Part shown: in pieces, positions 1 to 64,000 of the stretch
How positions within the stretch are numbered: the first letter of the stretch is position 1
How the letters are laid out: each line of letters opens with the position of its first letter
Source of the DNA: Streptomyces sp. NBC_01460
GTDB lineage: Bacteria; Actinomycetota; Actinomycetes; Streptomycetales; Streptomycetaceae
Length of the DNA: 64,000 bases
NCBI RefSeq assembly: GCF_036227405.1
Contig: NZ_CP109473.1
Span: forward strand, 2,976,001-3,040,000
Reading direction: 5' to 3'
Program-made: the position numbers and the translations under genes
The notes under the pieces: generated by a model
Databases searched by the model: none
What the model saw: only the letters and a program-made list of their open reading frames with translations
What the model was told of the DNA's origin: nothing

Positions 1-1
1 C

Positions 2-349
2 CCCGGGTGGGCGGACCGCTTCCTCGCGGCGGACGGTCATCTGATGCTGATCGCCTACGTGGACGGCGCCCCGGCGGGGTTCGTCTCGGGCATCGAGATG
101 CTCCACCCGGACAAGGGCACCGAGATGTGCCTGTACGAGCTCTCCGTCGACGAGGCGCACCGCCGCCGGGGCATCGGGCGTGCCCTGACGGAGGCCCTGG
201 CCGGCGAGGCCCGGGGGCGCGGCTGCTACGACATGTGGGTGGGCGTGGAGCGCGACAACGAGGCGGCGCTCGCCGCCTACCGCTCGGCGGGCGCGGCGGA
301 CGACGGGGTGTTCGCCATGCTGACCTGGGACTTCGCTACGGTCCGCTGA
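2..349 (+). CDS. GNAT family N-acetyltransferase, C-terminal part (cut by window edge)
   Basis: The reading frame is open from base 2 and ends in TGA at 347-349, so the gene begins outside the window. The visible part has the GNAT core: a beta strand with YELSVDEAHRRRGIGRAL, where RRRGIGRAL is the acetyl-CoA pyrophosphate-binding (Q/R)xxGx(G/A) loop. It then has the helix and final strand with NEAALAAYRSAGA, the usual family C-terminus. By family it transfers an acetyl group from acetyl-CoA to an amine. The general look is close to the AAC(3)-I type, but substrate cannot be read from the sequence. It converges on the SDR gene with 30 bp between the stops. Confidence 0.85.
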   Translation, partial: PGWADRFLAADGHLMLIAYVDGAPAGFVSGIEMLHPDKGTEMCLYELSVDEAHRRRGIGRALTEALAGEARGRGCYDMWVGVERDNEAALAAYRSAGAADDGVFAMLTWDFATVR

Positions 350-379
350 CGGTCGTCCGGCGCGCCGGGCCGCTGCCCG

Positions 380-1141
380 CTATCCGAGCCCGCCGTTGCT
401 CTGCAGCAGCTGGCCGTTGACCCAGCCGCCCTCAGCCGAGCAGAGGAAGGTGACCAGGTTCGCGCAGTCCTGCGGCATCCCGAGACGCCCCAGGGGGGTG
501 TGGCGCGCCAGGTCCGCCTTCTGGTCCTCCGCCATCCATCCGGTGTCGGTGGGACCGGGGTTGACGGCGTTGCAGGTCACTCCGAGGTGGGCCAGTTCGT
601 GGGAGGCGGCCAGCGTGATCCGGTCCATCGCCCCCTTGCTCGCCCCGTACGGCAGGTTCCCGGCGGTGTGGTCGCTGGTCAGGCTGACGATCCGCCCGGT
701 TCCGTGCCGCCCGGTGAAGCGGAGCCCGTACTCGCGGATCAGCAGCCAGGTGGCGCGCGCGTTGACCGCGAAGTGCCGGTCGAAGCTCTCCACGGTGGTG
801 TCCAGCAGGCCGGAGTCGACCGACTCGGCGTGGCAGAGCACCAGGGCGGTCACGCTTCCCCGCTCGCGCTCGACGCGCTCGAAGAGCTGGGCCGGCACGG
901 CCGGGTCGCTCAGGTCCGCCTCGACGGCGAGTGTCGTCGCCCCGAGGGCCGCCGCAGCCTTGCCGAGCGCGTCCTCCGCACCCGGGTCCGCGCCCCACGC
1001 CATCCGCGCGTCGTACGGCGTCCAGTAGGTGAAGGCCACGTCCCAGCCGGTCCGTGCCAGGTCCAGCACCACGGAGGCTGCGATCCCCGCCGACCGCCCG
1101 GCTCCCGTGACCAGGGCCACCGGGCGGGTCCCGGCGTTCAC
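380..1141 (-). CDS. SDR family NAD(P)-dependent oxidoreductase
   Basis: A 253-aa short-chain dehydrogenase/reductase. The N-terminal VTGAGRSAGIA is the nucleotide-binding TGxxxGxG-type loop (residues about 11-20), and YGASK supplies the catalytic Tyr and Lys. NPGPTDTGWM is the usual post-catalytic loop, and the C-terminal GGWVNGQLLQSNGGLG matches the classical family end. It resembles 3-oxoacyl-ACP reductase-like SDRs, but the substrate is unknown. The GTG start at 1141 overlaps the stop of the DUF4291 gene (GTGA), so the two are probably translated in a coupled way. A longer open frame runs upstream but lies inside the DUF4291 gene and is a shadow. Confidence 0.88.
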   Translation of the reverse strand: MNAGTRPVALVTGAGRSAGIAASVVLDLARTGWDVAFTYWTPYDARMAWGADPGAEDALGKAAAALGATTLAVEADLSDPAVPAQLFERVERERGSVTALVLCHAESVDSGLLDTTVESFDRHFAVNARATWLLIREYGLRFTGRHGTGRIVSLTSDHTAGNLPYGASKGAMDRITLAASHELAHLGVTCNAVNPGPTDTGWMAEDQKADLARHTPLGRLGMPQDCANLVTFLCSAEGGWVNGQLLQSNGGLG

Positions 1142-1734
1142 CGGCCCGCCGGTACGGGCCGGGGCGCGCCGAGGCCGGTGAGCGGCGTCTCCGCCGGGAG
1201 CAGCCGGGCCGCCGCGTCCTGGTCGCCCGCCCTGACGAGACCGTGGATCTCGTGCGCGAGCGGCGTGACGTCGGTGACCGAGACCAGCCACTCGTCCGCG
1301 TACCGCCGTGCCGCCTCTCCGCTCAGTCCGAGCTGGAGGGAGCGGTAGGGCAGCGGGTTCAGATGGAGGTCGCGCTCCGGGTCCCACTGGACACGGGTGG
1401 GGCTGCGGCGCAGGCCGCGCTGCCAGGTGGCCCGGTCGGGGTGCACGCCCCTCACGTAGTGCGAGAGTTCGGCGTTCTCCAGGGCCCACGCGAAACCCTC
1501 GCGGGTGATCTCGACGGCGAGCACCGTCTCCTGGCCCTCCTTGGCGCCCCAGCCGCAGCGGTACATCATCCACAGGAAGCTCGGCTTGATCCACGTCATG
1601 CGGTCGCGCTTCCAGGCCGGTGGGAAGCGGCCGTCCCGGGCGGCGGGCAGCCCGATGTCCGGCCGGTACGCCTGGTAGACGGTGACCGTGCCGGCCGTGT
1701 GGCGGGCCCGGATCTCGTGTCGCGGTGCGGTCAT
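1138..1734 (-). CDS. DUF4291 family protein
   Basis: A 198-aa protein with the hallmark DUF4291 pattern: an early VYQAY motif, then RMTWIKPSFLWMMYRCGWG (residues about 45-63), then KEGQETVLAVEITREGF. Length matches the family. The biochemical role of DUF4291 is not known to me. The ATG at 1734 is chosen because the family begins shortly before YQAY. The stop overlaps the GTG of the SDR gene (GTGA), making a two-gene unit. The gap of 95 bp to the inositol gene iolA upstream shows no strong hairpin, so readthrough from the iol operon is possible but not shown. Confidence 0.85.
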   Translation of the reverse strand: MTAPRHEIRARHTAGTVTVYQAYRPDIGLPAARDGRFPPAWKRDRMTWIKPSFLWMMYRCGWGAKEGQETVLAVEITREGFAWALENAELSHYVRGVHPDRATWQRGLRRSPTRVQWDPERDLHLNPLPYRSLQLGLSGEAARRYADEWLVSVTDVTPLAHEIHGLVRAGDQDAAARLLPAETPLTGLGAPRPVPAGR

Positions 1735-1829
1735 GGCACCCAGGATGGCGGGGCACCCGCCCACCGGCCACGGGTTTTCCGGCAGGGGCGCCCCCGCCTG
1801 CGCGGCGGGGGCGGCGGACCGGATGTGGG

Positions 1830-3329
<1,500 letters not shown>

Positions 3330-3341
3330 GACAGTGCTCCT

Positions 3342-5255
3342 TCACAGGTGGCGGCGTCGGGCTGCGATCTGCCGGTCGTACTCTTTCCTGGCCTCGACCG
3401 CCGACGGGCGGGTCGCGGTTTCGGCTACGGGAACATCCCACCACGCCTGTGCGGGAGGGGGCCCCGACACTGTGTCTGCCGTTTCGGTCTCGACGTAGAC
3501 ACAAGTGGGACGGTCCGCGGCCCGCGCCTCGGCGAGGGCCCCGCGCAGCTCCCCCACCGTGCCCGCCCGCAGCACCCGCATGCCGAGCGAGGCCGCGTTG
3601 GCCGCGAGGTCGACGGGCAGCGGGGGGCCGTCGAACGCCCCCTCCGCCGTGCGGTGCCGGTAGGCGGTGCCGAGGCGTTCGGCGCCGACGGACTCGGAGA
3701 GGCCGCCGATGGAGGCGTATCCGTGGTTCTGCAGGATGACGAGCTTGACGGGCAGGCGTTCCTGGACCGCGGTGACGATCTCGGTCGGGTTCATCAGATA
3801 GGTGCCGTCGCCGACGAGGGCCCAGACGGGCCTGCCCGGTGCGGCGAGCTGCACGCCGAGTGCCGCGGGGATCTCGTATCCCATGCAGGAGTAGCCGTAT
3901 TCGACGTGGTACTGGCGCGGGGAGCGGGCCCGCCACAGCTTGTGGAGGTCCCCTGGGAGGGAGCCGGCGGCGTTGATCAGGATGTCGTCCTCGGTGACCA
4001 GTTCGTCGAGCAGGCCGAGGACCTGGGCCTGGGTGGGGCGGGCGTCCGGGTCGGCGGTGGCGTAGGCGGCGTCGACGCGCCGCTCCCAGCGGGCCTTGGC
4101 GTCGGTGTACTCGCTCTCGTACGCGGGGTCGACGTGGTGGCCGCGGGCGCCGAGCGCCTCGCCGAGCGCCTGGAGGGCGGTGCGGGCGTCCGCGACGAGG
4201 GGGAGCGCGGCGAGCTTGTGGGCGTCGAAGCCGGTGATGTTGAGGTTGAGGAAGCGGACGGCCGGGCCGGCGAAGAGGGTGCCCGACGCGGTCGTGAAGT
4301 CGGTGTAGCGGGTGCCGACGCCGATCACCAGGTCGGCCTCGCGGGCGAGCGCGTCGGCCGGGGCCGTGCCGGTGTGACCGATGCCGCCGACGTCGGCGGG
4401 GTGGTCGTGGCGCAGGGAGCCCTTGCCCGCCTGGGTGGAGGCGACGGGGATGCGGGTGGCGGCGGCGAAGGCGGCGAGCGTCTCCTCGGCCGCGCTGTGG
4501 TGGACGCCGCCGCCCGCGACGATCAGGGGGCGGCGCGCGGCGCGGACCGCGCGGACGGCCTGCTCCAGTTCGTACGGGTCGGGGGCGGGCCTGCGCACGT
4601 TCCAGACGCGCGTCGCGAAGAACTCCGCCGGCCAGTCGTACGCCTCGGCCTGCACGTCCTGCGGCAGCGCGAGGGTGACGGCTCCGGTCTCCGCCGGGTC
4701 GGCGAGGGTGCGCATGGCCTGGAGGGCGGCCGGGATCAGCGCTTCGGGGCGGGTGATCCGGTCGAAGTAGCGGGAGACGGGGCGCAGGCAGTCGTTGACC
4801 GACACGTCTCCCGCGTGGGGCACTTCGAGCTGCTGGAGCACGGGGTCCGCGGGGCGGGTCGCGAAGGTGTCGCCGGGGAGGAGGAGCACGGGCAGGTGGT
4901 TGACGGTGGCGAGAGCGGCGCCGGTGACGAGGTTCGTGGCGCCGGGGCCGATGGAGGTGGTGACGGCGTGGGCGGAGAGCCGGCCCGACTGGCGGGCGTA
5001 TCCGACGGCGGCGTGCACCATGGCCTGTTCGCTGCGGCCCTGGAGGTACGGCATCGCGGGCCCGGACTCGACGAGCGCCTGTCCGATGCCGGCGACGTTC
5101 CCGTGGCCGAAGATGCCCCAGGTGGCGTCGATCAGGCGGTGGCGCCGGCCGTCGCGTTCGGTGTACTGCCGGGCGAGGAAGGCGATCAGGGCCTGGGCGG
5201 TGGTGAGCCTGCGGGTGGGCGCGGTCGCGTCGGACGTGCGGCGTGGTGTGGTCAC
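3342..5255 (-). CDS. iolD: 3D-(3,5/4)-trihydroxycyclohexane-1,2-dione hydrolase IolD
   Basis: A 637-aa thiamine-diphosphate enzyme of the acetolactate synthase superfamily. In inositol breakdown IolD hydrolyses and opens the cyclohexanedione ring to 5-deoxy-glucuronate. The N-terminal domain has TTAQALIAFLARQYTERDG and the family sequence WGIFGHGNVAGIGQAL. The C-terminal domain has the TPP/Mg motif beginning with GDGTYLMNPTEI and continuing to QNHGYASIGGL. The GTG start at 5255 overlaps the iolB stop (GTGA). The open frame runs upstream of it, but that part is antisense-like noise inside iolB. Spacing to iolA is 12 bp, so the genes are one operon. Confidence 0.94.
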   Translation of the reverse strand: MTTPRRTSDATAPTRRLTTAQALIAFLARQYTERDGRRHRLIDATWGIFGHGNVAGIGQALVESGPAMPYLQGRSEQAMVHAAVGYARQSGRLSAHAVTTSIGPGATNLVTGAALATVNHLPVLLLPGDTFATRPADPVLQQLEVPHAGDVSVNDCLRPVSRYFDRITRPEALIPAALQAMRTLADPAETGAVTLALPQDVQAEAYDWPAEFFATRVWNVRRPAPDPYELEQAVRAVRAARRPLIVAGGGVHHSAAEETLAAFAAATRIPVASTQAGKGSLRHDHPADVGGIGHTGTAPADALAREADLVIGVGTRYTDFTTASGTLFAGPAVRFLNLNITGFDAHKLAALPLVADARTALQALGEALGARGHHVDPAYESEYTDAKARWERRVDAAYATADPDARPTQAQVLGLLDELVTEDDILINAAGSLPGDLHKLWRARSPRQYHVEYGYSCMGYEIPAALGVQLAAPGRPVWALVGDGTYLMNPTEIVTAVQERLPVKLVILQNHGYASIGGLSESVGAERLGTAYRHRTAEGAFDGPPLPVDLAANAASLGMRVLRAGTVGELRGALAEARAADRPTCVYVETETADTVSGPPPAQAWWDVPVAETATRPSAVEARKEYDRQIAARRRHL

Positions 5256-6133
5256 CGGGCGGCCTCCGCATCGTGCAGCGGCAGTCGTGGGTCGACGGCC
5301 TGCCCGGGCCAGGTGTCGCGGATCCACCGGTGGTCCGGATGGTCGCGGATGAGCCACTCGCGCGCACCGGGGCCCGCCATCACGTTCAGGTAGTACAGGG
5401 TGCGGCCGGGCGGGGCGACGGACGGGCCGTGCCAGCCGTCGGGGATGAGGACCGCGTCACCCGTGGCGACTTCGGCGAGGACGTCCGTACCGCCGGGGCG
5501 GGACGGCGAGACCCGGTGGTAGCCGAGGCCGTCGCCCTCGACCTCGAAGTAGTAGATCTCCTCCAGGACGGACTCGGTACCGGGGTGGTGCTCGTCGTGC
5601 TTGTGCGGCGGGTAGGAGGACCAGTTGCCCCCGGGGGTGAGGACTTCGACGGCGATGAGCCGGTCGCACTCGAACGCGTCGGCGGCGGCGAAGTTGTGCA
5701 CCTGGCGCGAGCAGGTGCCCGCACCGCGGAGCTCGACCGGTACCTCCGGCGCGGGGCCGTAGCGAGCGGGGAGTCGTCGCTCGCACTTCGCTCCTGCCAG
5801 GGCGAAGCGGCCTCCTGCGCCGGAGGCGATCTGGGCGCGGGCGTCGCGCGGGACATAGGCGAAGTCCGTCGCTGCGCCGAACACGTTCTTCCTGCCCCGC
5901 AGTTCAAAGATCTCACCTGCTGTGCGCACCGTACAGCCGCCGGACAACGGCAGGACGATCCATTCGCTCTCCCCGGTGACGAGGGTGTGAACACCACCTG
6001 GCTCCAGTTCCAGGACGCGCAGACTCGACCGCTCCCACCCTGCCCGTTCCGGGTCGATGTCGAGGGCGTAGGGGCCACGTGACGCGTGTCCGGCCCGGAG
6101 GTGGTGCCTCTGCTGCTCGTCGGTGGTCGTCAT
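5252..6133 (-). CDS. iolB: 5-deoxy-glucuronate isomerase IolB
   Basis: A 293-aa bicupin. IolB isomerises 5-deoxy-D-glucuronate to 5-dehydro-2-deoxy-D-gluconate, between IolD and IolC in the pathway. Recognisable family segments are VEVLTPGGNWSSYPPHKHDE, with the metal-binding His residues of the second cupin (PPHKHDE), the following ESVLEEIYYFEV, and DAVLIPDGWHGPSVAPPG near the C-terminus. The start is ATG at 6133 preceded by an A/G-rich ribosome site. The stop overlaps the iolD GTG. Upstream, 96 bp separate it from the aldolase gene without an evident terminator. Confidence 0.94.
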   Translation of the reverse strand: MTTTDEQQRHHLRAGHASRGPYALDIDPERAGWERSSLRVLELEPGGVHTLVTGESEWIVLPLSGGCTVRTAGEIFELRGRKNVFGAATDFAYVPRDARAQIASGAGGRFALAGAKCERRLPARYGPAPEVPVELRGAGTCSRQVHNFAAADAFECDRLIAVEVLTPGGNWSSYPPHKHDEHHPGTESVLEEIYYFEVEGDGLGYHRVSPSRPGGTDVLAEVATGDAVLIPDGWHGPSVAPPGRTLYYLNVMAGPGAREWLIRDHPDHRWIRDTWPGQAVDPRLPLHDAEAAR

Positions 6134-6229
6134 GGCTCCATCCCTACCCGTCGTCCCGTTCCTTCCACGGACACCGTGCGTCGGTGTGCGGGCGGACGCC
6201 CCGCGTCCGCGGGTCCCGCGCCGGCGGGT

Positions 6230-7120
6230 TCACAGAAGCCCCACCGCCGTGTCGACCGCGCCCGCCACGTCACCGTCGGCGGGGTAGAGCAGCGAGCGGC
6301 CGACCACCAGCCCCTGCACGGTGGGCAGCCGCAGCGCGCCGCGCCACCTCTCGTACGCCGTGTCCGGGTCCCCCGCGACCTCCCCGCCGAGCAGGACGGC
6401 GGGGAGGGTGGAGGCGCGCATCACCCGGTCCATGTCGCCGGGGTCGTCGGTGACGGGGACCTTGAGCCAGGTGTACGCGGAGGTGCCGCCCAGACCCGAG
6501 GCGATGGCGATGGAGGTGGTCACGGCCGCGGCGCCCAGGTCGGTGCGGAGCCCGTCCCGGGTGCGGTGGCAGAGGAACGGCTCGATGAAGACCGGCAGCC
6601 GGAGCGCGGCCATCTCGTCCACCGCGCGCGCGGCGGTGTGCAGGGTGTCCAGGGAGCCCGGGTCGTCGTGGTCGATCCTCAGCAGCAGCTTGCCGGCGTC
6701 GTACCCGTGGCGGGCGAGGTCGGCGGGGCGGTGGCCGGTGAAGCGGTCGTCGAGCTCGAAGGCGGCTCCCGCGAGCCCGCCGCGGTTCATCGAACCGAGG
6801 ACGACCTTGTCCTCCAGCGCACCGAGGAGCAGCAGGTCCTCCAGGACGTCGGCGCCCGCGAGCACCCCGTCGACGCCGGGGCGGGCGAGGGCGAGGCAGA
6901 GGCGTTCCAGCAGGTCGAAGCGGTCGGCCATGGCCAGGTCGTCGTCGCCGACGGCGAGGGCGCCACGGGCCGGATGGTCCGCCGCGATGATCATCAGGCG
7001 TCCCGTGGGCCCGACGAGAGGGCGTCTGCGGCGGGCCGCGGCGGCCTCGGCGACGGCTTCGGGGTGACGGGCGCGGAGCCGGACGAGATCGGCGACGCCG
7101 GCCGCGGCGGGCGGGGTCAC
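6230..7120 (-). CDS. Class I aldolase-like protein of the inositol operon (Cgl0158 type)
   Basis: A 296-aa TIM-barrel-like protein. Distinct segments are LMIIAADHPARGALAVG near the N-terminus, GKLLLRIDHDDPGSLDTL in the middle (a candidate Schiff-base lysine region), GLGGTSAYTWLKVPV, and VQGLVVGRSLLYPADGDV at the end, which looks like a phosphate-binding strand. Proteins of this type sit next to iolC in actinobacteria and are often annotated as deoxyribose-phosphate aldolase. By position it may do the IolJ step, splitting 5-dehydro-2-deoxygluconate-6-phosphate into dihydroxyacetone phosphate and malonate semialdehyde; that is inference. The GTG start at 7120 overlaps the iolC stop (GTGA). Confidence 0.8.
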   Translation of the reverse strand: MTPPAAAGVADLVRLRARHPEAVAEAAAARRRRPLVGPTGRLMIIAADHPARGALAVGDDDLAMADRFDLLERLCLALARPGVDGVLAGADVLEDLLLLGALEDKVVLGSMNRGGLAGAAFELDDRFTGHRPADLARHGYDAGKLLLRIDHDDPGSLDTLHTAARAVDEMAALRLPVFIEPFLCHRTRDGLRTDLGAAAVTTSIAIASGLGGTSAYTWLKVPVTDDPGDMDRVMRASTLPAVLLGGEVAGDPDTAYERWRGALRLPTVQGLVVGRSLLYPADGDVAGAVDTAVGLL

Positions 7121-8142
7121 GGGGTGGCCCCCGCAGCCTCGCCGACCGCCCCGTCGGCGAGGGCCTGTTCGACCTCGTGCGGGAAGGGCATGGCGGACGA
7201 ACAGGCGAGGCGGGAAGCGACGATGGCCCCGGCCGCGTTGGCGTAGCGCATGACGTGCTCGGTGTCCCAGCCGGCGAGGAGCCCGTGGCAGAGGGCACCG
7301 CCGAACGCGTCCCCGGCGCCCAGCCCGTTGACGACGTCGACGGGCAGGGGCGGGATCTCGGCGACGGTGCCGTCCCTGCGGGCGGCGAGGACGCCGTCCG
7401 GTCCCTGTTTGACGACGGCCAGTTCGGGTCCGGCGGCGAGCAGGGCGCGGGCGGCCGCGTGCGGTTCGCGCTCCCCCGTGGCGATCTCGCACTCGTCGAG
7501 GTTGCCGACGGCGACCGTGGCGTGGGCGAGCGCCTCGCGGTAGTGGGCGCGGGCGGCTTCGTCGTCCCCGCCCTTTCCGTCACCCCAGAACATGGGGCGC
7601 CAGTCGAGGTCGAAGACGGTGGCGCGCGGGGCTCCGGGTGCGTCCGGCGCCGTGGCGGCTGCCGCGCTGCGGGCCCTCAGTGCGGTGAGGGTCGCGGTGC
7701 GGCTGGGTTCGGCGCACAGCCCGGTGCCGGTCATCCAGAACACCCGGGCGGACCGCACCGCTTCCAGGTCGAGCTCCTCCGGGTGGATCTCCAGGTCGGG
7801 GGCCTTGGGCTGCCGGTAGAAGTAGAGCGGGAAGTGGTCGGGCGGGAAGATCTCGCAGAAGGTGACCGGGGTCGGGTACTCCACGACGGCGCCCACCCAG
7901 CGGTCGTCCACCCCGAACTCCTCCAGCGCCTGGTGGAGGTAGTCGCCGAAGCCGTCCCGGCCGGTCCGGGTGATCACAGCCGTACGCCGTCCCAGCCGGG
8001 CGGCGGCCACGGCCACGTTGGACGGCGAGCCGCCGAGGAACTTCGCGAAGGTCTCGACCCGGGCCAGCGGTACACCGGTCTGGAGCGGGTAGATGTCCAC
8101 CCCGATGCGCCCCATGGTGATCACGTCGTACGGCTCAGGCAT
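7117..8142 (-). CDS. iolC: 5-dehydro-2-deoxygluconokinase IolC (PfkB family)
   Basis: A 341-aa PfkB/ribokinase-family sugar kinase. IolC phosphorylates 5-dehydro-2-deoxy-D-gluconate. The N-terminus has GRIGVDIYPLQTGVPLARV followed by FLGGSPSNVAVAAARLG, the first PfkB signature as seen in IolC. The C-terminus has NGLGAGDAFGGALCHGLL, with the catalytic base Asp in GAGD. Two ATGs compete: 8148 is directly abutted by the ribosome site GAAGGG, while 8142 has it at a proper 6-nt distance, so 8142 is preferred. It is the first gene of the minus-strand iol operon, with a 168-bp divergent control region in front. Confidence 0.92.
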   Translation of the reverse strand: MPEPYDVITMGRIGVDIYPLQTGVPLARVETFAKFLGGSPSNVAVAAARLGRRTAVITRTGRDGFGDYLHQALEEFGVDDRWVGAVVEYPTPVTFCEIFPPDHFPLYFYRQPKAPDLEIHPEELDLEAVRSARVFWMTGTGLCAEPSRTATLTALRARSAAAATAPDAPGAPRATVFDLDWRPMFWGDGKGGDDEAARAHYREALAHATVAVGNLDECEIATGEREPHAAARALLAAGPELAVVKQGPDGVLAARRDGTVAEIPPLPVDVVNGLGAGDAFGGALCHGLLAGWDTEHVMRYANAAGAIVASRLACSSAMPFPHEVEQALADGAVGEAAGATP

Positions 8143-8240
8143 ACGCATCCCTTCGACCCGGTGCTCCGGCCCGGAACAGCGTCCCGGGAGTCGGCCACGG
8201 CCGGACGGCCGCTCCCAGGTCTAGCCCTCGCCCGGAACCC

Positions 8241-8280
8241 TGTCAACACTTTGTCCGGACATTCGGACGAACTCTTGACA
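8241..8280. promoter_or_regulatory. Symmetric dyad between divergent iol transcripts, candidate operator and paired -35 elements
   Basis: The 40-bp block is almost perfectly two-fold symmetric. TGTCAA (8241-8246) and TTGACA (8275-8280) flank an inverted pair, ACTTTGTCCG (8248-8257) and CGGACGAACT (8264-8273), with a 6-bp centre. The 10-bp arms match at 8 of 10 positions. TTGACA in each direction could be a -35 element. On the minus strand TAGACC follows at 17 bp. On the plus strand the matching -10 (GAGGGT) is weak and overlaps the ribosome site. The regulator is not identified; no iolR-like gene lies next to it. Confidence 0.6.
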
Positions 8281-8310
8281 CTCCCTCCGGAGGGCTGGAG
8301 GGTGGGCGAT

Positions 8311-9237
8311 ATGACCTCCTCCGTACCCTCTCCGGCCCGCATCCGCATCGGTTCGGCACCCGATTCGTGGGGCGTCTGGTTCCCCGACGATCCGCAGCAG
8401 GTGCCCTGGGAGCGATTCCTCGACGAGGTCTCCGAGGCGGGGTACGAGTGGATCGAGCTCGGCCCGTACGGCTATCTGCCGACCGACCCCGCCCGTCTCG
8501 CGGACGAGACCGCCCGACGGAATCTCGCCGTCTCCGCGGGCACCGTCTTCACCGGATTGCACCACGGCTCCTCGGTCTGGGACCGGACCTGGGAGCATGT
8601 CGCGGGCATCGCGGCACTCACCCGGGCGATGGGCGCCGGGCATCTGGTGGTCATCCCGTCGTTCTGGCGGGACGACAGGACGGGTGAGGTGCTGGAGGAC
8701 CGCACCCTCACCGCCGCGCAGTGGCGCGACCTCACCACACAGACGGAACGCCTGGCCCGCGAGGTGCGGGACCGGTACGGGCTGCGGATCGTGGTGCACC
8801 CGCACGCCGACACGCACATCGACAGCGAGGAGAACGTCAACCGCTTCCTCGACGCGACCGACCCGGACCTGGTCTCCCTCTGCCTCGACACCGGCCACTA
8901 CGCGTACTGCGGCGGGGACAGCGTGAAGCTCATCAGGACGTACGGGGAACGGATCGGCTATCTCCACCTCAAGCAGGTCGACCCCGCGGTGCTCGCCGAT
9001 GTCGTGGCGAACGAGGTGCCGTTCGGCCCGGCCGTCGCACGCGGCGTGATGTGCGAGCCGCCGGGCGGAGTGCCCGCACTGGAGCCCGTGCTGGACGCGG
9101 CGCGCGCCCTGGGCACCGACCTGTTCGCCATCGTCGAGCAGGACATGTATCCGTGTCCGCCCGACAAGCCGCTGCCCATCGCCCGCCGCACCCGCGAGTT
9201 CCTCCGCATCTGCGGGCCCGCGCGTCCGTCCTCCTGA
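8311..9237 (+). CDS. Sugar phosphate isomerase/epimerase, IolE/MocC-like TIM barrel
   Basis: A 308-aa xylose-isomerase-like TIM barrel. It starts IRIGSAPDSWGVWFPDDPQQ, the GSAPDSWG form typical of the IolE/IolI/MocC group. It continues with WIELGPYGYLP, RIVVHPHADTHIDSEENVNRF, CLDTGHYAYCGGD and YLHLKQVDP, which carry the metal-binding Glu, His and Asp residues of the fold. Divergence from iolC suggests inosose dehydratase or inosose isomerase, the step otherwise missing from this cluster. Which one cannot be told by eye. ATG at 8311 has GGAGGG 8 nt upstream. Confidence 0.85.
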   Translation: MTSSVPSPARIRIGSAPDSWGVWFPDDPQQVPWERFLDEVSEAGYEWIELGPYGYLPTDPARLADETARRNLAVSAGTVFTGLHHGSSVWDRTWEHVAGIAALTRAMGAGHLVVIPSFWRDDRTGEVLEDRTLTAAQWRDLTTQTERLAREVRDRYGLRIVVHPHADTHIDSEENVNRFLDATDPDLVSLCLDTGHYAYCGGDSVKLIRTYGERIGYLHLKQVDPAVLADVVANEVPFGPAVARGVMCEPPGGVPALEPVLDAARALGTDLFAIVEQDMYPCPPDKPLPIARRTREFLRICGPARPSS

Positions 9238-9377
9238 GTCCCGCCGGCCCCTCCTGCCACAGCAGTCACCTCTCTGTCACGTATGTCCGGGTTCCGCTGA
9301 GCCTGTGTCACGGACTCGCGACGCCCCCTGCCCGGCCCGGGACCCTCTCGTTCACCGGAACAGAGGCGCGGACGCAC

Positions 9378-9450
9378 GGGCGCACTTCACGGACGTGCGT
9401 CACGGGCGCACTCCGCGGACGTGCGTCACGGGCGCACATCAGGGACGTAC
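9378..9450 (+). repeat. 26-bp tandem repeat, 2.8 copies
   Basis: Units at 9378-9403, 9404-9429 and 9430-9450 (partial) share the frame GGGCGCAC..CGGACGTGCGTCAC with few differences. Each full unit pairs GCGCAC with GTGCG, a small inverted element. The array ends 15 bp before the start codon of the small HTH gene, so it may be the operator of that gene. Confidence 0.85.
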
Positions 9451-9465
9451 AGAGAGGTGTCATGC

Positions 9466-9657
9466 ATGACGGACAGAAGGCTCTGGTCGTACAAGGACAT
9501 CGCGGCGCACATACACGTCCAGCCGGACACGATCCGCTCGTACCGCAAACACGGCCTGCTGCCGCCTCCCGACGATGTACGGAACGGGAAGCCCTACTGG
9601 TACGTGGACACCGTCCTCGCGTGGATCGCGTCCAGGCCCAGCAACCGCGGCCGTTGA
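9466..9657 (+). CDS. Small helix-turn-helix DNA-binding protein (AlpA/MerR-like)
   Basis: A 63-aa protein, almost entirely one winged-helix domain: SYKDIAAHIHVQPDTIRSYRKHGLLPPPDD, then a wing with NGKPYWYVDTVLAWIASRP. The pattern is that of excisionase/AlpA-like and truncated MerR-like proteins, with no effector domain. The ATG at 9466 is chosen over upstream GTG codons because AGAGAGG lies 8 nt before it and the upstream frame runs through the tandem repeats. A role as a local transcription factor is inferred. It stands alone and converges with the alcohol dehydrogenase gene. Confidence 0.8.
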   Translation: MTDRRLWSYKDIAAHIHVQPDTIRSYRKHGLLPPPDDVRNGKPYWYVDTVLAWIASRPSNRGR

Positions 9658-9702
9658 GACGGGCCGTGTCCGGAGCTCAGGAAACTCAGGCTCTCAGGGA
9701 GC

Positions 9703-10755
9703 TCAGGCCTCCTTCGCCGGTTCGATGACGGTGACGCCCGCTCCGGGCGCGGTGCCCATCGCGGCGAGGGCCGCCGGGGCGGCGTCCAGGGGGATGGTGG
9801 AGGTCACCAGCAGATCGGGGCGCAGGGTGCCGGCCCGGACCATGTCCATCATCGGCGGGTAGGCGTGGGCGGCCATGCCGTGGCTGCCGAGGATCTCCAG
9901 CTCCAGCCCGATCACCCGCGCCATCGGCACGACCGGATCGCCGGCGGCCGACGGCAGCAGCCCTACCTGGACATGCCGGCCCTGCCGGCGCAGGCTCCGC
10001 ACCGAGGCGGCACAGGTGACCGGGGAGCCGAGGGCGTCGAGCGAGAGATGCGCACCGCCGCCGGTCAGTTCGCGTACGGCCTCGTCCGCTCCGGCGGGGT
10101 GGGCGGCGGCGTCCACGCACGCCGACGCCCCGAAGGCCCGTGCCAGCTCGAGGGCCTGCCCGGACACGTCGACCGCGACGACCCGCGCCCCGCACGCCAC
10201 CGCGATCATCACGACCGACAGCCCGACCCCGCCGCAGCCGTGCACGGCGACCCACTCGCCCGGCGCCACCCGCCCCTGTCCCACGACGGCGCGGAACGCC
10301 GTGGCGAACCGGCAGCCCAGTCCGGCCGCCGTGGCGGACGAAAGCCCCTCGGGCACCGCGACCAGATTGACGTCGGCCGCCTCCAGCGCCACGTACTCGG
10401 CGAAGGATCCCCAGTGGGTGAAACCCGGCTGGGTCTGCCGCTCACAGATCTGCTGGGCGCCGGCCGCACAGGCGGCGCACCGGCCGCAGGCGCAGACGAA
10501 GGGCACGGTGACCCGGTCACCGGCGCGCCAGTTGTGCACGCCGGTGCCCACCGCCTCGACCACACCGGCCAGTTCGTGTCCGGGGACGTGCGGGAGGACG
10601 ATGTCCGGGTCGTGGCCCATCCAGCCGTGCCAGTCGCTCCGGCACAGGCCCGTGGCCTCGACCCGGACCACGACTCCCCCGGCGGGTGGCGCGGGATCCG
10701 GGAGGTCCCGGACCCGGGCCTCCTGCCCGAACTCCTCGAACACCACTGCCCGCAT
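9703..10755 (-). CDS. Zinc-dependent alcohol dehydrogenase family protein
   Basis: A 350-aa medium-chain dehydrogenase/reductase. It has the catalytic zinc region ([11 protein letters not shown], then [15 protein letters not shown]) and the structural-zinc loop [17 protein letters not shown] with four Cys. [11 protein letters not shown] supplies the third catalytic-zinc Cys. The Rossmann motif is [13 protein letters not shown]. By family it oxidises an alcohol with NAD(P), but the substrate is unknown. The start ATG lies at 10755; a longer frame upstream is shadow of the MMPL gene end. Expression unit unclear; the gap to the MMPL stop (55 bp) shows no strong hairpin. Confidence 0.9.
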
Positions 10756-10810
10756 ACGCCCCGCCTCCCCATGGCCGGCTCGCGCTGTCCGGCTCCTCGA
10801 TCCGGTGAAT

Positions 10811-13057
10811 CTACGCCCCGGCCGTGATCGTGTCCCGCTCGCGGCCGTCCGCTCCGGACGTCTCCCCGGCGCCCCGCGCCTCGCCCCGGGCCGGCTCCCC
10901 CTCGCTGAGCCCGAACCGCTCATGGAAGGCGCGCAGCGGCGCCGGGGCCCACCAGGTGATCCGGCCCATCAGCTTCATCACGGCCGGCACCAGCAGGCTG
11001 CGCACCACCATGGCGTCCATCAGCACGGCCAGCGCGATCCCGAGCCCGAGCATCTTCGTGTTGGTCACCCGCGAGGTCCCTATGGCCACCATCACCACGG
11101 CCAGGATGACGGCCGCCGCGGTGATCAGTCCGCCGGTGCGGCGCAGCCCGAAGGTCACCGAGTGCTCGTGATCGCCGGTGCGGTCGTACTCCTCCTTGAT
11201 CCGGGAGAGCAGGAACACGCCGTAGTCCATGGAGAGGCCGAAGGCCACACAGAACATGAGCACGGGCAGGGTCGTCTCTATGTCCCCCGTGCTGGTGAAG
11301 GAGAGGATCCCCGAGAGGTTGCCGTCCTGGAAGACCCAGACCACCGCTCCGAACATCGCGGTCAGACTGAGGGCGTTGAGGACGACCGCCTGGAGAGGTA
11401 TCAGGACGCTGCCGGTCAGCAGGAAGACCAGCAGCAGCGTCACCACGACGATGATTCCCACGGCCCAGGGCAGCCGGTCGGCTATGGCGTCCTTGGAGTC
11501 GACCAGGACGGCCGCCGTGCCGGTCACCGAGGTGTCGAACGGCGCGGGCTCGGCCCGCAGCAGCCGGACCAGGTCCTGTGCCCCCTGCCCGACGGACTCC
11601 CCCTCGGGAAGGACCTCGTAGTACGCGGCTCCGTCTCCCATGACGGGGCCGTCGACCCGCGCCACTCCGGGAAGTGCCTCGATCCGCTCCCGGAACTCCG
11701 CGTACCGGCGGGGGCTCGCCGTCCCCTCGGCGAGCACGTCGAGTCCGCCGCCGGGGCTGCCGGGGAATCCGTCACGCAGGTGCTCCTGGACGACGCGGGA
11801 CTCCGCCGTGGCCGGCAGCTGCCGGTCGTCTGCCGTTCCGAACTTCACCCCGAGGAACGGGACCCCCAGAAGCACGAGCCCGACGGTGGTCACGACGGCG
11901 AAGACCGGTGCCCTGCGCATCACGAGCTCAGAGAAGCGGGCCCACCCCCTGCCGGAGCCCTCGGCCGCACCCGCCCCCGGGGCGGCCTGCCCGCCGCGTC
12001 GCATCAGGCGCCGCAGGTCCAGGGAGTTCACCCGCGGACCGAGCAGCATGAGGGCGGCCGGCAGCAGGATCAGGGCAGCGGCGGCGGCGAGCAGCACCAC
12101 GGCGATGCCCGCGTAGGCGAAGGAGCGCAGGAAGTACTGAGGGAAGACCATCATCGCGGCCAGCGACACGGCCACCGTCAGCGCGGAGAAGAGGACGGTA
12201 CGGCCCGCCGTGCGCATGGTCGTGCCGATCGCGGCCCGGGTCTCCGCTCCGGCGGCCAGCTCCTCGCGGAACCGTCGCACGAGGAAGAGGGCGTAGTCGA
12301 TGGCGAGTCCGAGGCCCAGCGCCGTGGTGAGGTTCTGGGCGAACACCGAGACGTCGGTGAACTCGGTGATGCCGCGCAGCACCGCGTTGGTGCCGAGTAT
12401 CGCGACGATCCCGACGGCCAGCGGCAGCAGGGCGGCGATCGCGCTGCCGAAGACCATGACCAGCAGCACCAGCGTCACCGGCAGGGCGATGAGCTCGGCC
12501 CGCAGGAGGTCCTCCTGGATGATGCTCTGCATCTCGTGCCGCACGGCGACGGGGCCGCCGACGGACACCTCCACCGGGCCGTGCGTGCCCCTGTAGACGG
12601 GGGCTATCCGGTCGAGGACCTCCCCGGCACCCTTCTCGTCCCCTTCGATCCGGGCGGCGACGATCGCCTCGTGTCCGTCACCGGAGCGCAGGGCGGGGGA
12701 CTTCGTCCGCCAGTACGAGCCGACGCCGGTGATGCCCGGCTCGGCCGACAGCCGCTCGGCGAGCCGGGCACCCTCGGCGGCCACCGCGGGGTCGTCGACC
12801 GAGACGTCGCCGCCGTCGACGAGCAGCAGGAGATTGGGCTGCGAGTCGGGGAACTCCCGCTCGAGCACCTGGGTGGTGTACGTCGACTCGGCGTCGGGCG
12901 CCTCCCAGCCGCCGCTGCCCATCCGGTCGGCCACTCCGCTGCCCGCGAACACGGCGAGCGCCGTGACGACCAGGGCGGCCAGCAGGGCGAGCCGTGGCCG
13001 GGCGGTCACGAAACGGGTCCATCCCCCGACGCGCTCCGAGCTGTCGATGTCGGACAT
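10811..13057 (-). CDS. MMPL family RND-type transporter
   Basis: A 748-aa membrane protein with two MMPL halves. Each has one N-terminal transmembrane helix, an extracytoplasmic domain, and a block of five helices. Visible helices include [37 protein letters not shown], and [19 protein letters not shown]. The proton-relay regions [19 protein letters not shown] and [20 protein letters not shown], each with the Asp-Tyr pair, are diagnostic. Such pumps export lipids, siderophores or toxic compounds. The start is taken at MSDIDSSER (13057), since the frame upstream would overlap the operator. The divergent TetR gene is the likely repressor. Confidence 0.92.
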
Positions 13058-13128
13058 GTGTGGTGCCCCCTCCACCGGGACCCGGGCGGCACAGGGCAGC
13101 ATGGGTCGGCCATTGCCACGTACACTGG

Positions 13129-13183
13129 CAAACACGAGTCCCCGCTCGTGTTTCATCAGAATGCGAGCGGCCACTCGTGTTTG
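13129..13183. promoter_or_regulatory. Candidate TetR operator with three half-sites between MMPL and tetR genes
   Basis: AAACACGAG (13130-13138) and CTCGTGTTT (13145-13153) form a perfect 9-bp inverted repeat with a 6-bp centre. A third half-site, ACTCGTGTTTG (13173-13183), is the exact complement of CAAACACGAGT (13129-13139). This layout fits TetR dimers binding between the divergent genes and repressing both. Confidence 0.8.
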
Positions 13184-13214
13184 TCAACCGCGTCTTGAAA
13201 GCTGGGGATCGACC

Positions 13215-13955
13215 ATGCCGGAGGGCAGAGCCGAAGAAGCCGCCGCAGCCGCACGGCGCGGCACGCGCGGCAGGAGCGCGGAGCAGGGCACGGACGTGGG
13301 CGACGGCGCGACAGGCCGGCCGCGCCGTCGCCAGGCGCGCGGCGAGGCGCGCATCGCCCAGCTGCTAGAAGCCGCCGCCGACGTCTTCTGCACCAGCGGG
13401 TACAACGGCGCGAGCACCAACGCCATCGCCCGCGAGGCGGGCGTCTCGCCGGGCACGCTCTACCAGTTCTTCCCCAACAAGGAAGCCATCGCCATAGAGC
13501 TCGGCGAGCGGCTCATGCACCGCTGGCAGGAGACGTACGGCGCCGCGTTCGTCGTGAGCCACATCGAACTGCCCCTCGACCGGCTGCTGGACACGGTTCT
13601 CGACCCGCTGATCGCCTTCAACTGCGAGAACCCGGCCTTCGCGGTCCTCACCCACGGCTCCGAGATCCCCGGCGTGATCACCCGGGAGCACGACGCCCTG
13701 CACGCGAGCATGCTCACCCGGACCGAGCAGCTGCTCCGCGCCCTCCTGCCGGACCTCCCGGCGGACCGGGCGACGCGCACCGCCGCGATGTCCTTCGTCC
13801 TCTTCAAGGCCGGCCTCGATCTGGTCATGGCGCACGAAGGGGACGAACGGGAGGCGTACGTCAGGGAGTTGAAGGACGTGATGTACCGCTACCTGGAGCC
13901 CCTGGTCTGCGACACGCCCGAGGGCTCACCGACCGGGAGCCTTAATACCCCCTAG
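13215..13955 (+). CDS. TetR/AcrR family transcriptional regulator
   Basis: A 246-aa protein. After a basic, Ala/Arg-rich N-terminal extension of about 40 residues comes the TetR helix-turn-helix: IAQLLEAAADVFCTSGYNGASTNAIAREAGVSPGTLYQFFPNKEAIAIEL. The C-terminal ligand domain is helical, with RTAAMSFVLFKAGLDLVMAH. It is divergent from the MMPL pump gene with a perfect inverted repeat in between, so it probably represses the pump and itself until a ligand binds. Its stop codon lies inside the CsoR-like box of the next transcription unit, so the two units touch. Confidence 0.9.
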   Translation: MPEGRAEEAAAAARRGTRGRSAEQGTDVGDGATGRPRRRQARGEARIAQLLEAAADVFCTSGYNGASTNAIAREAGVSPGTLYQFFPNKEAIAIELGERLMHRWQETYGAAFVVSHIELPLDRLLDTVLDPLIAFNCENPAFAVLTHGSEIPGVITREHDALHASMLTRTEQLLRALLPDLPADRATRTAAMSFVLFKAGLDLVMAHEGDEREAYVRELKDVMYRYLEPLVCDTPEGSPTGSLNTP

Positions 13956-13964
13956 GGGTATAGT
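13945..13964 (+). promoter_or_regulatory. CsoR-type copper operator overlapping a -10 element
   Basis: ATACCCCCTAGGGGTAT (13945-13961) is a near-perfect palindrome with five C against four G, the form of copper-responsive CsoR boxes in actinobacteria. TATAGT (13959-13964) overlaps its right edge and would serve as -10 element for copZ. The box also contains the tetR stop codon. CsoR is expected to release it when Cu(I) binds. No csoR gene lies in this window. Confidence 0.8.
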
Positions 13965-14062
13965 CGGGAGTACGGGTAGGCGCACCGGGCGCACCGGGCT
14001 CCCCGGCGCCCCCTCGCGCCGCTCCCGCGACGTACCTATGTGCCTGCGAAGAGGAGAACGCC

Positions 14063-14365
14063 ATGACCGCCGAAACCGACACGCCCCGGACCGCCGGCTC
14101 CTGCTGCTCGTCCACCGGCTCCTGCCACGACGGGGCCGCCGACATCCAGGGGGGCGTCACCGCGGTGTACGAGGTGAAGGGCATGACCTGCGGCCACTGC
14201 GAAGGGGCCGTGTCCGAGGAGATCTCCGGGTTGGAGGGCGTCACCTCGGTGAAGGCGGAGGCCGCCAGCGGCCGGGTGACCGTCGCCTCCGCGACGCCGC
14301 TGACCGACGACGCCGTACGCGCCGCCGTCGACGAGGCGGGCTACGAGCTCGTCGGCCGCGCCTGA
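14063..14365 (+). CDS. copZ: Heavy-metal-associated domain protein, CopZ-like copper chaperone
   Basis: A 100-aa protein with one HMA domain: YEVKGMTCGHCEGAVSEEISGLEGVTSV, with the Cu(I)-binding MTCGHC, and the typical AAVDEAGYELV end. Before it is a 30-residue extension containing SCCSSTGSCHDG, three more cysteines and one histidine, which may be a second metal site. It delivers Cu(I) to the P-type ATPase encoded 199 bp downstream. The start is preceded by AGAGGAGAACGCC. A CsoR-like box sits about 100 bp upstream, so copper-induced expression is likely. Confidence 0.9.
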   Translation: MTAETDTPRTAGSCCSSTGSCHDGAADIQGGVTAVYEVKGMTCGHCEGAVSEEISGLEGVTSVKAEAASGRVTVASATPLTDDAVRAAVDEAGYELVGRA

Positions 14366-14564
14366 GACCGGCTGCACACCCCCGGCGACGCCCGCCGGTC
14401 ACGCCCACCGACGGGCACCCACGGCCGGCCGAAGCCCCGTCGGCCCCACGGCCGGCTCATGGGCCCGCGTCGCCGCGCACCCTCCCGTCGGGCCGGTTCC
14501 GCCACCAGGAGAGGCAGATACTGGTGGGGAACGGCCCGACTGCTCGACCCAGGAGTCCCCACAC

Positions 14565-17033
14565 ATGGCCAGCACCACGGCAGCCGAGGCCCCCGCTGCG
14601 GAGGTCTCCGACGCCGAGCTCACGATCGGCGGGATGACCTGCGCCTCCTGCGCGGCCCGCGTCGAGAAGAAGCTCAACCGGATGGACGGCGTCACCGCCA
14701 CCGTCAACTACGCGACCGAGAAGGCCCGCGTCTCCTACGGTGCCGGAACCACGCTCGACGACCTCGTCGCCACCGTCGAGAAGACCGGCTACACCGCCCT
14801 GCCCGTCGTCCGCCCCGCACCCGCGCCACCCGTCCGGACACCCGAGGCCGACGGCCCGTCGGCACCGGCCCTCGCCACCGCGCACCGGGACGGCACGGAC
14901 GACCGTCTCCACGCGGCGGACGGCGGCACGGCCGACGACCCCCGCGACGCGGCGGACCGTACGACCGACGAGGCCCTCGCCGCTCTCCGGCAGCGCCTCC
15001 TGGTCTCGGCGGTCCTCGCCGTGCCGGTGATCCTGATGGCTATGGTCCCCGCCCTCCAGTTCGACAACTGGCAGTGGCTCTCCCTCACCCTCGCCGCACC
15101 CGTCGTGGTCTGGGGCGGACTGCCCTTCCACCGGGCCGCCTGGGCGAACCTGCGCCACGGCGCCGCGACCATGGACACCCTGGTGTCGATCGGCACGCTC
15201 GCGGCCTTCTGCTGGTCGGTGTGGGCCCTGTTCCTCGGCGACGCGGGCATGGCCGGGATGCGGCACGGCTTCGATGTCACCGGCTCCCGGTCGGCCCCCG
15301 CCTCCACCATCTACCTGGAGGTGGCGGCCGGAGTCGTCGCCTTCATCCTTCTCGGCCGCTACCTGGAGGCCCGGTCCAAGCGGAAGGCCGGCTCCGCCCT
15401 GCGCGCGCTGCTCCACCTCGGCGCCAAGGACGTCACGGTCCTCCGCCCTGAACCGGCACCGGGCGACGGGCCTTCGGGCGGCGGGCCCTCGGGCGGCGGC
15501 TCCGTGGAGGTACGCCCCCCAGCGAACCCGGGCGCCGTGGAGGTCGTGGAGGTCCGTATCCCCGTCGGCCGGCTCCTCGTCGGCGACCGCTTCGTCGTGC
15601 GGCCCGGCGAGAAGATCGCCACCGACGGCACCGTCGTCGAGGGCCGATCGGCCGTCGACACCTCCCTGCTCACCGGGGAGTCCGTTCCGGTGGACACCTC
15701 CCCGGGCGACTCCGTCACCGGCGCCACCCTCAACGTGTCGGGCCGGCTGGTGGTCGAGGCCACCCGCGTGGGCGCCGACACCCAGCTGGCCCGGATCGCC
15801 ACCCTCGTGGAGGAGGCCCAGAGCGGCAAGGCCGCCGCGCAGCGCCTCGCGGACCGGATCTCCGGGGTCTTCGTCCCCGTGGTGCTGCTGATCGCCCTGG
15901 GGACGCTGGTGGCCCAGCTGCTCGCGACCGACGACATCACGGCCTCGTTCACCGCCGCCGTGTCCGTACTGATCATCGCCTGCCCCTGCGCCCTCGGTCT
16001 CGCCACTCCCACCGCCCTCATGGCGGGCACGGGGCGCGGCGCCCAGCTCGGCATCCTCATCAAGGGACCCGAAGTCCTGGAGACGGCCCGCCGGATCGAC
16101 ACGGTCGTCCTGGACAAGACCGGCACGGTCACCACGGGCCGCATGACACTCGGGCGCGTCCACACCGCGCCCGGCACGACCGAGGCCGACGTCCTCCGCC
16201 TCGCGGGCGCCCTCGAACACGCCTCCGCGCACCCCGTCGCCCGCGCGGTCGCCGCCGGTGCCGCCGCCCGCACGGACGCGGCACTGCCCGCGCCGGTGGA
16301 CTTCACCGACGTCCCCGGCCTCGGGGTGCGCGGCACCGTCGAGGGACACCACGTGGTCGCCGGCAGGCAGCGGCTCCTCACCGACGCGGGGATCACCCTC
16401 CCGCCCTCCCTGGCCGACGCGCTGGCCGAGGCCGCCGCCTCGGGCCGGACCACGGTCGCCGTGGCCTGGGACGGCGCGGCAAGGGGCGTGCTGGAGGTCG
16501 CCGACACGGTGAAGGGGAGCAGCGCGGAGGCCGTCGCCGAGCTCCGCGCGCTGGGCCTCCACCCGATCCTGCTGACCGGGGACAACCGGGCGGCGGCGGA
16601 CGCCGTGGCTCACGCGGTGGGGATCGACGAGGTCCACGCGGAGGTCCTGCCGGAGGCCAAGGCCGAGGTCGTCCGGCGCCTCCGGGCCGAGGGCCGGGCC
16701 GTCGCCATGGTCGGTGACGGCGTCAACGACGCGGCGGCGCTGGCGGTGGCCGATCTGGGCCTGGCGATGGGCACCGGGGCCGACGCGGCGATCGAAGCGA
16801 GCGACCTCACACTGATTCGTGGAGATCTTAAGGTTGCCGCTGACGCCATGCGCCTGTCGAGGCGTACTCTGTCCACCATCAGAAGCAACCTCTTCTGGGC
16901 CTTCGGCTACAACGTGGCCGCACTGCCTTTGGCTGCGTTCGGGCTGCTCAGCCCCATGATCGCGGGTGCGGCGATGGCGTTCTCGTCGGTCTTCGTCGTG
17001 ACGAACAGCCTGAGGTTGCGCTCCTTCACATAA
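14565..17033 (+). CDS. copA: Copper-translocating P1B-type ATPase CopA
   Basis: An 822-aa heavy-metal P-type ATPase that exports Cu(I) across the cytoplasmic membrane. In order: one N-terminal HMA domain (GGMTCASCAARVEKKLN, residues about 21-37), a linker, paired membrane helices, and the actuator TGES loop (LLTGESVPV). Then come the ion-binding CPC in IACPCALGLATPTALMAG, the phosphorylation site DKTGTVTTG, the nucleotide-site ASAHPVARAV, and the hinge MVGDGVNDAAALA. The actuator is preceded by a Gly/Ser/Pro-rich insert (GDGPSGGGPSGGG), probably a surface loop. It follows copZ and probably shares its copper-induced promoter. Confidence 0.94.
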   Translation: MASTTAAEAPAAEVSDAELTIGGMTCASCAARVEKKLNRMDGVTATVNYATEKARVSYGAGTTLDDLVATVEKTGYTALPVVRPAPAPPVRTPEADGPSAPALATAHRDGTDDRLHAADGGTADDPRDAADRTTDEALAALRQRLLVSAVLAVPVILMAMVPALQFDNWQWLSLTLAAPVVVWGGLPFHRAAWANLRHGAATMDTLVSIGTLAAFCWSVWALFLGDAGMAGMRHGFDVTGSRSAPASTIYLEVAAGVVAFILLGRYLEARSKRKAGSALRALLHLGAKDVTVLRPEPAPGDGPSGGGPSGGGSVEVRPPANPGAVEVVEVRIPVGRLLVGDRFVVRPGEKIATDGTVVEGRSAVDTSLLTGESVPVDTSPGDSVTGATLNVSGRLVVEATRVGADTQLARIATLVEEAQSGKAAAQRLADRISGVFVPVVLLIALGTLVAQLLATDDITASFTAAVSVLIIACPCALGLATPTALMAGTGRGAQLGILIKGPEVLETARRIDTVVLDKTGTVTTGRMTLGRVHTAPGTTEADVLRLAGALEHASAHPVARAVAAGAAARTDAALPAPVDFTDVPGLGVRGTVEGHHVVAGRQRLLTDAGITLPPSLADALAEAAASGRTTVAVAWDGAARGVLEVADTVKGSSAEAVAELRALGLHPILLTGDNRAAADAVAHAVGIDEVHAEVLPEAKAEVVRRLRAEGRAVAMVGDGVNDAAALAVADLGLAMGTGADAAIEASDLTLIRGDLKVAADAMRLSRRTLSTIRSNLFWAFGYNVAALPLAAFGLLSPMIAGAAMAFSSVFVVTNSLRLRSFT

Positions 17034-17633
17034 TTTCTACAAAGAGACTTAGATCACACCGATTTGAGGGTAACCATCTGATGGGTTGGTGAGTCTAAGA
17101 GTGCGATGCCAAGGATGTCTTGGGGGACGTCCGATGGAGTGTCTTGGGGGACGCTCCATGGCAAGTGTTGGCCGGGGCACGTGCACCGGGGAGCTTTGAG
17201 CGGCCCTCCCGTGCGTACGTACCCCGGCGGCCCGCACAGCAGGACCGAACTGAATACGCACCACCGGAAAAACAACGGGAGTTCAGGCTCCCTTCAGACG
17301 CCCGGCCGGATCCCGTGGGGGGAATCCGCTCCGGGATATGGGAAACGCCCTGTCCGTCGACCCGTGGGGGGATCGGCGGCGGGGCGTTTCTCGCATGTAC
17401 GGGCGGACGACCGCCACCGCCGGACCCGGAGGGGTACGGGCGGGCACCAGGGGGCCGAGGCGCCCCGGCTGGCACCAGGGACACCGAACCCACACCCGGA
17501 CCCCCGACACCCGCCCCTCAGGCGCCCGGAACGCCGAATCGCCCCGGACACCGCGCTCTGTCAGTACGAGCGCGGTACGCGGGGCGAAGGATGCCGGCCG
17601 GAGCGGCCGGGTACAGCAGCGGTGCTACGGGCG
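17034..17633. other. 600-bp gap between copA and citA with direct repeats
   Basis: No convincing gene. Just after copA the sequence is AT-richer than anything nearby (17034-17100). TGTCTTGGGGGACG occurs twice (17116-17129 and 17140-17153). The second copy lies in the loop of ATGGAG...CTCCAT (17134-17139 with 17154-17159), and CCAAG/CTTGG also pairs across the first copy. A 36-codon GTG frame (17089-17199) covers the repeats but has no clear ribosome site. CCGGCC/GGCCGG (17594-17599, 17605-17610) lies just beyond the citA stop and may end that transcript. Confidence 0.55.
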
Positions 17634-18932
17634 TCAGCGGCCCTCGACCGGGACGAAGTCGCGCAGGACCTCGCCGGTGTAGATCTGGCGCGGGCGGCCG
17701 ATGCGGGATCCCGGCTCCTTGATCATCTCGTGCCACTGGGCGATCCAGCCGGGAAGGCGGCCGAGCGCGAACAGCACGGTGAACATCTCGGTCGGGAAGC
17801 CCATGGCGCGGTAGATCAGGCCCGTGTAGAAGTCCACGTTGGGGTAGAGGTTGCGCGAGACGAAGTACTCGTCGGAGAGCGCGTGCTCCTCCAGCTTGAG
17901 CGCGATGTCGAGCAGCTCGTCGGACTTGCCGAGCGACGACAGCACGTCGTGGGCGGCGGCCTTGATGATCTTGGCGCGCGGGTCGAAGGACTTGTACACC
18001 CGGTGGCCGAAGCCCATCAGGCGGACGCCGTCCTCCTTGTTCTTGACCTTCTGGATGAAGGAGTCGACGTCGCCGCCGTTGGCCTGGATGCCCTCGAGCA
18101 TCTCCAGCACCGACTGGTTGGCGCCACCGTGCAGCGGGCCCCACAGAGCCGAGATGCCGGCGGAGATCGAGGCGAACATGTTCGCCTGCGAGGAGCCGAC
18201 CAGACGCACGGTGGAGGTCGAACAGTTCTGCTCGTGGTCCGCGTGCAGGATGAGCAGCTTCTCGAGCGCGGAGACGACGACCGGGTCCGGCACGTACTCC
18301 TGGGCCGGGACCGAGAACGTCATGCGCAGGAAGTTCTCGACGTAGCCGAGGTCGTTGCGCGGGTAGACGAACGGGTGACCGATCGACTTCTTGTACGCGT
18401 ACGCCGCGATCGTCGGGAGCTTGGCCAGCAGCCGGATCGTCGAGAGGTGACGCTGCTCCTCGTCGAACGGGTTGTGGCTGTCCTGGTAGAACGTCGACAG
18501 GGCGCTGACGACCGAGGACAGCATGGCCATCGGGTGGGCGTCGCGCGGGAAGCCGTCGAAGAAGCGCTTGACGTCCTCGTGCAGCAGCGTGTGCTGGGTG
18601 ATCTCGTTCTTGAAGGCCGACAGCTCGTCGACCTTGGGAAGGTCACCGTTGATCAGCGTGTAGGCGACCTCGAGGAACGTCGAGCTCTCCGCGAGCTGCT
18701 CGATCGGGTAGCCGCGGTACCGCAGGATGCCCTGCTCGCCGTCGAGGTAGGTGATGGCGGATTTATACGCGGCTGTGTTGCCGTATCCGCTGTCCAGCGT
18801 GACCAGGCCCGTATTGGCCCGGAGCTTCCCGATATCGAAGCCCTGGTCGCCGACGGTGCTGTCGATCACCGGGTAGGTGTACTCGTCATCGCCGTACCGC
18901 AGTACTACAGCGTTGTTGGTGTGCTCGCTCAC
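17634..18932 (-). CDS. gltA: Citrate synthase
   Basis: A 432-aa hexameric-type (type II) citrate synthase, condensing acetyl-CoA with oxaloacetate. The N-terminal domain has YTYPVIDSTVGDQGFDIGKLR and GILRYRGYPIEQLAE. The active site shows HADHEQNCSTSTVR (catalytic His), LWGPLHGGANQSVLEML (second His), and MGFGHRVYKSFDPRA (oxaloacetate-binding HRVY). The catalytic Asp lies in NVDFYTGLIY. GTG at 18932 has GAGGGA 7 nt upstream and fits known Streptomyces citrate synthase N-termini; a GTG 12 bp further upstream is possible. Transcribed alone toward copA. In Streptomyces this gene is often called citA. Confidence 0.96.
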   Translation of the reverse strand: MSEHTNNAVVLRYGDDEYTYPVIDSTVGDQGFDIGKLRANTGLVTLDSGYGNTAAYKSAITYLDGEQGILRYRGYPIEQLAESSTFLEVAYTLINGDLPKVDELSAFKNEITQHTLLHEDVKRFFDGFPRDAHPMAMLSSVVSALSTFYQDSHNPFDEEQRHLSTIRLLAKLPTIAAYAYKKSIGHPFVYPRNDLGYVENFLRMTFSVPAQEYVPDPVVVSALEKLLILHADHEQNCSTSTVRLVGSSQANMFASISAGISALWGPLHGGANQSVLEMLEGIQANGGDVDSFIQKVKNKEDGVRLMGFGHRVYKSFDPRAKIIKAAAHDVLSSLGKSDELLDIALKLEEHALSDEYFVSRNLYPNVDFYTGLIYRAMGFPTEMFTVLFALGRLPGWIAQWHEMIKEPGSRIGRPRQIYTGEVLRDFVPVEGR

Positions 18933-19129
18933 GTCATCCCTCACCGACGTAGTGCCTCTTCTTCGAGGTGCCCTGACTGTCTCCACCCTCCCCCATTTGG
19001 CTCAGGAGAGTGCACTCGGGGTCGTCCATTGGACCTACTGGCGGCACTGAGTGCCGTCAACTTTCTCATCCTGCCCCCTGGACCCCGGTTCCGGAAGGGC
19101 TCAGTGATGTTTCCCACCGTTTTGATCGA

Positions 19130-21361
19130 TCATTTTTCCGGGACCTCTCCGGCCGTACCGCCACGGAGCCGGAAATCCAGTCCCGTACAGCGCCTGCCTG
19201 CGGAAACCGTGCGGACCGCCTGCCCGATCGCCTTGCGTGAGCCGACCAGCACGACGAGCTTCTTGGCCCTGGTCACGGCGGTGTAGAGCAGGTTTCGCTG
19301 CAGCATCATCCAGGCACTGGTGGTGACGGGGATGACGACGGCCGGGTACTCGCTGCCCTGGGATCGGTGGATGGTCATCGCGTAGGCATGAGCCAGTTCG
19401 TCCAGTTCGTCGAAGTCGTAGACGATCTCCTCGTCCTCGTCGGTCAGGACCGTCAGCTTCTGCTCGTCCGGGTCGAGAGCGGTGACGACACCGACCGTAC
19501 CGTTGAATACCCCGTTCTCCCCCTTGTCATAGTTGTTCCTGATCTGCGTCACCTTGTCACCCACCCGGAAGACACGGCCGCCGAACCGCTTCTCGGGCAG
19601 GCCGGGGCGGCCCGGGGTGATGGCCTGCTGGAGCAGTCCGTTGAGATGGCCGGCGCCCGCCGGGCCGCGGTGCATCGGGGCGAGGACCTGCACGTCACGG
19701 CGGGGGTTCAGGCCGAACTTGGCGGGGATGCGCCGGGCCGCGACGTCCACGGCGAGCACCCCGGCGTCCTCCGTCTCGTCCTCCACGAAGAGGAAGAAGT
19801 CGTCCAGCCCCTGGGTCAGCGGTGGCACCCCGGAGTTGATCCGGTGGGCGTTGGTGACGACGCCGGACTTCTGCGCCTGCCGGAAGACGGTGGTCAGACG
19901 CACCGCGGGAACCGGGCCGCCCTCGGCGAGCAGATCCCGCAGCACCTCCCCCGCGCCGACCGAGGGCAGCTGGTCCACATCGCCGACGAGGAGGAGATGG
20001 GCACCGGGTGCCACCGCCTTGATCAGCTTGTTGGCGAGCAGCAGATCGAGCATCGAGGCCTCGTCGACGACGACCAGATCGGCGTCCAGCGGCCGGTCGC
20101 GGTCGTACGCGGCGTCCCCGCCGGGCTTCAGCTCCAGCAGCCGGTGCACCGTGGACGCCTCGGCGCCGGTCAGCTCCGAGAGCCGCTTCGCCGCCCGCCC
20201 GGTGGGGGCGGCCAGCACGACCTTCGCGTTCCGGGCGCGGGCCAGCTCGATCACGGAGCGCACGGTGAACGACTTCCCGCAGCCGGGGCCCCCGGTGAGG
20301 ACGGCGACCTTCCTGCTGAGCGCGAGCCGGACGGCCGCCTCCTGCTCGGGGGCGAGCGTCGCCCCCGTACGCCGCGCGAGCCACGCCAGCGCCTTGTCCC
20401 AGTCGACGTCCTGGAAGGCCGGCATCCGGTCCTCCGGTGTACGCAGCAGGCGCTGCACCTGCAAGGCCAGGGAGATCTCGGCACGGTGGAAGGGGACCAG
20501 GTACACGGCGGTGACCGGCTGCCCGTCCTCGGGCCCCGGCACCTCCTCCCGTACGACGCCCTCCGGGTCCTCGGCGAGCTCGGCCAGGCAGTCGATGACG
20601 AGCCCGGTGTCGACCTGGAGCAGCTTCACCCCGTCGGCGATCAGGCGTTCCTCGGGGAGGAAGCAGTGCCCCTGGTCCGTGGACTGCGACAGGGCGTACT
20701 GGAGCCCGGCCTTGACCCGCTCGGGGCTGTCGTGCGGGATGCCGACGGCCTGGGCGATGCGGTCGGCGGTAAGGAAACCGATGCCCCAGACGTCGGCGGC
20801 CAGCCGGTAGGGCTGGTTCTTCACCACGGAGATCGACGCGTCCTCGTACTTCTTGTAGATGCGGACGGCGATGGAGGTGGAGACACCGACGGTCTGGAGG
20901 AAGACCATGACCTCCTTGATCGCCTTCTGCTCCTCCCAGGCCGCGGCGATCATCTTCGTCCGCTTCGGGCCGAGCCCGGGAACCTCGACGAGACGCTTCG
21001 GGTGCTGCTCGATGATGTCGAGGGTGTCGACACCGAAGTGGGTGGTGATCCGGTCGGCCATGACCGGCCCGATGCCCTTGATCAGGCCGGAGCCGAGGTA
21101 GCGCCGGATGCCCTGGATGGTGGCCGGGAGGATCGTCGTGTAGTTCTCGACGGTGAACTGGCGGCCGAACTGCGGATGGGACCCCCAACGCCCCTCCATG
21201 CGCAGCGACTCGCCGGGCTGGGCACCGAGCAGCGAGCCGACGACGGTGAGCAGATCACCCGCCCCACGCCCGGTGTCGACGCGGGCGACCGTGTACCCGT
21301 TCTCCTCGTTGGCGTAGGTGATCCGCTCCAGGACACCTTCGAGGACGGCGGTGTTGGACAT
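19130..21361 (-). CDS. recD2: ATP-dependent DNA helicase RecD2
   Basis: A 743-aa superfamily 1B helicase of the RecD2 (RecD-like without RecBC) group. N-terminal OB-like region, then helix-hairpin-helix repeats (YLGSGLIKGIGPVMADRI and LVEVPGLGPKRTKMI). The helicase core has Walker A TGGPGCGKSFTV, APTGRAAKRLSE, Walker B LVVVDEASMLD, and GDVDQLPSVGAG. The C-terminal UvrD-like part has YAMTIHRSQGSEYPAVVIP and LLYTAVTRAKKLVVLVG. It unwinds DNA 5' to 3' and takes part in DNA repair in other bacteria. Length matches the family. It lies 42 bp downstream of a small gene on the same strand. Confidence 0.95.
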   Translation of the reverse strand: MSNTAVLEGVLERITYANEENGYTVARVDTGRGAGDLLTVVGSLLGAQPGESLRMEGRWGSHPQFGRQFTVENYTTILPATIQGIRRYLGSGLIKGIGPVMADRITTHFGVDTLDIIEQHPKRLVEVPGLGPKRTKMIAAAWEEQKAIKEVMVFLQTVGVSTSIAVRIYKKYEDASISVVKNQPYRLAADVWGIGFLTADRIAQAVGIPHDSPERVKAGLQYALSQSTDQGHCFLPEERLIADGVKLLQVDTGLVIDCLAELAEDPEGVVREEVPGPEDGQPVTAVYLVPFHRAEISLALQVQRLLRTPEDRMPAFQDVDWDKALAWLARRTGATLAPEQEAAVRLALSRKVAVLTGGPGCGKSFTVRSVIELARARNAKVVLAAPTGRAAKRLSELTGAEASTVHRLLELKPGGDAAYDRDRPLDADLVVVDEASMLDLLLANKLIKAVAPGAHLLLVGDVDQLPSVGAGEVLRDLLAEGGPVPAVRLTTVFRQAQKSGVVTNAHRINSGVPPLTQGLDDFFLFVEDETEDAGVLAVDVAARRIPAKFGLNPRRDVQVLAPMHRGPAGAGHLNGLLQQAITPGRPGLPEKRFGGRVFRVGDKVTQIRNNYDKGENGVFNGTVGVVTALDPDEQKLTVLTDEDEEIVYDFDELDELAHAYAMTIHRSQGSEYPAVVIPVTTSAWMMLQRNLLYTAVTRAKKLVVLVGSRKAIGQAVRTVSAGRRCTGLDFRLRGGTAGEVPEK

Positions 21362-21403
21362 GGTGCCGACCGTACCGGCCAGGTCGGACAGCGTGGGCCG
21401 CAG

Positions 21404-21742
21404 TCATGGTTCCCGCCTTCCGGTCCCGTCGCCGTCCAGTTCGGGCCTGTTCGCGTCCGACCGCGCGCCTCGGTGCTCAGCGACCTGGACGACCTCCCGC
21501 AGTGACTCGCTGAGCCGACTCGCAAGGAAGTGCAGCTCCACTCCGGTGGCGTTCCGATCTGCCAGCAGGTCGGCGGCGTGGTCGAGCAGATCAGCGGCCA
21601 TGCCCAGCCGAATGCCTTCGATACTCGCGGCCATCCGCGACACGGGGCCGGTGCCGTCGCCCAGGACATAGCTGGGCTTCTCCTCCGGTCCCACCCCGGG
21701 CAGCAACCTGAACGTGTGGCCTTCGTACGCCTTCCCGTTCAC
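21404..21742 (-). CDS. Hypothetical protein, 112 aa
   Basis: Not recognised. The protein begins VNGKAYEGHTFRLLPGVGPEEKPSYVLGDG and continues as a mostly helical Leu/Ala-rich stretch (GMAADLLDHAADLLADRNATG, then LASRLSESLREVVQVAEHRG). It has no signal or membrane segment. The GTG at 21742 overlaps the stop of the 35-codon frame upstream (GTGA), which supports this start; GTG at 21808 is an alternative. Its place, divergent from a DUF5753 regulator, is one where Streptomyces often carries small proteins with unknown function, so a partner role is possible. Confidence 0.6.
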   Translation of the reverse strand: MNGKAYEGHTFRLLPGVGPEEKPSYVLGDGTGPVSRMAASIEGIRLGMAADLLDHAADLLADRNATGVELHFLASRLSESLREVVQVAEHRGARSDANRPELDGDGTGRREP

Positions 21743-21846
21743 GCGGCAGCCCTTGCTCCATGAGCGGACAGGGACAGGAGGACGGCGGGTGACGGGCACA
21801 GGGGCCACCCCAGCGGCTCCGCGAAGCGGCGGACCAGTTCCTTCAT
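21739..21846 (-). CDS. Possible 35-aa small ORF coupled to the downstream gene
   Basis: ATG at 21846 opens a frame that begins MKELVRRFAEPLGWPL and ends at a TGA overlapping the next gene's GTG (21739-21742). AGAGGGAGAG lies 9-18 nt upstream. The N-terminal basic amphipathic stretch looks like real protein. The abrupt Ala-rich end could also mean that this is the front of a longer gene whose remainder lies in the neighbouring frame, that is, a frameshift. Either reading is possible; comparison with relatives would decide. Confidence 0.45.
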   Translation of the reverse strand: MKELVRRFAEPLGWPLCPSPAVLLSLSAHGARAAA

Positions 21847-21986
21847 GACGGTGTGCTCTCCCTCTGACGACTCACCCACGAACGGATGCGTTCCGTAGCG
21901 AACTCATCACAGGGTGGGGCTGCGCATGGCTACGCTCCAGGGGTACGGGCTTGACAGCCCGCCTGTCAGGAAAGGGACTGAGGCCG

Positions 21987-22811
21987 GTGGCCGAGGCGCG
22001 GAAGACACGCACCCAGAGGGAGAAGTACGGCGAAGAGCTCAGACTCCGGCGCGTGGCGGCGGGCTTGACGCAGGAGGCCCTGGGCGAACAGGTCGTGTGC
22101 TCACCCACCCTCATCAGCCATTACGAAGCGGGGCGACGTCTGCCGAAACCGGACGACGCGCAGCGGATCGACGTGGCGCTGAAGTCTGACGGCTTCTTTG
22201 TCAGGTGGCTGGAGGATCTGGAGTCGAAGTACGCCCACTACTTCGCTGCAGTCTCCGAGTTGGAGCGCGAGGCCACGGAGATCCGCCAGTACTCCTCCTC
22301 GCTCATCCCCGGCCTGCTCCAGACGGCCTCGTACGCCCGCGCCGTGTTCCAGGCGTATCGCCCCAACTACCGGGCGGAAGACGTCGACGAACTCGTCGTC
22401 AGCCGCATGGAGCGCGGCCGACTGCTCACCGAGTCGTCGACTCCAGTCGCCTGGACACTGCTCGACGAGGCCGCACTCAGACGCAGTATCGGTGGCCCGA
22501 AAGTCATGGCGGAACAACTGCACAAGGTGGCGGACATGGCGGGATCCGGGCGTCTGAGGCTCCATGTGCTGCCCTTCTCATCGGGAGCGCACGCGCTCCT
22601 GGAGAGCATGGTCTACCTGCTGAACTTCGCGGACGCCGCCCCGGTCGCGTACGTCGAAGGCCTCCACACAGGACACTTGATGGATGATCCGGCGCTGGTT
22701 GAGGCGTGTCACGGGTCCTACACTCTCGCGTTGGGCGACGCGGCCCCCTTGCTTGAGTCAGTGGCCCTCGTCAGGGCTGTTGCGGAGGAGTACGAGCGTG
22801 CACAGCATTGA
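21987..22811 (+). CDS. Helix-turn-helix transcriptional regulator with DUF5753 domain
   Basis: A 274-aa protein of the large Streptomyces family that pairs an N-terminal XRE helix-turn-helix (YGEELRLRRVAAGLTQEALGEQVVCSPTLISHYEAGRRLP, residues about 14-53) with a C-terminal DUF5753 domain. The latter shows SSSLIPGLLQTASYARAVF, then LLDEAALRRSIGG, LHVLPFSSGAH and YVEGLHTGHLMDD. GTG at 21987 is preferred, with AGGAAAGGGA about 9 nt upstream. It overlaps the DUF397 gene by 14 nt. Such pairs include the BldB/WhiJ-related regulatory loci; here the target is unknown. Confidence 0.88.
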   Translation: MAEARKTRTQREKYGEELRLRRVAAGLTQEALGEQVVCSPTLISHYEAGRRLPKPDDAQRIDVALKSDGFFVRWLEDLESKYAHYFAAVSELEREATEIRQYSSSLIPGLLQTASYARAVFQAYRPNYRAEDVDELVVSRMERGRLLTESSTPVAWTLLDEAALRRSIGGPKVMAEQLHKVADMAGSGRLRLHVLPFSSGAHALLESMVYLLNFADAAPVAYVEGLHTGHLMDDPALVEACHGSYTLALGDAAPLLESVALVRAVAEEYERAQH

Positions 22812-23019
22812 CCTCACCTGCACGTGCGGGACGCCCACGGGCTGGCGCAAGTCCAGCTACAGCGGCGGCGCCAATGGCGAGTGCCTAGAGGTCGCCGATG
22901 GCTGCACCCACATCCCCGTGCGCGACAGCAAGGCTCCGCACGGGCCGGTCATCACCTTCTCCGCCCCCCACTGGGCCACATTCGTCGCCGCCGTCGCGGA
23001 CGGTCAGCTCGACATCTGA
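22798..23019 (+). CDS. DUF397 domain-containing protein
   Basis: A 73-aa protein with the DUF397 signature: WRKSSYSGGANGECLEVA near the N-terminus, IPVRDSK in the middle, and VITFSAPHWATFVAAV at the end. DUF397 proteins are small partners, probably antagonists, of DUF5753 regulators in Streptomyces. This fits the 14-bp overlap with the regulator gene before it. The GTG at 22798 is chosen because the frame upstream lies inside that gene. The N-terminal CTCGTPTG adds two cysteines not typical of the family core. Confidence 0.9.
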   Translation: MHSIDLTCTCGTPTGWRKSSYSGGANGECLEVADGCTHIPVRDSKAPHGPVITFSAPHWATFVAAVADGQLDI

Positions 23020-23370
23020 GTGCTCCCGGCGCTCGGGGCCCGAAGCTCGGGTTTCGAGGGCCGGAACGGGCGGCTCACTCTTTCGTGGGTACCGGGACGG
23101 CGCCGGGCCCGACGCTTGAGCTTCGGGATTCGGGTGCCGAAATTCGGGCTTCGAGATTCGAGCGGTGGTGGTTTCCGGGAGGGAAAAGAAGGGGTTGGGG
23201 AAAACCTCCCCGACCTCCCTACCCCGTCACGGCCAGCAAGTATGACTAATCGTGACCGGCTTGCAGCGTGGTGTCACGACTGCTTACGGTGCCCTCAACG
23301 AATCGACCCCGACGCGGTGCTAGCAACACCGGCCGGGGCCTCACCCCAAGATCGACAAGGACCCGATCTC
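23020..23370. other. Intergenic region with repeated TTCGGG-type motifs
   Basis: No gene supported. CTCGGGTTTCGAG, CTTCGGGATTCGGG and ATTCGGGCTTCGAGATTCGAG recur between 23038 and 23161, forming short complementary blocks. A frame with ATG at 23241 is in phase with the next gene, but has no ribosome site, so the next gene might start here. Confidence 0.4.
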
Positions 23371-24378
23371 GTGGCTACCGAGAACCTTAGTCCCGCCCTG
23401 CGCGCGCCCGCAGCTTCGCACCCGTACGCCAGGGCTCACCCCGGCTACGGCAAGCGCACCACACCTGGTCAACGACCACCCCGAGCAGATGACTTCGCGC
23501 TACTGCCGGAGCGGGAGCGGTACGTCGCCGGATATGTGGACCGGCTGCCCGAGGGTGGCGCCATGGACGTCAAGTCGCTGGCCAAGTCTCTGCCGCTGTA
23601 CGGGCAGATGGCCGTGGGCAGTGCGCTGCGAGCCCTCGGTGTGGCCGGTCATCTGCGCCGCGTGCGCTGCCAGATCGTCGGCGAGGGCGGCCAGGCCCGC
23701 TGGGTGACCCGCACCTTCTGGTCCCGTACCGCCCACGACAGCGAGTGGTGGGACACCTTCACCAGGACCGGCACCGGCGGCGATCCGGCCGCCTCAGCAG
23801 CCGGGCCGGAGGGAACCGATCCGGTGGAGCCCGCGCATCCCTCCCCCGCCTCACCCCCGCCTCTCGTACCCGAGCAGCGGACAGCCCCCGCGAAGAGCCT
23901 GGCCGGCCACTCCCCCGTCTACCTCGCCCTCGCCCGACTCGGCCGTACGGAGCCCCGGCTGGCCCTGTCCGCAGCCGACTGCACGGTGCTCGAAGGGCTG
24001 GCCGCCGCATGGCTCGACCGGGGCGTGAACACGGACTACCTCACCCAGGCCCTCACCGCGGGGATCCCCGCCCAGATCGGCTCGCCCGTCGGCTTCGTAC
24101 GTCGTCGGCTCACCGACAAGATCCCGCCCCAGTTGCCTGGCACCGCACCGGAGAGCCACTCCGACCTGCCCGTCCGCCGCGTCATGATGGAGTGCACCGA
24201 ATGCGGTGCGCCCGGACCGCCCGAAGCCCTGCCGGACGGCCTCTGCCGCCCCTGCCGCACGTCCACGCCAGACGCGGACGCGGACACAGCAGCCTCAAAC
24301 GCCACCGCCGAAGTACCCGCAGACCGCGACATCAACGCAACGGTCGCCAACCTCCGCAACCTGATGAGAACACCCTGA
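23371..24378 (+). CDS. Helix-turn-helix protein with C-terminal CxxC zinc ribbon
   Basis: A 335-aa protein. The middle contains a MarR-like winged helix (YVDRLPEGGAMDVKSLAKSLPL, then MAVGSALRALGVAGHLRRVRCQ). It is followed by a Pro/Ser linker and a second helical module (LAAAWLDRGVNTDYLTQALTAGIPAQIGSPVGFVRRRL) that resembles a segment seen in Streptomyces HTH proteins. The C-terminus has CTECGAPGPPEALPDGLCRPC, two CxxC pairs 14 residues apart, a likely zinc ribbon. The family has no function I know. GTG at 23371 has AAGGA about 9 nt upstream; an in-frame ATG at 23241 would add 43 residues. Confidence 0.65.
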   Translation: MATENLSPALRAPAASHPYARAHPGYGKRTTPGQRPPRADDFALLPERERYVAGYVDRLPEGGAMDVKSLAKSLPLYGQMAVGSALRALGVAGHLRRVRCQIVGEGGQARWVTRTFWSRTAHDSEWWDTFTRTGTGGDPAASAAGPEGTDPVEPAHPSPASPPPLVPEQRTAPAKSLAGHSPVYLALARLGRTEPRLALSAADCTVLEGLAAAWLDRGVNTDYLTQALTAGIPAQIGSPVGFVRRRLTDKIPPQLPGTAPESHSDLPVRRVMMECTECGAPGPPEALPDGLCRPCRTSTPDADADTAASNATAEVPADRDINATVANLRNLMRTP

Positions 24379-24422
24379 AGGGCGTCTGCGCCTGCCTCAG
24401 CGGCGAGCCAGGCTTTCCGGCC

Positions 24423-24454
24423 GGTGGCGGCGGGAACGCACACCCGCCGCCACC
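24423..24454. terminator. Bidirectional hairpin between convergent genes
   Basis: GGTGGCGGCGGG and CCCGCCGCCACC pair perfectly over 12 bp with an 8-nt loop. The hairpin lies between two converging stops (24378 and 24486), where it can end both transcripts. There is no T tract, as usual in Streptomyces. Confidence 0.75.
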
Positions 24455-24485
24455 GCTACCAGGTTCATGACGAGGTATCGCCCGA

Positions 24486-25508
24486 CTACGGACGCTTCCC
24501 CTTCGTGTCCACCACGGCACGCTGGAGGATCGCTGTGGTCCCCAGCACCTGTCCTGCCTCGATCGTGTCGGTCGCCTTCGTCGCCACGCTGCGCACGCCG
24601 ATGAGCTCCAGGGTCTCCCTGTCGAAGATCAGTTCGTCGCGGACCCCCGGGTTGTACGCGTCGTAGCGGGCCACCGCGACGCCGTGGCGCCCGTCGGCGT
24701 CGACGGCGTCGGGCACCACGACCACACCCGGGATCTTCGCGGCGGCGCGGAACAGTGCGGCGCTGACGTTCGGCGGCATCATCGACTCGTGGAGGAGGTC
24801 GCCGATGAGCACGTACGCGTCCTGGTCGAGATCGCGGTCCTCGTCCTCCTTGCTCCCCTGGGAGCGGAGCCACTTCAGCATCGCGTCAGCGTCCGTGGGC
24901 AGTGTCTGGAGGTGCCGGTAGTGGGTGCTCGACTCGTAGCCGGGCTCACCGGGCGCCGGGGCGGGTTCCAGCTCCCTCCCGTCACTGAACTCGTCGCCCG
25001 GCTCGCGGATCAGTCCCGCACGGGTGCCGTCCACGGACATCCAGACCTCGCGCTCGTGGAGGAGCTCGAGCTCGGCACCGATGTCGTCCGACGTCGTCGC
25101 GTAGGCCACCAGGCTCCGGATGTACACGAACTGGTCGTCCCGGATGTCACCCGCCGGTGACCGCGCCGCGACCGTCGCGATGCGGTCGAGCAGCGCCGCC
25201 GCACCGCCCTTGGTGTCGCCGTTGACCATGGGAGCGAAGGCATACGTGGCCTTGCCGTCCTTGCCCACCGGTGTGCCGGAGCCGCCGCTGTCCGCTCCGG
25301 TCACCGTCACCGCCGTGATGACGGCAAGGACAAGGGCGGCCGCGACCGCCGGTCCCGCGACGACCGGCCGCGACCACCTCCTGCGACGGTTCGCCGGCTC
25401 GTCCTCGGCCCGGGCCTGCCTGATCTCGCGCATCATGTGCTCCTTGAGCTGGCTGTGACGGCCCGGGGGAAGGTCCCTCTCGGGGAGCGACGAGGTGTCG
25501 TACGTCAT
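24486..25508 (-). CDS. CU044_5270 family membrane-anchored protein
   Basis: A 340-aa protein with a cytoplasmic N-terminus of about 45 residues, one transmembrane segment (VVAGPAVAAALVLAVITAVTV) and a C-terminal extracellular domain. The N-terminus carries LPPGRHSQLKEHMMREI, a helix of the kind that in this family contacts the partner sigma factor. The outer part has LLDRIATVAA, EVWMSVDGTRAGLIREPG and a final LELIGVRSVAT strand, the pattern of CU044_5270 proteins. It overlaps the ECF sigma gene by ATGA and is thus its likely regulator or sensor, an anti-sigma-like role. That role is inference from the pairing. Confidence 0.82.
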   Translation of the reverse strand: MTYDTSSLPERDLPPGRHSQLKEHMMREIRQARAEDEPANRRRRWSRPVVAGPAVAAALVLAVITAVTVTGADSGGSGTPVGKDGKATYAFAPMVNGDTKGGAAALLDRIATVAARSPAGDIRDDQFVYIRSLVAYATTSDDIGAELELLHEREVWMSVDGTRAGLIREPGDEFSDGRELEPAPAPGEPGYESSTHYRHLQTLPTDADAMLKWLRSQGSKEDEDRDLDQDAYVLIGDLLHESMMPPNVSAALFRAAAKIPGVVVVPDAVDADGRHGVAVARYDAYNPGVRDELIFDRETLELIGVRSVATKATDTIEAGQVLGTTAILQRAVVDTKGKRP

Positions 25509-26128
25509 CGGAATCCCTCCTGCATGGGCAGGGCCGCGTCGGTGCGGCCCTCTTTCATCTGTCCGGCGGCGTGCGGTGGTTCCCCGCGTTCTGCGGCCGC
25601 CGCGAGCTTCCGCCGGGCCCTGGACAGGCGCGAGCGGACCGTCCCGGTGGGAATGCCGAGCGCCTCGCCGGCTGCCGCGTAATCGAGGCCCTCCCACACG
25701 CAGAGCGCCAGTACCTCGCGCTCGTTACGCCGCAACGTGTCCAGGGCCAGCCGTACGGCGGTCAGCAACTCCGCGTCGGCGATGCGGCCGACGACCTCGT
25801 CCGCGAAGTCCCCGACCGCGCCGCCATGGGGGCCCGGGGGCAGACGTGACATCGCGGCGGCGTGCCGGGCCGCGGCCCGCCTGGTGTTGCGCACCATGTT
25901 CGTCGCGACCCCCAGCAACCAGGGGCGCAGCGATCCGCCCTCGGCGTCCACCCGTCCCCGCAGCCTCCAGGCCTCGAGGAACGTCAACGAGACCACGTCC
26001 TCGGCCATGGACCAGTTGCCCGTGAGCCGGAACGCGTGGTTGTAGACGGAACGCGCGTATCTGTCGAACAGGTCGGCGAAGGCATCCTCGTCGCCGTCCC
26101 GGATGCGGACCCTCAGTGGTCTCTCCAT
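25505..26128 (-). CDS. ECF-type RNA polymerase sigma factor
   Basis: A 207-aa sigma-70 family protein with only regions 2 and 4. Region 2 is FADLFDRYARSVYNHAFRLTGNWSMAEDVVSLTFLEAW, and 2.4 continues with LRPWLLGVATNMVRNTRRAAAR. Region 4 is LRRNEREVLALCVWEGLDYAAAGEALGIPTGTVRSRLSRARRKL. The C-terminal tail after region 4 is about 30 residues and ends at the overlap with the membrane-protein gene. ATG at 26128 has AAGGGGAC directly upstream. The overlap (ATGA) with the CU044_5270 gene suggests a sigma/regulator pair, as seen repeatedly in actinobacteria. Confidence 0.92.
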   Translation of the reverse strand: MERPLRVRIRDGDEDAFADLFDRYARSVYNHAFRLTGNWSMAEDVVSLTFLEAWRLRGRVDAEGGSLRPWLLGVATNMVRNTRRAAARHAAAMSRLPPGPHGGAVGDFADEVVGRIADAELLTAVRLALDTLRRNEREVLALCVWEGLDYAAAGEALGIPTGTVRSRLSRARRKLAAAAERGEPPHAAGQMKEGRTDAALPMQEGFR

Positions 26129-26341
26129 GTCCCCTTATCTGTGCGGGGGTTCGGGGCGGTTCCCGTGGCCCAGGTCACTGCGGCGGGCCGCGGACGGCAA
26201 CAGCCTCTGTATGGGCGAAAACTCGCTGCCACCCTTGCCGATTCGAGCGGCCGGAGGCCGGTTCGGCCGGACATCGCTGGCGCGCGGGGCAGGCGCTGTG
26301 CGGGACACCTCGCTGTCAGTGTCGGCGTCTACGTTCGGCAC

Positions 26342-26977
26342 ATGACACACGTGGACACCGCTGCGTTCGATCATGAATGGGCTCGCCTCGAGTCGTGGCT
26401 TTCGGCGCATTCGCCCGCCGATCGGGCGGCTTTGAGAGGGCCCGCGGACCCCGAAGGGATCGCCGCACTGGAATCGCGGCTGGGATTCGCCCTGCACCCG
26501 GAGCTCAGGAGGCTCCTGGAACTGCACGACGGCGCAGCTCATCCTGTTGCCCCGCCGGGTTCGTTTCCTCTGCCCGCCGGGGCGTTCCTGCCGCTGGGGC
26601 ACCGCCTGAGCGGTCTGGACGACATCGCGATGATGCACGAGATCCTCGTGGACGTCGGCGAGGACACCATCGAGGCCGACCTGTGGGACGACGAGGACCT
26701 GGCTGGGCATCTGCACCTGTGCGTGCCGATAGCCCTGCCCAACGACGGGGGCGTCGCCTTCGTCGATCACCGCCCAGGGCCTACCTACGGGCACGTGTAC
26801 GAGATGGGTATCGGCTCGGGCGATCTCGACGGCACACTCTGGGCGACCGGACCGGCCGAGCTCTTCCGGTCCCTGGCCGATTCCTTGGAGACAGGTTCAC
26901 TCTTCCTGTACTACCGGCCGTCGACCTACGCGCACGAGTCGGGGGACCACTGCGTCCAGTGGGACATCGAACACTGA
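26342..26977 (+). CDS. SMI1/KNR4 family protein
   Basis: A 211-aa protein of the SUKH/SMI1-KNR4 superfamily. It has GPADPEGIAALESRLGFALHPELRRLLELHDGA near the N-terminus, the family's characteristic edge strand and helix, and LPLGHRLSGLDDI later. Acidic patches follow (DVGEDTIEADLWDDEDLAG). Members act as immunity proteins against contact toxins or as scaffold proteins. No toxin gene adjoins it, so the role is open. The ATG at 26342 is chosen since the sequence before it is non-coding. Confidence 0.8.
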   Translation: MTHVDTAAFDHEWARLESWLSAHSPADRAALRGPADPEGIAALESRLGFALHPELRRLLELHDGAAHPVAPPGSFPLPAGAFLPLGHRLSGLDDIAMMHEILVDVGEDTIEADLWDDEDLAGHLHLCVPIALPNDGGVAFVDHRPGPTYGHVYEMGIGSGDLDGTLWATGPAELFRSLADSLETGSLFLYYRPSTYAHESGDHCVQWDIEH

Positions 26978-27051
26978 CGGCCGTCCGGCACCCGGCCGCC
27001 CCCGGAAGTCCCCGAGAAACACACCTCGGCCGCCCCCGGAACCGTCCCGCA

Positions 27052-27071
27052 ACGGCCCTGGGACGGGCCGT
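27052..27071 (+). terminator. Hairpin downstream of the SMI1/KNR4 gene
   Basis: ACGGCCC and GGGCCGT pair perfectly over 7 bp with a 6-nt loop, about 75 bp after the stop. A 15-bp direct repeat, CGGCCGCCCCCGGAA, lies just before it in two copies. Confidence 0.5.
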
Positions 27072-27191
27072 GGACGGAGGAACGAGCGGTGTCCCAGGGG
27101 CCCGGCCCGGGTGCTTGTCGGACGCTGCCCAGCGGGGCGGCCAGCGCGCTCCCACACCGGCTCTGATCTGCGGAAATGGACGCTCCAGGAC

Positions 27192-27197
27192 TAGAAT
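27192..27197 (+). promoter_or_regulatory. Candidate -10 element for the methyltransferase gene
   Basis: TAGAAT lies 25 bp before the start codon in a stretch that is otherwise GC-rich; TGCGGA at 27169-27174 is a weak -35 at 17 bp. Confidence 0.45.
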
Positions 27198-27222
27198 TGG
27201 GGCCTCGGGAAGGGGGTTCCGG

Positions 27223-27954
27223 ATGCACCGGAACATACGCTCGGTGGACGACGTGCTGAAGCTCATGGACGGCCTGTTCGCGCCGCAGGCCGACCGGTGG
27301 ACCGACGACGCGAGCGACTGGTGGGACGGGTTCTACGAGGACCGGTCGAAGCCTGTGCCGTTTTTCGTGGGAAAGCCCGACGAGAGCCTCGTGTCCTCCC
27401 TCGACCGGGGCGTCATCGCCCCCGGCCGCGCCCTCGATCTCGGCTGCGGGCCGGGGCGCAACGCCCTGTACCTCGCGTCCCGGGGCTTCGAGGTGGACGC
27501 CGTCGACCTGTCGCCCGGGGCCATCGCCTGGGCCGAGGAGCGGGCGGCCGAGGCGGGGGCGGACATCCGCTTCCACTGTGGTGACGCCTTCGCGGAGGGT
27601 GCGCCCGCCGGGCCCTACGACCTGGTCTACGACTCGGGCTGCTTCCACCACCTGCCGCCTCACCGCCGCGTCAGCTACCTCCAGTTGGTGGAGCGCACCC
27701 TCGTCCCCGGCGGTCACCTCGCCCTCAACTGCTTCGCCGCCGGGTCGATGGGTTCCGAGCTGCCCGATGCCGAGCTGTACGGCGGTACGGGGCTTCAGGG
27801 CGGCCTCGCCTACACTCCCGAATCACTGCGCTGGATCTTCTCCGGGATGGACGAGATCGAGCTGCGGCGCATGCGGGACGAGCCGGCCGAATCCCCGCAC
27901 TTCGGGGAGGACTTCCTCTGGACCGCGCTGTTCAGGAAGCCGAGCCCCCGGTGA
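27223..27954 (+). CDS. Class I SAM-dependent methyltransferase
   Basis: A 243-aa Rossmann-fold methyltransferase. Motif I is GRALDLGCGPGRNALYLASRGF, with VDAVDLSPGAIAWAEERA as motif II. DIRFHCGDAF is next, and the strand YDLVYDSGCFHHLPPHRR carries the post-motif. The form with DSGCFHHL resembles thiopurine- and tellurite-resistance-like methyltransferases. The acceptor is unknown. Start ATG has GGGAAGGGGG about 8 nt upstream and the -10-like TAGAAT before it. It converges with the ChW membrane protein gene across a hairpin. Confidence 0.88.
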   Translation: MHRNIRSVDDVLKLMDGLFAPQADRWTDDASDWWDGFYEDRSKPVPFFVGKPDESLVSSLDRGVIAPGRALDLGCGPGRNALYLASRGFEVDAVDLSPGAIAWAEERAAEAGADIRFHCGDAFAEGAPAGPYDLVYDSGCFHHLPPHRRVSYLQLVERTLVPGGHLALNCFAAGSMGSELPDAELYGGTGLQGGLAYTPESLRWIFSGMDEIELRRMRDEPAESPHFGEDFLWTALFRKPSPR

Positions 27955-27960
27955 CGAGGC

Positions 27961-27988
27961 GAGCCCCCCGGTGACGACCAGGGGGCTC
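27961..27988. terminator. Bidirectional hairpin after the methyltransferase gene
   Basis: GAGCCCCC (27961-27968) and GGGGGCTC (27981-27988) pair over 8 bp with a 12-nt loop, between converging stops (27954 and 28014). The left arm belongs to a near-exact duplication of the last codons and stop of the methyltransferase gene (CGAGCCCCCGGTGACGA at 27941-27957, repeated with one extra C at 27960-27977). Confidence 0.65.
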
Positions 27989-28013
27989 CACCTCGCGGGC
28001 CGAAGCCCCGTGG

Positions 28014-29465
28014 TCACACCGTGAGCTTCACGGCCTCGAACCACCGCTTGTTGTCGACAGTGCCGACGAACATGTACTCGGGCCGGCTGTTCTTGCAGTA
28101 CTGCGGGCCCCAGCCGCCACCGTCCAGCCTGGCCGTGTGGCAGACGCTGCCCTTGCCGACGTTCATGGCGAAGCCCGTCAGGAACGGGGCGCCCTGCTGC
28201 GCACTGCCTATGTAGTTGTTCTTGCCGTCCGCGACGGTGGCCGTCCAGTTCGGGGCCCACTTGGCGTTGCCACTCGTCGCACCCTGGTCGTGCAGCAGGG
28301 CGTTGGCGGAGGACCCGCCGACGTTCCACACGGCGATGTTGAGGGCCGTGATCTGCTTGCCCTGGCCCGCCGTCCCGGCCATCGTCCCGTCGCAGACCGG
28401 TGTCTGCCAGCCGCTCCCGGACACGAAGGCCCGGTAGCAGATGTGCCGCCCCTCGGGGTCGCTCTTGGCGAGGCCGCTCAACGCACTGGCAGCCGTGTTC
28501 GGCGGCGCCTTCGCCGTCACCGTCGCCGTGGGCTTGCGCTCAGGCGTGACCGGCGGCGGTACGGCCACCGGCTTGGCGGCCGGTGGTGCGGACGGCTTCT
28601 CCTTCGCCTTCTCCTTCTCCTTGCTCGGAGTCGCGGAGGGGCTGGGTGACTTGGCGGTGTAGGTCTCCGGCGGCTCGGAGCGTTCGGTGCCCAGGACCGT
28701 GCCTGCCGCGTTCTGCGTGCGGTCCTTCTCGGGCTTGCGGTCGTCCAGGCCCATCATGAGGAACGGTACGGAGACCAGGATCGCGCCGATGACCGCCGCC
28801 GCGGCCAGTATTGGCTTCTTCGGCCGGCTGCCGAGCAGTTCGCCGGCCGTGCGCGTTCCCGTTCCAGCGCGGCCGCTGCCCGCCGCCGCCACCGCGACTG
28901 CGACGCCGGGGGACCCGCCGACGGTACCGGTGGTCGCCTGCGCCGCCGCCGGGCCGGAGGCGGACGCCGTCGAAGCCGAAGACGTCGTGGTCTCCTCGGA
29001 GTTGGCCGACGCCCGTTCGGGCACCTCCTCCGCCGACGAGTCCGGGTCGCCGGTGCCTCGCGCGGCACCGGTACCGGAAGCCGCAGCAGCAGTTCCGGCG
29101 GCGCCCGCTCGCTTCGCGCTCGATGTCCGGGCGTCGGCACCCTCGCGAGCCTCGTTCTCGGAGTTCCCGCCCTCCGGGCTCTCGCTCGTCGAGGCCTGCG
29201 GGCCGGCGTCCGTGTCGGCCGCCGTGGACGACGTGTCCGATGTATCCGTTCGACCACGCAGGCCGTCCGGCCTCACGGCCTCGCCCGAGTCGCCGGAGTC
29301 ACCCGGGTCGCCGGGGCTCCCGGCGTCCCCGGCCACGCCCTGCGCAGACACCGCCGGGCTGGCCGACACCGGCGAACTCCCGGACGCATCGGAGGCGTCG
29401 GGGCCACCGGAGGACGTGCCCGGACCCGGCGGTATGCGTCTGGAAGGATCATGCTGACGTGCCAT
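28014..29465 (-). CDS. Membrane-anchored protein with C-terminal ChW-like repeats
   Basis: A 483-aa protein. The N-terminal half is low-complexity, rich in Ser, Ala, Gly, Asp and Pro, with a collagen-like GSPGDPGDSGDSGE stretch. A single transmembrane helix follows (ILAAAAVIGAILVSVPFLMMG), then a Pro/Lys/Thr-rich stalk. The C-terminal 150 residues show two units with the layout of clostridial hydrophobic W (ChW) repeats: VSGSGWQTPVCDGTMAGTAGQGKQITAL, and later LDGGGWGPQYCKN ending KRWFEAVKLTV. Four cysteines could form two disulfides. The outer domain probably binds another protein or the cell wall; function unknown. ATG has AAGGAA upstream. Confidence 0.75.
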   Translation of the reverse strand: MARQHDPSRRIPPGPGTSSGGPDASDASGSSPVSASPAVSAQGVAGDAGSPGDPGDSGDSGEAVRPDGLRGRTDTSDTSSTAADTDAGPQASTSESPEGGNSENEAREGADARTSSAKRAGAAGTAAAASGTGAARGTGDPDSSAEEVPERASANSEETTTSSASTASASGPAAAQATTGTVGGSPGVAVAVAAAGSGRAGTGTRTAGELLGSRPKKPILAAAAVIGAILVSVPFLMMGLDDRKPEKDRTQNAAGTVLGTERSEPPETYTAKSPSPSATPSKEKEKAKEKPSAPPAAKPVAVPPPVTPERKPTATVTAKAPPNTAASALSGLAKSDPEGRHICYRAFVSGSGWQTPVCDGTMAGTAGQGKQITALNIAVWNVGGSSANALLHDQGATSGNAKWAPNWTATVADGKNNYIGSAQQGAPFLTGFAMNVGKGSVCHTARLDGGGWGPQYCKNSRPEYMFVGTVDNKRWFEAVKLTV

Positions 29466-29710
29466 GCAATTTCCTTACTCATATGTGGGTTCGGCACCGC
29501 GTCGCGCTCCGCACCCCCGCACGACCGGACCTCACCCTCCCCGTCCGTCAGATGAGCGAAGTCCCGGTCATCACACGCGTGTTGGCGGGCAACGGTCCGG
29601 GCCCGGGACGACGGTACAGGAACTCCTCCGACCATCGTCGGCCGAGGGAGCCCGCCACGGGCGGCACGCCCCTCCGAGGACCGCCCCCGGCGGGGACCGG
29701 CCCGGCGCCC

Positions 29711-30118
29711 TCAGCCGATGACGGCCGTCGCCTCGACCTCGACCAGGTGCTCGGGGACGTCCAGTGCGGCGACGCCCAGCAGGGTGGCCGGCGGTACCGG
29801 GGTGGTCCCCAGCCGGGCGGAGGCCCGGGCGATCCCCTCCAGGAGCAGGGGCATCCTGTCGGGGGTCCAGCCGACGACGTGGACGTTCAGCTTCGCCACG
29901 TCGTCGAAGGTGGCGCCGACACCCGCCAGCGCGGTGGCGACGTTGAGGTAGCACTGCTCGACCTGGGCCGCCAGGTCGCCTTCGCCGACCGTGACGCCGT
30001 CGGCGTCCCAGGCAACCTGGCCGGCGACGAAGACCAGCTGCGAACCGGTCGCGACCGACACCTGACGGTAGACGTCGATCTCCGGCAGTCCGGTGGGGTT
30101 CGTCAGGGTGATGGCCAT
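29711..30118 (-). CDS. Rid family protein (YjgF/YER057c/UK114 type)
   Basis: A 135-aa trimeric-barrel protein. It has FVAGQVAWDADGVTVGEGDLAAQVEQCYLNVATALAGVGATFDDVAKLNVHVVGW, the family core. Canonical RidA imine deaminases carry a catalytic Arg near the end in an RxxVxV context. Here the corresponding stretch reads PPATLLGVAALDVPEHLVEVEA with no Arg, so it belongs to a Rid subgroup that may lack imine deaminase activity. The start at 30118 follows a non-coding gap and precedes the usual N-terminal strand. It is divergent from an HxlR regulator that may control it. Confidence 0.88.
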   Translation of the reverse strand: MAITLTNPTGLPEIDVYRQVSVATGSQLVFVAGQVAWDADGVTVGEGDLAAQVEQCYLNVATALAGVGATFDDVAKLNVHVVGWTPDRMPLLLEGIARASARLGTTPVPPATLLGVAALDVPEHLVEVEATAVIG

Positions 30119-30254
30119 GCTGTCCGCCTCTCCTCGCAGCGCCACCTGACGGGCAGCCGGGCCGACGCGTGCTCTCTTGTGGTTACTGGGGAACCGTAGG
30201 AGAGTGAGCGCTGACGTGGAAGAACGCACTTTTCGGTGACAGGGGAACCAGAAG

Positions 30255-30638
30255 GTGACCAAGCAGTTCAGCGGCTCGCCCGAGGAACAGGCGGATCTGC
30301 GGCGCGCGGATTCGCTGGCCCGGGAGATCTTCTCGGACGTCGCCAACAAGTGGGCGCTCCTGATCATCGAGGCCCTGGGCGACCGCACCCTGCGCTTCAC
30401 CGAGCTGCGGAGCGCTGTCGAGGGGATCAGCCACAAGATGCTCACGCAGAACCTGCGCATGCTGGAGCGCAACGGCCTGGTCGAGCGGACCGTGTATCCG
30501 ACGGTCCCGCCGAAGGTGGAGTACACCCTCACCGGTCCGGGGCAGGGGCTACGGAAGACGGTCGACGTGATGTGCGACTGGACCCACCGCAACCTCGGCC
30601 ACATCGAGGCGGCCCGCAGCGGCTTCGACGGTGGCTGA
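30255..30638 (+). CDS. HxlR family transcriptional regulator
   Basis: A 127-aa winged-helix protein. It shows the HxlR pattern: ANKWALLIIEALGDRTLRFTELRSAVEGISHKMLTQNLRMLERNGLVERTVYPTVPPKVEYTLT. There is no N-terminal Cys right before the domain, which many HxlR redox or aldehyde sensors carry; one Cys occurs near the C-terminus (DVMCDWT). GTG at 30255 is the start. It is divergent from the Rid gene with 136 bp between, and GGTT/AACC (30181-30184, 30192-30195) may be part of the shared operator. Confidence 0.9.
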   Translation: MTKQFSGSPEEQADLRRADSLAREIFSDVANKWALLIIEALGDRTLRFTELRSAVEGISHKMLTQNLRMLERNGLVERTVYPTVPPKVEYTLTGPGQGLRKTVDVMCDWTHRNLGHIEAARSGFDGG

Positions 30639-30696
30639 CGTCGCGGAACGGTGGCTGACGCCATGGACCAGGGCTGGCGTCGCGGAACGGTGGCTG
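30639..30696 (+). repeat. 19-bp direct repeat with 39-bp period
   Basis: CGTCGCGGAACGGTGGCTG occurs exactly at 30639-30657 and 30678-30696, and GGTGGCTG also forms the end of the HxlR gene. The copies fall between convergent genes and are probably a local duplication of the gene end. Confidence 0.8.
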
Positions 30697-30763
30697 CGGC
30701 CACGGACGAGGGCGCCGGCCGCTCCCGAGGGCGGTCCGCGTCGCGAACCGGGTCACCCGCCGC

Positions 30764-31330
30764 TCAGTGGAACGTCAGGCCCAGGTGCCGGTGGAGCGCT
30801 TGCCTCTGCTCCGGGGTGGCGAGCACCATGATGCTGTCGTAACCGGCGCCCGGTTCCCGCGCGAAGCCGACGTGGCACCACGTGCGCGGGTCGTCGTCAT
30901 GGGCGGTCTCTGCGATGGCGCGGCAGGCCGCCTCGTGGTCGTAGTAGTCCTCGGCGAAGTGCTCGGCCGGGACGGACACAGGCGTGCCGTCGCGCTCGAA
31001 CTCGACGGCGTCGGAGCGGCCGTCCTCGAATCCGCCTTCGCCCTCGACGATCCGGACGCCGGTGACGGTGACCCTGCCGCCGGCGGTCTCCGCCGCCTTC
31101 GCCAGCAGGCTCGCGTAGCCCTCGTGGATGGAGTCGATGTCGTCGGCGTGGACCGAGACCGCCACACCGAAGCTTTCCAGCGCTCCGGCCGCCGCGTAGG
31201 GAGTCAGTTCGTCGTCCGCGTAGGCGGCGGCGCCCTCGATCACGCGGTGCGTCTCGTCCTCGGACACCATGCCGGCCTCCTGGAGGAGCACGCCGATGCG
31301 TCTGTAGGTCGTCGGGGAATCCTTCGGCAT
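30764..31330 (-). CDS. Hypothetical protein, 188 aa
   Basis: Not recognised. The protein starts MPKDSPTTYRRIGVLLQEAG and is acidic, with no signal or membrane segment. A middle strand-rich section reads GRVTVTGVRIVEGEG, followed by SVPAEHFAEDYYDHEAACRAIAE and CHVGFAREPGAGYDSIMVLA. Alternating strands and helices suggest one compact cytosolic domain. ATG at 31330 has AGGATCTCCGGG in front, better than an upstream GTG. It stands alone between a convergent regulator and the sugar operon's terminators. Confidence 0.75.
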   Translation of the reverse strand: MPKDSPTTYRRIGVLLQEAGMVSEDETHRVIEGAAAYADDELTPYAAAGALESFGVAVSVHADDIDSIHEGYASLLAKAAETAGGRVTVTGVRIVEGEGGFEDGRSDAVEFERDGTPVSVPAEHFAEDYYDHEAACRAIAETAHDDDPRTWCHVGFAREPGAGYDSIMVLATPEQRQALHRHLGLTFH

Positions 31331-31417
31331 CCCGGAGATCCTGCCAGACCGGTGGCCGGACCGTCCCGGGGCGTCGTCCCCACAGGGGCTCTGCCGGTAC
31401 CGCACCACAGCTGCTCA

Positions 31418-31466
31418 GGAAAGCGGAATGGGGCCCGGCCCACAGGCCGGACCCCCCTCGCTTTCC
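31418..31466. terminator. Nested hairpin in the 31331-31594 gap
   Basis: GGAAAGCG (31418-31425) pairs with CGCTTTCC (31459-31466), and inside it CCGGCC/GGCCGG (31435-31440, 31445-31450) pairs with a 4-nt loop. It lies downstream of the minus-strand sugar operon and could back up the hairpin at 31541. Confidence 0.6.
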
Positions 31467-31540
31467 CCCTCCGTCGGGCTTCCCGATCCCCCCGGACCCC
31501 TCCCCGGAAGTCCCGACGCTGAGTACGACCGGGGAGGGTA

Positions 31541-31563
31541 CGCAAAGGTTGCACGCCTTTGCG
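31541..31563 (-). terminator. Terminator hairpin of the sugar operon
   Basis: CGCAAAGG and CCTTTGCG pair over 8 bp with a 7-nt loop, 31 bp beyond the stop of the isomerase gene at 31595. Confidence 0.65.
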
Positions 31564-31594
31564 ATCTCTTTACCCTCGCCGGTCCGATCGGCTC

Positions 31595-32428
31595 TCAGCA
31601 GGCATGTTCCAGGTAGCGCGCGGCGACTTCGGCGATCACTTCGGCGCCGTCACGGGCCCAGAGGTCCTCGTTGAAGATCTCGACCTCGATCGGCCCGTCG
31701 AAGCCCGTCGCCTCGACCTGCCGGCGCATCGCCCGGAAGTCCACGCAGCCGTCACCCAGTTGACCCCGGCCCACCAGAACGCCCGCCGGGAGCGGGGTGA
31801 TCCAGTCGGCGAGCTGGAAGGAGTGGATCCGCCCGCCCGCGCCCGCACGGGCGATCTGCGCGGCGACCTGGTCGTCCCACCAGAGGTGGTAGGCGTCGAC
31901 AACCACGCCGACCTGCTCGGACGGGAAGCGCTCCGCGAGGTCCAGGGCCTGGGAGAGGGTGGAGACCACGCAGCGGTCCGAGGCGAACATCGGGTGCAGC
32001 GGCTCGATCGCGAGCCGGACGCCCCGCTCGTACGCGTACGGCGCCAGCTCGGCCAGGGCGTCGGCGATCCGCTCGCGCGCGGCATGGAGGTCCTTCTCCC
32101 CGGCGGGGAGACCGCCCGAGACCAGGACCAGGGTGTCGGTGTTGACGCCTGCGGCCTCGTCGACCGCCGCACGGTTGTCGTCCAGCGCGCGGGCCCGCTC
32201 CGCCGGGTCGGTCGCCGTGAGGAACCCGCCGCGGCAGAGGCTGGTGACGGTGAGGCCCGCGTCCTTCATCAGCCGCCCGGCGCGCTCGACGCCGTACTCC
32301 TGCACCGGGGCCCGCCAGAGACCGACCTGCCCGATGCCGGCCTTGGCGCAGCCCTCGACGAGCTCCGGCAGGGAGAGCTGCCGGACCGTCTCCTGGTTGA
32401 TGGACAGACGGGAGAGTTCGGTGCTCAT
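31595..32428 (-). CDS. Sugar phosphate isomerase/epimerase family protein
   Basis: A 277-aa xylose-isomerase-like TIM barrel. It starts LSRLSINQETVRQLSLPELVEGCAKAGIGQVGLWR. Metal-site strands are RLAIEPLHPMFASDRCVVSTL (Glu), VVVDAYHLWWDD (Asp/His), and IHSFQLADWI, and PIEVEIFNEDLW gives the last Glu. ATG at 32428 overlaps the stop of the DUF993 gene (ATGA). With an oxidoreductase of Gfo/Idh/MocA type and DUF993 it forms a catabolic operon; the sugar is unknown. Confidence 0.88.
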   Translation of the reverse strand: MSTELSRLSINQETVRQLSLPELVEGCAKAGIGQVGLWRAPVQEYGVERAGRLMKDAGLTVTSLCRGGFLTATDPAERARALDDNRAAVDEAAGVNTDTLVLVSGGLPAGEKDLHAARERIADALAELAPYAYERGVRLAIEPLHPMFASDRCVVSTLSQALDLAERFPSEQVGVVVDAYHLWWDDQVAAQIARAGAGGRIHSFQLADWITPLPAGVLVGRGQLGDGCVDFRAMRRQVEATGFDGPIEVEIFNEDLWARDGAEVIAEVAARYLEHAC

Positions 32429-33567
32429 CGGCTTCCTCCGTGGACGGACAGCAGCGCGCGCATGCGCGCCTCGGCCAGCTCGGGGTCCGGGAACAGGCCG
32501 AGACCGTCGGCCAGTTCGTACGCCTTCGCCAGGTGCGGCAGCGAGCGCGCGGACTGGAGGCCTCCGACCATCGTGAAGTGGTCCTGGTGGCCCGCGAGCC
32601 AGGCGAGGAACACGACGCCCGTCTTGTAGAAGCGGGTGGGGGCCTCGAACAGGTGGCGCGACAGCTCGACCGTGGGGTCGAGGAGGTCGCGGAACCCCTG
32701 GACGTCCCCGGTGTCCAGGACCCGCACCGCGTGGGCGGCGAGCGGCCCGAGCGGGTCGAAGATGCCGAGCAGCGCGTGGCTGAAGCCCCGGTCGTCGCCC
32801 GCGATCAGCTCGGGGTAGTTGAAGTCGTCGCCGGTGTAGCAGCGGACCCCGCCGGGAAGGCGGCGCCGTACGTCGATCTCGCGCTCGGCGTCCAGGAGCG
32901 AGATCTTGATGCCGTCGACCTTGTCCGGGTGCTCGCCGATGACCTTCAGGAAGGTGTCGGTGGCGGCGTCGAGGTCCGCGCTGCCCCAGTAGCCCTCCAG
33001 CGCCGGGTCGAACATGGGGCCGAGCCAGTGCAGGACGACCGGCTCGGTGGCCTGGCGCAGGAGATGGGCATACGTCTCCAGGTAGTCCTCGGGGCCGTTC
33101 GCCGCGGCGGCCAGGGCGCGGGAGGCCATCAGGATGGCCTGCGCGCCGCTCTCCTCGACCAGCGCGAGCTGCTCCTCGTACGCGGCGCGCACCTCGGGCA
33201 GGGTGGCGGGGCCGGTGAGCTGGTCGGTGCCCACGCCGCAGGCGATCCTGCCGCCCACGGACCTCGCCTCGGCGGCGGAGCGGCGGATCAGCTCCGCCGC
33301 TCCGGCCCAGTCCAGGCCCATGCCGCGCTGAGCGGTGTCCATGGCCTCGGCGACGCCCAGGCCGTGCGACCAGAGGTGGCGGCGGAAGGCGAGGGTGGCG
33401 TCCCAGTCGACGGCGGCCGGGTCGCCGGGGCTGATGTCGGCGTACGGGTCGGCGACGACATGGGCGGCGGAGAAGACCGTACGGGAGGCGAGCGGCGCTC
33501 CCGACGGTGCGAGGTCGAGCGGGGTGGCGCGCGGTTCGTACGGGCCGTGCGGCAGCTGGATGGTCAC
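32425..33567 (-). CDS. DUF993 family protein (dihydrodipicolinate synthase-like)
   Basis: A 380-aa protein of DUF993, a family related to class I TIM-barrel aldolases such as dihydrodipicolinate synthase. Visible pieces are FSAAHVVADPYADI near the N-terminus, WDATLAFRRHLWSHGLGVAEAMDTAQRGMGLDW, ACGVGTDQL, and EPVVLHWLGPMF. KVDGIKISLLD would hold the Schiff-base Lys. Near the end is PTRFYKTGVVFLAWLAGHQDHFTMVGG. It probably cleaves or forms a keto acid of the sugar route. GTG at 33567 overlaps the stop of the Gfo/Idh/MocA gene (GTGA), and its own stop overlaps the isomerase ATG. Confidence 0.85.
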   Translation of the reverse strand: MTIQLPHGPYEPRATPLDLAPSGAPLASRTVFSAAHVVADPYADISPGDPAAVDWDATLAFRRHLWSHGLGVAEAMDTAQRGMGLDWAGAAELIRRSAAEARSVGGRIACGVGTDQLTGPATLPEVRAAYEEQLALVEESGAQAILMASRALAAAANGPEDYLETYAHLLRQATEPVVLHWLGPMFDPALEGYWGSADLDAATDTFLKVIGEHPDKVDGIKISLLDAEREIDVRRRLPGGVRCYTGDDFNYPELIAGDDRGFSHALLGIFDPLGPLAAHAVRVLDTGDVQGFRDLLDPTVELSRHLFEAPTRFYKTGVVFLAWLAGHQDHFTMVGGLQSARSLPHLAKAYELADGLGLFPDPELAEARMRALLSVHGGSR

Positions 33568-34715
33568 AGGCTCAGCTCCGGTACGTCGAAGCGGCGGCCC
33601 TCGGCGGAGGACTTGAGGCCGAGCTCGGCGAGCTGGACGCCCCGGGCGCCGGCCATCAGGTCCCAGGTGTAGGGCTCGTCGAGGACGATGTGGCGCAGGA
33701 AGAGCTCCCACTGGGCCTTGAAGCCGTTGTCGAACTCGGCGTTGTCGGGGACTTCCTGCCACTGGTCGCGGAACGGCTCGGTGACCGGGAGGTCCGGGTT
33801 CCAGACCGGCTTGGGGGTGGCCGACCGGTGCTGGACACGGCAGTTGCGGAGGCCCGCGACGGCGGAGCCGTGGGTGCCGTCCACCTGGAACTCGACGAGC
33901 TCGTCGCGGTTGACGCGGACCGCCCAGGAGGAGTTGATCTGGGCCACGGCGCCGCCCGCCAGCTGGAAGGTGCCGTACGCGGCGTCGTCGGCGGTGGCGG
34001 CGTAGGGCTTGCCCTGCTCGTCCCAGCGCTGCGGGATGTGCGTCTGCACGTGTGCCGAGACGCTCGTGACCTGGCCGAACAGCTCGTGCAGGACGTACTC
34101 CCAGTGCGGGAACATGTCGACGACGATGCCGCCGCCGTCCTCCGCGCGGTAGTTCCAGGAGGGGCGCTGGGCGTCCTGCCAGTCACCTTCGAAGACCCAG
34201 TAGCCGAACTCGCCGCGCACCGAGAGGATCTCGCCGAAGAAGCCGCCGTCGATGAGGCGCTTCAGCTTGAGCAGGCCCGGGAGGAAGATCTTGTCCTGGA
34301 CGACACCGTGCTTGATGCCGGCGTCGCGGGCGAGGCGGGCCAGGTCGAGCGCACCCTCGACGTCCGTGGCGGTGGGCTTCTCGGTGTAGATGTGCTTGCC
34401 GGCGGCGATGGCCTTCTTGATCGCCTCGACGCGGGCCGAGGTGACCTGGGCGTCGAAGTAGATGTCGATCGACTCGTCGGCGAGCACCGCGTCCAGGTCG
34501 GTCGACCACTCGGTCAGACCGTGCTGAGCGGCGAGCGCCTCCAGGGCGTGGGCGCGGCGGCCGACGAGCACGGGTTCCGGCCAGAGCACCTCGCCGTCAC
34601 CGAGGTCGAGGCCGCCCTGCTCGCGGATCGCGAGGATCGAGCGCACCAGGTGCTGCCGGTATCCCATGCGTCCCGTGACGCCGTTCATGGCGATGCGCAC
34701 TGTCCTGCGTGTCAC
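33564..34715 (-). CDS. Gfo/Idh/MocA family NAD(P)-dependent oxidoreductase
   Basis: A 383-aa sugar dehydrogenase-like protein. The Rossmann N-terminus is VRIAMNGVTGRMGYRQHLVRS. The family hallmark EKP is present in AAGKHIYTEKPTATDVEGALDLARLA, and the C-terminal sheet begins near GVVQDKIFLPGLLKLKRLID. GYWVFEGDWQDAQRPSWNYRAEDGGGIVVDMFPHW carries the substrate-side Asp and His. GTG at 34715 has GGAGGGAACTTC upstream. It is the first gene of the minus-strand sugar operon and faces the LacI gene across a palindromic operator. Confidence 0.9.
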   Translation of the reverse strand: MTRRTVRIAMNGVTGRMGYRQHLVRSILAIREQGGLDLGDGEVLWPEPVLVGRRAHALEALAAQHGLTEWSTDLDAVLADESIDIYFDAQVTSARVEAIKKAIAAGKHIYTEKPTATDVEGALDLARLARDAGIKHGVVQDKIFLPGLLKLKRLIDGGFFGEILSVRGEFGYWVFEGDWQDAQRPSWNYRAEDGGGIVVDMFPHWEYVLHELFGQVTSVSAHVQTHIPQRWDEQGKPYAATADDAAYGTFQLAGGAVAQINSSWAVRVNRDELVEFQVDGTHGSAVAGLRNCRVQHRSATPKPVWNPDLPVTEPFRDQWQEVPDNAEFDNGFKAQWELFLRHIVLDEPYTWDLMAGARGVQLAELGLKSSAEGRRFDVPELSL

Positions 34716-34736
34716 GAAGTTCCCTCCATACAGCCG

Positions 34737-34752
34737 TAGCAAGCGCTTTCTA
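34737..34752. promoter_or_regulatory. LacI-family operator
   Basis: TAGCAAGCGCTTTCTA is a palindrome centred on CG with one mismatch pair in 8; the core AAGCGCTT is fully symmetric, as in LacI/GalR operators. TATAGA on the minus strand (34756-34751) overlaps it and would be the -10 element of the sugar operon. Confidence 0.8.
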
Positions 34753-34825
34753 TACGGTATGACGCTAGCCTGCCGACAGCGGCCCGGACAAGGGGGGCCG
34801 CTCCACAACTCCTCGGAGGAGAGCG

Positions 34826-35890
34826 ATGACAGTCACCCTGGCGGACGTGGCGGCCCGCGCCCGGGTGTCCCCGGCCACCGTGTCCCGTGTCCTGAACGGC
34901 AACTACCCGGTGGCCTCGTCCACCCGGGAGCGGGTCCTGCGCGCGGTGGACGACCTGGACTACGTGCTGAACGGCCCGGCCAGTTCGCTCGCCGCCGCCA
35001 CGTCCGACCTGGTGGGCATCCTGGTCAACGACATCGCCGACCCCTTCTTCGGCATCATGGCCGGGGCCGCACAGAGCGAGATCGGCGGTCCGGGCGACGG
35101 TTCCGGCCGCGGGGGCGGCGAGAAGCTCGCCGTGGTCTGCAACACCGGCGGCTCCCCCGAGCGCGAACTCACCTACCTCACCCTCCTCCAGCGTCAGCGC
35201 GCCGCGGCGGTCGTCCTCACCGGCGGTGCCCTGGAGGACCCGGCCCACCAGGCCGCGATGGCCGTGAAGCTGTCGAAGCTCGCGGACGCCGGCACCCGGA
35301 TCATCTTCTGCGGGCGCCCTCCGCTCCCGGACTCCGACGCGGTGACCGCCTCGCTGGCCTTCGACAACCGGGGCGGTGCCAGGCGCCTCACCGAGCATCT
35401 GATCGCCCTGGGGCACCGGCGCATCGGCTACGTCGCCGGCCCGCTGGAGCGCACCACGACCCGGCACCGGCTGGAGGGCCACCGCGAGGCCATGAAGGCG
35501 GCGGGGCTCTACGGGGACGAGGAGAGCGTCACCGTGCACGGCCCGTACGACCGGAGCTCCGGCTACGACGCCACGCTCGAACTCCTGCGCCGCGAACCGG
35601 AGGTGACGGCCGTCGTCGCCGCGAACGACACCGTGGCACTGGGTGCCTGCGCGGCGGTCCGGGACCGGGGGCTCCGCATCCCGGAGGACGTCTCGGTGGC
35701 CGGCTTCGACGACCTGCCGTTCTCCGTGGACGCCGTTCCGGCCCTGACGACCGTACGGCTGCCGCTGTTCGAGGCGGGGGCGCGGGCCGGGCGGCTCGCG
35801 ATGGGCAAGGAGACGCCCCCGGTGGGTGGCGTGGCGACCATCGAGGCGGAGCTCATGGAACGGGGATCGACCGCCGCTCCGGCCCGCTGA
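34826..35890 (+). CDS. LacI family transcriptional regulator
   Basis: A 354-aa LacI/GalR protein. The N-terminal helix-turn-helix is VTLADVAARARVSPATVSRVLNGNYPVASSTRERVLRAVDDLDY, followed by the hinge helix (PASSLA). The periplasmic-binding-like effector domain shows VGILVNDIADPFFGIMAGAA, FDNRGGARRLTEHLIALGHRRIGYVAGP, AVVAANDTVALGACAAVRDRG, and DVSVAGFDDLPFS. ATG has CTCGGAGGAGAGCG upstream. It faces the sugar operon and a palindromic operator, so it very likely represses those genes until its sugar is present. Confidence 0.93.
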   Translation: MTVTLADVAARARVSPATVSRVLNGNYPVASSTRERVLRAVDDLDYVLNGPASSLAAATSDLVGILVNDIADPFFGIMAGAAQSEIGGPGDGSGRGGGEKLAVVCNTGGSPERELTYLTLLQRQRAAAVVLTGGALEDPAHQAAMAVKLSKLADAGTRIIFCGRPPLPDSDAVTASLAFDNRGGARRLTEHLIALGHRRIGYVAGPLERTTTRHRLEGHREAMKAAGLYGDEESVTVHGPYDRSSGYDATLELLRREPEVTAVVAANDTVALGACAAVRDRGLRIPEDVSVAGFDDLPFSVDAVPALTTVRLPLFEAGARAGRLAMGKETPPVGGVATIEAELMERGSTAAPAR

Positions 35891-35931
35891 TCCGCGGCAC
35901 CCGTAGGGACCGGGACGCCACGGACGGAAAG

Positions 35932-35950
35932 ATGGGGGCGACTCCCCCAT
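35932..35950 (+). terminator. Hairpin after the lacI-type gene
   Basis: ATGGGGG and CCCCCAT pair over 7 bp with a 5-nt loop, 42 bp beyond the stop codon and about 80 bp before lanM. Confidence 0.5.
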
Positions 35951-36026
35951 GTGCGGGCCCCTGCCGCCCTCCAGGATGGGCGCGGGAGAACCACTGAGGC
36001 CTCCCGCGACCGGGGAGGTGAACGCG

Positions 36027-39000
36027 GTGGTGGAGAAGGAAGCGATCGGGAACACGGACCGGGCGGCCGCCCCGCACGACCCGGCCGACGCTCCGTATGT
36101 CCCGGGCCACGCACCACACGTCTCGGCCGGAGCACCAGGCGTCCCGGCGGCCGCTCCGCACGACCCGGCCACCGCTCCGTACGTCCCGGCCGGCGCCGAG
36201 AGCGCCGGGCACGCCCCGGTGCCGGACATCGCCCCTCTCCTCCGTGCCCGGGACCACGGTGATCCGTGGTGGGTCCCCGGCACCGTCGGGCCCCGCGAGG
36301 ACACGGAGCCCGGCTGGGCCGGGTTCGTCCGGGAGGCCGTCGCACGGGCCCCGCGGGAGGCCCGGATCGCGGACCGGGCGTACCCGGATCTGACCGGCTT
36401 CCACCTGGTCGTCGCGCCGTTCGCGGCCCTGGCGGCGGACCGGCTGACGGGCACGGTGCCCGGCAACGCCGCACGGCCGGCGCAGGCGTCCTGCCCCGCC
36501 GGTGTGCTGGACGGCTTCCGGCACGACGTCGGCCGGCGCCTGGCCCTGCTGGCCGCCAGGACCCTCGTCTCGGAACTGCACGAGGCGCGGACCGGCGGCA
36601 GGCTGAGCGGCGAGGAGCCCGGGGAGCGCTTCCGGGACTTCCTGCGGCAGACCGCGAGCCGAGCCGGTCTCGCCTCCCTCGTCTCCCGTTATCCGGTCCT
36701 CGCCCGGGTCCTCGCGCAGGCGGCCATGAACGCGGCCGACGCCTTCGCCGAGATGCTCGGCAGGCTCGCGGCGGACGGGGAACTCCTGGGCTCCTCCGCG
36801 GTGCTCGGGGACCGGGGCGCGGGACGGGCCGCCGAATACGGGCCGCACACCCTGACCGGGGTCGAGTCCGGCACGGGCGACAGCCACCGTGGGGGCAGGT
36901 CGGTGATGCTGCTGCGGTTCGCCGACGGCGCCCGGCTGGTCTACAAGCCGCGCCCGCTCGCCGCCCACCGGCACTTCGAGACCCTGGTGGAGTGGTTCAA
37001 CTCCCATGGGGACTCACACGCGAAATCCCACACGGGCTCCCATGCGAACTCCCACACGGGCTCCCGTGCGGACTCCCGTGCGGGCTCGTCCGCCGGCTCA
37101 CCTGCGGAGTCCTCCGCCGGAACCCCCGCGCTGCGCGCTCCGCGGGTCCTCGACCGGGGCGCGTACGGGTGGGCGGAGTTCGTCGGAAGCGCTCCCTGTC
37201 TCTCGACGGCCGAGACCACGCTCTTCTACCGGCGGCTCGGTGCCCTGCTGGCGCTGCTCCACGTCCTGGACGGCACGGACCTGCACCACGAGAACCTCAT
37301 CGCCTGCGGGCCGCACCCCGTCCTGGTCGACGTCGAGACGCTGTTCCACCCGCCGCTGACGCAGGCCCCGCCCGCCGATCCGGCCGCACGGGCCCTGCAC
37401 GCCTCGGTCCACCGCGTCGGGCTGCTCCCGCAGTTGCTGGTCGGGGACAGCGCCGCGCTCGACATGTCCGCCGTGGGCGGCGGCCGGGCGGCCTCCTCCC
37501 CGCTGGAGACGGCCTCCTGGGCCGCGGCGGGCACCGACACGATGCACCTGGTGCGCGCCTCCGGGCGGTTCACCGAATCGGCCAACCGCCCCACGCTCGA
37601 CGGGACCCCGGCCGATCCGTTCCGGTTCACCGAAGCGCTCTGCGACGGGTTCCGCTCGGCGTACACGGCCGTCAGCGAATCGCGCGACGAACTGCTGGGT
37701 TCGAAGGGGCTGTTGCGCCTCTTCGCCGACGACGAGATCCGCTTCGTGCCCCGGCCGACCTGGACGTACGCCACGCTGCTGCACGAGTCGACCCACCCCG
37801 ACCTGATGCGGGACGCCACCGAGCGCCAGCAGGTGTTCGCGCTGCTGCGTACGGGGGCCCTGGGCTCCCCCGCGCTGCCCGGCCTGGAGGACGAGGAGAT
37901 CGCGGAGCTGTGGCAGGGCGACGTACCGGTCTTCACCACGCGCCCGGACAGCACACGGGTGTACAGCGGAACCGGACACGAGGTGCGGGAGCTGGCCGGG
38001 CCCACCGGGCTGGCACGGGTGGAGGCCAAGATCCGCGCCCTGGACACGGTGGACCGCCAGGACCAGGAGCGGATCATCCGCACGGCCATGGTGAGCACCT
38101 CCTCCGAGCCCCCGCACCGGGTCGCCGGCGGTGGCCGGCCGCGGACCGAGGCGACCGCACCGGAGCCCGAACGCCTGCTCTCCGCCGCGCGCTCGGTCGG
38201 CGACCAGCTCGTCTCACTCGCGTACCACAGCGGCAGCCGGACCAACTGGATCGGCCTGGAGCTGCTCGGCGAACGCTACTGGCGTCTCACGCCGCTGGCA
38301 GCCGACCTCGCGGGCGGCTACACCGGGCCCGCGCTGTTCCTCGCGCAGCTGGCCTCCCTGACCGGGGCGGCCCGCTACGCCGACGCCGCCCGGGCCGCGC
38401 TGGCTCCGATACCAGGACTTCTGGACGCACTGCACCAGCGCGGCGACGACCTCGGACTGCTCGGGTCCGGTGCCTTCTCCGGCCTCGGCGGTATCGCGTA
38501 CGCGCTGGCCGAGGTCGGAACCCTGCTGGACGACGGCCGGGTAAGGGACTGGGCGGGCCCGGCCACGCGGCTGGCCGCCGCCGCGGGTGCGGCCGAGGAA
38601 GCGCTCGGGGTACGGGGCGGGGCGGCCGGCGGCCTGGTGTCGCTGCTCGCCGTGCACCGCGCCACCGGCCGGGCCGAGGCCTGGCGTGGCGCCGAACTCT
38701 GCGCCGAACGGCTCCTGGCGGCGGCGCCGCCCGCGTCCGGCGGCTTCGCGGACGGGGCGGCGGGCACCGGATGGGCGCTGCTGCGGTTCGCCGGTGCGGG
38801 CGGGGGGCCGCGCCACCGGAGCGCGGGGCTGGACGCCCTGCGGGGCGCGGCGCGCGGCGCCGGCCTCGGCGGGGCCTGGTGCGAGGGGGCGGCGGGGGTC
38901 GCGCTCGCGGTGGCCGACAGCCCCGACGCCCTGGCCGATCCGGAGCTGGCCGCCTGGCTGGAGGAGCGGGCCGGTGACGTGGCGCGGTCCGCGCCGCCCG

Positions 39001-39308
39001 GGAACGACAGCCTCTGCCACGGCGAGCTGGGCGTGCTGGAACTGCTCGGCCATGCCGCACTGCCGGGTCTGCGCCCCCACTGGCTGCGCCGGACCGGCAC
39101 GTTGCTGGCAGCGGCCGACCGGGCGCAGTCGCACTGCGGGACGCCCGGACACACACCTCACCCGGGACTGCTCACCGGTCTGTCGGGCATCGGACACGGA
39201 CTGCTGCGGGCGGGGTTCCCCGACCGGATCGGCCCGGCACTGCTCATGCGCCACTCGACGGGGGCCGACCGGTCCCCCGCCATGACGTTGTCGACCAACG
39301 ACCAGTAG
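36027..39308 (+). CDS. lanM: Type 2 lanthipeptide synthetase LanM
   Basis: A 1093-aa bifunctional class II lanthionine synthetase. The N-terminal dehydratase (DUF4135 type) phosphorylates and eliminates Ser/Thr. It has GDSHRGGRSVMLLRF, LVYKPRPLAAHRHFETLVEWFN, and HHENLIACGPHPVLVDVETLFHP. The C-terminal LanC-like cyclase shows GLGSGAFSGLGGIAYAL-type Gly motifs and the zinc ligands in GAWCEGAAG (Cys952) and SLCHGELG (Cys997, His998). Two oddities: an Ala/Pro-rich N-terminal extension with near-repeated APHDPADAPYVP blocks, and a Ser/His-rich insert at residues about 326-368. GTG at 36027 has GGGGAGG 8 nt upstream. A 64-aa gene follows after 11 bp. Confidence 0.93.
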   Translation: MVEKEAIGNTDRAAAPHDPADAPYVPGHAPHVSAGAPGVPAAAPHDPATAPYVPAGAESAGHAPVPDIAPLLRARDHGDPWWVPGTVGPREDTEPGWAGFVREAVARAPREARIADRAYPDLTGFHLVVAPFAALAADRLTGTVPGNAARPAQASCPAGVLDGFRHDVGRRLALLAARTLVSELHEARTGGRLSGEEPGERFRDFLRQTASRAGLASLVSRYPVLARVLAQAAMNAADAFAEMLGRLAADGELLGSSAVLGDRGAGRAAEYGPHTLTGVESGTGDSHRGGRSVMLLRFADGARLVYKPRPLAAHRHFETLVEWFNSHGDSHAKSHTGSHANSHTGSRADSRAGSSAGSPAESSAGTPALRAPRVLDRGAYGWAEFVGSAPCLSTAETTLFYRRLGALLALLHVLDGTDLHHENLIACGPHPVLVDVETLFHPPLTQAPPADPAARALHASVHRVGLLPQLLVGDSAALDMSAVGGGRAASSPLETASWAAAGTDTMHLVRASGRFTESANRPTLDGTPADPFRFTEALCDGFRSAYTAVSESRDELLGSKGLLRLFADDEIRFVPRPTWTYATLLHESTHPDLMRDATERQQVFALLRTGALGSPALPGLEDEEIAELWQGDVPVFTTRPDSTRVYSGTGHEVRELAGPTGLARVEAKIRALDTVDRQDQERIIRTAMVSTSSEPPHRVAGGGRPRTEATAPEPERLLSAARSVGDQLVSLAYHSGSRTNWIGLELLGERYWRLTPLAADLAGGYTGPALFLAQLASLTGAARYADAARAALAPIPGLLDALHQRGDDLGLLGSGAFSGLGGIAYALAEVGTLLDDGRVRDWAGPATRLAAAAGAAEEALGVRGGAAGGLVSLLAVHRATGRAEAWRGAELCAERLLAAAPPASGGFADGAAGTGWALLRFAGAGGGPRHRSAGLDALRGAARGAGLGGAWCEGAAGVALAVADSPDALADPELAAWLEERAGDVARSAPPGNDSLCHGELGVLELLGHAALPGLRPHWLRRTGTLLAAADRAQSHCGTPGHTPHPGLLTGLSGIGHGLLRAGFPDRIGPALLMRHSTGADRSPAMTLSTNDQ

Positions 39309-39319
39309 ATGAGGCAGAG

Positions 39320-39514
39320 ATGACGCAGATCAGCGAATCGGCCGGATACGCGGACGCCGCCACGGCGCACGAGGGCGCATGCGAGCACCCCGCGGGCCGG
39401 ATATCGCTCGGGAACAGGGGCGGACTCGGTCTGCGCAGCAGGCTCCTCAGCGCTACGGACGGGGACCCGACCGGCCCCGACCTGCCGTGGACCACCTTCA
39501 CGGTCCCGATGTAA
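39320..39514 (+). CDS. 64-aa small peptide next to lanM, possible unusual precursor
   Basis: A 64-aa peptide translated right behind lanM, beginning MTQISESAGYADAATAHEGAC. It holds a single Cys (position 21) and a Thr/Ser-containing C-terminal end, LLSATDGDPTGPDLPWTTFTVPM. Normal class II precursors have several Cys in the C-terminal core and a GG/GA site. Here GA stands just before Cys21, which would leave that Cys as first core residue. It could be a LanM substrate that is mostly dehydrated, or a separate small protein. ATG has GAGGCAG directly upstream. No recognised family. Confidence 0.65.
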   Translation: MTQISESAGYADAATAHEGACEHPAGRISLGNRGGLGLRSRLLSATDGDPTGPDLPWTTFTVPM

Positions 39515-39594
39515 CCCTTTCCCGACGGGGCGCACCGTCATGAGCGGGAATGCGCCCACTGCCGCACTCTGTACGGCTCCAGTAGCCTGCGGCC

Positions 39595-42510
39595 ATGCGT
39601 GCGAATTCGCCGGTCGTCGTCGGACGTGACGAGGAGATCGGCCTGCTGAGCAGCGCCCTGGACGCCGCACGACGGCGTTCGGGGCGCGCGCTGTTCCTCG
39701 TCGGTGAAGCGGGGATCGGTAAGTCCCGGCTGGTGGGTGAGTGCGCCTACCGGGCCTACGGACTGGGGATGCCGGTGCTGCGCGGCCGGGCGGGCTCCAC
39801 GGGCCTGATCGTCCCCTTCCGCCCCCTGATGGAGGCGCTCTCCTCGCACTTCCGGTCCGCGGGCACACCGACCGATCCGGAACTTGCCCCGTACCACCCG
39901 GCGTTGGCGCGGCTGGTGCCGGAGTGGCGGAGCGGGACGTCCGCCGGCTACACGGAGACCGTCGTCGAGCTGGCCGAGGCCCTGCTGCGGCTGCTGTCGG
40001 TCCTGGGACGGGACACCGGCTGCGTGGTGCTGCTGGAGGACCTGCACGACTGCGACACGGAGACCGTCGCGGTCGTCGAGTACGTCGTCGACAACCTGGC
40101 GGACCTCCCGGTCCTGCTGCTGGGCACCCTGCGCCCCGAGCCGGGGGCCGCGCAGGACCTCGTACGCTCCGCCGAGCAGCGGCACACCGCGACGGTGACG
40201 GAGTTGCGGGGGCTCGGTGACGCGGAGGTGCGGACCCTGACCGGCGCCTGTCTGGAGACACCGCCCGAGCGGATACCCGACGCCGTCCACCGGCGGCTCG
40301 TCGAACGCGCGGCAGGCAACCCGTACCTGGTCGAGGTGCTGCTCGACGACCTGCTCGACACGGGCCGGCTGCGGCGCGCGGGAGACGGATGGGAGGCGGC
40401 GGACCAGCCGGACGGCATCCTTCCGTCGCGGATCCTCCGGAGCTGGGCCCAGCGGCTCGACCGGATGGACGAGCCGGTGCGGGACCTGCTGCTGACGGCG
40501 GCCACCCTGGGCAGCCAGTTCTCCGTGGCGGTCCTCCAGACCGTCACCGGGCTGGAGGACCGGGCCCTGTTCACCCACCTGAGGTCCGCCGTCGAGACGG
40601 GTGCCATCGCCCCCGACGGCGCGGCCCCCGACCGCTACACCTTCCGCCACACCCTCACCGCCGAGGCCCTGGTCTCCTCCCTGGCACCGGCCGAGCGCGC
40701 CGCGCTCGCCCGCCGTGCCGCCTCGGCCGTCGAGCAGGCGGGGGAGCCTCTCGACGAGGACAGGCGCCAGCTCCTGGCCTCGCTGGAGCTGGCGGCGGGC
40801 AACCGCGCCGGTGCGGCCCTCCAGCTCGCCGAGGCGGGGCGGCGGATGCTCGCCGCGGGTTCGCACGGCTCGGCCGTGGTCCTGCTGGAACGTTCCCTCT
40901 CCCTGGCGGCCGAGACCGACCTCGCGGGCGTCACCGAGTCCTTGGCGGTCGCCCGGGCCGAGGGTGGCGACCTGGACGGCGCCCTGGCGCTGGCCGACGC
41001 CCTGCCCCCCGTCCCCGCGCACTCCGAGGCGGCCGCCCGGCGCGGGGACATCCACATCAAGATCGCCTGGGTCGCCGTCATGGCGGAGCGGGCCGCCGAC
41101 ACGGCCCGTCAGATCAAGGCGGCCAACGACCTGTTCGGACCGTCCCCGTCCCCGGCGCGCCGGGCGTCGCTCGCGGTCGTCGACGGTCACCTCTCGCTGC
41201 TCCCCGGTGAGGACCGGCGCGAGCCGGAGGCGGCCGAACGGGCCGCCCTCACGGCCGCGGAGACCGCCGAGGCGGAGGGGCTTCCGGTCGTGGCCTGCCA
41301 GGCCTGGCAGTTGCTGGCCCTGCTCTCCAGGGAGAAGGGGTTCGACGCAGCCGACGCATGCCTGGAGCGGATGCTCGCCCTGTCCACCGAGCACTCCCTG
41401 CCCCTGTGGCGGGTGGAGGCGCTCGTGCGGCTGGGGGTGAACAGCTTCATGCGGACCGGTGACGCGGCCCGTCTCCACTCGGCGCGGACCGCGGCGGCGG
41501 AGCTGGGTTCGCTGCTGCTGGCGCAGACGGTCGACGGACTGCTCGCGATGAACGCGGTGATGTCGGCCCGGTGGGACGAGGCGGAGGAGATCACCGGGCG
41601 GTCGGTGGAGGCGAGCGCCCGGATCGGCAACCACGGCGCCCACCGGTACCTGCTGCTGGCCGGGGCGGCGATGGCGGCGCACCGCGGCCGAAGACGGGAG
41701 GCGGACCGGGCCCTGGCCGCGTTCCGCCGGGCGGGGGGCGACCGGTCCGCCCTGGTGCCGTTGCGGCTGGGCTTCTGCGGGGCGATCGGGGCGCTGCTGG
41801 ACGAGGACCGCCCCCGCGCCCTCGCGGCCCTGGACGCCGTCCTCGCCTGGGAGCGCGACCACCCCAGCTACTACTACCTGAGCGGCCGTTACGGACTCCG
41901 CCCGCTGCTGCGGGTGCTGGCGGGTGACGCGGCCCGCGGGGAGTACGAGGACGTGGCGGGCGCGCCCGGTGCCGCGCTGGCCTGGAACCGGCAGTTCCTC
42001 GAACTGGCGGAGGCGGTGCTGCTCGGCCGGGAGGGCGACCACACGGGTGCCGTACAGCGGACGACCGCCTTCCACGCCCGGTCCGCGGCCTTTCCCGTGG
42101 CCCGCCACCTCGGACTGAGGCTGGTCGCGGACGCGGCGCTGGCCGACGGGTGGGGCGAGCCGGTCGTGTGGCTGCGCACGGCGGAGGAGTACTTCCACGG
42201 AGCCGGGGTGCAGCCGCCGGCGGCGGCGTGCCGGGCGGCTCTGCGACAGGCCGGGGTGAGCGTGACCCAGCACCGGGGCGGCCGGGACCGGATCCCCCCG
42301 CCGCTGCGGACCAACGGGGTGACTCCGCGCGAGTACGAGGTGTTCGTGCTGCTGGCGGAGCGGCCGGGCAACCAGCAGATAGCCCAGCGGCTCTCCATCT
42401 CGCCCCGCACCGTGGAGAAGCACCTGGCCAGCCTGCTCAGCAAGACGGGCCGGGCCAACCGTACGGCCCTGTGCGAGTTCGCCGCGGAGTACGCGGTCGA
42501 CCAGCCCTGA
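39595..42510 (+). CDS. LuxR family regulator with large AAA ATPase domain (LAL type)
   Basis: A 971-aa regulator. Walker A is GEAGIGKS (residues 37-44) and Walker B CVVLLEDLHDCDTETV. A long helical, TPR-like middle part follows, for example EQAGEPLDEDRRQLLASLELAAG and RRMLAAGSHGSAVVLLERSL. The C-terminal LuxR helix-turn-helix is VTPREYEVFVLLAERPGNQQIAQRLSISPRTVEKHLASLLSKTG. LAL proteins are pathway-specific activators in Streptomyces clusters. It lies between the LanM unit and the SARP, so it may act on the lanthipeptide genes. The last codons and stop begin a tandem repeat array. Confidence 0.92.
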   Translation: MRANSPVVVGRDEEIGLLSSALDAARRRSGRALFLVGEAGIGKSRLVGECAYRAYGLGMPVLRGRAGSTGLIVPFRPLMEALSSHFRSAGTPTDPELAPYHPALARLVPEWRSGTSAGYTETVVELAEALLRLLSVLGRDTGCVVLLEDLHDCDTETVAVVEYVVDNLADLPVLLLGTLRPEPGAAQDLVRSAEQRHTATVTELRGLGDAEVRTLTGACLETPPERIPDAVHRRLVERAAGNPYLVEVLLDDLLDTGRLRRAGDGWEAADQPDGILPSRILRSWAQRLDRMDEPVRDLLLTAATLGSQFSVAVLQTVTGLEDRALFTHLRSAVETGAIAPDGAAPDRYTFRHTLTAEALVSSLAPAERAALARRAASAVEQAGEPLDEDRRQLLASLELAAGNRAGAALQLAEAGRRMLAAGSHGSAVVLLERSLSLAAETDLAGVTESLAVARAEGGDLDGALALADALPPVPAHSEAAARRGDIHIKIAWVAVMAERAADTARQIKAANDLFGPSPSPARRASLAVVDGHLSLLPGEDRREPEAAERAALTAAETAEAEGLPVVACQAWQLLALLSREKGFDAADACLERMLALSTEHSLPLWRVEALVRLGVNSFMRTGDAARLHSARTAAAELGSLLLAQTVDGLLAMNAVMSARWDEAEEITGRSVEASARIGNHGAHRYLLLAGAAMAAHRGRRREADRALAAFRRAGGDRSALVPLRLGFCGAIGALLDEDRPRALAALDAVLAWERDHPSYYYLSGRYGLRPLLRVLAGDAARGEYEDVAGAPGAALAWNRQFLELAEAVLLGREGDHTGAVQRTTAFHARSAAFPVARHLGLRLVADAALADGWGEPVVWLRTAEEYFHGAGVQPPAAACRAALRQAGVSVTQHRGGRDRIPPPLRTNGVTPREYEVFVLLAERPGNQQIAQRLSISPRTVEKHLASLLSKTGRANRTALCEFAAEYAVDQP

Positions 42511-42630
42511 GGCTGCGCGCGACCAGCCCCGAGGCTGCGGGGCGATCAGCCCTGAGGCTGTGGGGCGACCAGCCTCAGGTGACGGGTCGACCAACCCCGA
42601 GGCGACGGGTCGACCGGCCCGGAGCTGCGG
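42497..42630 (+). repeat. Tandem 22-23-bp repeat array at the 3' end of the LuxR-type gene
   Basis: Six imperfect units with the frame GGCGACCAGCCC(T/C)GAGGCTGCGG follow head to tail. They begin at 42497, 42519, 42541, 42564, 42586 and 42609. Unit 1 includes the last four codons and the TGA stop of the LuxR-type gene, so the array is an expansion of the gene end into the gap before the SARP gene. Confidence 0.85.
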
Positions 42631-42807
42631 GGCGGGGGCCCGGAGAGTGGGGGAACGCCCCCGCAACATGGGGGCCCCGGGCGGCAGGGGTCGGGCGTGC
42701 GCCCCGGAAGATGCGGGCCGCGTACCGATGTGCGCCGTTCCGCGTCGCGGCAGGATCAGCCGGTGTACGGCAGCTCGTCGCCCCTCCCCCGGCCAGGAGG
42801 CCCGCTG

Positions 42808-44691
42808 ATGCCCCCCTCCCCCGTTCGCCCCGGCTCCGCCGGCACGGTGTACTTCTCGCTGCTCGGGCCGCTCTCGGCGGTGATCGACGGCAGGCCGCTG
42901 CCGCTCGGGCCACGGAAACAGCGGCTGGTCCTGGCCACCCTGCTGTCCCGCCCCAACACCCCCGTACCGGTCGACGTGCTGACCGACGTGGTGTGGCCCG
43001 AGGGGCCGCCACGGACCGCGCGCAAGAACCTGCAGGTCTACGTCAGCGCCGCCCGCGCCCTGTTCGGGGGCGCGGACGGCGACGACCGGGACCGGGTGGT
43101 GCACGACTGCGGCGGCTACCGGCTGCGGGTGGAGGAGGGCGAGCTCGACACCCTGCGCTTCCGGACGCTGGCCCGTGCGGGCCGGGCGGCCGGGGAGCGG
43201 GGCGACCTGCGCACCGCCGCCCGGCTGCTCCGGGAGGCGCTGGACCTGTGGGGGGAGCGTCCGCCGCTGCACGACCTCCGCGACTCCGCCGGGGTCGCGG
43301 AGGAGGCCGAGCGGCTGGAGGCCCGCTGCCTCACGGTCTACGAGGACTGGGCCGAGGCCGAGATCGAGACGGGCCGTGCGGGCTCGGCGCTGGACGGGCT
43401 GCGGGACCTGGTGGAGCGTCACCCGTTCCGGGAGCGGCTCCGGGCGGCGTGGATGAACTCCCTGCACCAGACCGGGCGGCAGGCGGAGGCCCTGGCGGTG
43501 TACGACGACTACCGGCAGCTGCTCGCCCGGGAGCTGGGACTGGAGCCCAGTCCGGCGATGGCGGGCCTCTACCGGGCCATGCTCGGCGAGGGCCGGGCCT
43601 CCCGGCCCTCCGCTTCCCGGAACGCGGCGGGCGGTGTGTCGCTGCCGGCGGACAGCAGGCACTTCACGGGCCGCGAGGACGAACTGGCGCGGCTGCTCAC
43701 GGTGTCGGGCGGTGCGGACGGGTCCGTGCTGGTCGTCTCCGGCCCGGCCGGGGTGGGGAAGTCGGCGCTGGCCGTCCGGGCGGCCCACCTGCTCGCGGAC
43801 GGGTTCCCCGACGGGCGTGTCCATGTCCGGGCCCGGCGCGAGGACGGCTCGGCCCGCGCCCGGAACGACATGCTGGACGAGCTGGGGCGGCTGTGTGACG
43901 TGGGCGGCCCCGGCCGGCCGGATCCCGTGCGGGCCGAGAACGCCTGGCAGGACTGGCTGTCACGGCACCGGGCGCTGATCGTGCTGGACGACGTCGCCGA
44001 CGAGGCCTCCGTGCGCGGGCTGCTGCCCCGGTCCGGGCGGTGCTCGGTCGTGCTCACCGCCCGCGGTCAGCTGGCCGGGCTGGAGTCCGTGCACCGGACG
44101 GCCCTGGCCGCCCCCGGGGACGACGAGGCGCTGGAGCTGCTGGGGACGCTGATCGGCGAGGACCGGCTGCGGACGGACCGGCCGGCGGCGCTGCGCATCG
44201 TGCGGGCCTGCGGGGGCCTGCCGTTGGCGGTGGCGGTGGGCGGGATGCGGCTGGCGGTGCTGCGGCACCTCCCGCTGGCGGAGTACGCGGACCGGCTCGA
44301 CGACCCGACGTCGGCCCTGGACGAGCTGGTGGCCGGAGACGTGTCCGTCCGCTCCCGCCTGGCCGCGGGCTGGCGGGACCTGAGCGCGGACAACCGGGGG
44401 GCGCTGGTCCGGCTCGCGGGGGACGCGGGGGACGGTGCCTTCACCCTGGAGCGGGCGATGGCGGCGCTGGACCGCGACGAGCGGGGCACCATACGCGCGG
44501 TCGAGGCGCTCATCGATACGGGTGCGGTGACCTCACCCGCGGGTGAGGTCACCGCACACGCCGCGCTGTACGAGGTGCCGCGCCTGCTCTGTCTGTACGC
44601 CCGCGAGGCGGCGGGCCCTGGGACGACCGGAGCACGGGAAGCACCGCTCTTCTTCGGGAGCGGTGCTTCCCGGCTCATCGGCCGAGGGTGA
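42808..44691 (+). CDS. SARP family transcriptional regulator (AfsR-like, with NB-ARC domain)
   Basis: A 627-aa regulator. The OmpR-like winged helix is YFSLLGPLSAVIDGRPLPLGPRKQRLVLATLLSRPNTPVPVDVLTDVVWPEGPPRTARKNLQVYVSAAR. The bacterial transcriptional activation domain runs from about residue 95 to 250 (RHPFRERLRAAWMNSLHQTGRQAEALAVYDDYRQLL). The NB-ARC part has FTGREDELARLL, the P-loop SGPAGVGKSALAV, and LIVLDDVADEASV. It ends right after YEVPRLLCLYAREAA, without the TPR half of AfsR. ATG at 42808 has AGGAGG upstream. SARPs activate promoters through 11-bp direct repeats, of which a pair lies before lanA. The 3' end overlaps the LanKC gene by 17 bp. Confidence 0.92.
   Translation: MPPSPVRPGSAGTVYFSLLGPLSAVIDGRPLPLGPRKQRLVLATLLSRPNTPVPVDVLTDVVWPEGPPRTARKNLQVYVSAARALFGGADGDDRDRVVHDCGGYRLRVEEGELDTLRFRTLARAGRAAGERGDLRTAARLLREALDLWGERPPLHDLRDSAGVAEEAERLEARCLTVYEDWAEAEIETGRAGSALDGLRDLVERHPFRERLRAAWMNSLHQTGRQAEALAVYDDYRQLLARELGLEPSPAMAGLYRAMLGEGRASRPSASRNAAGGVSLPADSRHFTGREDELARLLTVSGGADGSVLVVSGPAGVGKSALAVRAAHLLADGFPDGRVHVRARREDGSARARNDMLDELGRLCDVGGPGRPDPVRAENAWQDWLSRHRALIVLDDVADEASVRGLLPRSGRCSVVLTARGQLAGLESVHRTALAAPGDDEALELLGTLIGEDRLRTDRPAALRIVRACGGLPLAVAVGGMRLAVLRHLPLAEYADRLDDPTSALDELVAGDVSVRSRLAAGWRDLSADNRGALVRLAGDAGDGAFTLERAMAALDRDERGTIRAVEALIDTGAVTSPAGEVTAHAALYEVPRLLCLYAREAAGPGTTGAREAPLFFGSGASRLIGRG
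44523..44556. terminator. 34-bp perfect palindrome inside the SARP 3' end
   Basis: TGCGGTGACCTCACCC and GGGTGAGGTCACCGCA flank a central GC; all 34 bases are symmetric. It lies in SARP coding sequence and 119 bp beyond the LanKC stop, so it may be a second terminator for the LanKC transcript or a protein-binding site. Confidence 0.6.
44635..44672. terminator. Terminator hairpin at the convergent SARP/LanKC junction
   Basis: CGGGAAGCACCGCTC and GAGCGGTGCTTCCCG pair perfectly over 15 bp with an 8-nt loop. It lies within the last codons of the SARP gene and begins 2 bp past the LanKC stop, so it can end the LanKC transcript. Confidence 0.8.
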
Positions 44692-47263
44692 GCAGGTCCA
44701 GCAGACCCGGGGGACGCCCACCGTCGGCCGGGCCCCGGCCCCCGGACAGGAAGTGCAGGGCGAGCAGCAGCCCCGCCGCCCCCGTGCCGAGGTCGGCGGA
44801 GAAGCGCCGCAGCGTCGCCCCCGGGACGAGCAGCCCCTCCTCGTCGGCGACGAGGTGCCAGGCGAGGTTGCGTACGGAGGCCATGACCCCGGGCCCGGTC
44901 CGGGTCACGGGGTCGAGCTGGCCCGCCGCCGCGGCGAGGCCCGCACGCCCGGTGAACAGCCCCGGTTCGCGGACGAATTCCATGGCACAGCCCTGGGCCA
45001 CACCCGGGATCAGGGCGCTCAGTGCCTCGTCCTCGTACCGGGCGGTGTACGCCTGCGCGACCAGCGCGACCCCTGAGCTGCCCTGGTCGAGATAGAGCAG
45101 ATGGCGTCGGCCGTCCTTCACCTGGAGGGAGCCGTCGTCCATGGTGACCAGGTGTCCGGCCTCCCGTCCCAGGGCGGTGCGGGCGGCCCGGCGCAGCCAT
45201 TCCTCGCCGGTCAGGGTGTGCAGTTCCAGGAGGAGGAGAGCGGCTCCGCTCAGCCCGCGCAGCAGCCCCGCCGACTCCGGCGGCTTCATGCCGTCCACGT
45301 GTTCGCCCCGCACCAGCCGGTCCAGGTCCCGGGCGGTGCGCAGGGCCCCGTCGACGAGCCGGGGGTCGGGAGCGGCGCCGTTCAGCCGGGCCATGCGGAG
45401 TGCGGCGAGCGCGGTGCCCGCGCGTCCGGTGAGCAGATCAGCCGATGCCGTCGTCGGCGCGACGGACGTCGCGCGTTCCCACACCTCCCGTCCCTGCTCG
45501 GTACGGCCCAGGAGGGAGAGCACCAACGCCGCGCCGGGCAGCCCGTCGTAGAGTCCGCCGGCCCCGGCGGGATCCCTGCGCAGCGCAGCCGCCGCGAGCC
45601 AGTCGGTCCACTCCCCGGGGACGGGGGCGCCCGTCCGGTGCAGGGCGTACAGGACACCGGCCGCGCCGTGCGCGAGATCGGTCCCGCCGGTCGCGAAGAG
45701 GCCGGGGGCGCCCGGGAAGAGGCGGTCCGCCCGTCCAGGGGTGGCTCCGGCGTGGATGCCGGCGAGGAGCCGGGCGCGTATCCCCGCCCAGTCGACCTCC
45801 GGCCCGTCGAACAGGGCGGCGACCTCGGCCTCACGCCGCCGTGAGGCGTCCAGGCCGCTCAGCAGTCCGGGCCGGCGGGGCCCCGCCCCGGCCGGCAGCC
45901 CGTACCGCCGGCGGGCCCAGCTCTCCAGGGTGAGGGCCTTCGCCCTTTCCAGTCCGGCCATCTCCATGACCGGCATCAGCATGGAGAGCCAGGTCGCCCA
46001 GAGCGCGTAGGCGTCGGCCTCCGCCCCGGGGGTGCCCTGGGGAGCCTGGAGGCCCTGGGCACCGGCCAGCGGGGTGGCCTGGTCGTCGAGGGCGGTGGCG
46101 TACTCGAAGTCGACGAGGGCGATCCGGCCGTCGGGCCGGACGATGATGTTGGAGGGGTGCAGATCGCCGAAGCGCAGCCCGCGCGCGTGGATCTCCTCCA
46201 GCGCCCGGGTGAGTTCACCGGTCACCGACTCGGTCCACGCGACGTAGGGGGCGAGTTCGTCCGCCGAGTCCGCCCCGCGTACGAGGGAGAAGCGGGCGAC
46301 GATCTCCTCCAGCAGCGTGTTGCCCTCGATGTGCTCCTCGATCAGGAAGTGGTGCTCCCACACGGTCCGCACCCCGTACACCTCGGGTACGCAGTCCAGT
46401 CCGGCCAGCGCGGTCAGCGCCCGGTGCTCGCGGTGCAGGCGGGTGACGGCGTCGTCGCCCACGCCGTCGAGGCCGCAGTGCGGCCGTGCCTCGCGCAGGA
46501 CCACGCGCCGACCGGTCCCCCGGTCCTCGGCGAGGTAGATCCCGCCGGCGTTGGAGAACTGGAGTGCCTCGGTGACCGTGTACGGGAAGGAGTCGTCGCG
46601 GGCGGCGGCGCGCGCCGCGAGGTGGGGCCGCAGGGCCTCGGGGACCTCGACCCAGGAGGGCACCCGGAACACGACACCGCGTTCGTCGGGGACCAGCTTC
46701 CCGGACGGGTCCCGCAGGGCGAGGACCCGGCGGCCCTCGGCGTCGTCGCACCAGCGGGGGACGTAGGCGCCGTAGCGCGTGTAGACCGGTGCGTCGCCGA
46801 TCCGCAGGTCGCTGAGGACGTAGGGGCCGCTGCGTCCCGCCAGGGTCCGGGACAGTTCGTCGGCCAGGGCGAGGAACACGGCCTCGTCGGGCGGGTAGGC
46901 CGCGATGAACTTGCCCGCGCCGCTGCGGTTCACGTGCTTGCCCGCCATCAGCAGCAACGCCTGCTCGCTGCGCAGGAACTTGAAGGGCACACCGTGGCGG
47001 ACGCAGATCCGGGCGGTGTCCCGCAGGGTGGCCTCGGCCTCGTCGGGGACGGTGGACACATGGATCTTCCAGCCCTGCTCGGCGGGTTCGACGTGCTCGG
47101 GCACCAGCGAGGTCCACAGGCCGACGGCCTCACGGCGCCAGCCGGCCGGAGGAGGATCGGTGTCGAGCCGGTACCGGGACTCCTCGTCGGGCAGCCGGGC
47201 CGGGGTGTCGAAGTACGTACGGTCGGCGAGGCAGTACAGCTGGGTTTCCTGGATGCCTGGCAC
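44675..47263 (-). CDS. lanKC: Class III lanthionine synthetase LanKC
   Basis: An 862-aa three-domain enzyme. The N-terminal lyase part has FKFLRSEQALLLMAGKHVNRSGAGKFIAAYP. The Ser/Thr kinase part has VVLREARPHCGL, HHFLIEEHIEGNTL, GLRFGDLHPSNIIV, and IALVDFEYA. The C-terminal LanC-like part has GTDLAHGAAGVLYALH, SADLLTGRAGTALAAL, YLDQGSSGVALVA, and GLFTGRAGLAAA. The cyclase lacks the WCxG and CHG zinc ligands, which marks class III (RamC/LabKC) rather than class IV. It phosphorylates Ser/Thr of the precursor, removes phosphate, and forms rings. GTG at 47263. It follows the MFS gene and lanA in the same direction and would process the LanA peptide. Confidence 0.93.
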   Translation of the reverse strand: MPGIQETQLYCLADRTYFDTPARLPDEESRYRLDTDPPPAGWRREAVGLWTSLVPEHVEPAEQGWKIHVSTVPDEAEATLRDTARICVRHGVPFKFLRSEQALLLMAGKHVNRSGAGKFIAAYPPDEAVFLALADELSRTLAGRSGPYVLSDLRIGDAPVYTRYGAYVPRWCDDAEGRRVLALRDPSGKLVPDERGVVFRVPSWVEVPEALRPHLAARAAARDDSFPYTVTEALQFSNAGGIYLAEDRGTGRRVVLREARPHCGLDGVGDDAVTRLHREHRALTALAGLDCVPEVYGVRTVWEHHFLIEEHIEGNTLLEEIVARFSLVRGADSADELAPYVAWTESVTGELTRALEEIHARGLRFGDLHPSNIIVRPDGRIALVDFEYATALDDQATPLAGAQGLQAPQGTPGAEADAYALWATWLSMLMPVMEMAGLERAKALTLESWARRRYGLPAGAGPRRPGLLSGLDASRRREAEVAALFDGPEVDWAGIRARLLAGIHAGATPGRADRLFPGAPGLFATGGTDLAHGAAGVLYALHRTGAPVPGEWTDWLAAAALRRDPAGAGGLYDGLPGAALVLSLLGRTEQGREVWERATSVAPTTASADLLTGRAGTALAALRMARLNGAAPDPRLVDGALRTARDLDRLVRGEHVDGMKPPESAGLLRGLSGAALLLLELHTLTGEEWLRRAARTALGREAGHLVTMDDGSLQVKDGRRHLLYLDQGSSGVALVAQAYTARYEDEALSALIPGVAQGCAMEFVREPGLFTGRAGLAAAAGQLDPVTRTGPGVMASVRNLAWHLVADEEGLLVPGATLRRFSADLGTGAAGLLLALHFLSGGRGPADGGRPPGLLDLLTLGR

Positions 47264-47330
47264 GCTCGGCCTTTCTCGTGGAAGCCCGCGTGAGCGGCGG
47301 ACGGTGGTGGTGGCGGCCCCGGTTCGCGGA

Positions 47331-48626
47331 TCAGTCCCCCGTGGCGGCGGGTTTCGCGCCGGCCGGTGCGTGGTCCGGGCCCGCCGCGGGCCCGGCGCCG
47401 GGCTCCGGACGGTCGGTGGGCTCCGGGGACGGCTCCGTCCGCGCCGAGCGGGCGAAGGTGACCACGAGGGCGGAGACGGCCAGCACGCAGCCGGTCAGGG
47501 CGAAGGCCCAGCGGGCGCCGAAGGCGGTCAGCAGGGCTCCTCCGGCCAGCGGCCCGAACGGCTGGACCATGGAGGACAGGAAGCCCGCCGCGCTCTGCAC
47601 CCGGCCCACCCGGTCCTCCGGGGTCACGACCAGGAGCTTCGAGAGGAATCCGATGCTGGCGATCGTCGACAGGCACATGCAGAGCGCGCACAGGACTCCG
47701 GCCACCAGCGGCCGGCTGATCCAGGCCATCACCCCGGCGGCCGCCACACAGGTCCAGCAGGTGGCGACGATCAGGACCCGGGAGTACCGGGCGGGTCGGA
47801 TCCGCGGCGCGAGCAGCGCCCCGGACAGCGCCCCGGCGGAGACACAGGTGAGGACGAAGCCGCCGCCGACGCCGGACGTGCCCCCGTCGGAGAACGCGGT
47901 CAGGGCGGTGAACGTGAGTGCCCCGAACGCGAAGTTCATGCCCAGGCCGAAGACGAGGAGGACCGTACGGAGGTACGGCAGCCCCCACAGGAAGGTCAGC
48001 CCCGCCAGGAGCTCGCGCCGGCTGAACACGGCGCCCGCCTTCGACCTGGCCCGGGAGCGGGTGCGTACGAGGGCCACGCAGACCGTCGACAGGAGCAGGC
48101 CCAGCGCCTCGGCCGCGAACGGCAGGGCCGGGTGGATGCCGAACAGCGCTCCCCCGACGAGGGGCCCGACGAGCCGGGCCGTCTGGGTGCGTGCCTGGAG
48201 CCGCGCGGTGGCGGTGCCCATCTGGTCGGCCGGGACGACCGCGCGCATGAGGCCGAAGACGGCCGGCCCGTAGACGCTGCCGATCACCGCGCCCGCCGCG
48301 GCGCAGAGCAGGACGAGCGCCATGGGGACGTGTCCGGACCAGACGGCGACGGTGAGGGCGGTGACGACGATCAGGCTGCCGACGTCGCAGACCCGCATCA
48401 GCCGGCGGCGTTCGACGCGGTCCGCCATCACCCCGCCGGGCAGCATCGTGATCAGGACGGCTCCCACGGACACCGTCCCGACCGCTCCGGCCTGCACCGC
48501 CGATCCGGTCTCCTTGAGCACCAGCAGCGGAAGGGCGAGGGAACTCATCTGCCCGCCCAGGACCGCGAAGAGGCCGCTCAGCCAGAGCAGCCGGAAATCC
48601 CTGTTGCCGCGCAGCGGCGTGGTCAT
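47331..48626 (-). CDS. MFS transporter of the class III lanthipeptide cluster
   Basis: A 431-aa major facilitator with about 12 transmembrane helices. It starts with GNRDFRLLWLSGLFAVLGGQMSSLALPLLVL and has the loop motif GGVMADRVERRRLM between helices 2 and 3, the pattern of DHA3-like drug or peptide exporters. The C-terminal 45 residues are a soluble Pro/Ala/Gly-rich tail. Position between lanA and lanKC suggests export of the modified peptide or self-protection. Its start region is duplicated upstream, making a 12-codon leader frame whose stop overlaps this ATG. Confidence 0.92.
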   Translation of the reverse strand: MTTPLRGNRDFRLLWLSGLFAVLGGQMSSLALPLLVLKETGSAVQAGAVGTVSVGAVLITMLPGGVMADRVERRRLMRVCDVGSLIVVTALTVAVWSGHVPMALVLLCAAAGAVIGSVYGPAVFGLMRAVVPADQMGTATARLQARTQTARLVGPLVGGALFGIHPALPFAAEALGLLLSTVCVALVRTRSRARSKAGAVFSRRELLAGLTFLWGLPYLRTVLLVFGLGMNFAFGALTFTALTAFSDGGTSGVGGGFVLTCVSAGALSGALLAPRIRPARYSRVLIVATCWTCVAAAGVMAWISRPLVAGVLCALCMCLSTIASIGFLSKLLVVTPEDRVGRVQSAAGFLSSMVQPFGPLAGGALLTAFGARWAFALTGCVLAVSALVVTFARSARTEPSPEPTDRPEPGAGPAAGPDHAPAGAKPAATGD

Positions 48627-48686
48627 GGTGAACTCCCGGGGACGGTCCGGGCAGCGGTCATCGTGAACTCCCGGGGACGGTCTGGG
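48621..48686 (-). repeat. Duplicated ribosome site and start codon with a 12-codon leader ORF
   Basis: A 31-bp segment with GGTCAT, GTGAACTCCCGGGGACGGTC and GGG occurs at 48621-48651 and again at 48656-48686. On the minus strand each copy carries the same ribosome site (GGGAG) and an ATG. The upstream ATG (48661) opens MTAARTVPGSSP, whose TGA (48625-48623) overlaps the MFS ATG (ATGA). This could couple MFS translation to the leader. Confidence 0.75.
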
Positions 48687-48731
48687 TCGTGACGAGGGGT
48701 GCGGGCCCGTCCGGGCCGCGGAAGCGACGGC

Positions 48732-48761
48732 GGGGCGGCTCCGTCATGACGGAACCGCCCC
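48732..48761 (-). terminator. Hairpin between lanA and the MFS gene
   Basis: GGGGCGGCTCCGTCA and TGACGGAACCGCCCC pair over 15 bp with one mismatch and hardly any loop. It lies 75 bp past the lanA stop and can cut most transcripts short, giving more precursor than enzyme. Confidence 0.75.
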
Positions 48762-48835
48762 ACATCACCGGCCGGCCGGGCGCCACGGCCGGAGGTCCTG
48801 CCCCGTCCTCCGTGGCGCCGCCCCGGTGTGTCCGG

Positions 48836-48994
48836 TCAGTCAGCGAGGACGACGCTGATCACGCTGACGCAGCTGCCGCCCGGGGCCTCGATCTCCTTGT
48901 TGGCCGTCTCCTGGAGGTCCAGCACGGAGTGCGCCTCGACCTCGGGGGTCTCGTCGTTGTTGTCGTCGGCGACGGGCTGGGTGTTCTCGGACAT
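48836..48994 (-). CDS. lanA: Class III lanthipeptide precursor peptide
   Basis: A 52-aa peptide. The acidic leader (MSENTQPVADDNNDETPEVE) continues with AHSVLDLQETANKEIEAP. The LDLQ stretch is the helix that class III LanKC enzymes recognise. After a GG comes SCVSVISVVLAD, with Ser at 41, 44 and 47 and one Cys at 42. Classical labionin or lanthionine motifs in this class have Ser before Cys (S-xx-S-xxx-C); here the Cys precedes two of the Ser. The ATG has GGACGGAGACCACC upstream. It is followed by a hairpin and then the MFS and lanKC genes. Too short to be found by ordinary gene callers with a high cutoff. Confidence 0.85.
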   Translation of the reverse strand: MSENTQPVADDNNDETPEVEAHSVLDLQETANKEIEAPGGSCVSVISVVLAD

Positions 48995-49044
48995 GGTGGT
49001 CTCCGTCCACTCGTGAGTGCACTGCCCCGGGGCCGGCGGGATGT

Positions 49045-49065
49045 CCCGCCGTCCGGTGCGGCGGG
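49045..49065 (-). promoter_or_regulatory. Hairpin in the presumed lanA leader
   Basis: CCCGCCG and CGGCGGG pair over 7 bp with a 7-nt loop, about 50 bp before the lanA start. It may stabilise the leader RNA. Confidence 0.4.
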
Positions 49066-49087
49066 CTGGTGCCTGCCGTTGCCGAGA

Positions 49088-49140
49088 AAGTTAGGAGGGC
49101 CGGCCTGGGAGACGCTTCGGCAGCGGTATGGCAGCGGTAT
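49088..49140 (-). promoter_or_regulatory. Candidate SARP-controlled lanA promoter
   Basis: GGCAGCGGTAT is repeated exactly head to tail at 49119-49129 and 49130-49140, an 11-bp period as in SARP binding sites. Read toward lanA the unit is ATACCGCTGCC. TAACTT on the minus strand (49093-49088) is a candidate -10 element. ATACCGCT occurs once more at 49217-49224, pointing toward the radical-SAM gene. Confidence 0.65.
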
Positions 49141-49316
49141 CCGGCCAGTTCGGAGGGTGTGCGCGGCCCGGACAGGGGCGTCCGGCAGGGTCCGGCGGGG
49201 CCGGTGAGCTGGGCCCATACCGCTCCTGAACCGGCCGTGGACCACCACCGAACCGGGGCGCCGGACCCTGGGTACGCGCCTGACGCGCCCCAGCCCTCTG
49301 AAGGAGGCGGCCCCGC

Positions 49317-50402
49317 ATGGAACTCGGCGAACTCGTCGGACGGCGGCCCTTCCCCGCCGCCGGGCTGCTGCTCGGCCTCACCCGGCGCTGCCCCCTGAGC
49401 TGCGCCCACTGCTCGACCGGATCGACCCTGGGCACGCGGGAGGAGCCCGACGCCGGCCAACTGGTGAGTTTCGTCGGCTCGTTCACCCGGGCCGACCGCC
49501 CCGACGTGGTGATGCTGACCGGGGGCGAACCGCTGCTGCTGCCCGCGCTCGTCGAGGAGCTGAGCGCCCGGGCCCGCGCCGCCGGTTCGCGTACGGCGCT
49601 GCTCAGCGGCATGTTCTTCGCCCGCTCCCGGGAGATCCCGCCGCCGGTCCTGCGCGCGATCAGGGGCGTCGACCACTTCTCCGCCAGCCTCGACGCCCAC
49701 CACGAGCGGGAGATCCCCCGCGCCGACGTGTTCCGCGCCGTGCACCGGGTGCGGGAGGCGGGGGTGGCGGTGAGCTTCCACCTCACCGGGACGGGGGCGG
49801 ACGATCCCTACCTCGCGGACATCACCCGCGCCGTGGACGAGGAGTTCGGCGGCCGGGTCCCCTCACTGGTCAACGAGGTGAGGCCGTTCGGCCGGGCGGC
49901 CTCCTGGGCCGCGCCCGCCCGGACCGGCCCGGAGGCGGGCGCGGTCTCCCCGTGCGCCATGGCCGCCTGGCCGGTGGTCGCCTTCGACGGGACGGTGCTC
50001 GCCTGCTGCAACCAGGACACCGTGGACCGCCGGCCCGCCCCCGCCCACCTGCGCCTCGGGCACGTCGCCACCGACGACTGGGCGGCGGTGCGCCGCCGCG
50101 CCCTGGAGTCGCCCGTGCTGCGCATGATCCGCACGGTCGGCCCCGCCCATCTGGCCGCGCGCTCCGGTGTCCCCTCCCGGGGCGCCTCCTACTGCGAGGG
50201 CTGCCGGGCCCTGGGTTCCGACCCCGGGGTGACTGCCGAGGCGAACGCGGTGGCCGCGGGGGCCGCGGGTGCGCTGCTGGACCTGACCGCGGCCCACCGC
50301 GGGGCGGCGGAGGGGCCGGTGGGTGTCGTACGGCATCACGGCTGCGCCGCGTACGCCCCGCTGGTCACGGCCCGCGCGACCGCCGCGGGCGGTTCCCGGT
50401 GA
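49317..50402 (+). CDS. Radical SAM protein, presumed RiPP maturase
   Basis: A 361-aa radical SAM enzyme. CPLSCAHC (Cys25, Cys29, Cys32) is the CxxxCxxC motif that binds the [4Fe-4S] cluster and SAM; TGGEPLLLPAL is the SAM-binding GGE strand. C-terminal cysteines (SPCAMAAWPVVAFDGTVLACCNQ, then YCEGCRALG) form a SPASM-like auxiliary-cluster region, typical for enzymes acting on ribosomal peptides. ATG has CTGAAGGAGG upstream. It overlaps the HDO gene by GTGA and is divergent from lanA with a shared 322-bp control region. Substrate is most likely the 81-aa peptide two genes on, or, less likely, LanA. Confidence 0.85.
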   Translation: MELGELVGRRPFPAAGLLLGLTRRCPLSCAHCSTGSTLGTREEPDAGQLVSFVGSFTRADRPDVVMLTGGEPLLLPALVEELSARARAAGSRTALLSGMFFARSREIPPPVLRAIRGVDHFSASLDAHHEREIPRADVFRAVHRVREAGVAVSFHLTGTGADDPYLADITRAVDEEFGGRVPSLVNEVRPFGRAASWAAPARTGPEAGAVSPCAMAAWPVVAFDGTVLACCNQDTVDRRPAPAHLRLGHVATDDWAAVRRRALESPVLRMIRTVGPAHLAARSGVPSRGASYCEGCRALGSDPGVTAEANAVAAGAAGALLDLTAAHRGAAEGPVGVVRHHGCAAYAPLVTARATAAGGSR

Positions 50403-51133
50403 GCGCCGCCGGGCCGAGCTCCTCGGCGCGGCTGCGGGTCACCCTGGGGCTGCTGGACGCGGAACTGCTGCACGCGATGGAGCACATGTGGCGCGAGGAG
50501 GACCTCCTGCCGCGCTACCGGCGCTACCTGTGTGCGATGCACGCGGTGGTGCGGGCGTCGGTTCCGCTGATGGAGCGCGCCCTGGAGCGGTCCGTGCGGC
50601 TGGACGTCTGCGGCGATCCGCTGGCCGGCCCCCTGGCGGCGTATCTCCGCGGGCACATCCGGGAGGAGGCGGGCCACGACGTCTGGCTGCTGGAGGACAT
50701 CCGCGCGGCGGGTTCGCTGCCCGCGGACGCCCTCGCCCCGATGCCCGCGCCGGTCGTCGCCGCACTCGCCGGCTCCCAGTACTACTGGATCGAGCACCAC
50801 CACCCGGTGGCCCTGCTCGGCTACATCGCGGTGCTGGAGGGGTACGCGCCCGCCGCCGACCTGACCTCCCGCATCGCGCGCACGACCGGTCTGCCGGACA
50901 CCGCGCTGCGGACGGTGCGGGAGCACGCGGCGCTGGACACGGGCCATCTGGACGAGCTGTACGCGCTGCTGGACCGGCTGCCGCTGACCCGTGGCCAGGA
51001 GTCCGACGTGACGGTCAGCGCCCTGCACTCCCTCGACGCGCTCACCCGGCTGTTCGTCCGGCTCGGGCGCTCCGCGGCGGCGCCGCTGCCGCGGAGGGCC
51101 GGACCTCTCTCACCGACGGGAGTCACCCCATGA
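50399..51133 (+). CDS. Heme-oxygenase-like (TenA/PqqC-fold) diiron oxidase-like protein
   Basis: A 244-aa all-helical protein of the heme-oxygenase-like superfamily. Conserved-looking metal ligands are REEAGHDVWLLEDI, YYWIEHHHPVALLGYIAVLEGY and REHAALDTGHLDELYALL. The spaced E...H...D and E...H sites are of the form seen in heme-oxygenase-like diiron oxidases (HDOs), rather than of heme-binding members. GTG at 50399 overlaps the radical-SAM stop and its own stop overlaps the next ATG (ATGA), so all three are translated together. Presumed to oxidise or oxygenate the peptide; that is inference from context. Confidence 0.8.
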   Translation: MSAAGPSSSARLRVTLGLLDAELLHAMEHMWREEDLLPRYRRYLCAMHAVVRASVPLMERALERSVRLDVCGDPLAGPLAAYLRGHIREEAGHDVWLLEDIRAAGSLPADALAPMPAPVVAALAGSQYYWIEHHHPVALLGYIAVLEGYAPAADLTSRIARTTGLPDTALRTVREHAALDTGHLDELYALLDRLPLTRGQESDVTVSALHSLDALTRLFVRLGRSAAAPLPRRAGPLSPTGVTP

Positions 51134-51375
51134 CAGGACCACCCGACAGCAGCGCCTTCCCCGGGACGCCCGGGGGCGGTGAACAGCCCGCGCTGCCGGC
51201 TGCGTTGTACGAGGCCGGCCTGCCGGTGGACATGCTCACCGAGGAACAGCGCCTCGTGCTCAGCCAGCTCACGGAGGAGGAACTCGCCGTGCTGCTGGAC
51301 ATCAAGAGCCGGCTGGACGCGGTGGAACCCGAGGTCCGGGCACACGGCGAGATCGCCGGGGGCGCCCTGTTCTGA
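51130..51375 (+). CDS. 81-aa peptide, likely precursor of the radical-SAM/HDO system
   Basis: An 81-aa peptide without any Cys. A Pro/Gly-rich start leads to LPAALYEAGLPVDMLTEEQRLVL, then LTEEELAVLLDIKSRLDAV, two Leu/Glu helices that look like a recognition domain. The end is EPEVRAHGEIAGGALF with terminal Phe. I recall a family called the aroma-sacti cluster domain with this kind of LTEEQ...LTEEE pattern, but could not check it. Lack of Cys rules out thioether (sactipeptide) chemistry on this peptide itself. It overlaps the HDO gene (ATGA) and is followed by a strong terminator, as expected for the last gene of a RiPP operon. Confidence 0.75.
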   Translation: MTGPPDSSAFPGTPGGGEQPALPAALYEAGLPVDMLTEEQRLVLSQLTEEELAVLLDIKSRLDAVEPEVRAHGEIAGGALF

Positions 51376-51432
51376 GCCGCGTCCGCGGTCCGGCCGGCCC
51401 CGGGGCCGGGCCGGATCCCGCGGCCCCGGAGG

Positions 51433-51462
51433 GGGCAGGGCCGGTACGCACCGGCCCTGCCC
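51433..51462 (+). terminator. Strong hairpin after the 81-aa peptide gene
   Basis: GGGCAGGGCCGGT and ACCGGCCCTGCCC pair perfectly over 13 bp with a 4-nt loop, 57 bp past the stop. It separates the RiPP operon from the cyclase gene, and a CCCG-type simple repeat (about 51498-51531) follows. Confidence 0.8.
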
Positions 51463-51546
51463 GCCCGGCGGCGCGGCCCCGCCCCCGCATCCGGCCCGCC
51501 GACCCGCCCACCCGCCCGCCCGCCCGCCCGCAGAGAAGGGATCGTC

Positions 51547-54500
51547 ATGAACTGCCCCACGTGCCGCCAGGACCTGCCGGAGGACGCCAGGTTCTGCTCG
51601 TCCTGCGGGACGCCGTGCACCGTCGCCGCCGCACCCGGGGACGACGAACGCAAGCCGGTGACGGTGCTCTTCTGCGACCTCGTCGGCTCCACCGCCCTGT
51701 CGGGCGTCCTGGACCCCGAGACGCTGCGCGCGGTGACGCTGCGGTACTTCGAGGCGATGAGCGCACAGATCGTGGCGCGGGGCGGCACCCCGGAGAAGTT
51801 CATCGGCGACGCCGTGATGGCGGTCTTCGGTGTGCCGGTGGTCCGGGAGGACGACGCCCGGCGCGCGCTGGCCGCGGCGCTCGGCATGCGGGACGCGCTG
51901 GCCGCGCTCAACGAGGAGCTGCGCGCCACGCTCGGCATCACCCTGGCGACCCGGATCGGCGTCAACACCGGCCAGGTGGTGGCCGGTGGCGACGCGACGG
52001 CACGTCAGGCGCTGGTGTCGGGAGAGACCGTCAACATCGCCGCACGCCTGGAACAGCACGCCGGCGCCGGTGAGATCCTCCTCGGCCCCGACACCCTGCT
52101 CGCCGCAGGGCCCACGGTCTCCGCCGAACCCACCGGACCGCTCCGGCTGAAGGGCAAGCAGGACAGCGTGGAGGCCTACCGGCTGCTGGCCCTCGGCGCG
52201 GACGACCCGGCGCTGCTGCGCCGCTTCGACGTGCCCTTCGTGGGACGTCACACCGAGCAGGGCGCGCTGGACGCCGCCCTGTCGGACACGGTGAGCGAAG
52301 GGCGGGCCGGCCTGCTGCGCGTCACCGGCGAGCCCGGCATCGGCAAGACCCGGCTGGTACGGGAGTGGCTGGCACGGCGCTCCGCCTCGGGGCTCGTCTC
52401 CTACGGTGCGGGCCGGTGCCGCGGGCACGGGGACCAGGGCACGCTCACCCCCCTGGGCGACGCCCTGCGCGCCCTGCCGGACCTGGCCGTCGTCCCCGGG
52501 CCGTCGGAAGACCGCTCTCCCCGTGCCGGCACGGCGGCCGACGACGCGATGGCCCTGCTCTCCGCGGGCGTGCTGCGCGACGGGACGCCGAACGCCCCGT
52601 TCGAGGACCTGTGCGCCGCCCTGTCCACCGCGCTGGGCCGCGCCGCCAAGAGGCGGCCCTTCGTCCTCGTACTCGACGACACGCACGAGGCGGCACCCCT
52701 GCTGATGCGCACGCTGGAGCGGCTCGCGGACGGCTCCGGGCCCGCCGGTGTGCTGATCGTCTGTGTGGGCCGCCCGGACGGGACGGCCGACACCGAGGAC
52801 TGCCTCCAGCTCACGGGGCTGCCCCGCGAGGAGAGCGTCCGGCTCGCCGGCCTGCTGGCAGGGCTCGACGGTGGCGCCGGACCGGTGGACGAACGGCTCC
52901 TGTCCCGCGCGGAGGGCAACCCCCTCCATCTCGAACAGCTGCTGGTCGGCGGCGGGGCGGACCGGGTCACCGCGGGCGGAGGCGACGCCGGGCTGCCGCC
53001 GACGCTCCAGGCCCTGCTCGGCGCCCGGATCGGGGCGCTGGCGCGGACCGAGCGGACCGTGGTCGATCTCGCCGCCGTGGTCGGCCGCGAGTTCACCGCG
53101 GCGGAGCTCCTGCTGCTGGAGACGTCCGCGCGGCTGGCCGAGCGGCGGGGCCCCGCGGTGGTGGAGGTGTCCCCCGCCGAACGGGCGCACCACCTGGGGC
53201 GCATCGAGGAGGTGCTGGTGGCGCTGACCGGGCGGCGCCTGGTGGAGCCGGCTCCGGGGACGGGCCCGTCGGGCTACCGGTTCAGCAGCGGGCTGGTGCA
53301 CGAGGTGACGTACGCGTCGCTGTCCAAACGCGCCAAGGCGGACCGCCACGCCTTGGCGGCCGAACTGCCCCGGGTGCTGCGGGCCGGGGACGGCGCCGTC
53401 GGCGGTCATCTCGAACGCGCCTGCCGCTACCGGGCCGAGCTCGGGCTGCTCGACGACCGGACCGGGCAGCTGCGCGGCCGTGCGGCCGCCGCGCTGGGCC
53501 GCGCGGGGGCCCAGGCCGCGTCCCGGTCCGACCTCACCTGGGCGGACGACCTGCTGGAGCGGGCGGTCGAGCTGGATCCGGAGGACGCGGGCTCGGTCCG
53601 CAGGCTCGGTGAGGTCCGGGTGGCCCTCGGGCGGACCGCGAGCGGGGCGGGACTCCTGCGCCGGGTGCACGAGATGGACGCGGTGCCGGTGGAGTCCGCG
53701 CACGCCAGGCTCGCGCTCGCCGTGCTGGACCCCTCGGGGCCGGGCCCCGGGCTCACGGCCACGGCGCGGGCGGTGCTGCCGGTGTTCGAGGCGGCCGGGG
53801 ACGCGGTCGGCCGGGCCAGGTCCCATCTGAGGCTCGCCCAGCACCTCCAGCAGGCCGGCCGGCACGAGGAGGCGGAACGCGACCAGGCGTGCGCCCTGGA
53901 GCAGGCGGTCCTGGCAGGGGCCGAACCGGAACGGGCCGGCGCTCTCGGGGCCATCGGCATCTCGCTGTGGCGCGGTCCGGTGCCCGCCCCCGAGGCGGTG
54001 GCCCGCTGCCGTGCGCTGCTGGCCGCGCACGGCGAGGGCCGCCCGACGGTGAGGCTCACCCTCAACTGCCCTCTGGCGGTGCTGTACGCGCTCCAGGACC
54101 GGCCCCGCGAGGCGCGCGCCTGCCTCGCCGAGGCCCGGGCACTCGCCGGGAAGCTGCGGTTCGCCGAGGCCGAGGTGTTCCTGCCGGTGTTCGGGGCCGC
54201 GGTGGAGGCGTTGCTCGGAGACGGCCCGGCCGCCCTGCGGCTGCTGGTGAGGGCGGACGAGGCCGCCCGGCGCGCCGACGCGGGCGGGCTGCGGACGGCG
54301 GTCGCGCTGGACGCGGCCCGGATCGAGCTCGACGGCGGCCGGACCCGGCGGGCGGCGGCCTGGATCGCGGGTGTCGGGGAGGCGGCGGAGCTGAGCCCCG
54401 CCGACGCCGTGGACCTGAACGGGCTGCGGGGCCGGCTGGCCGCCGCCGCCGGGCGTCCGGCGGAGGCCGCCGGCCACGCGGACCGGGCCGTACGGGCGTC

Positions 54501-54708
54501 GCTGCTGACGGACTCCCCGCTGGTCCGGGCGACGGCGGAGCTGGACCGGGCCCGCACCCTGTTCGCGCTGGGGCGCCGGGCTCCCGCCCTGGCCTCGGCG
54601 CGTGCGGCACGGGAGCACTTCGTGAGCAAGGGGCACCTGCCGGGGGCCCGCCTGGCCGACGGCTGCGTGCCGGACGACGCCATGGTCACCACGACGGAGA
54701 GGAGCTGA
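51547..54708 (+). CDS. Adenylate/guanylate cyclase-AAA ATPase-TPR protein with N-terminal zinc ribbon
   Basis: A 1053-aa signalling protein. A zinc ribbon (Cys3, Cys6, Cys17, Cys20) comes first. A class III nucleotidyl cyclase domain follows: VTVLFCDLVGSTALSG and FIGDAVMAVFG give the two metal-binding Asp, EKF the base-binding Lys, and TVNIAARLEQ the transition-state Arg. Then comes an AAA/STAND ATPase with P-loop TGEPGIGKTRLV (about residue 262) and VLVLDDTHEAAPLLMRTL. The C-terminal half is TPR-like helices. By family it makes cAMP or cGMP when its ATPase/TPR part senses a signal. The S8 protease gene begins 3 bp after its stop. Confidence 0.9.
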   Translation: MNCPTCRQDLPEDARFCSSCGTPCTVAAAPGDDERKPVTVLFCDLVGSTALSGVLDPETLRAVTLRYFEAMSAQIVARGGTPEKFIGDAVMAVFGVPVVREDDARRALAAALGMRDALAALNEELRATLGITLATRIGVNTGQVVAGGDATARQALVSGETVNIAARLEQHAGAGEILLGPDTLLAAGPTVSAEPTGPLRLKGKQDSVEAYRLLALGADDPALLRRFDVPFVGRHTEQGALDAALSDTVSEGRAGLLRVTGEPGIGKTRLVREWLARRSASGLVSYGAGRCRGHGDQGTLTPLGDALRALPDLAVVPGPSEDRSPRAGTAADDAMALLSAGVLRDGTPNAPFEDLCAALSTALGRAAKRRPFVLVLDDTHEAAPLLMRTLERLADGSGPAGVLIVCVGRPDGTADTEDCLQLTGLPREESVRLAGLLAGLDGGAGPVDERLLSRAEGNPLHLEQLLVGGGADRVTAGGGDAGLPPTLQALLGARIGALARTERTVVDLAAVVGREFTAAELLLLETSARLAERRGPAVVEVSPAERAHHLGRIEEVLVALTGRRLVEPAPGTGPSGYRFSSGLVHEVTYASLSKRAKADRHALAAELPRVLRAGDGAVGGHLERACRYRAELGLLDDRTGQLRGRAAAALGRAGAQAASRSDLTWADDLLERAVELDPEDAGSVRRLGEVRVALGRTASGAGLLRRVHEMDAVPVESAHARLALAVLDPSGPGPGLTATARAVLPVFEAAGDAVGRARSHLRLAQHLQQAGRHEEAERDQACALEQAVLAGAEPERAGALGAIGISLWRGPVPAPEAVARCRALLAAHGEGRPTVRLTLNCPLAVLYALQDRPREARACLAEARALAGKLRFAEAEVFLPVFGAAVEALLGDGPAALRLLVRADEAARRADAGGLRTAVALDAARIELDGGRTRRAAAWIAGVGEAAELSPADAVDLNGLRGRLAAAAGRPAEAAGHADRAVRASLLTDSPLVRATAELDRARTLFALGRRAPALASARAAREHFVSKGHLPGARLADGCVPDDAMVTTTERS

Positions 54709-54711
54709 CCG

Positions 54712-55593
54712 ATGGGAACCGTCGGAACGGGCACGGTGCCGGGGCAGGGGCTCACCTGGAGCCTGCGGGGGCGCGGACCCGAGGACCTGCCGGTGCCCGC
54801 GGACGAGGGGCCGCCGGGCGGTCTGCCCGCGGAGCAGGCGACGGGGCGCGGCGTGCGGGTGTGCGTGGTGGATTCGGGCGTGGAGCTCGACCACCCGCTG
54901 GTGGGCCCGGTGGAGAGCTCCTGGGTCGTGGTCAAGGACCCGGAGAGCGGGACGATCACGGTCGAGCCGACGGACACCGGCGACACCTGCGGGCACGGGA
55001 CGGCCTGCGCGGGGATCATCCGCCGCACCGCCCCCGACTGCGAGATCCACAGCGTCCGGGTGCTCGGCGAGCGCTTCTCCGGCACCGGTGACGTCCTGAT
55101 GGCCGGCCTCCGGTGGGCCGTGGAACAGCGCTTCGACGTGGTGAACCTGAGCCTGTCGACCACCCGTTCCCGCTTCGCCGCCGAGCTGCACGGGCTGGCC
55201 GACCAGGCGTACTTCGGCCGTACGGTCATCGTCGCGTCGGCGCACAACACCCCGGTGGAGAGCTTTCCCTGGCGGTTCGCCTCGGTGATCTCCGTGGGCA
55301 GCCACCAGGAGGACGACACGCTCCACCTGTACAACCCGGACCCGCCGGTGGAGTTCTTCGGGCCGGGGCAGAACGTGTCCGTGCCGTGGCTGGGCGGCAC
55401 GACGATCCGCACCACCGGGAACAGCTTCGCCACCCCGTACGTCGCGGGGCTCTGTGCCCGTGTCCTCTCCGGGCATCCCAGGATGACGGCCTTTCAGCTC
55501 AAGAACGCCCTCTACCTGTCCGCGGCCAACGTGCACGCGGACCCGCGTCCCTCCACTGCGGCAGGAGATACCCGTGACGACTCCGAGAACTGA
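54712..55593 (+). CDS. S8 family serine peptidase (subtilisin-like), cytoplasmic
   Basis: A 293-aa subtilase with a complete triad: Asp54 in VCVVDSGVELDHP, His95 in CGHGTACAG, and Ser238 in GNSFATPYVAG, with Asn179 as oxyanion residue. There is no signal peptide or long propeptide, so the enzyme appears to act inside the cell. In this context it may remove the leader from one of the nearby RiPP precursors. It starts 3 bp after the cyclase gene and overlaps the GAF gene by 20 bp. Leader cleavage is inference; a regulatory protease within the cyclase pathway is an equal option. Confidence 0.88.
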   Translation: MGTVGTGTVPGQGLTWSLRGRGPEDLPVPADEGPPGGLPAEQATGRGVRVCVVDSGVELDHPLVGPVESSWVVVKDPESGTITVEPTDTGDTCGHGTACAGIIRRTAPDCEIHSVRVLGERFSGTGDVLMAGLRWAVEQRFDVVNLSLSTTRSRFAAELHGLADQAYFGRTVIVASAHNTPVESFPWRFASVISVGSHQEDDTLHLYNPDPPVEFFGPGQNVSVPWLGGTTIRTTGNSFATPYVAGLCARVLSGHPRMTAFQLKNALYLSAANVHADPRPSTAAGDTRDDSEN

Positions 55594-56176
55594 CGCCATG
55601 CTCCCTCCGGCGCCCTTCCCCGTACCCGGCCCGGGTGACGCCGCCCGGCACGAGCTGCTCCAGTCGGTCGTCGACGTGGCGCGCGCCATCTTCGGGGCCG
55701 CGGCGAGCTCCGTCTGCCTGCTGGACGAGGAGGCGGACGAGCTGGTCTTCCAGGCGGTCTCCGGGGAGGGCGAGGAGTTCCTGGTGGGGCGCCGGTTCCC
55801 CGCGGGACGGGGCATCGCGGGCTGGGTGGCGACCTCGGGTGAGCCGATGATCGTCGACGACCTGAGCCGGAACACGGCCTTCGACCGCTCCCTGGCGGAG
55901 TCCACGGAGTACGTCCCGGACGCCTTGATGGCCGCCCCGCTGATCAGCGACGCGCGCGTCCTCGGGGTGCTGGAGGTGCTGGACCCCTCCCCCCAGGCCC
56001 GGTCGGACGTCCGTGAACTGGACCTGCTGGCGATGTTCGCCCGGCAGGCGGCGGCCGCGCTGCGCGTGATCGCCGCGCAGCCGGCGGGCGGCGGGCGGGC
56101 CCTGGAGGGTGAACGGCGCGAGGACGCGTTGCAGCTGCTCGGCAGCCTGGAGCGACTCCTGCGGGGTACGGGCTGA
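55574..56176 (+). CDS. GAF domain-containing protein
   Basis: A 200-aa protein that is nearly one GAF domain: LLQSVVDVARAIFGAAASSVCLLDEEADELVFQAVSGEGEEFLVGRRFPAGRGIAGWVATSGEPMIVDDLSRNTAFDR, then the ending strand and helix (LGVLEVLD, LAMFARQAAAALRVIA). GAF domains bind cyclic nucleotides and other small molecules. Its neighbour makes a cyclic nucleotide, so it may be the receiver. There is no output domain. GTG at 55574 lies within the protease gene (20-bp overlap), so translation is coupled. Confidence 0.88.
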   Translation: MTTPRTDAMLPPAPFPVPGPGDAARHELLQSVVDVARAIFGAAASSVCLLDEEADELVFQAVSGEGEEFLVGRRFPAGRGIAGWVATSGEPMIVDDLSRNTAFDRSLAESTEYVPDALMAAPLISDARVLGVLEVLDPSPQARSDVRELDLLAMFARQAAAALRVIAAQPAGGGRALEGERREDALQLLGSLERLLRGTG

Positions 56177-56284
56177 GGGCCCGTACGCTGGGCGTCGCGC
56201 GGGAGTGACGGCCGGGTCCGTAGGGCAGGAGCCGGGAGAGTGCCGGGCGGTTCCGCGCGCCGGCCCCCTGTGGAAGGACACACC

Positions 56285-57073
56285 GTGAAGCTCGCTTTCT
56301 CGACCCTCGGAGTTCCGGGGATGCCCGTTGCGGACGTGGTGCGGCTCGCCGCCGAGAACGGCTACCAAGGGGTGGAGCTGCGCGCCCACCCCGAGGAGCC
56401 GGTGCACCCCGGCCTCACCGCTCTCGAACGGGCCGCCGTCGCCGAGGAGTTCAAGCGGGGCGGGGTCGAGGTCCTGACCGTCGCCGGCTATGTGAAGGTC
56501 GCCGCGGAGGGCGAGGACGGGCCGGTGCTCGCGGGGCTCGCCGAGCTGGTGGAGCTGGCCCGCGACCTGGGGGCCCCGTACGTCCGGGTGTTCCCCGGCG
56601 GCGGGGGCCAGGACCCCGCCGAGGCGGACGCGATCGCCGCCCGGCGGCTGGGCGCGGCCGCACCGCACGCCGCCGACCTGGGTGTACGGATCCTCCTGGA
56701 GACCCACGACTCGCACCGTGCCGGAGCCGACGTGGCACGGGTCGTGGGGACGGTCGGGCACGGGCAGATCGGCGCGATCTGGGACGTGATGCACACCTGG
56801 CTCGCGGGCGAGGAGCCCGCGGCCACCCATGCGGTGCTGGCCCCGCACCTCGGATACGTCCAGGTGAAGGACATCGCGTCGGCCGAGGACACCACGCCGC
56901 TGGCGCTCGGTGCCGGGACGCTGCCGCTGAAGGAGTGCCTGGACACGCCGGCCTCCGACGGATGGGTCTGCTGGGAGTACGAGAAGCGCTGGTACCCCGA
57001 GGCGGCCGAGCTGCCCGGCCTGCTGGCCGCGGGCCGGGAGCACCTGCTGGGGCTGGGCGCCCCGAAGCAGTAG
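56285..57073 (+). CDS. Sugar phosphate isomerase/epimerase family protein
   Basis: A 262-aa xylose-isomerase-like TIM barrel. It starts VKLAFSTLGVPGMPVADVVRLAAENGYQGVELR. Metal-site strands are VRILLETHDSH (Glu), IGAIWDVMHTW (Asp), LGYVQVKDIASA (His replaced by Lys), and GWVCWEYEKRWYPEA (last Glu). It is the third gene of this superfamily in the window. GTG at 56285 has GGAAGGA 6-7 nt upstream, so it has its own start signal and is not obviously tied to the RiPP genes. Its stop lies one base from that of the convergent EamA gene. Confidence 0.85.
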   Translation: MKLAFSTLGVPGMPVADVVRLAAENGYQGVELRAHPEEPVHPGLTALERAAVAEEFKRGGVEVLTVAGYVKVAAEGEDGPVLAGLAELVELARDLGAPYVRVFPGGGGQDPAEADAIAARRLGAAAPHAADLGVRILLETHDSHRAGADVARVVGTVGHGQIGAIWDVMHTWLAGEEPAATHAVLAPHLGYVQVKDIASAEDTTPLALGAGTLPLKECLDTPASDGWVCWEYEKRWYPEAAELPGLLAAGREHLLGLGAPKQ

Positions 57074-57074
57074 G

Positions 57075-57977
57075 TCAGACCCGTGCCTCCTCGATCGCCG
57101 GTACGGGGGGTGCGGCGGCGCGGCGGGGGCCGGTCAGGGAGGTCAGGGCCACCCCGCCGACCAGCAGCGCCGCGGCGCACCACCGCAGCGGGCTGATCTC
57201 CTCGCCGAGGAGGAGCGCGGCGGAGGACATGCCGAAGACGGGCACCAGCAGGGTGAACGGGGCGACCGACGAGGCCGGGTGGTGGCGGAGCAGGAAGCCC
57301 CAGGCCCCGAAGCCGAAGACGGTGGAGATCCAGGCGACGTAGACGACGGTGCCGGCGCCGGTCCAGTCGAGCGAGGTCAGGGCCTCGGCGTCCCGGTCCC
57401 ACCCCTCGAAGAGCAGGGACAGGACGAGCAGCGGCAGCACGGGGACGGTCGAGACCCACACCATGAAGTTGAGGGAGTCCGGCGGGGCCGCCCTGCGGGT
57501 GATCACGTTGGAGACGCCCCAGCAGGCGGCCGCCAGGACCACCAGGCCGAAGGCGAGCACGGGCCCGCCCGCGCCCTCGTCGACGGCGGCGACGCCGATT
57601 CCCGCGAGCGCGACCCCCATCCCCAGGATCCGTGTCCTGCCGGGCCTCTCGGACAGGACCAGGGCCGCGAACAGGGCGGTGAAGACGGCCTGGACCTGGA
57701 GGACGAGGGAGGAGAGCCCGGGGGGCATCCCCCGGTCCATCCCGATGAAGAGCAGCCCGAACTTGGCCACTCCCAGCGCGAGGCCGACGCCGATGACGTA
57801 CTTCCAGGCCACCGTGGGCCGGCCGACGAGGAACACGGCGGGCAGCGCCGCGACGAGGAAGCGCAGGGCGGAGAAGAGCAGGGGCGGGAAGTGGGCGAGA
57901 CCCAGCTCGATGACGACGAAGTTCACACCCCAGACGGCGGCGACCAGCGCGGCCAGGGCGATGTGGAGGGGACGCAT
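57075..57977 (-). CDS. EamA family (DMT superfamily) transporter
   Basis: A 300-aa membrane protein with ten predicted helices in two EamA repeats. Repeat 1 begins LHIALAALVAAVWGVNFVVIELGLAHFPPLLFSALRFLVAALPAVF and repeat 2 begins LAFGLVVLAAACWGVSNVITRR. Such proteins export amino acids or metabolites; the family includes RhaT- and YdcZ-like members. The substrate is unknown. The divergent LysR gene 100 bp away is its likely regulator. Ends one base from the isomerase-like gene without room for a terminator. Confidence 0.9.
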   Translation of the reverse strand: MRPLHIALAALVAAVWGVNFVVIELGLAHFPPLLFSALRFLVAALPAVFLVGRPTVAWKYVIGVGLALGVAKFGLLFIGMDRGMPPGLSSLVLQVQAVFTALFAALVLSERPGRTRILGMGVALAGIGVAAVDEGAGGPVLAFGLVVLAAACWGVSNVITRRAAPPDSLNFMVWVSTVPVLPLLVLSLLFEGWDRDAEALTSLDWTGAGTVVYVAWISTVFGFGAWGFLLRHHPASSVAPFTLLVPVFGMSSAALLLGEEISPLRWCAAALLVGGVALTSLTGPRRAAAPPVPAIEEARV

Positions 57978-58077
57978 GGACCGAGCATCCGCCGCCGGGA
58001 CCGTGTAGCACCAGCGCGGATTTCTTCATGGTTGGATTAAGCACCGCTCATGCTTCCTCTTCGCTCGGGGGTTCCCG

Positions 58078-58989
58078 GTGCTCGATCTGTCCCGGCTGCG
58101 CGCCCTGCACGCCGTCTCCGTCCACGGCTCGGTCGCGGGCGCGGCGGCCGCGCTCGGCTACACCGCGTCGGCGGTCTCGCAGCAGATCACCAAGCTGGAG
58201 CGGGAGACCCGCACGACACTGCTCGAACGCCGTGGGCGGGGGGTGGCTCTCACCGAGGAGGCGCTCCATCTGGCGTCCACCGCGCAGCGGTTGCTGGCGA
58301 TCGTGGAGCAGGCCGAGACGACGCTCGAACAGCGCAGGGGGCAGCCGACGGGACGGCTGTCCATCGCCGCGTTCGCCTCCGCCGCGCGCGGGCTGCTGCC
58401 CGGAGTGCTGGCGGAGCTGGAGCGGGAGCACCCGGCGCTGGACGCACGGCTCACCGAGGTCGATCCGCACCTCTCGGTCGATCTGGTGGCGAAGGGCGTG
58501 GTCGATCTCGCGGTGGCTCACGACTGGGACATCACCCCCCTGCCCGCGCCGGAGGGTCTCGCGCAGGCGGTGCTCGGTGAGGACCGGTGCGACCTGCTGG
58601 TGCCGGAGGGGCATCCGCTGGCCGGCCGGGAGGCGGTGCGGCGCGAGGAGCTGGCGGCGGAGCGGTGGGTGTGCCAGCCGCCGGGCACGGTGTGCCACGA
58701 CTGGCTCGTGCGGACGCTGCGGGCGGCGGGGTACGAGCCGGACATCCGGCATCAGGCCGAGGAGAACCACACGCAGCTCGCCCTGGTCGCCGCCGGACTC
58801 GGCGTGGCGATGATGCCCCGGCTGGGCAGGGGTCCGCTGCCGGCGGGCGTGGCCGCGGTGCGCCTGGAGCCCGTGCCGGTGCGGCGGCTCTACGCGCTGT
58901 GGCGGACGGAGGCGGCGCGGCGGCCCGCGATCATCGCGGCCGTGTCGACGCTGCGGGGAGCGGCCGCCGAGGTGCTCCAGGAAGCCTGA
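58078..58989 (+). CDS. LysR family transcriptional regulator
   Basis: A 303-aa LysR protein. The N-terminal winged helix is LSRLRALHAVSVHGSVAGAAAALGYTASAVSQQITKLERETRTTLLERRGRGVALTEEALHLA, followed by the linker helix and the LysR substrate-binding domain, which opens with GRLSIAAFASAARGLLPGVLAELEREHP. It is divergent from the EamA exporter gene, a common LysR/exporter arrangement, and probably activates it on binding a metabolite. GTG at 58078 is the first codon in register with the family start. Confidence 0.92.
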   Translation: MLDLSRLRALHAVSVHGSVAGAAAALGYTASAVSQQITKLERETRTTLLERRGRGVALTEEALHLASTAQRLLAIVEQAETTLEQRRGQPTGRLSIAAFASAARGLLPGVLAELEREHPALDARLTEVDPHLSVDLVAKGVVDLAVAHDWDITPLPAPEGLAQAVLGEDRCDLLVPEGHPLAGREAVRREELAAERWVCQPPGTVCHDWLVRTLRAAGYEPDIRHQAEENHTQLALVAAGLGVAMMPRLGRGPLPAGVAAVRLEPVPVRRLYALWRTEAARRPAIIAAVSTLRGAAAEVLQEA

Positions 58990-59168
58990 CGGCGGACCGG
59001 GCGGACCGTCCGGCGACCGCCGGCCCCGGTCGCCGCACCCATGTCCGGGCATGTCCACCCTGCTCCCCGCGTGTCCCGCCCGTTCTCGGGCGGCCCCCTT
59101 GACTGGTAGTTACTTTCCATATATCCGTACCTTCTTGGAAGTTTCTTTCAGTACCGGAAGGGGCTCAC

Positions 59169-61007
59169 GTGCACCACCGCACCTCCAGACGCACCCTCCT
59201 CACCGCCACCGCGGCGACCGTCGCAGCCGCGGCCACCGGCGTCGCCGCCCTCCCCGGCACCGCCCAGGCGGCCACGGACCGCACGTCCTCGGACAGCCGC
59301 CTCAAGCGGCTCATCGCCCGGATGAGCCTGGAGGAGAAGGTCGGCCAGCTCTTCGTGATGCGGGTGTACGGCCACTCCGCCACCGAGCCCGACCAGGCGG
59401 ACATCGACGCCAACCTCGCCGAGATCGGGGTCCGCGACGCGGCCGAGCTGATCTCCACGTACCACGTCGGCGGCATCATCTACTTCGCCTGGGCGCACAA
59501 CACCCGTGACCCGCACCAGATCGCCGACCTCTCCAACGGCATCCAGCGGGCCGGGCTCGCCGGGCCCACGCCTGTGCCGCTCCTCGTCTCGACGGACCAG
59601 GAACACGGCATCGTGTGCCGCGTGGGCGAGCCCGCGACGCTGCTGCCGGGGGCGATGGCGCTGGGCGCGGGCGGTTCCCGCACCGACGCGCGCACGGCGG
59701 GCCGGATCGCCGGGGCCGAGCTCGCGGCCCTGGGCATCAACCAGAACTACGCCCCGGACGCGGACGTCAACGTCAACCCGGCCAACCCCGTCATCGGCGT
59801 GCGCTCCTTCGGCTCCGACCCGGATTCGGTCGCCGGGATGGTCACCGCGCAGGTGAAGGGCTATCAGAGCTCCGGCGTCGCCTCGACGGCCAAGCACTTC
59901 CCGGGCCACGGGGACACCAGCACCGACAGCCACACCGGCCTGCCGGTCATCAGCCACACCCGCGAGCAGTGGGCCGAGCTGGACGCCCCGCCGTTCCGGG
60001 CCGCCGTCGCCGCCGGGATCGACTCGATCATGACGGCCCACATCGTGGTGCCCGCCCTGGACCCGTCGGAGGACCCGGCCACCCTGTCGCACCCGATCCT
60101 CACCGGCATCCTGCGCGAGGAGCTCGGCTACGACGGTGTGGTGGTCACCGACGCCCTCGGGATGGAGGGCGTCCGCACGAAGTACGGCGACGAGCGGGTC
60201 CCCGTCCTCGCGCTGCTGGCCGGCGTCGACCAGCTGCTGAACCCGCCGGACCTCGAGGTCGCCTGGAACGCCGTCCTGAACGCGGTGAAGAGCGGCGAGA
60301 TCAGCGAGGCCCGCATCGAGGAATCGATTCTGCGCATCCTTCGGCTGAAGACGAGGCTGGGCCTGTTCCGCGACCCCTACGTCACCCACCGGGGCGTCGA
60401 CCGCACCGTCGGCATCGCGTCCCACCTCGCCGCCGCCGACCGGATCGCCGAGCGGACGACGACGCTGCTCGCCAACGCCGGTTCGCTGCTGCCCCTCTCC
60501 CGCCGGTCCCACAGGAACCTCCTGGTGGTGGGGGCCGATCCCGCCTCACCCTCCGGCACGACCGGACCCCCGACGACCACGCTCGCCGGGGCCTTCACGG
60601 AGCTGGGCTACGCGGCGACCGCGCTGTCCACCGGTACGGCCCCGACCCAGGCGAAGATCGCGGAGGCGGTGGCCGCGGCGCAGGGCAAGGACGCGGTGGT
60701 CGTGGGCACGTACAACGTCACGGCGACGAGCACCCAGCGCACCCTGGTCAGCGCCCTCGCGGCGACCGGCGTCCCGGTCATCACGCTCGCGATCCGGAAC
60801 CCGTACGACATCGCCCAGCTGGCCGGGACGGGGTACGCCGCGAGCCTCGCCGCGTACTCCTGGACAGATGTCGAACTCCGGGCGGCCGCCCGGGTCATCG
60901 CGGGCCGCGCGGAACCGGAGGGCAGGCTGCCGGTGCCCGTGCAGCGGGCGGACGCCCCGGCGCAGGCGCTGTACCCCGTCGGCTACGGCCTGTCGTACCG
61001 CTCCTAG
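59169..61007 (+). CDS. Exported glycoside hydrolase family 3 protein, NagZ-like
   Basis: A 612-aa enzyme. The N-terminus is a Tat-type signal (TSRRTLLTATAATVAAAATG, then AQA). The catalytic TIM barrel has KVGQLFVMRVYGHSA, LLVSTDQEHGIVCRVG, and the NagZ loop KHFPGHGDTSTDSHTGLP, whose Asp/His pair acts as general acid. The nucleophile is Asp in VVVTDALGMEGV. A C-terminal Rossmann-like domain follows (LLVVGADPASPSG). By these motifs it is a beta-N-acetylglucosaminidase that trims cell-wall or chitin sugars outside the cell. GTG at 59169 has CGGAAGGGG upstream. TTGACT at 59099-59104 is a candidate -35 element. Confidence 0.92.
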   Translation: MHHRTSRRTLLTATAATVAAAATGVAALPGTAQAATDRTSSDSRLKRLIARMSLEEKVGQLFVMRVYGHSATEPDQADIDANLAEIGVRDAAELISTYHVGGIIYFAWAHNTRDPHQIADLSNGIQRAGLAGPTPVPLLVSTDQEHGIVCRVGEPATLLPGAMALGAGGSRTDARTAGRIAGAELAALGINQNYAPDADVNVNPANPVIGVRSFGSDPDSVAGMVTAQVKGYQSSGVASTAKHFPGHGDTSTDSHTGLPVISHTREQWAELDAPPFRAAVAAGIDSIMTAHIVVPALDPSEDPATLSHPILTGILREELGYDGVVVTDALGMEGVRTKYGDERVPVLALLAGVDQLLNPPDLEVAWNAVLNAVKSGEISEARIEESILRILRLKTRLGLFRDPYVTHRGVDRTVGIASHLAAADRIAERTTTLLANAGSLLPLSRRSHRNLLVVGADPASPSGTTGPPTTTLAGAFTELGYAATALSTGTAPTQAKIAEAVAAAQGKDAVVVGTYNVTATSTQRTLVSALAATGVPVITLAIRNPYDIAQLAGTGYAASLAAYSWTDVELRAAARVIAGRAEPEGRLPVPVQRADAPAQALYPVGYGLSYRS

Positions 61008-61016
61008 GACAGGCGA

Positions 61017-61065
61017 GTGGGCTGTGCCCGCCGGGTGGTGACACCACCCGGCGGGCACAGCCCAC
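61017..61065. terminator. 23-bp perfect hairpin between convergent GH3 and peptidase genes
   Basis: Positions 61017-61039 and 61043-61065 are exact complements with a 3-nt loop (GAC). It lies between stops at 61007 and 61085 and serves both directions. Confidence 0.95.
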
Positions 61066-61084
61066 ATGGAGCAGGACGCGCGTG

Positions 61085-62581
61085 TTACGGCCTCAGCGTG
61101 CCCCGGTTCCGCTGGAGTTCCTCGTCCCGCTTGTCGAGGCGGGCGTCGAACGCCGCGAGGGGCTTCGCCTTCGCCGGGTCGGCCTCGACGACCGCGGGCG
61201 CGACCCCGGCCCAGCGGAGGATGGCCGCGGTGGCCCTCGCCTTCTCGTCGGCCACGAGACCGGCGACCTTGGAGCCGTGGTTGCCGCCGGGCACGGTGTA
61301 GACGTGGCTGTCCCTGGCGCCCTTGCCGAGGCGGAAGGGCTCGGCGCCCCACGGGTCGTTCTCGCCGTAGACGTACATCATGTGCCGGGCGTTGTTCCTG
61401 ACCCAGCTGTCCACGTCACGCATCGCCGAGGGCTGGAACGTCATCGGGATGGAGCGCGGGACGAAGCTGCGCGGCGGCTGGTAGCCGTAGCGGCTGAGCG
61501 TGCCGAGCCAGGGCTGCCGGATGTCGGGCGAGCCGAGCTGGGTGCCGGCCTGGTAGTAGTACGGCGTGTAGGTCGCCAGGCCCTGGTCGGCGTAGGCGGA
61601 GAAGCCCGAGATGCCGTCGACCGAGTCCCAGATCTCCTGGTCGGTGGCGTGCGCGGCGTCGGCCGGGATGCTCGCGCAGTCGGCGAGCAGGCTGTACTGC
61701 CAGAACGCCCAGACGTAGTCCATGACGACGGCCTCGTACGCCTTGTCGAGCGTGCCGACCGTGTCGAAGGTGAAGCCGTTCTCGGCGGCGTACGCCTCGT
61801 ACTTCTTCTCCAGCGGCGCACGGCGGACGAGCGCCTCGCGCTGGACCCCGGCCAGCCGGTCCCGGCACTCCTTGGTGCCGACGCGCGCGAAGAACCGGTC
61901 GTACGCCGAGTCCTCGTCGTTGACGACGTCGTTGGGGGCGACGTAGGCGACGACGCCGTCCATGTCCTTCGGGTAGAAGCGCTCGAAGTAGGTGGCGGTC
62001 ATGCCGCCCTTGGAGCCGCCGGTGGTGAGCCAGTTCTCGGAGTAGATCTTCTTCAGCGCCGTGAAGACGCGGTGCTGGTCGCTGGCGGCCTGCCAGATGT
62101 CGAGCTTCGACCAGTCGGCGGGGGCCGGGCGGGACGGGGTGAAGAACCGGTACTCCAGGGAGACCTGGTTGCCGTCGACGATCTGCGTCGGCTCGCTGCG
62201 GCTGGGGTTGGTCGAGACGTTGTAGCCGCTGGTGAAGAAGACCGTGGGCCGGGTCGTGTCCTTGTGCAGCAGCGTGACGCGCTGCTGGAAGGTCCCCTTG
62301 GACGGGTGCCTGTGGTCCACCGGCTGGGTGTAGTTCAGGACGAAGAAGCGGTAACCGGGGTACGGCTTCTCCTCGATCAGGCTCATTCCCGGGACGGCCA
62401 GGATGCGGTCCTTGATGTCCTCGCTGCTGTTCTCGCCGCTGCTCGTCGAGCCGCTGCTGGTCGAGCTGCTCTGCTTCGCGGCCGGTTCCGCGGCGGTGGC
62501 CGCACCGGCCGAGGCTCCGGTCGCACTCACTGTGCCTATGAGCACCGCGAGCGACAGAACGCCTCTGAGCGCCTTGCGCAT
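61085..62581 (-). CDS. Exported PS-10/S28-type serine peptidase
   Basis: A 498-aa secreted alpha/beta-hydrolase peptidase. The signal peptide is MRKALRGVLSLAVLIGTVSA and onward to AGAATA. A Ser/Gly-rich linker (SSSTSSGSTSSGENSS) follows. The mature enzyme has YRFFVLNYTQPVDHRHPSKGTF, the nucleophile in TTGGSKGGMTATYFERFYP, the acid in YGENDPWGAEPF, and His in VPGGNHGSKVAGL. This matches the Streptomyces PS-10 tripeptidyl aminopeptidase-like family. It removes short peptides from proteins outside the cell. ATG has AAGGGGAGGG upstream. Not linked in operon with its neighbours. Confidence 0.9.
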   Translation of the reverse strand: MRKALRGVLSLAVLIGTVSATGASAGAATAAEPAAKQSSSTSSGSTSSGENSSEDIKDRILAVPGMSLIEEKPYPGYRFFVLNYTQPVDHRHPSKGTFQQRVTLLHKDTTRPTVFFTSGYNVSTNPSRSEPTQIVDGNQVSLEYRFFTPSRPAPADWSKLDIWQAASDQHRVFTALKKIYSENWLTTGGSKGGMTATYFERFYPKDMDGVVAYVAPNDVVNDEDSAYDRFFARVGTKECRDRLAGVQREALVRRAPLEKKYEAYAAENGFTFDTVGTLDKAYEAVVMDYVWAFWQYSLLADCASIPADAAHATDQEIWDSVDGISGFSAYADQGLATYTPYYYQAGTQLGSPDIRQPWLGTLSRYGYQPPRSFVPRSIPMTFQPSAMRDVDSWVRNNARHMMYVYGENDPWGAEPFRLGKGARDSHVYTVPGGNHGSKVAGLVADEKARATAAILRWAGVAPAVVEADPAKAKPLAAFDARLDKRDEELQRNRGTLRP

Positions 62582-62658
62582 GCACCCTCCCCTTGATTCA
62601 CGACAGTCGCCGTGAACCTAGCGGGGGCACCACCTGCCACGCCAGACCCACCCGCGTG

Positions 62659-63120
62659 TCAGCACAGGATCCACCCCGTGGAGCCCGAGGATCCCCCGAC
62701 CGAACCAGAGGCACGGACGCAGCGGTTCAGCGCGTGCACCGTGACCGGTCCGGCCAGGCTGGTGAACGCGCCGCTGTCGACGACCGCGTGTCCGCCCCTC
62801 GGCTGCAGCGACACCCGCATCGCCCGTCGCGCACCCGGCTTCCTGGCGACGCTGACGGCGCAGGCGTAGGCGCGGCTCTTGTAGACGCGCAGGGAGCCGG
62901 TGGAGAACGTCACCGTCTTGACCAGCCGCCCGGAGCAGGCCGACGCGGCGTGCGCGGGGGCCGAGCCGGCGGGTCCCGTCACGAGACCGAGGGCCCCGAG
63001 CAGCGGCAGGACGAGGAGCACCACCGCTGCACGCCGGCCTGCCGGACTCCCCTGACGCCCCTGACTCCCCAGTGGTCCCGGAAGTCCCTCCGGTCCCGAT
63101 GACCTCACTCGTCTCGCCAC
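62659..63120 (-). CDS. Exported protein similar to spore-associated protein A
   Basis: A protein of about 153 aa with an Arg-rich N-region, a long hydrophobic signal (AAVVLLVLPLLGALGLVTGPAGSAPAHA) and a mature part of about 95 residues with four Cys. GGHAVVDSGAFTSLAGPVTVHALNRCVRASGSVGG lines up by eye with the DSGSFSYYAGPV...CV.WGGS pattern that I remember from SapA. SapA is found on Streptomyces spores; its function is not known. Start is uncertain: GTG at 63120 is chosen for GGTGGA upstream, while the frame is open to GTG at 63180. Confidence 0.65.
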   Translation of the reverse strand: MARRVRSSGPEGLPGPLGSQGRQGSPAGRRAAVVLLVLPLLGALGLVTGPAGSAPAHAASACSGRLVKTVTFSTGSLRVYKSRAYACAVSVARKPGARRAMRVSLQPRGGHAVVDSGAFTSLAGPVTVHALNRCVRASGSVGGSSGSTGWILC

Positions 63121-63240
63121 ACCGTCCACCCCATCCACCCCGCCCGCTTCATCGAACACGCTGCCCCTCACCGGACACACGTACGCATGGGTCTACGACG
63201 CGGGAAGAGCGCCCTCAGGTTGCGGAACGGGGGCACGAGG

Positions 63241-64000
63241 TCATACGCCTGCCGGGGTGTCCTCGCCCAGGCCCTCCCCTATGAAGGTGCGCCACAGCCG
63301 CGCGTACGCGCCGTCCCTGGCCAGCAGCTCGTCGTGGGTGCCGTCCTCGGCGACCCGGCCCCCGTCCATCACCACGACCCGGTCGGCGCGCGCGGCCGTC
63401 GTCAGCCGGTGGGCCACCACCAGCGTGGTGCGCCGGCCCGCCAGCCGGTCGGTGGCCTGGTTGACCTGCGCCTCACTGGCCAGGTCGAGGGAGGCGGTCG
63501 CCTCGTCGAGCAGCAGGATGTCCGGGTCGACCAGCTCGGCCCGGGCGAGCGCGATCAGCTGGCGCTGCCCGGCGGAGAGGTTGCGGCCCCGCTCGGCCAC
63601 CGTGTGCAGATAGCCGTCCTCCAGGGTGGCGATCATGTCGTGCGCGCCGACGGCCCTGGCGGCCGCCTCCACCTGGGCGTCGGTGGCCTCCGGCTGTCCG
63701 TAGGCGATGGCGTCGCGGACCGTCCCCTCGAAGAGGTAGGACTCCTGCGGCACGACTCCGAGCCGGTGGCGGTACGCGGTCCTGTCGAGCCGGCGCAGGT
63801 CCGTGCCGTCGGCCGTGACCCGTCCGCTCGTCGGGTCGTAGAAGCGGGCGACGAGCTTGACCAGGGTGGACTTGCCCGCTCCCGTCTCGCCGACGAAGGC
63901 GACCGTCTGGCCCGCCGGGATGCGCAGGTCGATCCCCGTGAGGGCCTCCTCCTCGCCGGTGTACGCGAACGACACGTCCTCGAACGCGATCTCGCCGCGC
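63241..64000 (-). CDS. ABC transporter ATP-binding/permease protein, C-terminal part
   Basis: The frame runs off the right edge; 253 residues of the nucleotide-binding domain are visible. They include FAYTGEEEALTGIDLRIPAGQTVAFVGETGAGKSTLVKLVARFYDP (Walker A), VVPQESYLFEGTVRDAI (Q-loop), NLSAGQRQLIALARA (signature), LLLDEATASLD (Walker B), and VVAHRLTTAARADRVVVMDGGRV (H-loop). The form is that of MsbA/MDR-like ABC exporters whose membrane domain precedes the ATPase. The missing N-terminal half should lie beyond base 64000. Substrate unknown. Confidence 0.9.
   Translation of the reverse strand, partial: RGEIAFEDVSFAYTGEEEALTGIDLRIPAGQTVAFVGETGAGKSTLVKLVARFYDPTSGRVTADGTDLRRLDRTAYRHRLGVVPQESYLFEGTVRDAIAYGQPEATDAQVEAAARAVGAHDMIATLEDGYLHTVAERGRNLSAGQRQLIALARAELVDPDILLLDEATASLDLASEAQVNQATDRLAGRRTTLVVAHRLTTAARADRVVVMDGGRVAEDGTHDELLARDGAYARLWRTFIGEGLGEDTPAGV

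Follow-up and report, generated by a model that had tools for sequence, protein, structure and literature searches.

A Streptomyces operon for a radical SAM enzyme, a heme-oxygenase-like protein and a precursor-like peptide, linked to cyclase, protease and sensor genes, as the possible source of a new peptide-derived signal or cofactor

The window analyzed here is a 64,000-nucleotide stretch of the Streptomyces sp. NBC_01460 genome (contig NZ_CP109473.1, positions 2,976,001 to 3,040,000), to which all coordinates in Table 1 refer. A radical SAM enzyme (rSAM), a heme-oxygenase-like diiron protein (HDO) and an 81-residue peptide are encoded by consecutive genes that overlap stop-to-start, as the initial annotation had proposed and the open reading frames bear out. 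The rSAM gene starts with ATG. HDO starts at a GTG within GTGA and the peptide gene at an ATG within ATGA, each overlapping the stop codon of the preceding gene. In one relative (L018), rSAM and HDO constitute a single open frame of 607 residues. In another (L040), repeat-rich DNA lies between the two genes; a candidate extra gene in this region was set aside.

The operon had been described as closed by a strong terminator. The hairpin found 3' of the peptide gene is indeed strong but has no T run, and thus is not a canonical intrinsic terminator. The longest T run between the peptide gene and the next gene is a single base, and a search for a terminator-like site between the peptide and cyclase genes found none. 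Since the next gene starts 0–50 bases past the peptide in many relatives, the unit is not closed at this point. Genes for a cyclase-ATPase, a subtilase and a GAF-domain protein follow, and are present in all 71 distinct rSAM+HDO loci for which the sequence extends far enough, so that the system extends beyond the three genes initially described.

Table 1. Features of the locus and its neighborhood
Feature	Position	Strand	Evidence
SARP/BTAD-type regulator, probable pathway regulator	42697..44691	+	relatives directly upstream of rSAM in L040, L043, L182
Class III lanthionine synthetase LanKC, neighboring cluster, outside minimal unit	44675..47263	-	NF038151 858 bits, cut-off 575
MFS transporter, neighboring lanthipeptide cluster	47331..48626	-	PF07690
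Class III lanthipeptide precursor-like peptide (LanA), LDLQ leader motif	48836..48994	-	NF038159 15.2 bits, below cut-off 30; conserved in relatives
rSAM, one C-terminal auxiliary Fe-S set, twitch-like	49317..50402	+	PF04055 51.6 bits; conserved cysteines; nearest solved fold EpeE/YydG
HDO	50399..51133	+	PF14518; model pLDDT 88.9; conserved E90, H93, E147, H176, D180, H183
Precursor-like peptide, 81 aa	51130..51375	+	NF045560 75.7 bits, cut-off 30
AHGEIAGGALF, C-terminal segment, proposed core; final Phe proposed HDO target	51340..51372	+	AGGALF/AGAALF in 36/36 rSAM-chosen loci; mostly silent DNA changes; last residue tracks maturase
GC-rich strong hairpin, no T run, peptide-cyclase gap	51426..51468	+	-41.2 kcal/mol
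Zinc-ribbon-like segment, class III nucleotide cyclase (CYC), AAA/STAND-like ATPase and TPR protein	51547..54708	+	PF00211, PF13191 over cut-off; zinc ribbon, TPR below cut-off
Subtilase (S8 peptidase), proposed releasing protease	54712..55593	+	PF00082
GAF-domain protein, proposed ligand sensor, overlaps S8 gene	55574..56176	+	PF01590 70 bits

The peptide matches the NCBIfam family NF045560, "aroma-sacti cluster domain", well over its curated cut-off; the family name suggested in the initial annotation is right. As this domain is already named by NCBI, the description of a "new RiPP system" holds for the system and its C-terminal rule and not for the peptide. The peptide is a member of this family, with which the comparison is by name; the present analysis adds its link to HDO, the C-terminal rule and the cyclase/S8/GAF chassis, and no paper in the collection searched uses the term "aroma-sacti". 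Residues 25–73 give a partial match to the StsA-related sactipeptides (NF045559, 26.7 bits), below the cut-off of 75. Unlike these, the peptide contains no cysteine in its 81 residues and can form no thioether, which excludes sactionine and lanthionine chemistry on it, as originally claimed. A relation to FxsA/FxsB, suggested by the UniRef names "FXSXX-COOH", was discarded: no FxS model is among the three NCBIfam matches of the peptide, and a literature search for such a relation found nothing relevant.

The conserved-looking C-terminus had been singled out as the likely site of modification. In agreement with this, the peptide ends in AGGALF in 35 and in AGAALF in 1 of the 36 loci found by rSAM alone. 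The DNA of the last eight codons occurs in 25 distinct versions, among which pairwise changes at codon positions 1, 2 and 3 number 48, 24 and 561, respectively, and the conservation of the C-terminus exceeds chance. This count uses loci not selected by ending and is quoted instead of a 155-locus count, which was chosen by ending and hence set aside. The peptide has a leader-like sequence with interchangeable tails, and type B loci carry tandem copies (three in L146). Altogether, the comparisons support the 81-residue protein as a probable RiPP-type precursor with rSAM and HDO as partners. Alternatively, it may be a small regulator whose hydrophobic tail would serve the subtilase or the cyclase as a degron or docking tag. 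Conservation spans most of the protein and not the core alone, and subtilase and cyclase adjoin it in the 71 loci mentioned above, both compatible with such a role; but the interchangeable tails, the tandem copies and the maturase-matched last residues described below make it quite improbable.

The identification of HDO as a heme-oxygenase-like, predicted diiron protein is borne out by its PF14518 score (42.9 bits, cut-off 28.9) and by a predicted model whose fold matches 3dde, UndA, CADD and HrmI. E90, E147, H176, D180 and H183 are found in 90/90 sequences and H93 in 89/90. These residues, presumably the metal ligands, define a putative six-residue 3H/3C metal site. Fold and ligand set appear to be shared with UndA, CADD, HrmI and AetD; the proposed substrate here differs from that of UndA and other HDOs in being the C-terminus of a ribosomal peptide. 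No NCBIfam model matches the HDO protein at E up to 1, the PqqC equivalog included.

rSAM scores well above the PF04055 cut-off of 29.5 and carries the motif C25-x3-C29-x2-C32, the cysteines of which are kept in 85 of 86 aligned sequences, with a gap in the remaining one. The CxxxCxxC motif reported initially is thus present, but a full SPASM domain is not, as PF13186 gives 13.8 bits against a cut-off of 21.5. The conserved downstream cysteines C213, C230, C293 and C296, arranged as C213-x11-G-x4-C230 plus C293-x2-C296, which we take to be a twitch-type motif, are better called a single putative auxiliary-cluster set, twitch-like rather than SPASM. Beside them lies an extra cysteine, C231, in 80/86 sequences. 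The nearest solved structure is that of the peptide epimerase EpeE/YydG, the rSAM model itself being of middling quality (pLDDT 70.5). The MftC equivalog is not among the matches listed (25 of 35 NCBIfam matches).

Both enzymes are encoded in 56 of the 297 family genomes sampled, or about a fifth, and the peptide is found in all 56, at about 3 kb or less from HDO in 54. The peptide is thus not missing beside rSAM/HDO pairs elsewhere, an absence that would have counted against the proposed association of the three genes. rSAM of this type occurs without HDO in only two of the 297 genomes, there at a contig end. In the phylum as a whole, 7 of 396 genomes contain the HDO subfamily, and 6 of these 7 the peptide domain (E up to 0.001; 4/6 over cut-off); in the seventh, the start of the peptide is partly masked, yet recognizable. 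Five distant loci retain HDO and cyclase, with the peptide in all five (partly masked in one) and no rSAM, subtilase or GAF gene detected locally. Their contigs span 3.6 to 13 kb and the search covered these alone, so that the absence of rSAM is local. Since peptide, HDO and cyclase stay together in these loci, HDO is the more constant enzyme, and an essential role of rSAM was not retained.

In the downstream module, the conserved residues of CYC comprise the catalytic D44, D88 and R167 and the Walker K267, with N163 replaced in four type C loci. The subtilase keeps its triad, with D54 and H95 in 87/87 sequences and S238 in 86/87, the remaining one being a gap. The three genes do not always lie 3' of the peptide: L157 and L159 have subtilase and GAF upstream of rSAM. 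L171 shows a cyclase fragment only, HDO loci lacking rSAM contain the cyclase with S8 and GAF not seen, and in the IKLA type all three are absent close by. In the collection of papers searched, none combined as many as four of the five elements rSAM, precursor peptide, adenylate cyclase, subtilisin-like protease and GAF domain. Sensing of the product by CYC and GAF would be a case of guilt by association. The presence of these three genes beside the operon suggests that its product is a new signal or cofactor derived from the peptide.

All 76 distinct peptides at most 8 kb from HDO plus rSAM end in Phe (70) or Trp (6); these counts are drawn from related sequences and type A is one clade, so that the independent events number perhaps six to eight, not 76. 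The residues before the final Phe or Trp vary (GGALF, GAALF, GGLFF, GGLVW, GGVVW, GALLW, GAGIF, GVGIF). Phe is also the last residue of two peptides that lie some 22 kb off on contigs with HDO and rSAM, and four loci with HDO and no rSAM seen (L045, L046, L047, L059) have Val endings. In L163, which has a more divergent HDO and a B12-binding rSAM on the same contig, an upstream ORF, read by eye, ends in Ile and fits the rule. The 22 peptides without HDO all end in Ala (9), Leu (6), Cys (5) or Gly (2). A PF02441 flavoprotein is found in all five Cys-ending loci and in no other of the 120 loci searched. EpiD-type members of this family decarboxylate a C-terminal Cys, and the Cys-ending loci may represent a parallel solution to the HDO type. 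Phe, Trp and Val, the residues associated with HDO, carry benzylic or tertiary hydrogens at C-beta. The comparison shows that the last residue of the peptide co-varies with the adjacent predicted maturase.

For these counts, 105 distinct endings were reduced to 104 by leaving out a weak hit (L214, 19 bits): 76 with HDO and rSAM, 3 with HDO and no rSAM seen, 23 without HDO and 2 unlinked. L048 (Val) was excluded from the 23, giving 22, as its peptide abuts an apparent HDO gene start at a contig end. L160 (Trp), with its rSAM on another contig, is grouped among the 3. The endings of L047, L059 and L163 were taken from translations and not from the peptide-profile search, and P0096, whose C-terminus differs (LTGCR), was left out. 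Endings shared by several peptides entered the count a single time; L040 and L184 denote one locus, and further rSAM-found loci may likewise recur under second names. Weak HDO matches in G399 and G424, which have no peptide nearby and look like another HDO, were set aside, and the weak NF045560 matches in G428 and G638 (below cut-off) yielded no peptide in the ending collection.

Our best explanation, to which we assign a probability of roughly 0.4 as a whole, is that the 81-residue protein is a leader-plus-core precursor, that HDO oxidatively decarboxylates its C-terminal residue and rSAM makes a second change, and that the product is released by the subtilase and read by the cyclase and GAF proteins. 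The free carboxylate of Phe81 would bind the diiron site of HDO, as the carboxylate of a fatty acid binds UndA. Abstraction of the weak benzylic C-beta hydrogen and loss of CO2 would then leave a styryl-enamide at the C-terminus (about -46.005 Da). The change made by rSAM, either epimerization or a cross-link, would fall in the Gly-Gly-Ala-Leu stretch, and the subtilase would remove the leader, possibly close to the conserved E-V-x-A-H site. The released product could be an intracellular signal or cofactor. We know of no HDO previously shown to decarboxylate a peptide C-terminus, and the proposal would add a peptide substrate class for these enzymes. According to PMC13108848, Fe1 is ligated by the substrate in substrate-bound 3H/3C HDOs, and two routes have been proposed for CO2 removal by UndA, one of them with C3-H abstraction. 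The varied reactions run by HDOs in general count against fixing decarboxylation. HDO may instead hydroxylate or oxidize C-beta of the last residue, or oxidize the backbone, with CO2 kept and rSAM epimerizing a neighboring residue. Phe, Trp and Val, with their weak C-beta hydrogens, fit this as well, and an epimerizing rSAM would agree with the resemblance to EpeE and with C231 as a possible hydrogen donor. However, hydroxylation gives no reason for the target being the very last residue and no account of the parallel with the Cys-decarboxylase-like family, and we consider it unlikely.

The PQQ pathway also joins an rSAM enzyme, a heme-oxygenase-fold enzyme and a peptide. The view that the present genes are not PQQ genes, and that the peptide is unrelated to PqqA, is supported by family scores: the best PqqE score of rSAM is 28.5 bits against a cut-off of 381, and models of PqqA, PqqC and PqqD have no match among the nine proteins scanned. 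The PQQ pathway itself was thus rejected. The near-invariant core within type A argues for a single small product of constant structure, comparable to mycofactocin or PQQ, and not for a diversifying antibiotic. In a related cofactor-type scheme, rSAM would decarboxylate and cross-link the C-terminal Leu-Phe, HDO only finishing the product by ring oxidation or desaturation after release. PMC7491314 describes oxidative decarboxylation and cyclization of a C-terminal Val-Tyr pair by MftC, and mycofactocin resembles the present system in its C-terminal aliphatic-aromatic pair, fixed core, rSAM and releasing protease. Hydrophobic-aromatic ends (ALF, LVW, LLW, GIF) and the fixed type A core fit this scheme, but HDO stays with the peptide where rSAM was not detected locally, rSAM is hardly ever found without HDO, and its nearest fold is EpeE. 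Moreover, no RRE-like or MftB/PqqD-like partner was found among the nine neighbor proteins scanned (Pfam, NCBIfam). We regard the scheme as improbable. Compared with mycofactocin, a subtilase stands in place of MftE, and HDO and the cyclase/GAF pair are present in addition.

A heme-oxygenase-like protein is also described in thiovarsolin biosynthesis, where VarO is a suggested dehydrogenase (PMC6511847). That pathway differs in being of YcaO-TfuA type with a repeat precursor, and the seven genes listed there include no rSAM or cyclase. The decarboxylation reading can be extended to a modular RiPP family, although this is more doubtful than the reading itself. Each maturase would match a last residue, with Phe, Trp, Val and possibly Ile served by HDO, Cys by the flavin decarboxylase and the remaining residues by other radical enzymes. 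The HDO and flavin types would yield a decarboxylated C-terminus, and the product would be an intracellular signal sensed by the cyclase-ATPase/GAF/subtilase module. If so, the system would hold the first HDO known to us to act as a decarboxylase on the C-terminus of a peptide, and its RiPP would be devoted to a nucleotide-cyclase circuit. Independently of this extension, the analysis links probable RiPP maturation with nucleotide cyclase, subtilase and GAF sensor genes in about a fifth of the sampled family genomes, and supplies a testable biochemical rule for a domain family already named by NCBI, in which the last residue predicts the enzyme. Should the product be an intracellular signal or cofactor, it would matter for the coupling of peptide chemistry and physiology in Streptomyces.

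Upstream of the operon lies a class III lanthipeptide cluster. rSAM and HDO might act on its peptide, the 81-residue protein being a chaperone or regulator. Among distinct type A loci flanked by 6.5 kb or more on each side of rSAM, 34 of 42 contain LanKC (>150 bits); outside the closest clade it occurs in 6 of 14, as quite different LanKC genes. Of 61 genomes sampled from the genus, 43 have class III synthetases above cut-off, so that chance adjacency to the rSAM locus should be rare. Conversely, LanKC is missing in 8 of these 14, in 5/5 type B loci with flanks of that length and in 22/22 peptide loci without HDO. HDO overlaps the peptide gene, and the C-terminal rule is that of the peptide and not of LanA, making a lanthipeptide target very improbable. 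SapB-like peptides are morphogens, and the lanthipeptide next door makes development worth testing. The SARP/BTAD-type protein, a class assigned tentatively and in part from relatives (a related protein in L168 is PF03704), is probably a regulator of the pathway. In the window, the lanthipeptide genes separate it from rSAM.

The ORF coordinates confirm that, as the initial annotation had described, three genes overlap stop to start; their products are a radical SAM enzyme, the heme-oxygenase-like diiron protein HDO and an 81-residue peptide. The genome measures 8.8 Mb. The peptide belongs to the family that the annotation had named as possibly covering it, NF045560 (aroma-sacti cluster domain; 75.7 bits, cut-off 30), and falls below the cut-off for the StsA-related sactipeptides of NF045559 (26.7 bits, cut-off 75). 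Its leader family is already known to NCBI.

Features of the aroma-sacti locus and its surroundings (window coordinates)
Feature	Position	Strand	Remarks
Large AAA/LuxR-type regulator	39595-42507		upstream of lanthipeptide genes
SARP-type regulator	42697-44691		
Class III lanthipeptide cluster (LanKC, MFS, LanA)	44675-48994	minus	divergent, upstream of radical SAM gene
LanA	48836-48994	minus	leader with PEVEAH
Radical SAM enzyme	49317-50402		stop overlaps HDO start
HDO	50399-51133		GTG start; stop overlaps peptide start
81-aa peptide	51130-51375		ends PEVRAHGEIAGGALF
E-V-x-A/G-H/Q motif	51331-51345		proposed leader/core border
CCCG-like repeat run	51500-51532		immediately 5' of cyclase gene
Cyclase/AAA-ATPase protein	51547-54708		downstream of peptide; zinc-ribbon-like and TPR-like segments
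Subtilase (S8)	54712-55593		downstream of cyclase
GAF protein	55574-56176		downstream, overlapping subtilase coordinates

A Pfam scan places the HDO in PF14518. Its predicted model (pLDDT 88.9) has fold matches to 3dde, CADD, UndA and HrmI, and the alignment of relatives shows that the six-residue set E90, H93, E147, H176, D180, and H183 is retained. For the radical SAM enzyme, the proposed CxxxCxxC motif is present, but the SPASM-like C-terminal cysteines form a single additional set (C213-x11-G-x4-C230 and C293-x2-C296), an arrangement that reads as twitch-like, the term full SPASM being less apt. The closest solved structure to its moderate model (pLDDT 70.5) is the RiPP epimerase EpeE (TM 0.62/0.68), and an extra cysteine, C231, is kept in 80 of 86. 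In one of the loci retrieved with the radical SAM enzyme, on a draft contig (L018:7042-8862), the radical SAM and HDO genes form a single 607-aa open frame with no intervening stop, which would be either a genuine gene fusion or the result of a base error. In the Actinacidiphila locus L040, about 780 bases of repeat-rich DNA (11087-11868) separate these two genes, which overlap in the window.

Thirty-seven loci were collected by a search with the radical SAM enzyme, independently of the peptide ending. Gene order is identical in all of them wherever the contig is long enough, and the 36 readable peptides end in AGGALF (35) or AGAALF (1). The last eight codons occur in 25 distinct DNA versions, between which pairwise changes number 48, 24, and 561 at codon positions 1, 2, and 3. 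Judged by sequence, the operon is real and under selection.

Across 297 genomes of the family (HDO subfamily at E up to 1e-10, radical SAM enzyme at E up to 1e-30), the peptide domain occurs in 75 (73 above cut-off), the HDO in 59 and the radical SAM enzyme in 58. Absence of the peptide beside such enzyme pairs, which the initial annotation had named as counting against its proposal, was not found: all 56 genomes with both enzymes carry it. In 54 of them its distance from the HDO is about 3 kb at most; in the other two (G451, G598) it shares a contig with the HDO but stands roughly 22 kb from it. The radical SAM enzyme lacks an HDO in genomes G459 and G514, at a contig end in both; the HDO lacks the radical SAM enzyme in three (G564, G399, G424), where its matches are weaker. 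The peptide domain is found without both enzymes in 19 of the 297. Among 396 genomes across the phylum, it occurs in 6 (4 above cut-off), all included in the 7 with the HDO.

The strong terminator previously taken to close the system does not hold up as its end: the hairpin 3' of the peptide has no T run and the gap between peptide and cyclase is 0-50 bases in many relatives, so the hairpin is no boundary. Gene content indicates a unit larger than the trio. Seventy-nine loci with both enzymes differ from one another in HDO sequence. In 71 of these the available sequence continues for 6.5 kb or more on the downstream side of the HDO, and cyclase, subtilase and GAF genes are present in 71/71, including loci from Actinacidiphila (L040), Virgisporangium (L041) and Streptomyces JJ38 (L043); in L157 and L159 the subtilase and GAF genes lie upstream of the radical SAM gene, not downstream. 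The S8 catalytic residues D54 and H95 are kept in 87/87 sequences and S238 in 86/87, the remaining one being a gap; cyclase D44, D88, and R167 are kept in 83/86 (three gaps) and N163 in 79/83. Relatives of the SARP-type regulator lie immediately upstream of the radical SAM gene in L040, L043, and L182, and somewhere in 64 of 99 peptide-bearing loci longer than 11 kb, with unequal flank lengths. The large AAA/LuxR-type regulator is kept in the majority of closely related loci.

The fetched loci fall into several types. Type A combines the radical SAM enzyme and HDO with a peptide ending in AGGALF or close to it. Type B has the HDO and two radical SAM genes, at times with three tandem peptides, and the endings GGLVW, GGVVW, GGLFF, GALLW, and GAGIF. 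A type from distant lineages consists of peptide, HDO and cyclase, with endings EWV, HMV, VHV, and FPV; no radical SAM, S8 or GAF match was found in its contig pieces of 3.6 to 13 kb. Nine of nine database relatives of the peptide from locus L045 (peptide sequences alone) end in V. In locus L163, a more divergent HDO is next to a B12-binding radical SAM enzyme, with an upstream leader-like ORF ending in NNI.

Type C, which we read as a distinct RiPP type, contains another radical SAM enzyme, a B12-binding one, a PF02441 flavoprotein and two peptides, ending in LKLL and Cys. Among 120 loci searched, the flavoprotein occurs exactly in the five Cys-ending ones (L166, L169, L171, L173, L202). In type E, the radical SAM enzyme is of the B12-binding kind and the peptide ends in RIG. 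Cyclase, S8 and GAF genes are present in types C and E and in L198 (LKVL ending, no flavoprotein), except in L171, where a cyclase fragment alone was found within 17 kb. Type D peptides end in IKLA (L167, L168, L170, L172, L174, L176, L193, L194, L210, L223); they are accompanied by DUF6895 proteins, a radical SAM enzyme and usually a SARP-like regulator (in all of these but the short contig L193), and the cyclase/S8/GAF set is not close by. In L168 there is, in addition, an N-terminal region resembling glycosyltransferases, with a weak score under the cut-off.

Counted by distinct last-45 sequence, 76/76 peptides accompanied by HDO and radical SAM enzyme have an aromatic end (70 F, 6 W), and 0/22 without HDO have an aromatic or beta-branched one (A 9, L 6, C 5, G 2); these counts overstate independence because the sequences are related, and by kind of ending there are some eight in the presence of the HDO and four in its absence. 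The enzymes appear to be swappable, with the last residue following the enzyme, and we regard the system as a RiPP kind in which this rule is strikingly consistent.

The C-beta hydrogens of the last residues that accompany the HDO (F, W, V, and perhaps I) are benzylic or tertiary, and these residues, being C-terminal, present a free carboxylate. The bound substrate of 3H/3C HDOs ligates Fe1, and UndA converts fatty acids to 1-alkenes and CO2, C3-H abstraction being one of two proposed routes (PMC13108848). Given the weak C-beta hydrogens, the free carboxylate, the UndA precedent and the retained six-residue set, we propose that the HDO would turn the last residue into an enamide by oxidative decarboxylation. 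A flavin counterpart of this step could then be the Cys-ending type, whose PF02441 flavoprotein belongs to a family that includes EpiD-kind decarboxylases of C-terminal cysteine. The radical SAM enzyme may act on the adjoining GG-A-L stretch by epimerization or cross-linking, the former favored by the likeness to EpeE and the extra C231. The subtilase would be the obvious protease for the peptide, and the cyclase/GAF pair the obvious reader.

Published work that links heme-oxygenase-like proteins to RiPPs covers VarO, alongside a review of HDOs. Because subscription papers were mostly outside the scope of our literature search, its negatives are weak evidence of novelty: in the papers searched, the name aroma-sacti was absent, no peptide-decarboxylating HDO was found, and none joined four of radical SAM enzyme, precursor peptide, adenylate cyclase, subtilisin-like protein and GAF domain.

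Of the 37 loci found with the radical SAM enzyme, 34 have LanKC close by; contig ends cut this region in L026 and L033, where transporter and precursor are visible, and L040 has none. When the comparison is limited to loci whose radical SAM gene is flanked on each side by 6.5 kb or more, 34/42 distinct type A loci have LanKC, as do 6/14 outside the closest clade (L041, L043, L150, L179, L180, L182); the LanKC genes of these six are quite different. It was found in 0/5 type B loci with flanks of at least 6.5 kb and in 0/22 peptide loci without HDO. Class III synthetases are above cut-off in 43/61 sampled genomes of the genus, so nearness by chance should be rare. The lanthipeptide cluster is likely linked with type A; the link is not obligatory.

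The usual order in class III lanthipeptide precursors is Ser-xx-Ser-xxx-Cys. In contrast, the LanA of the window and its compared relatives in L009-L039 have the reverse, a single Cys ahead of tail Ser residues (GSCVSVISVVL, GNCISVLSVV). The E-V-x-A/G-H/Q motif at the proposed leader/core border of aroma-sacti peptides recurs in the neighboring lanthipeptide precursor leaders, and may be a protease or recognition site common to both peptide kinds.
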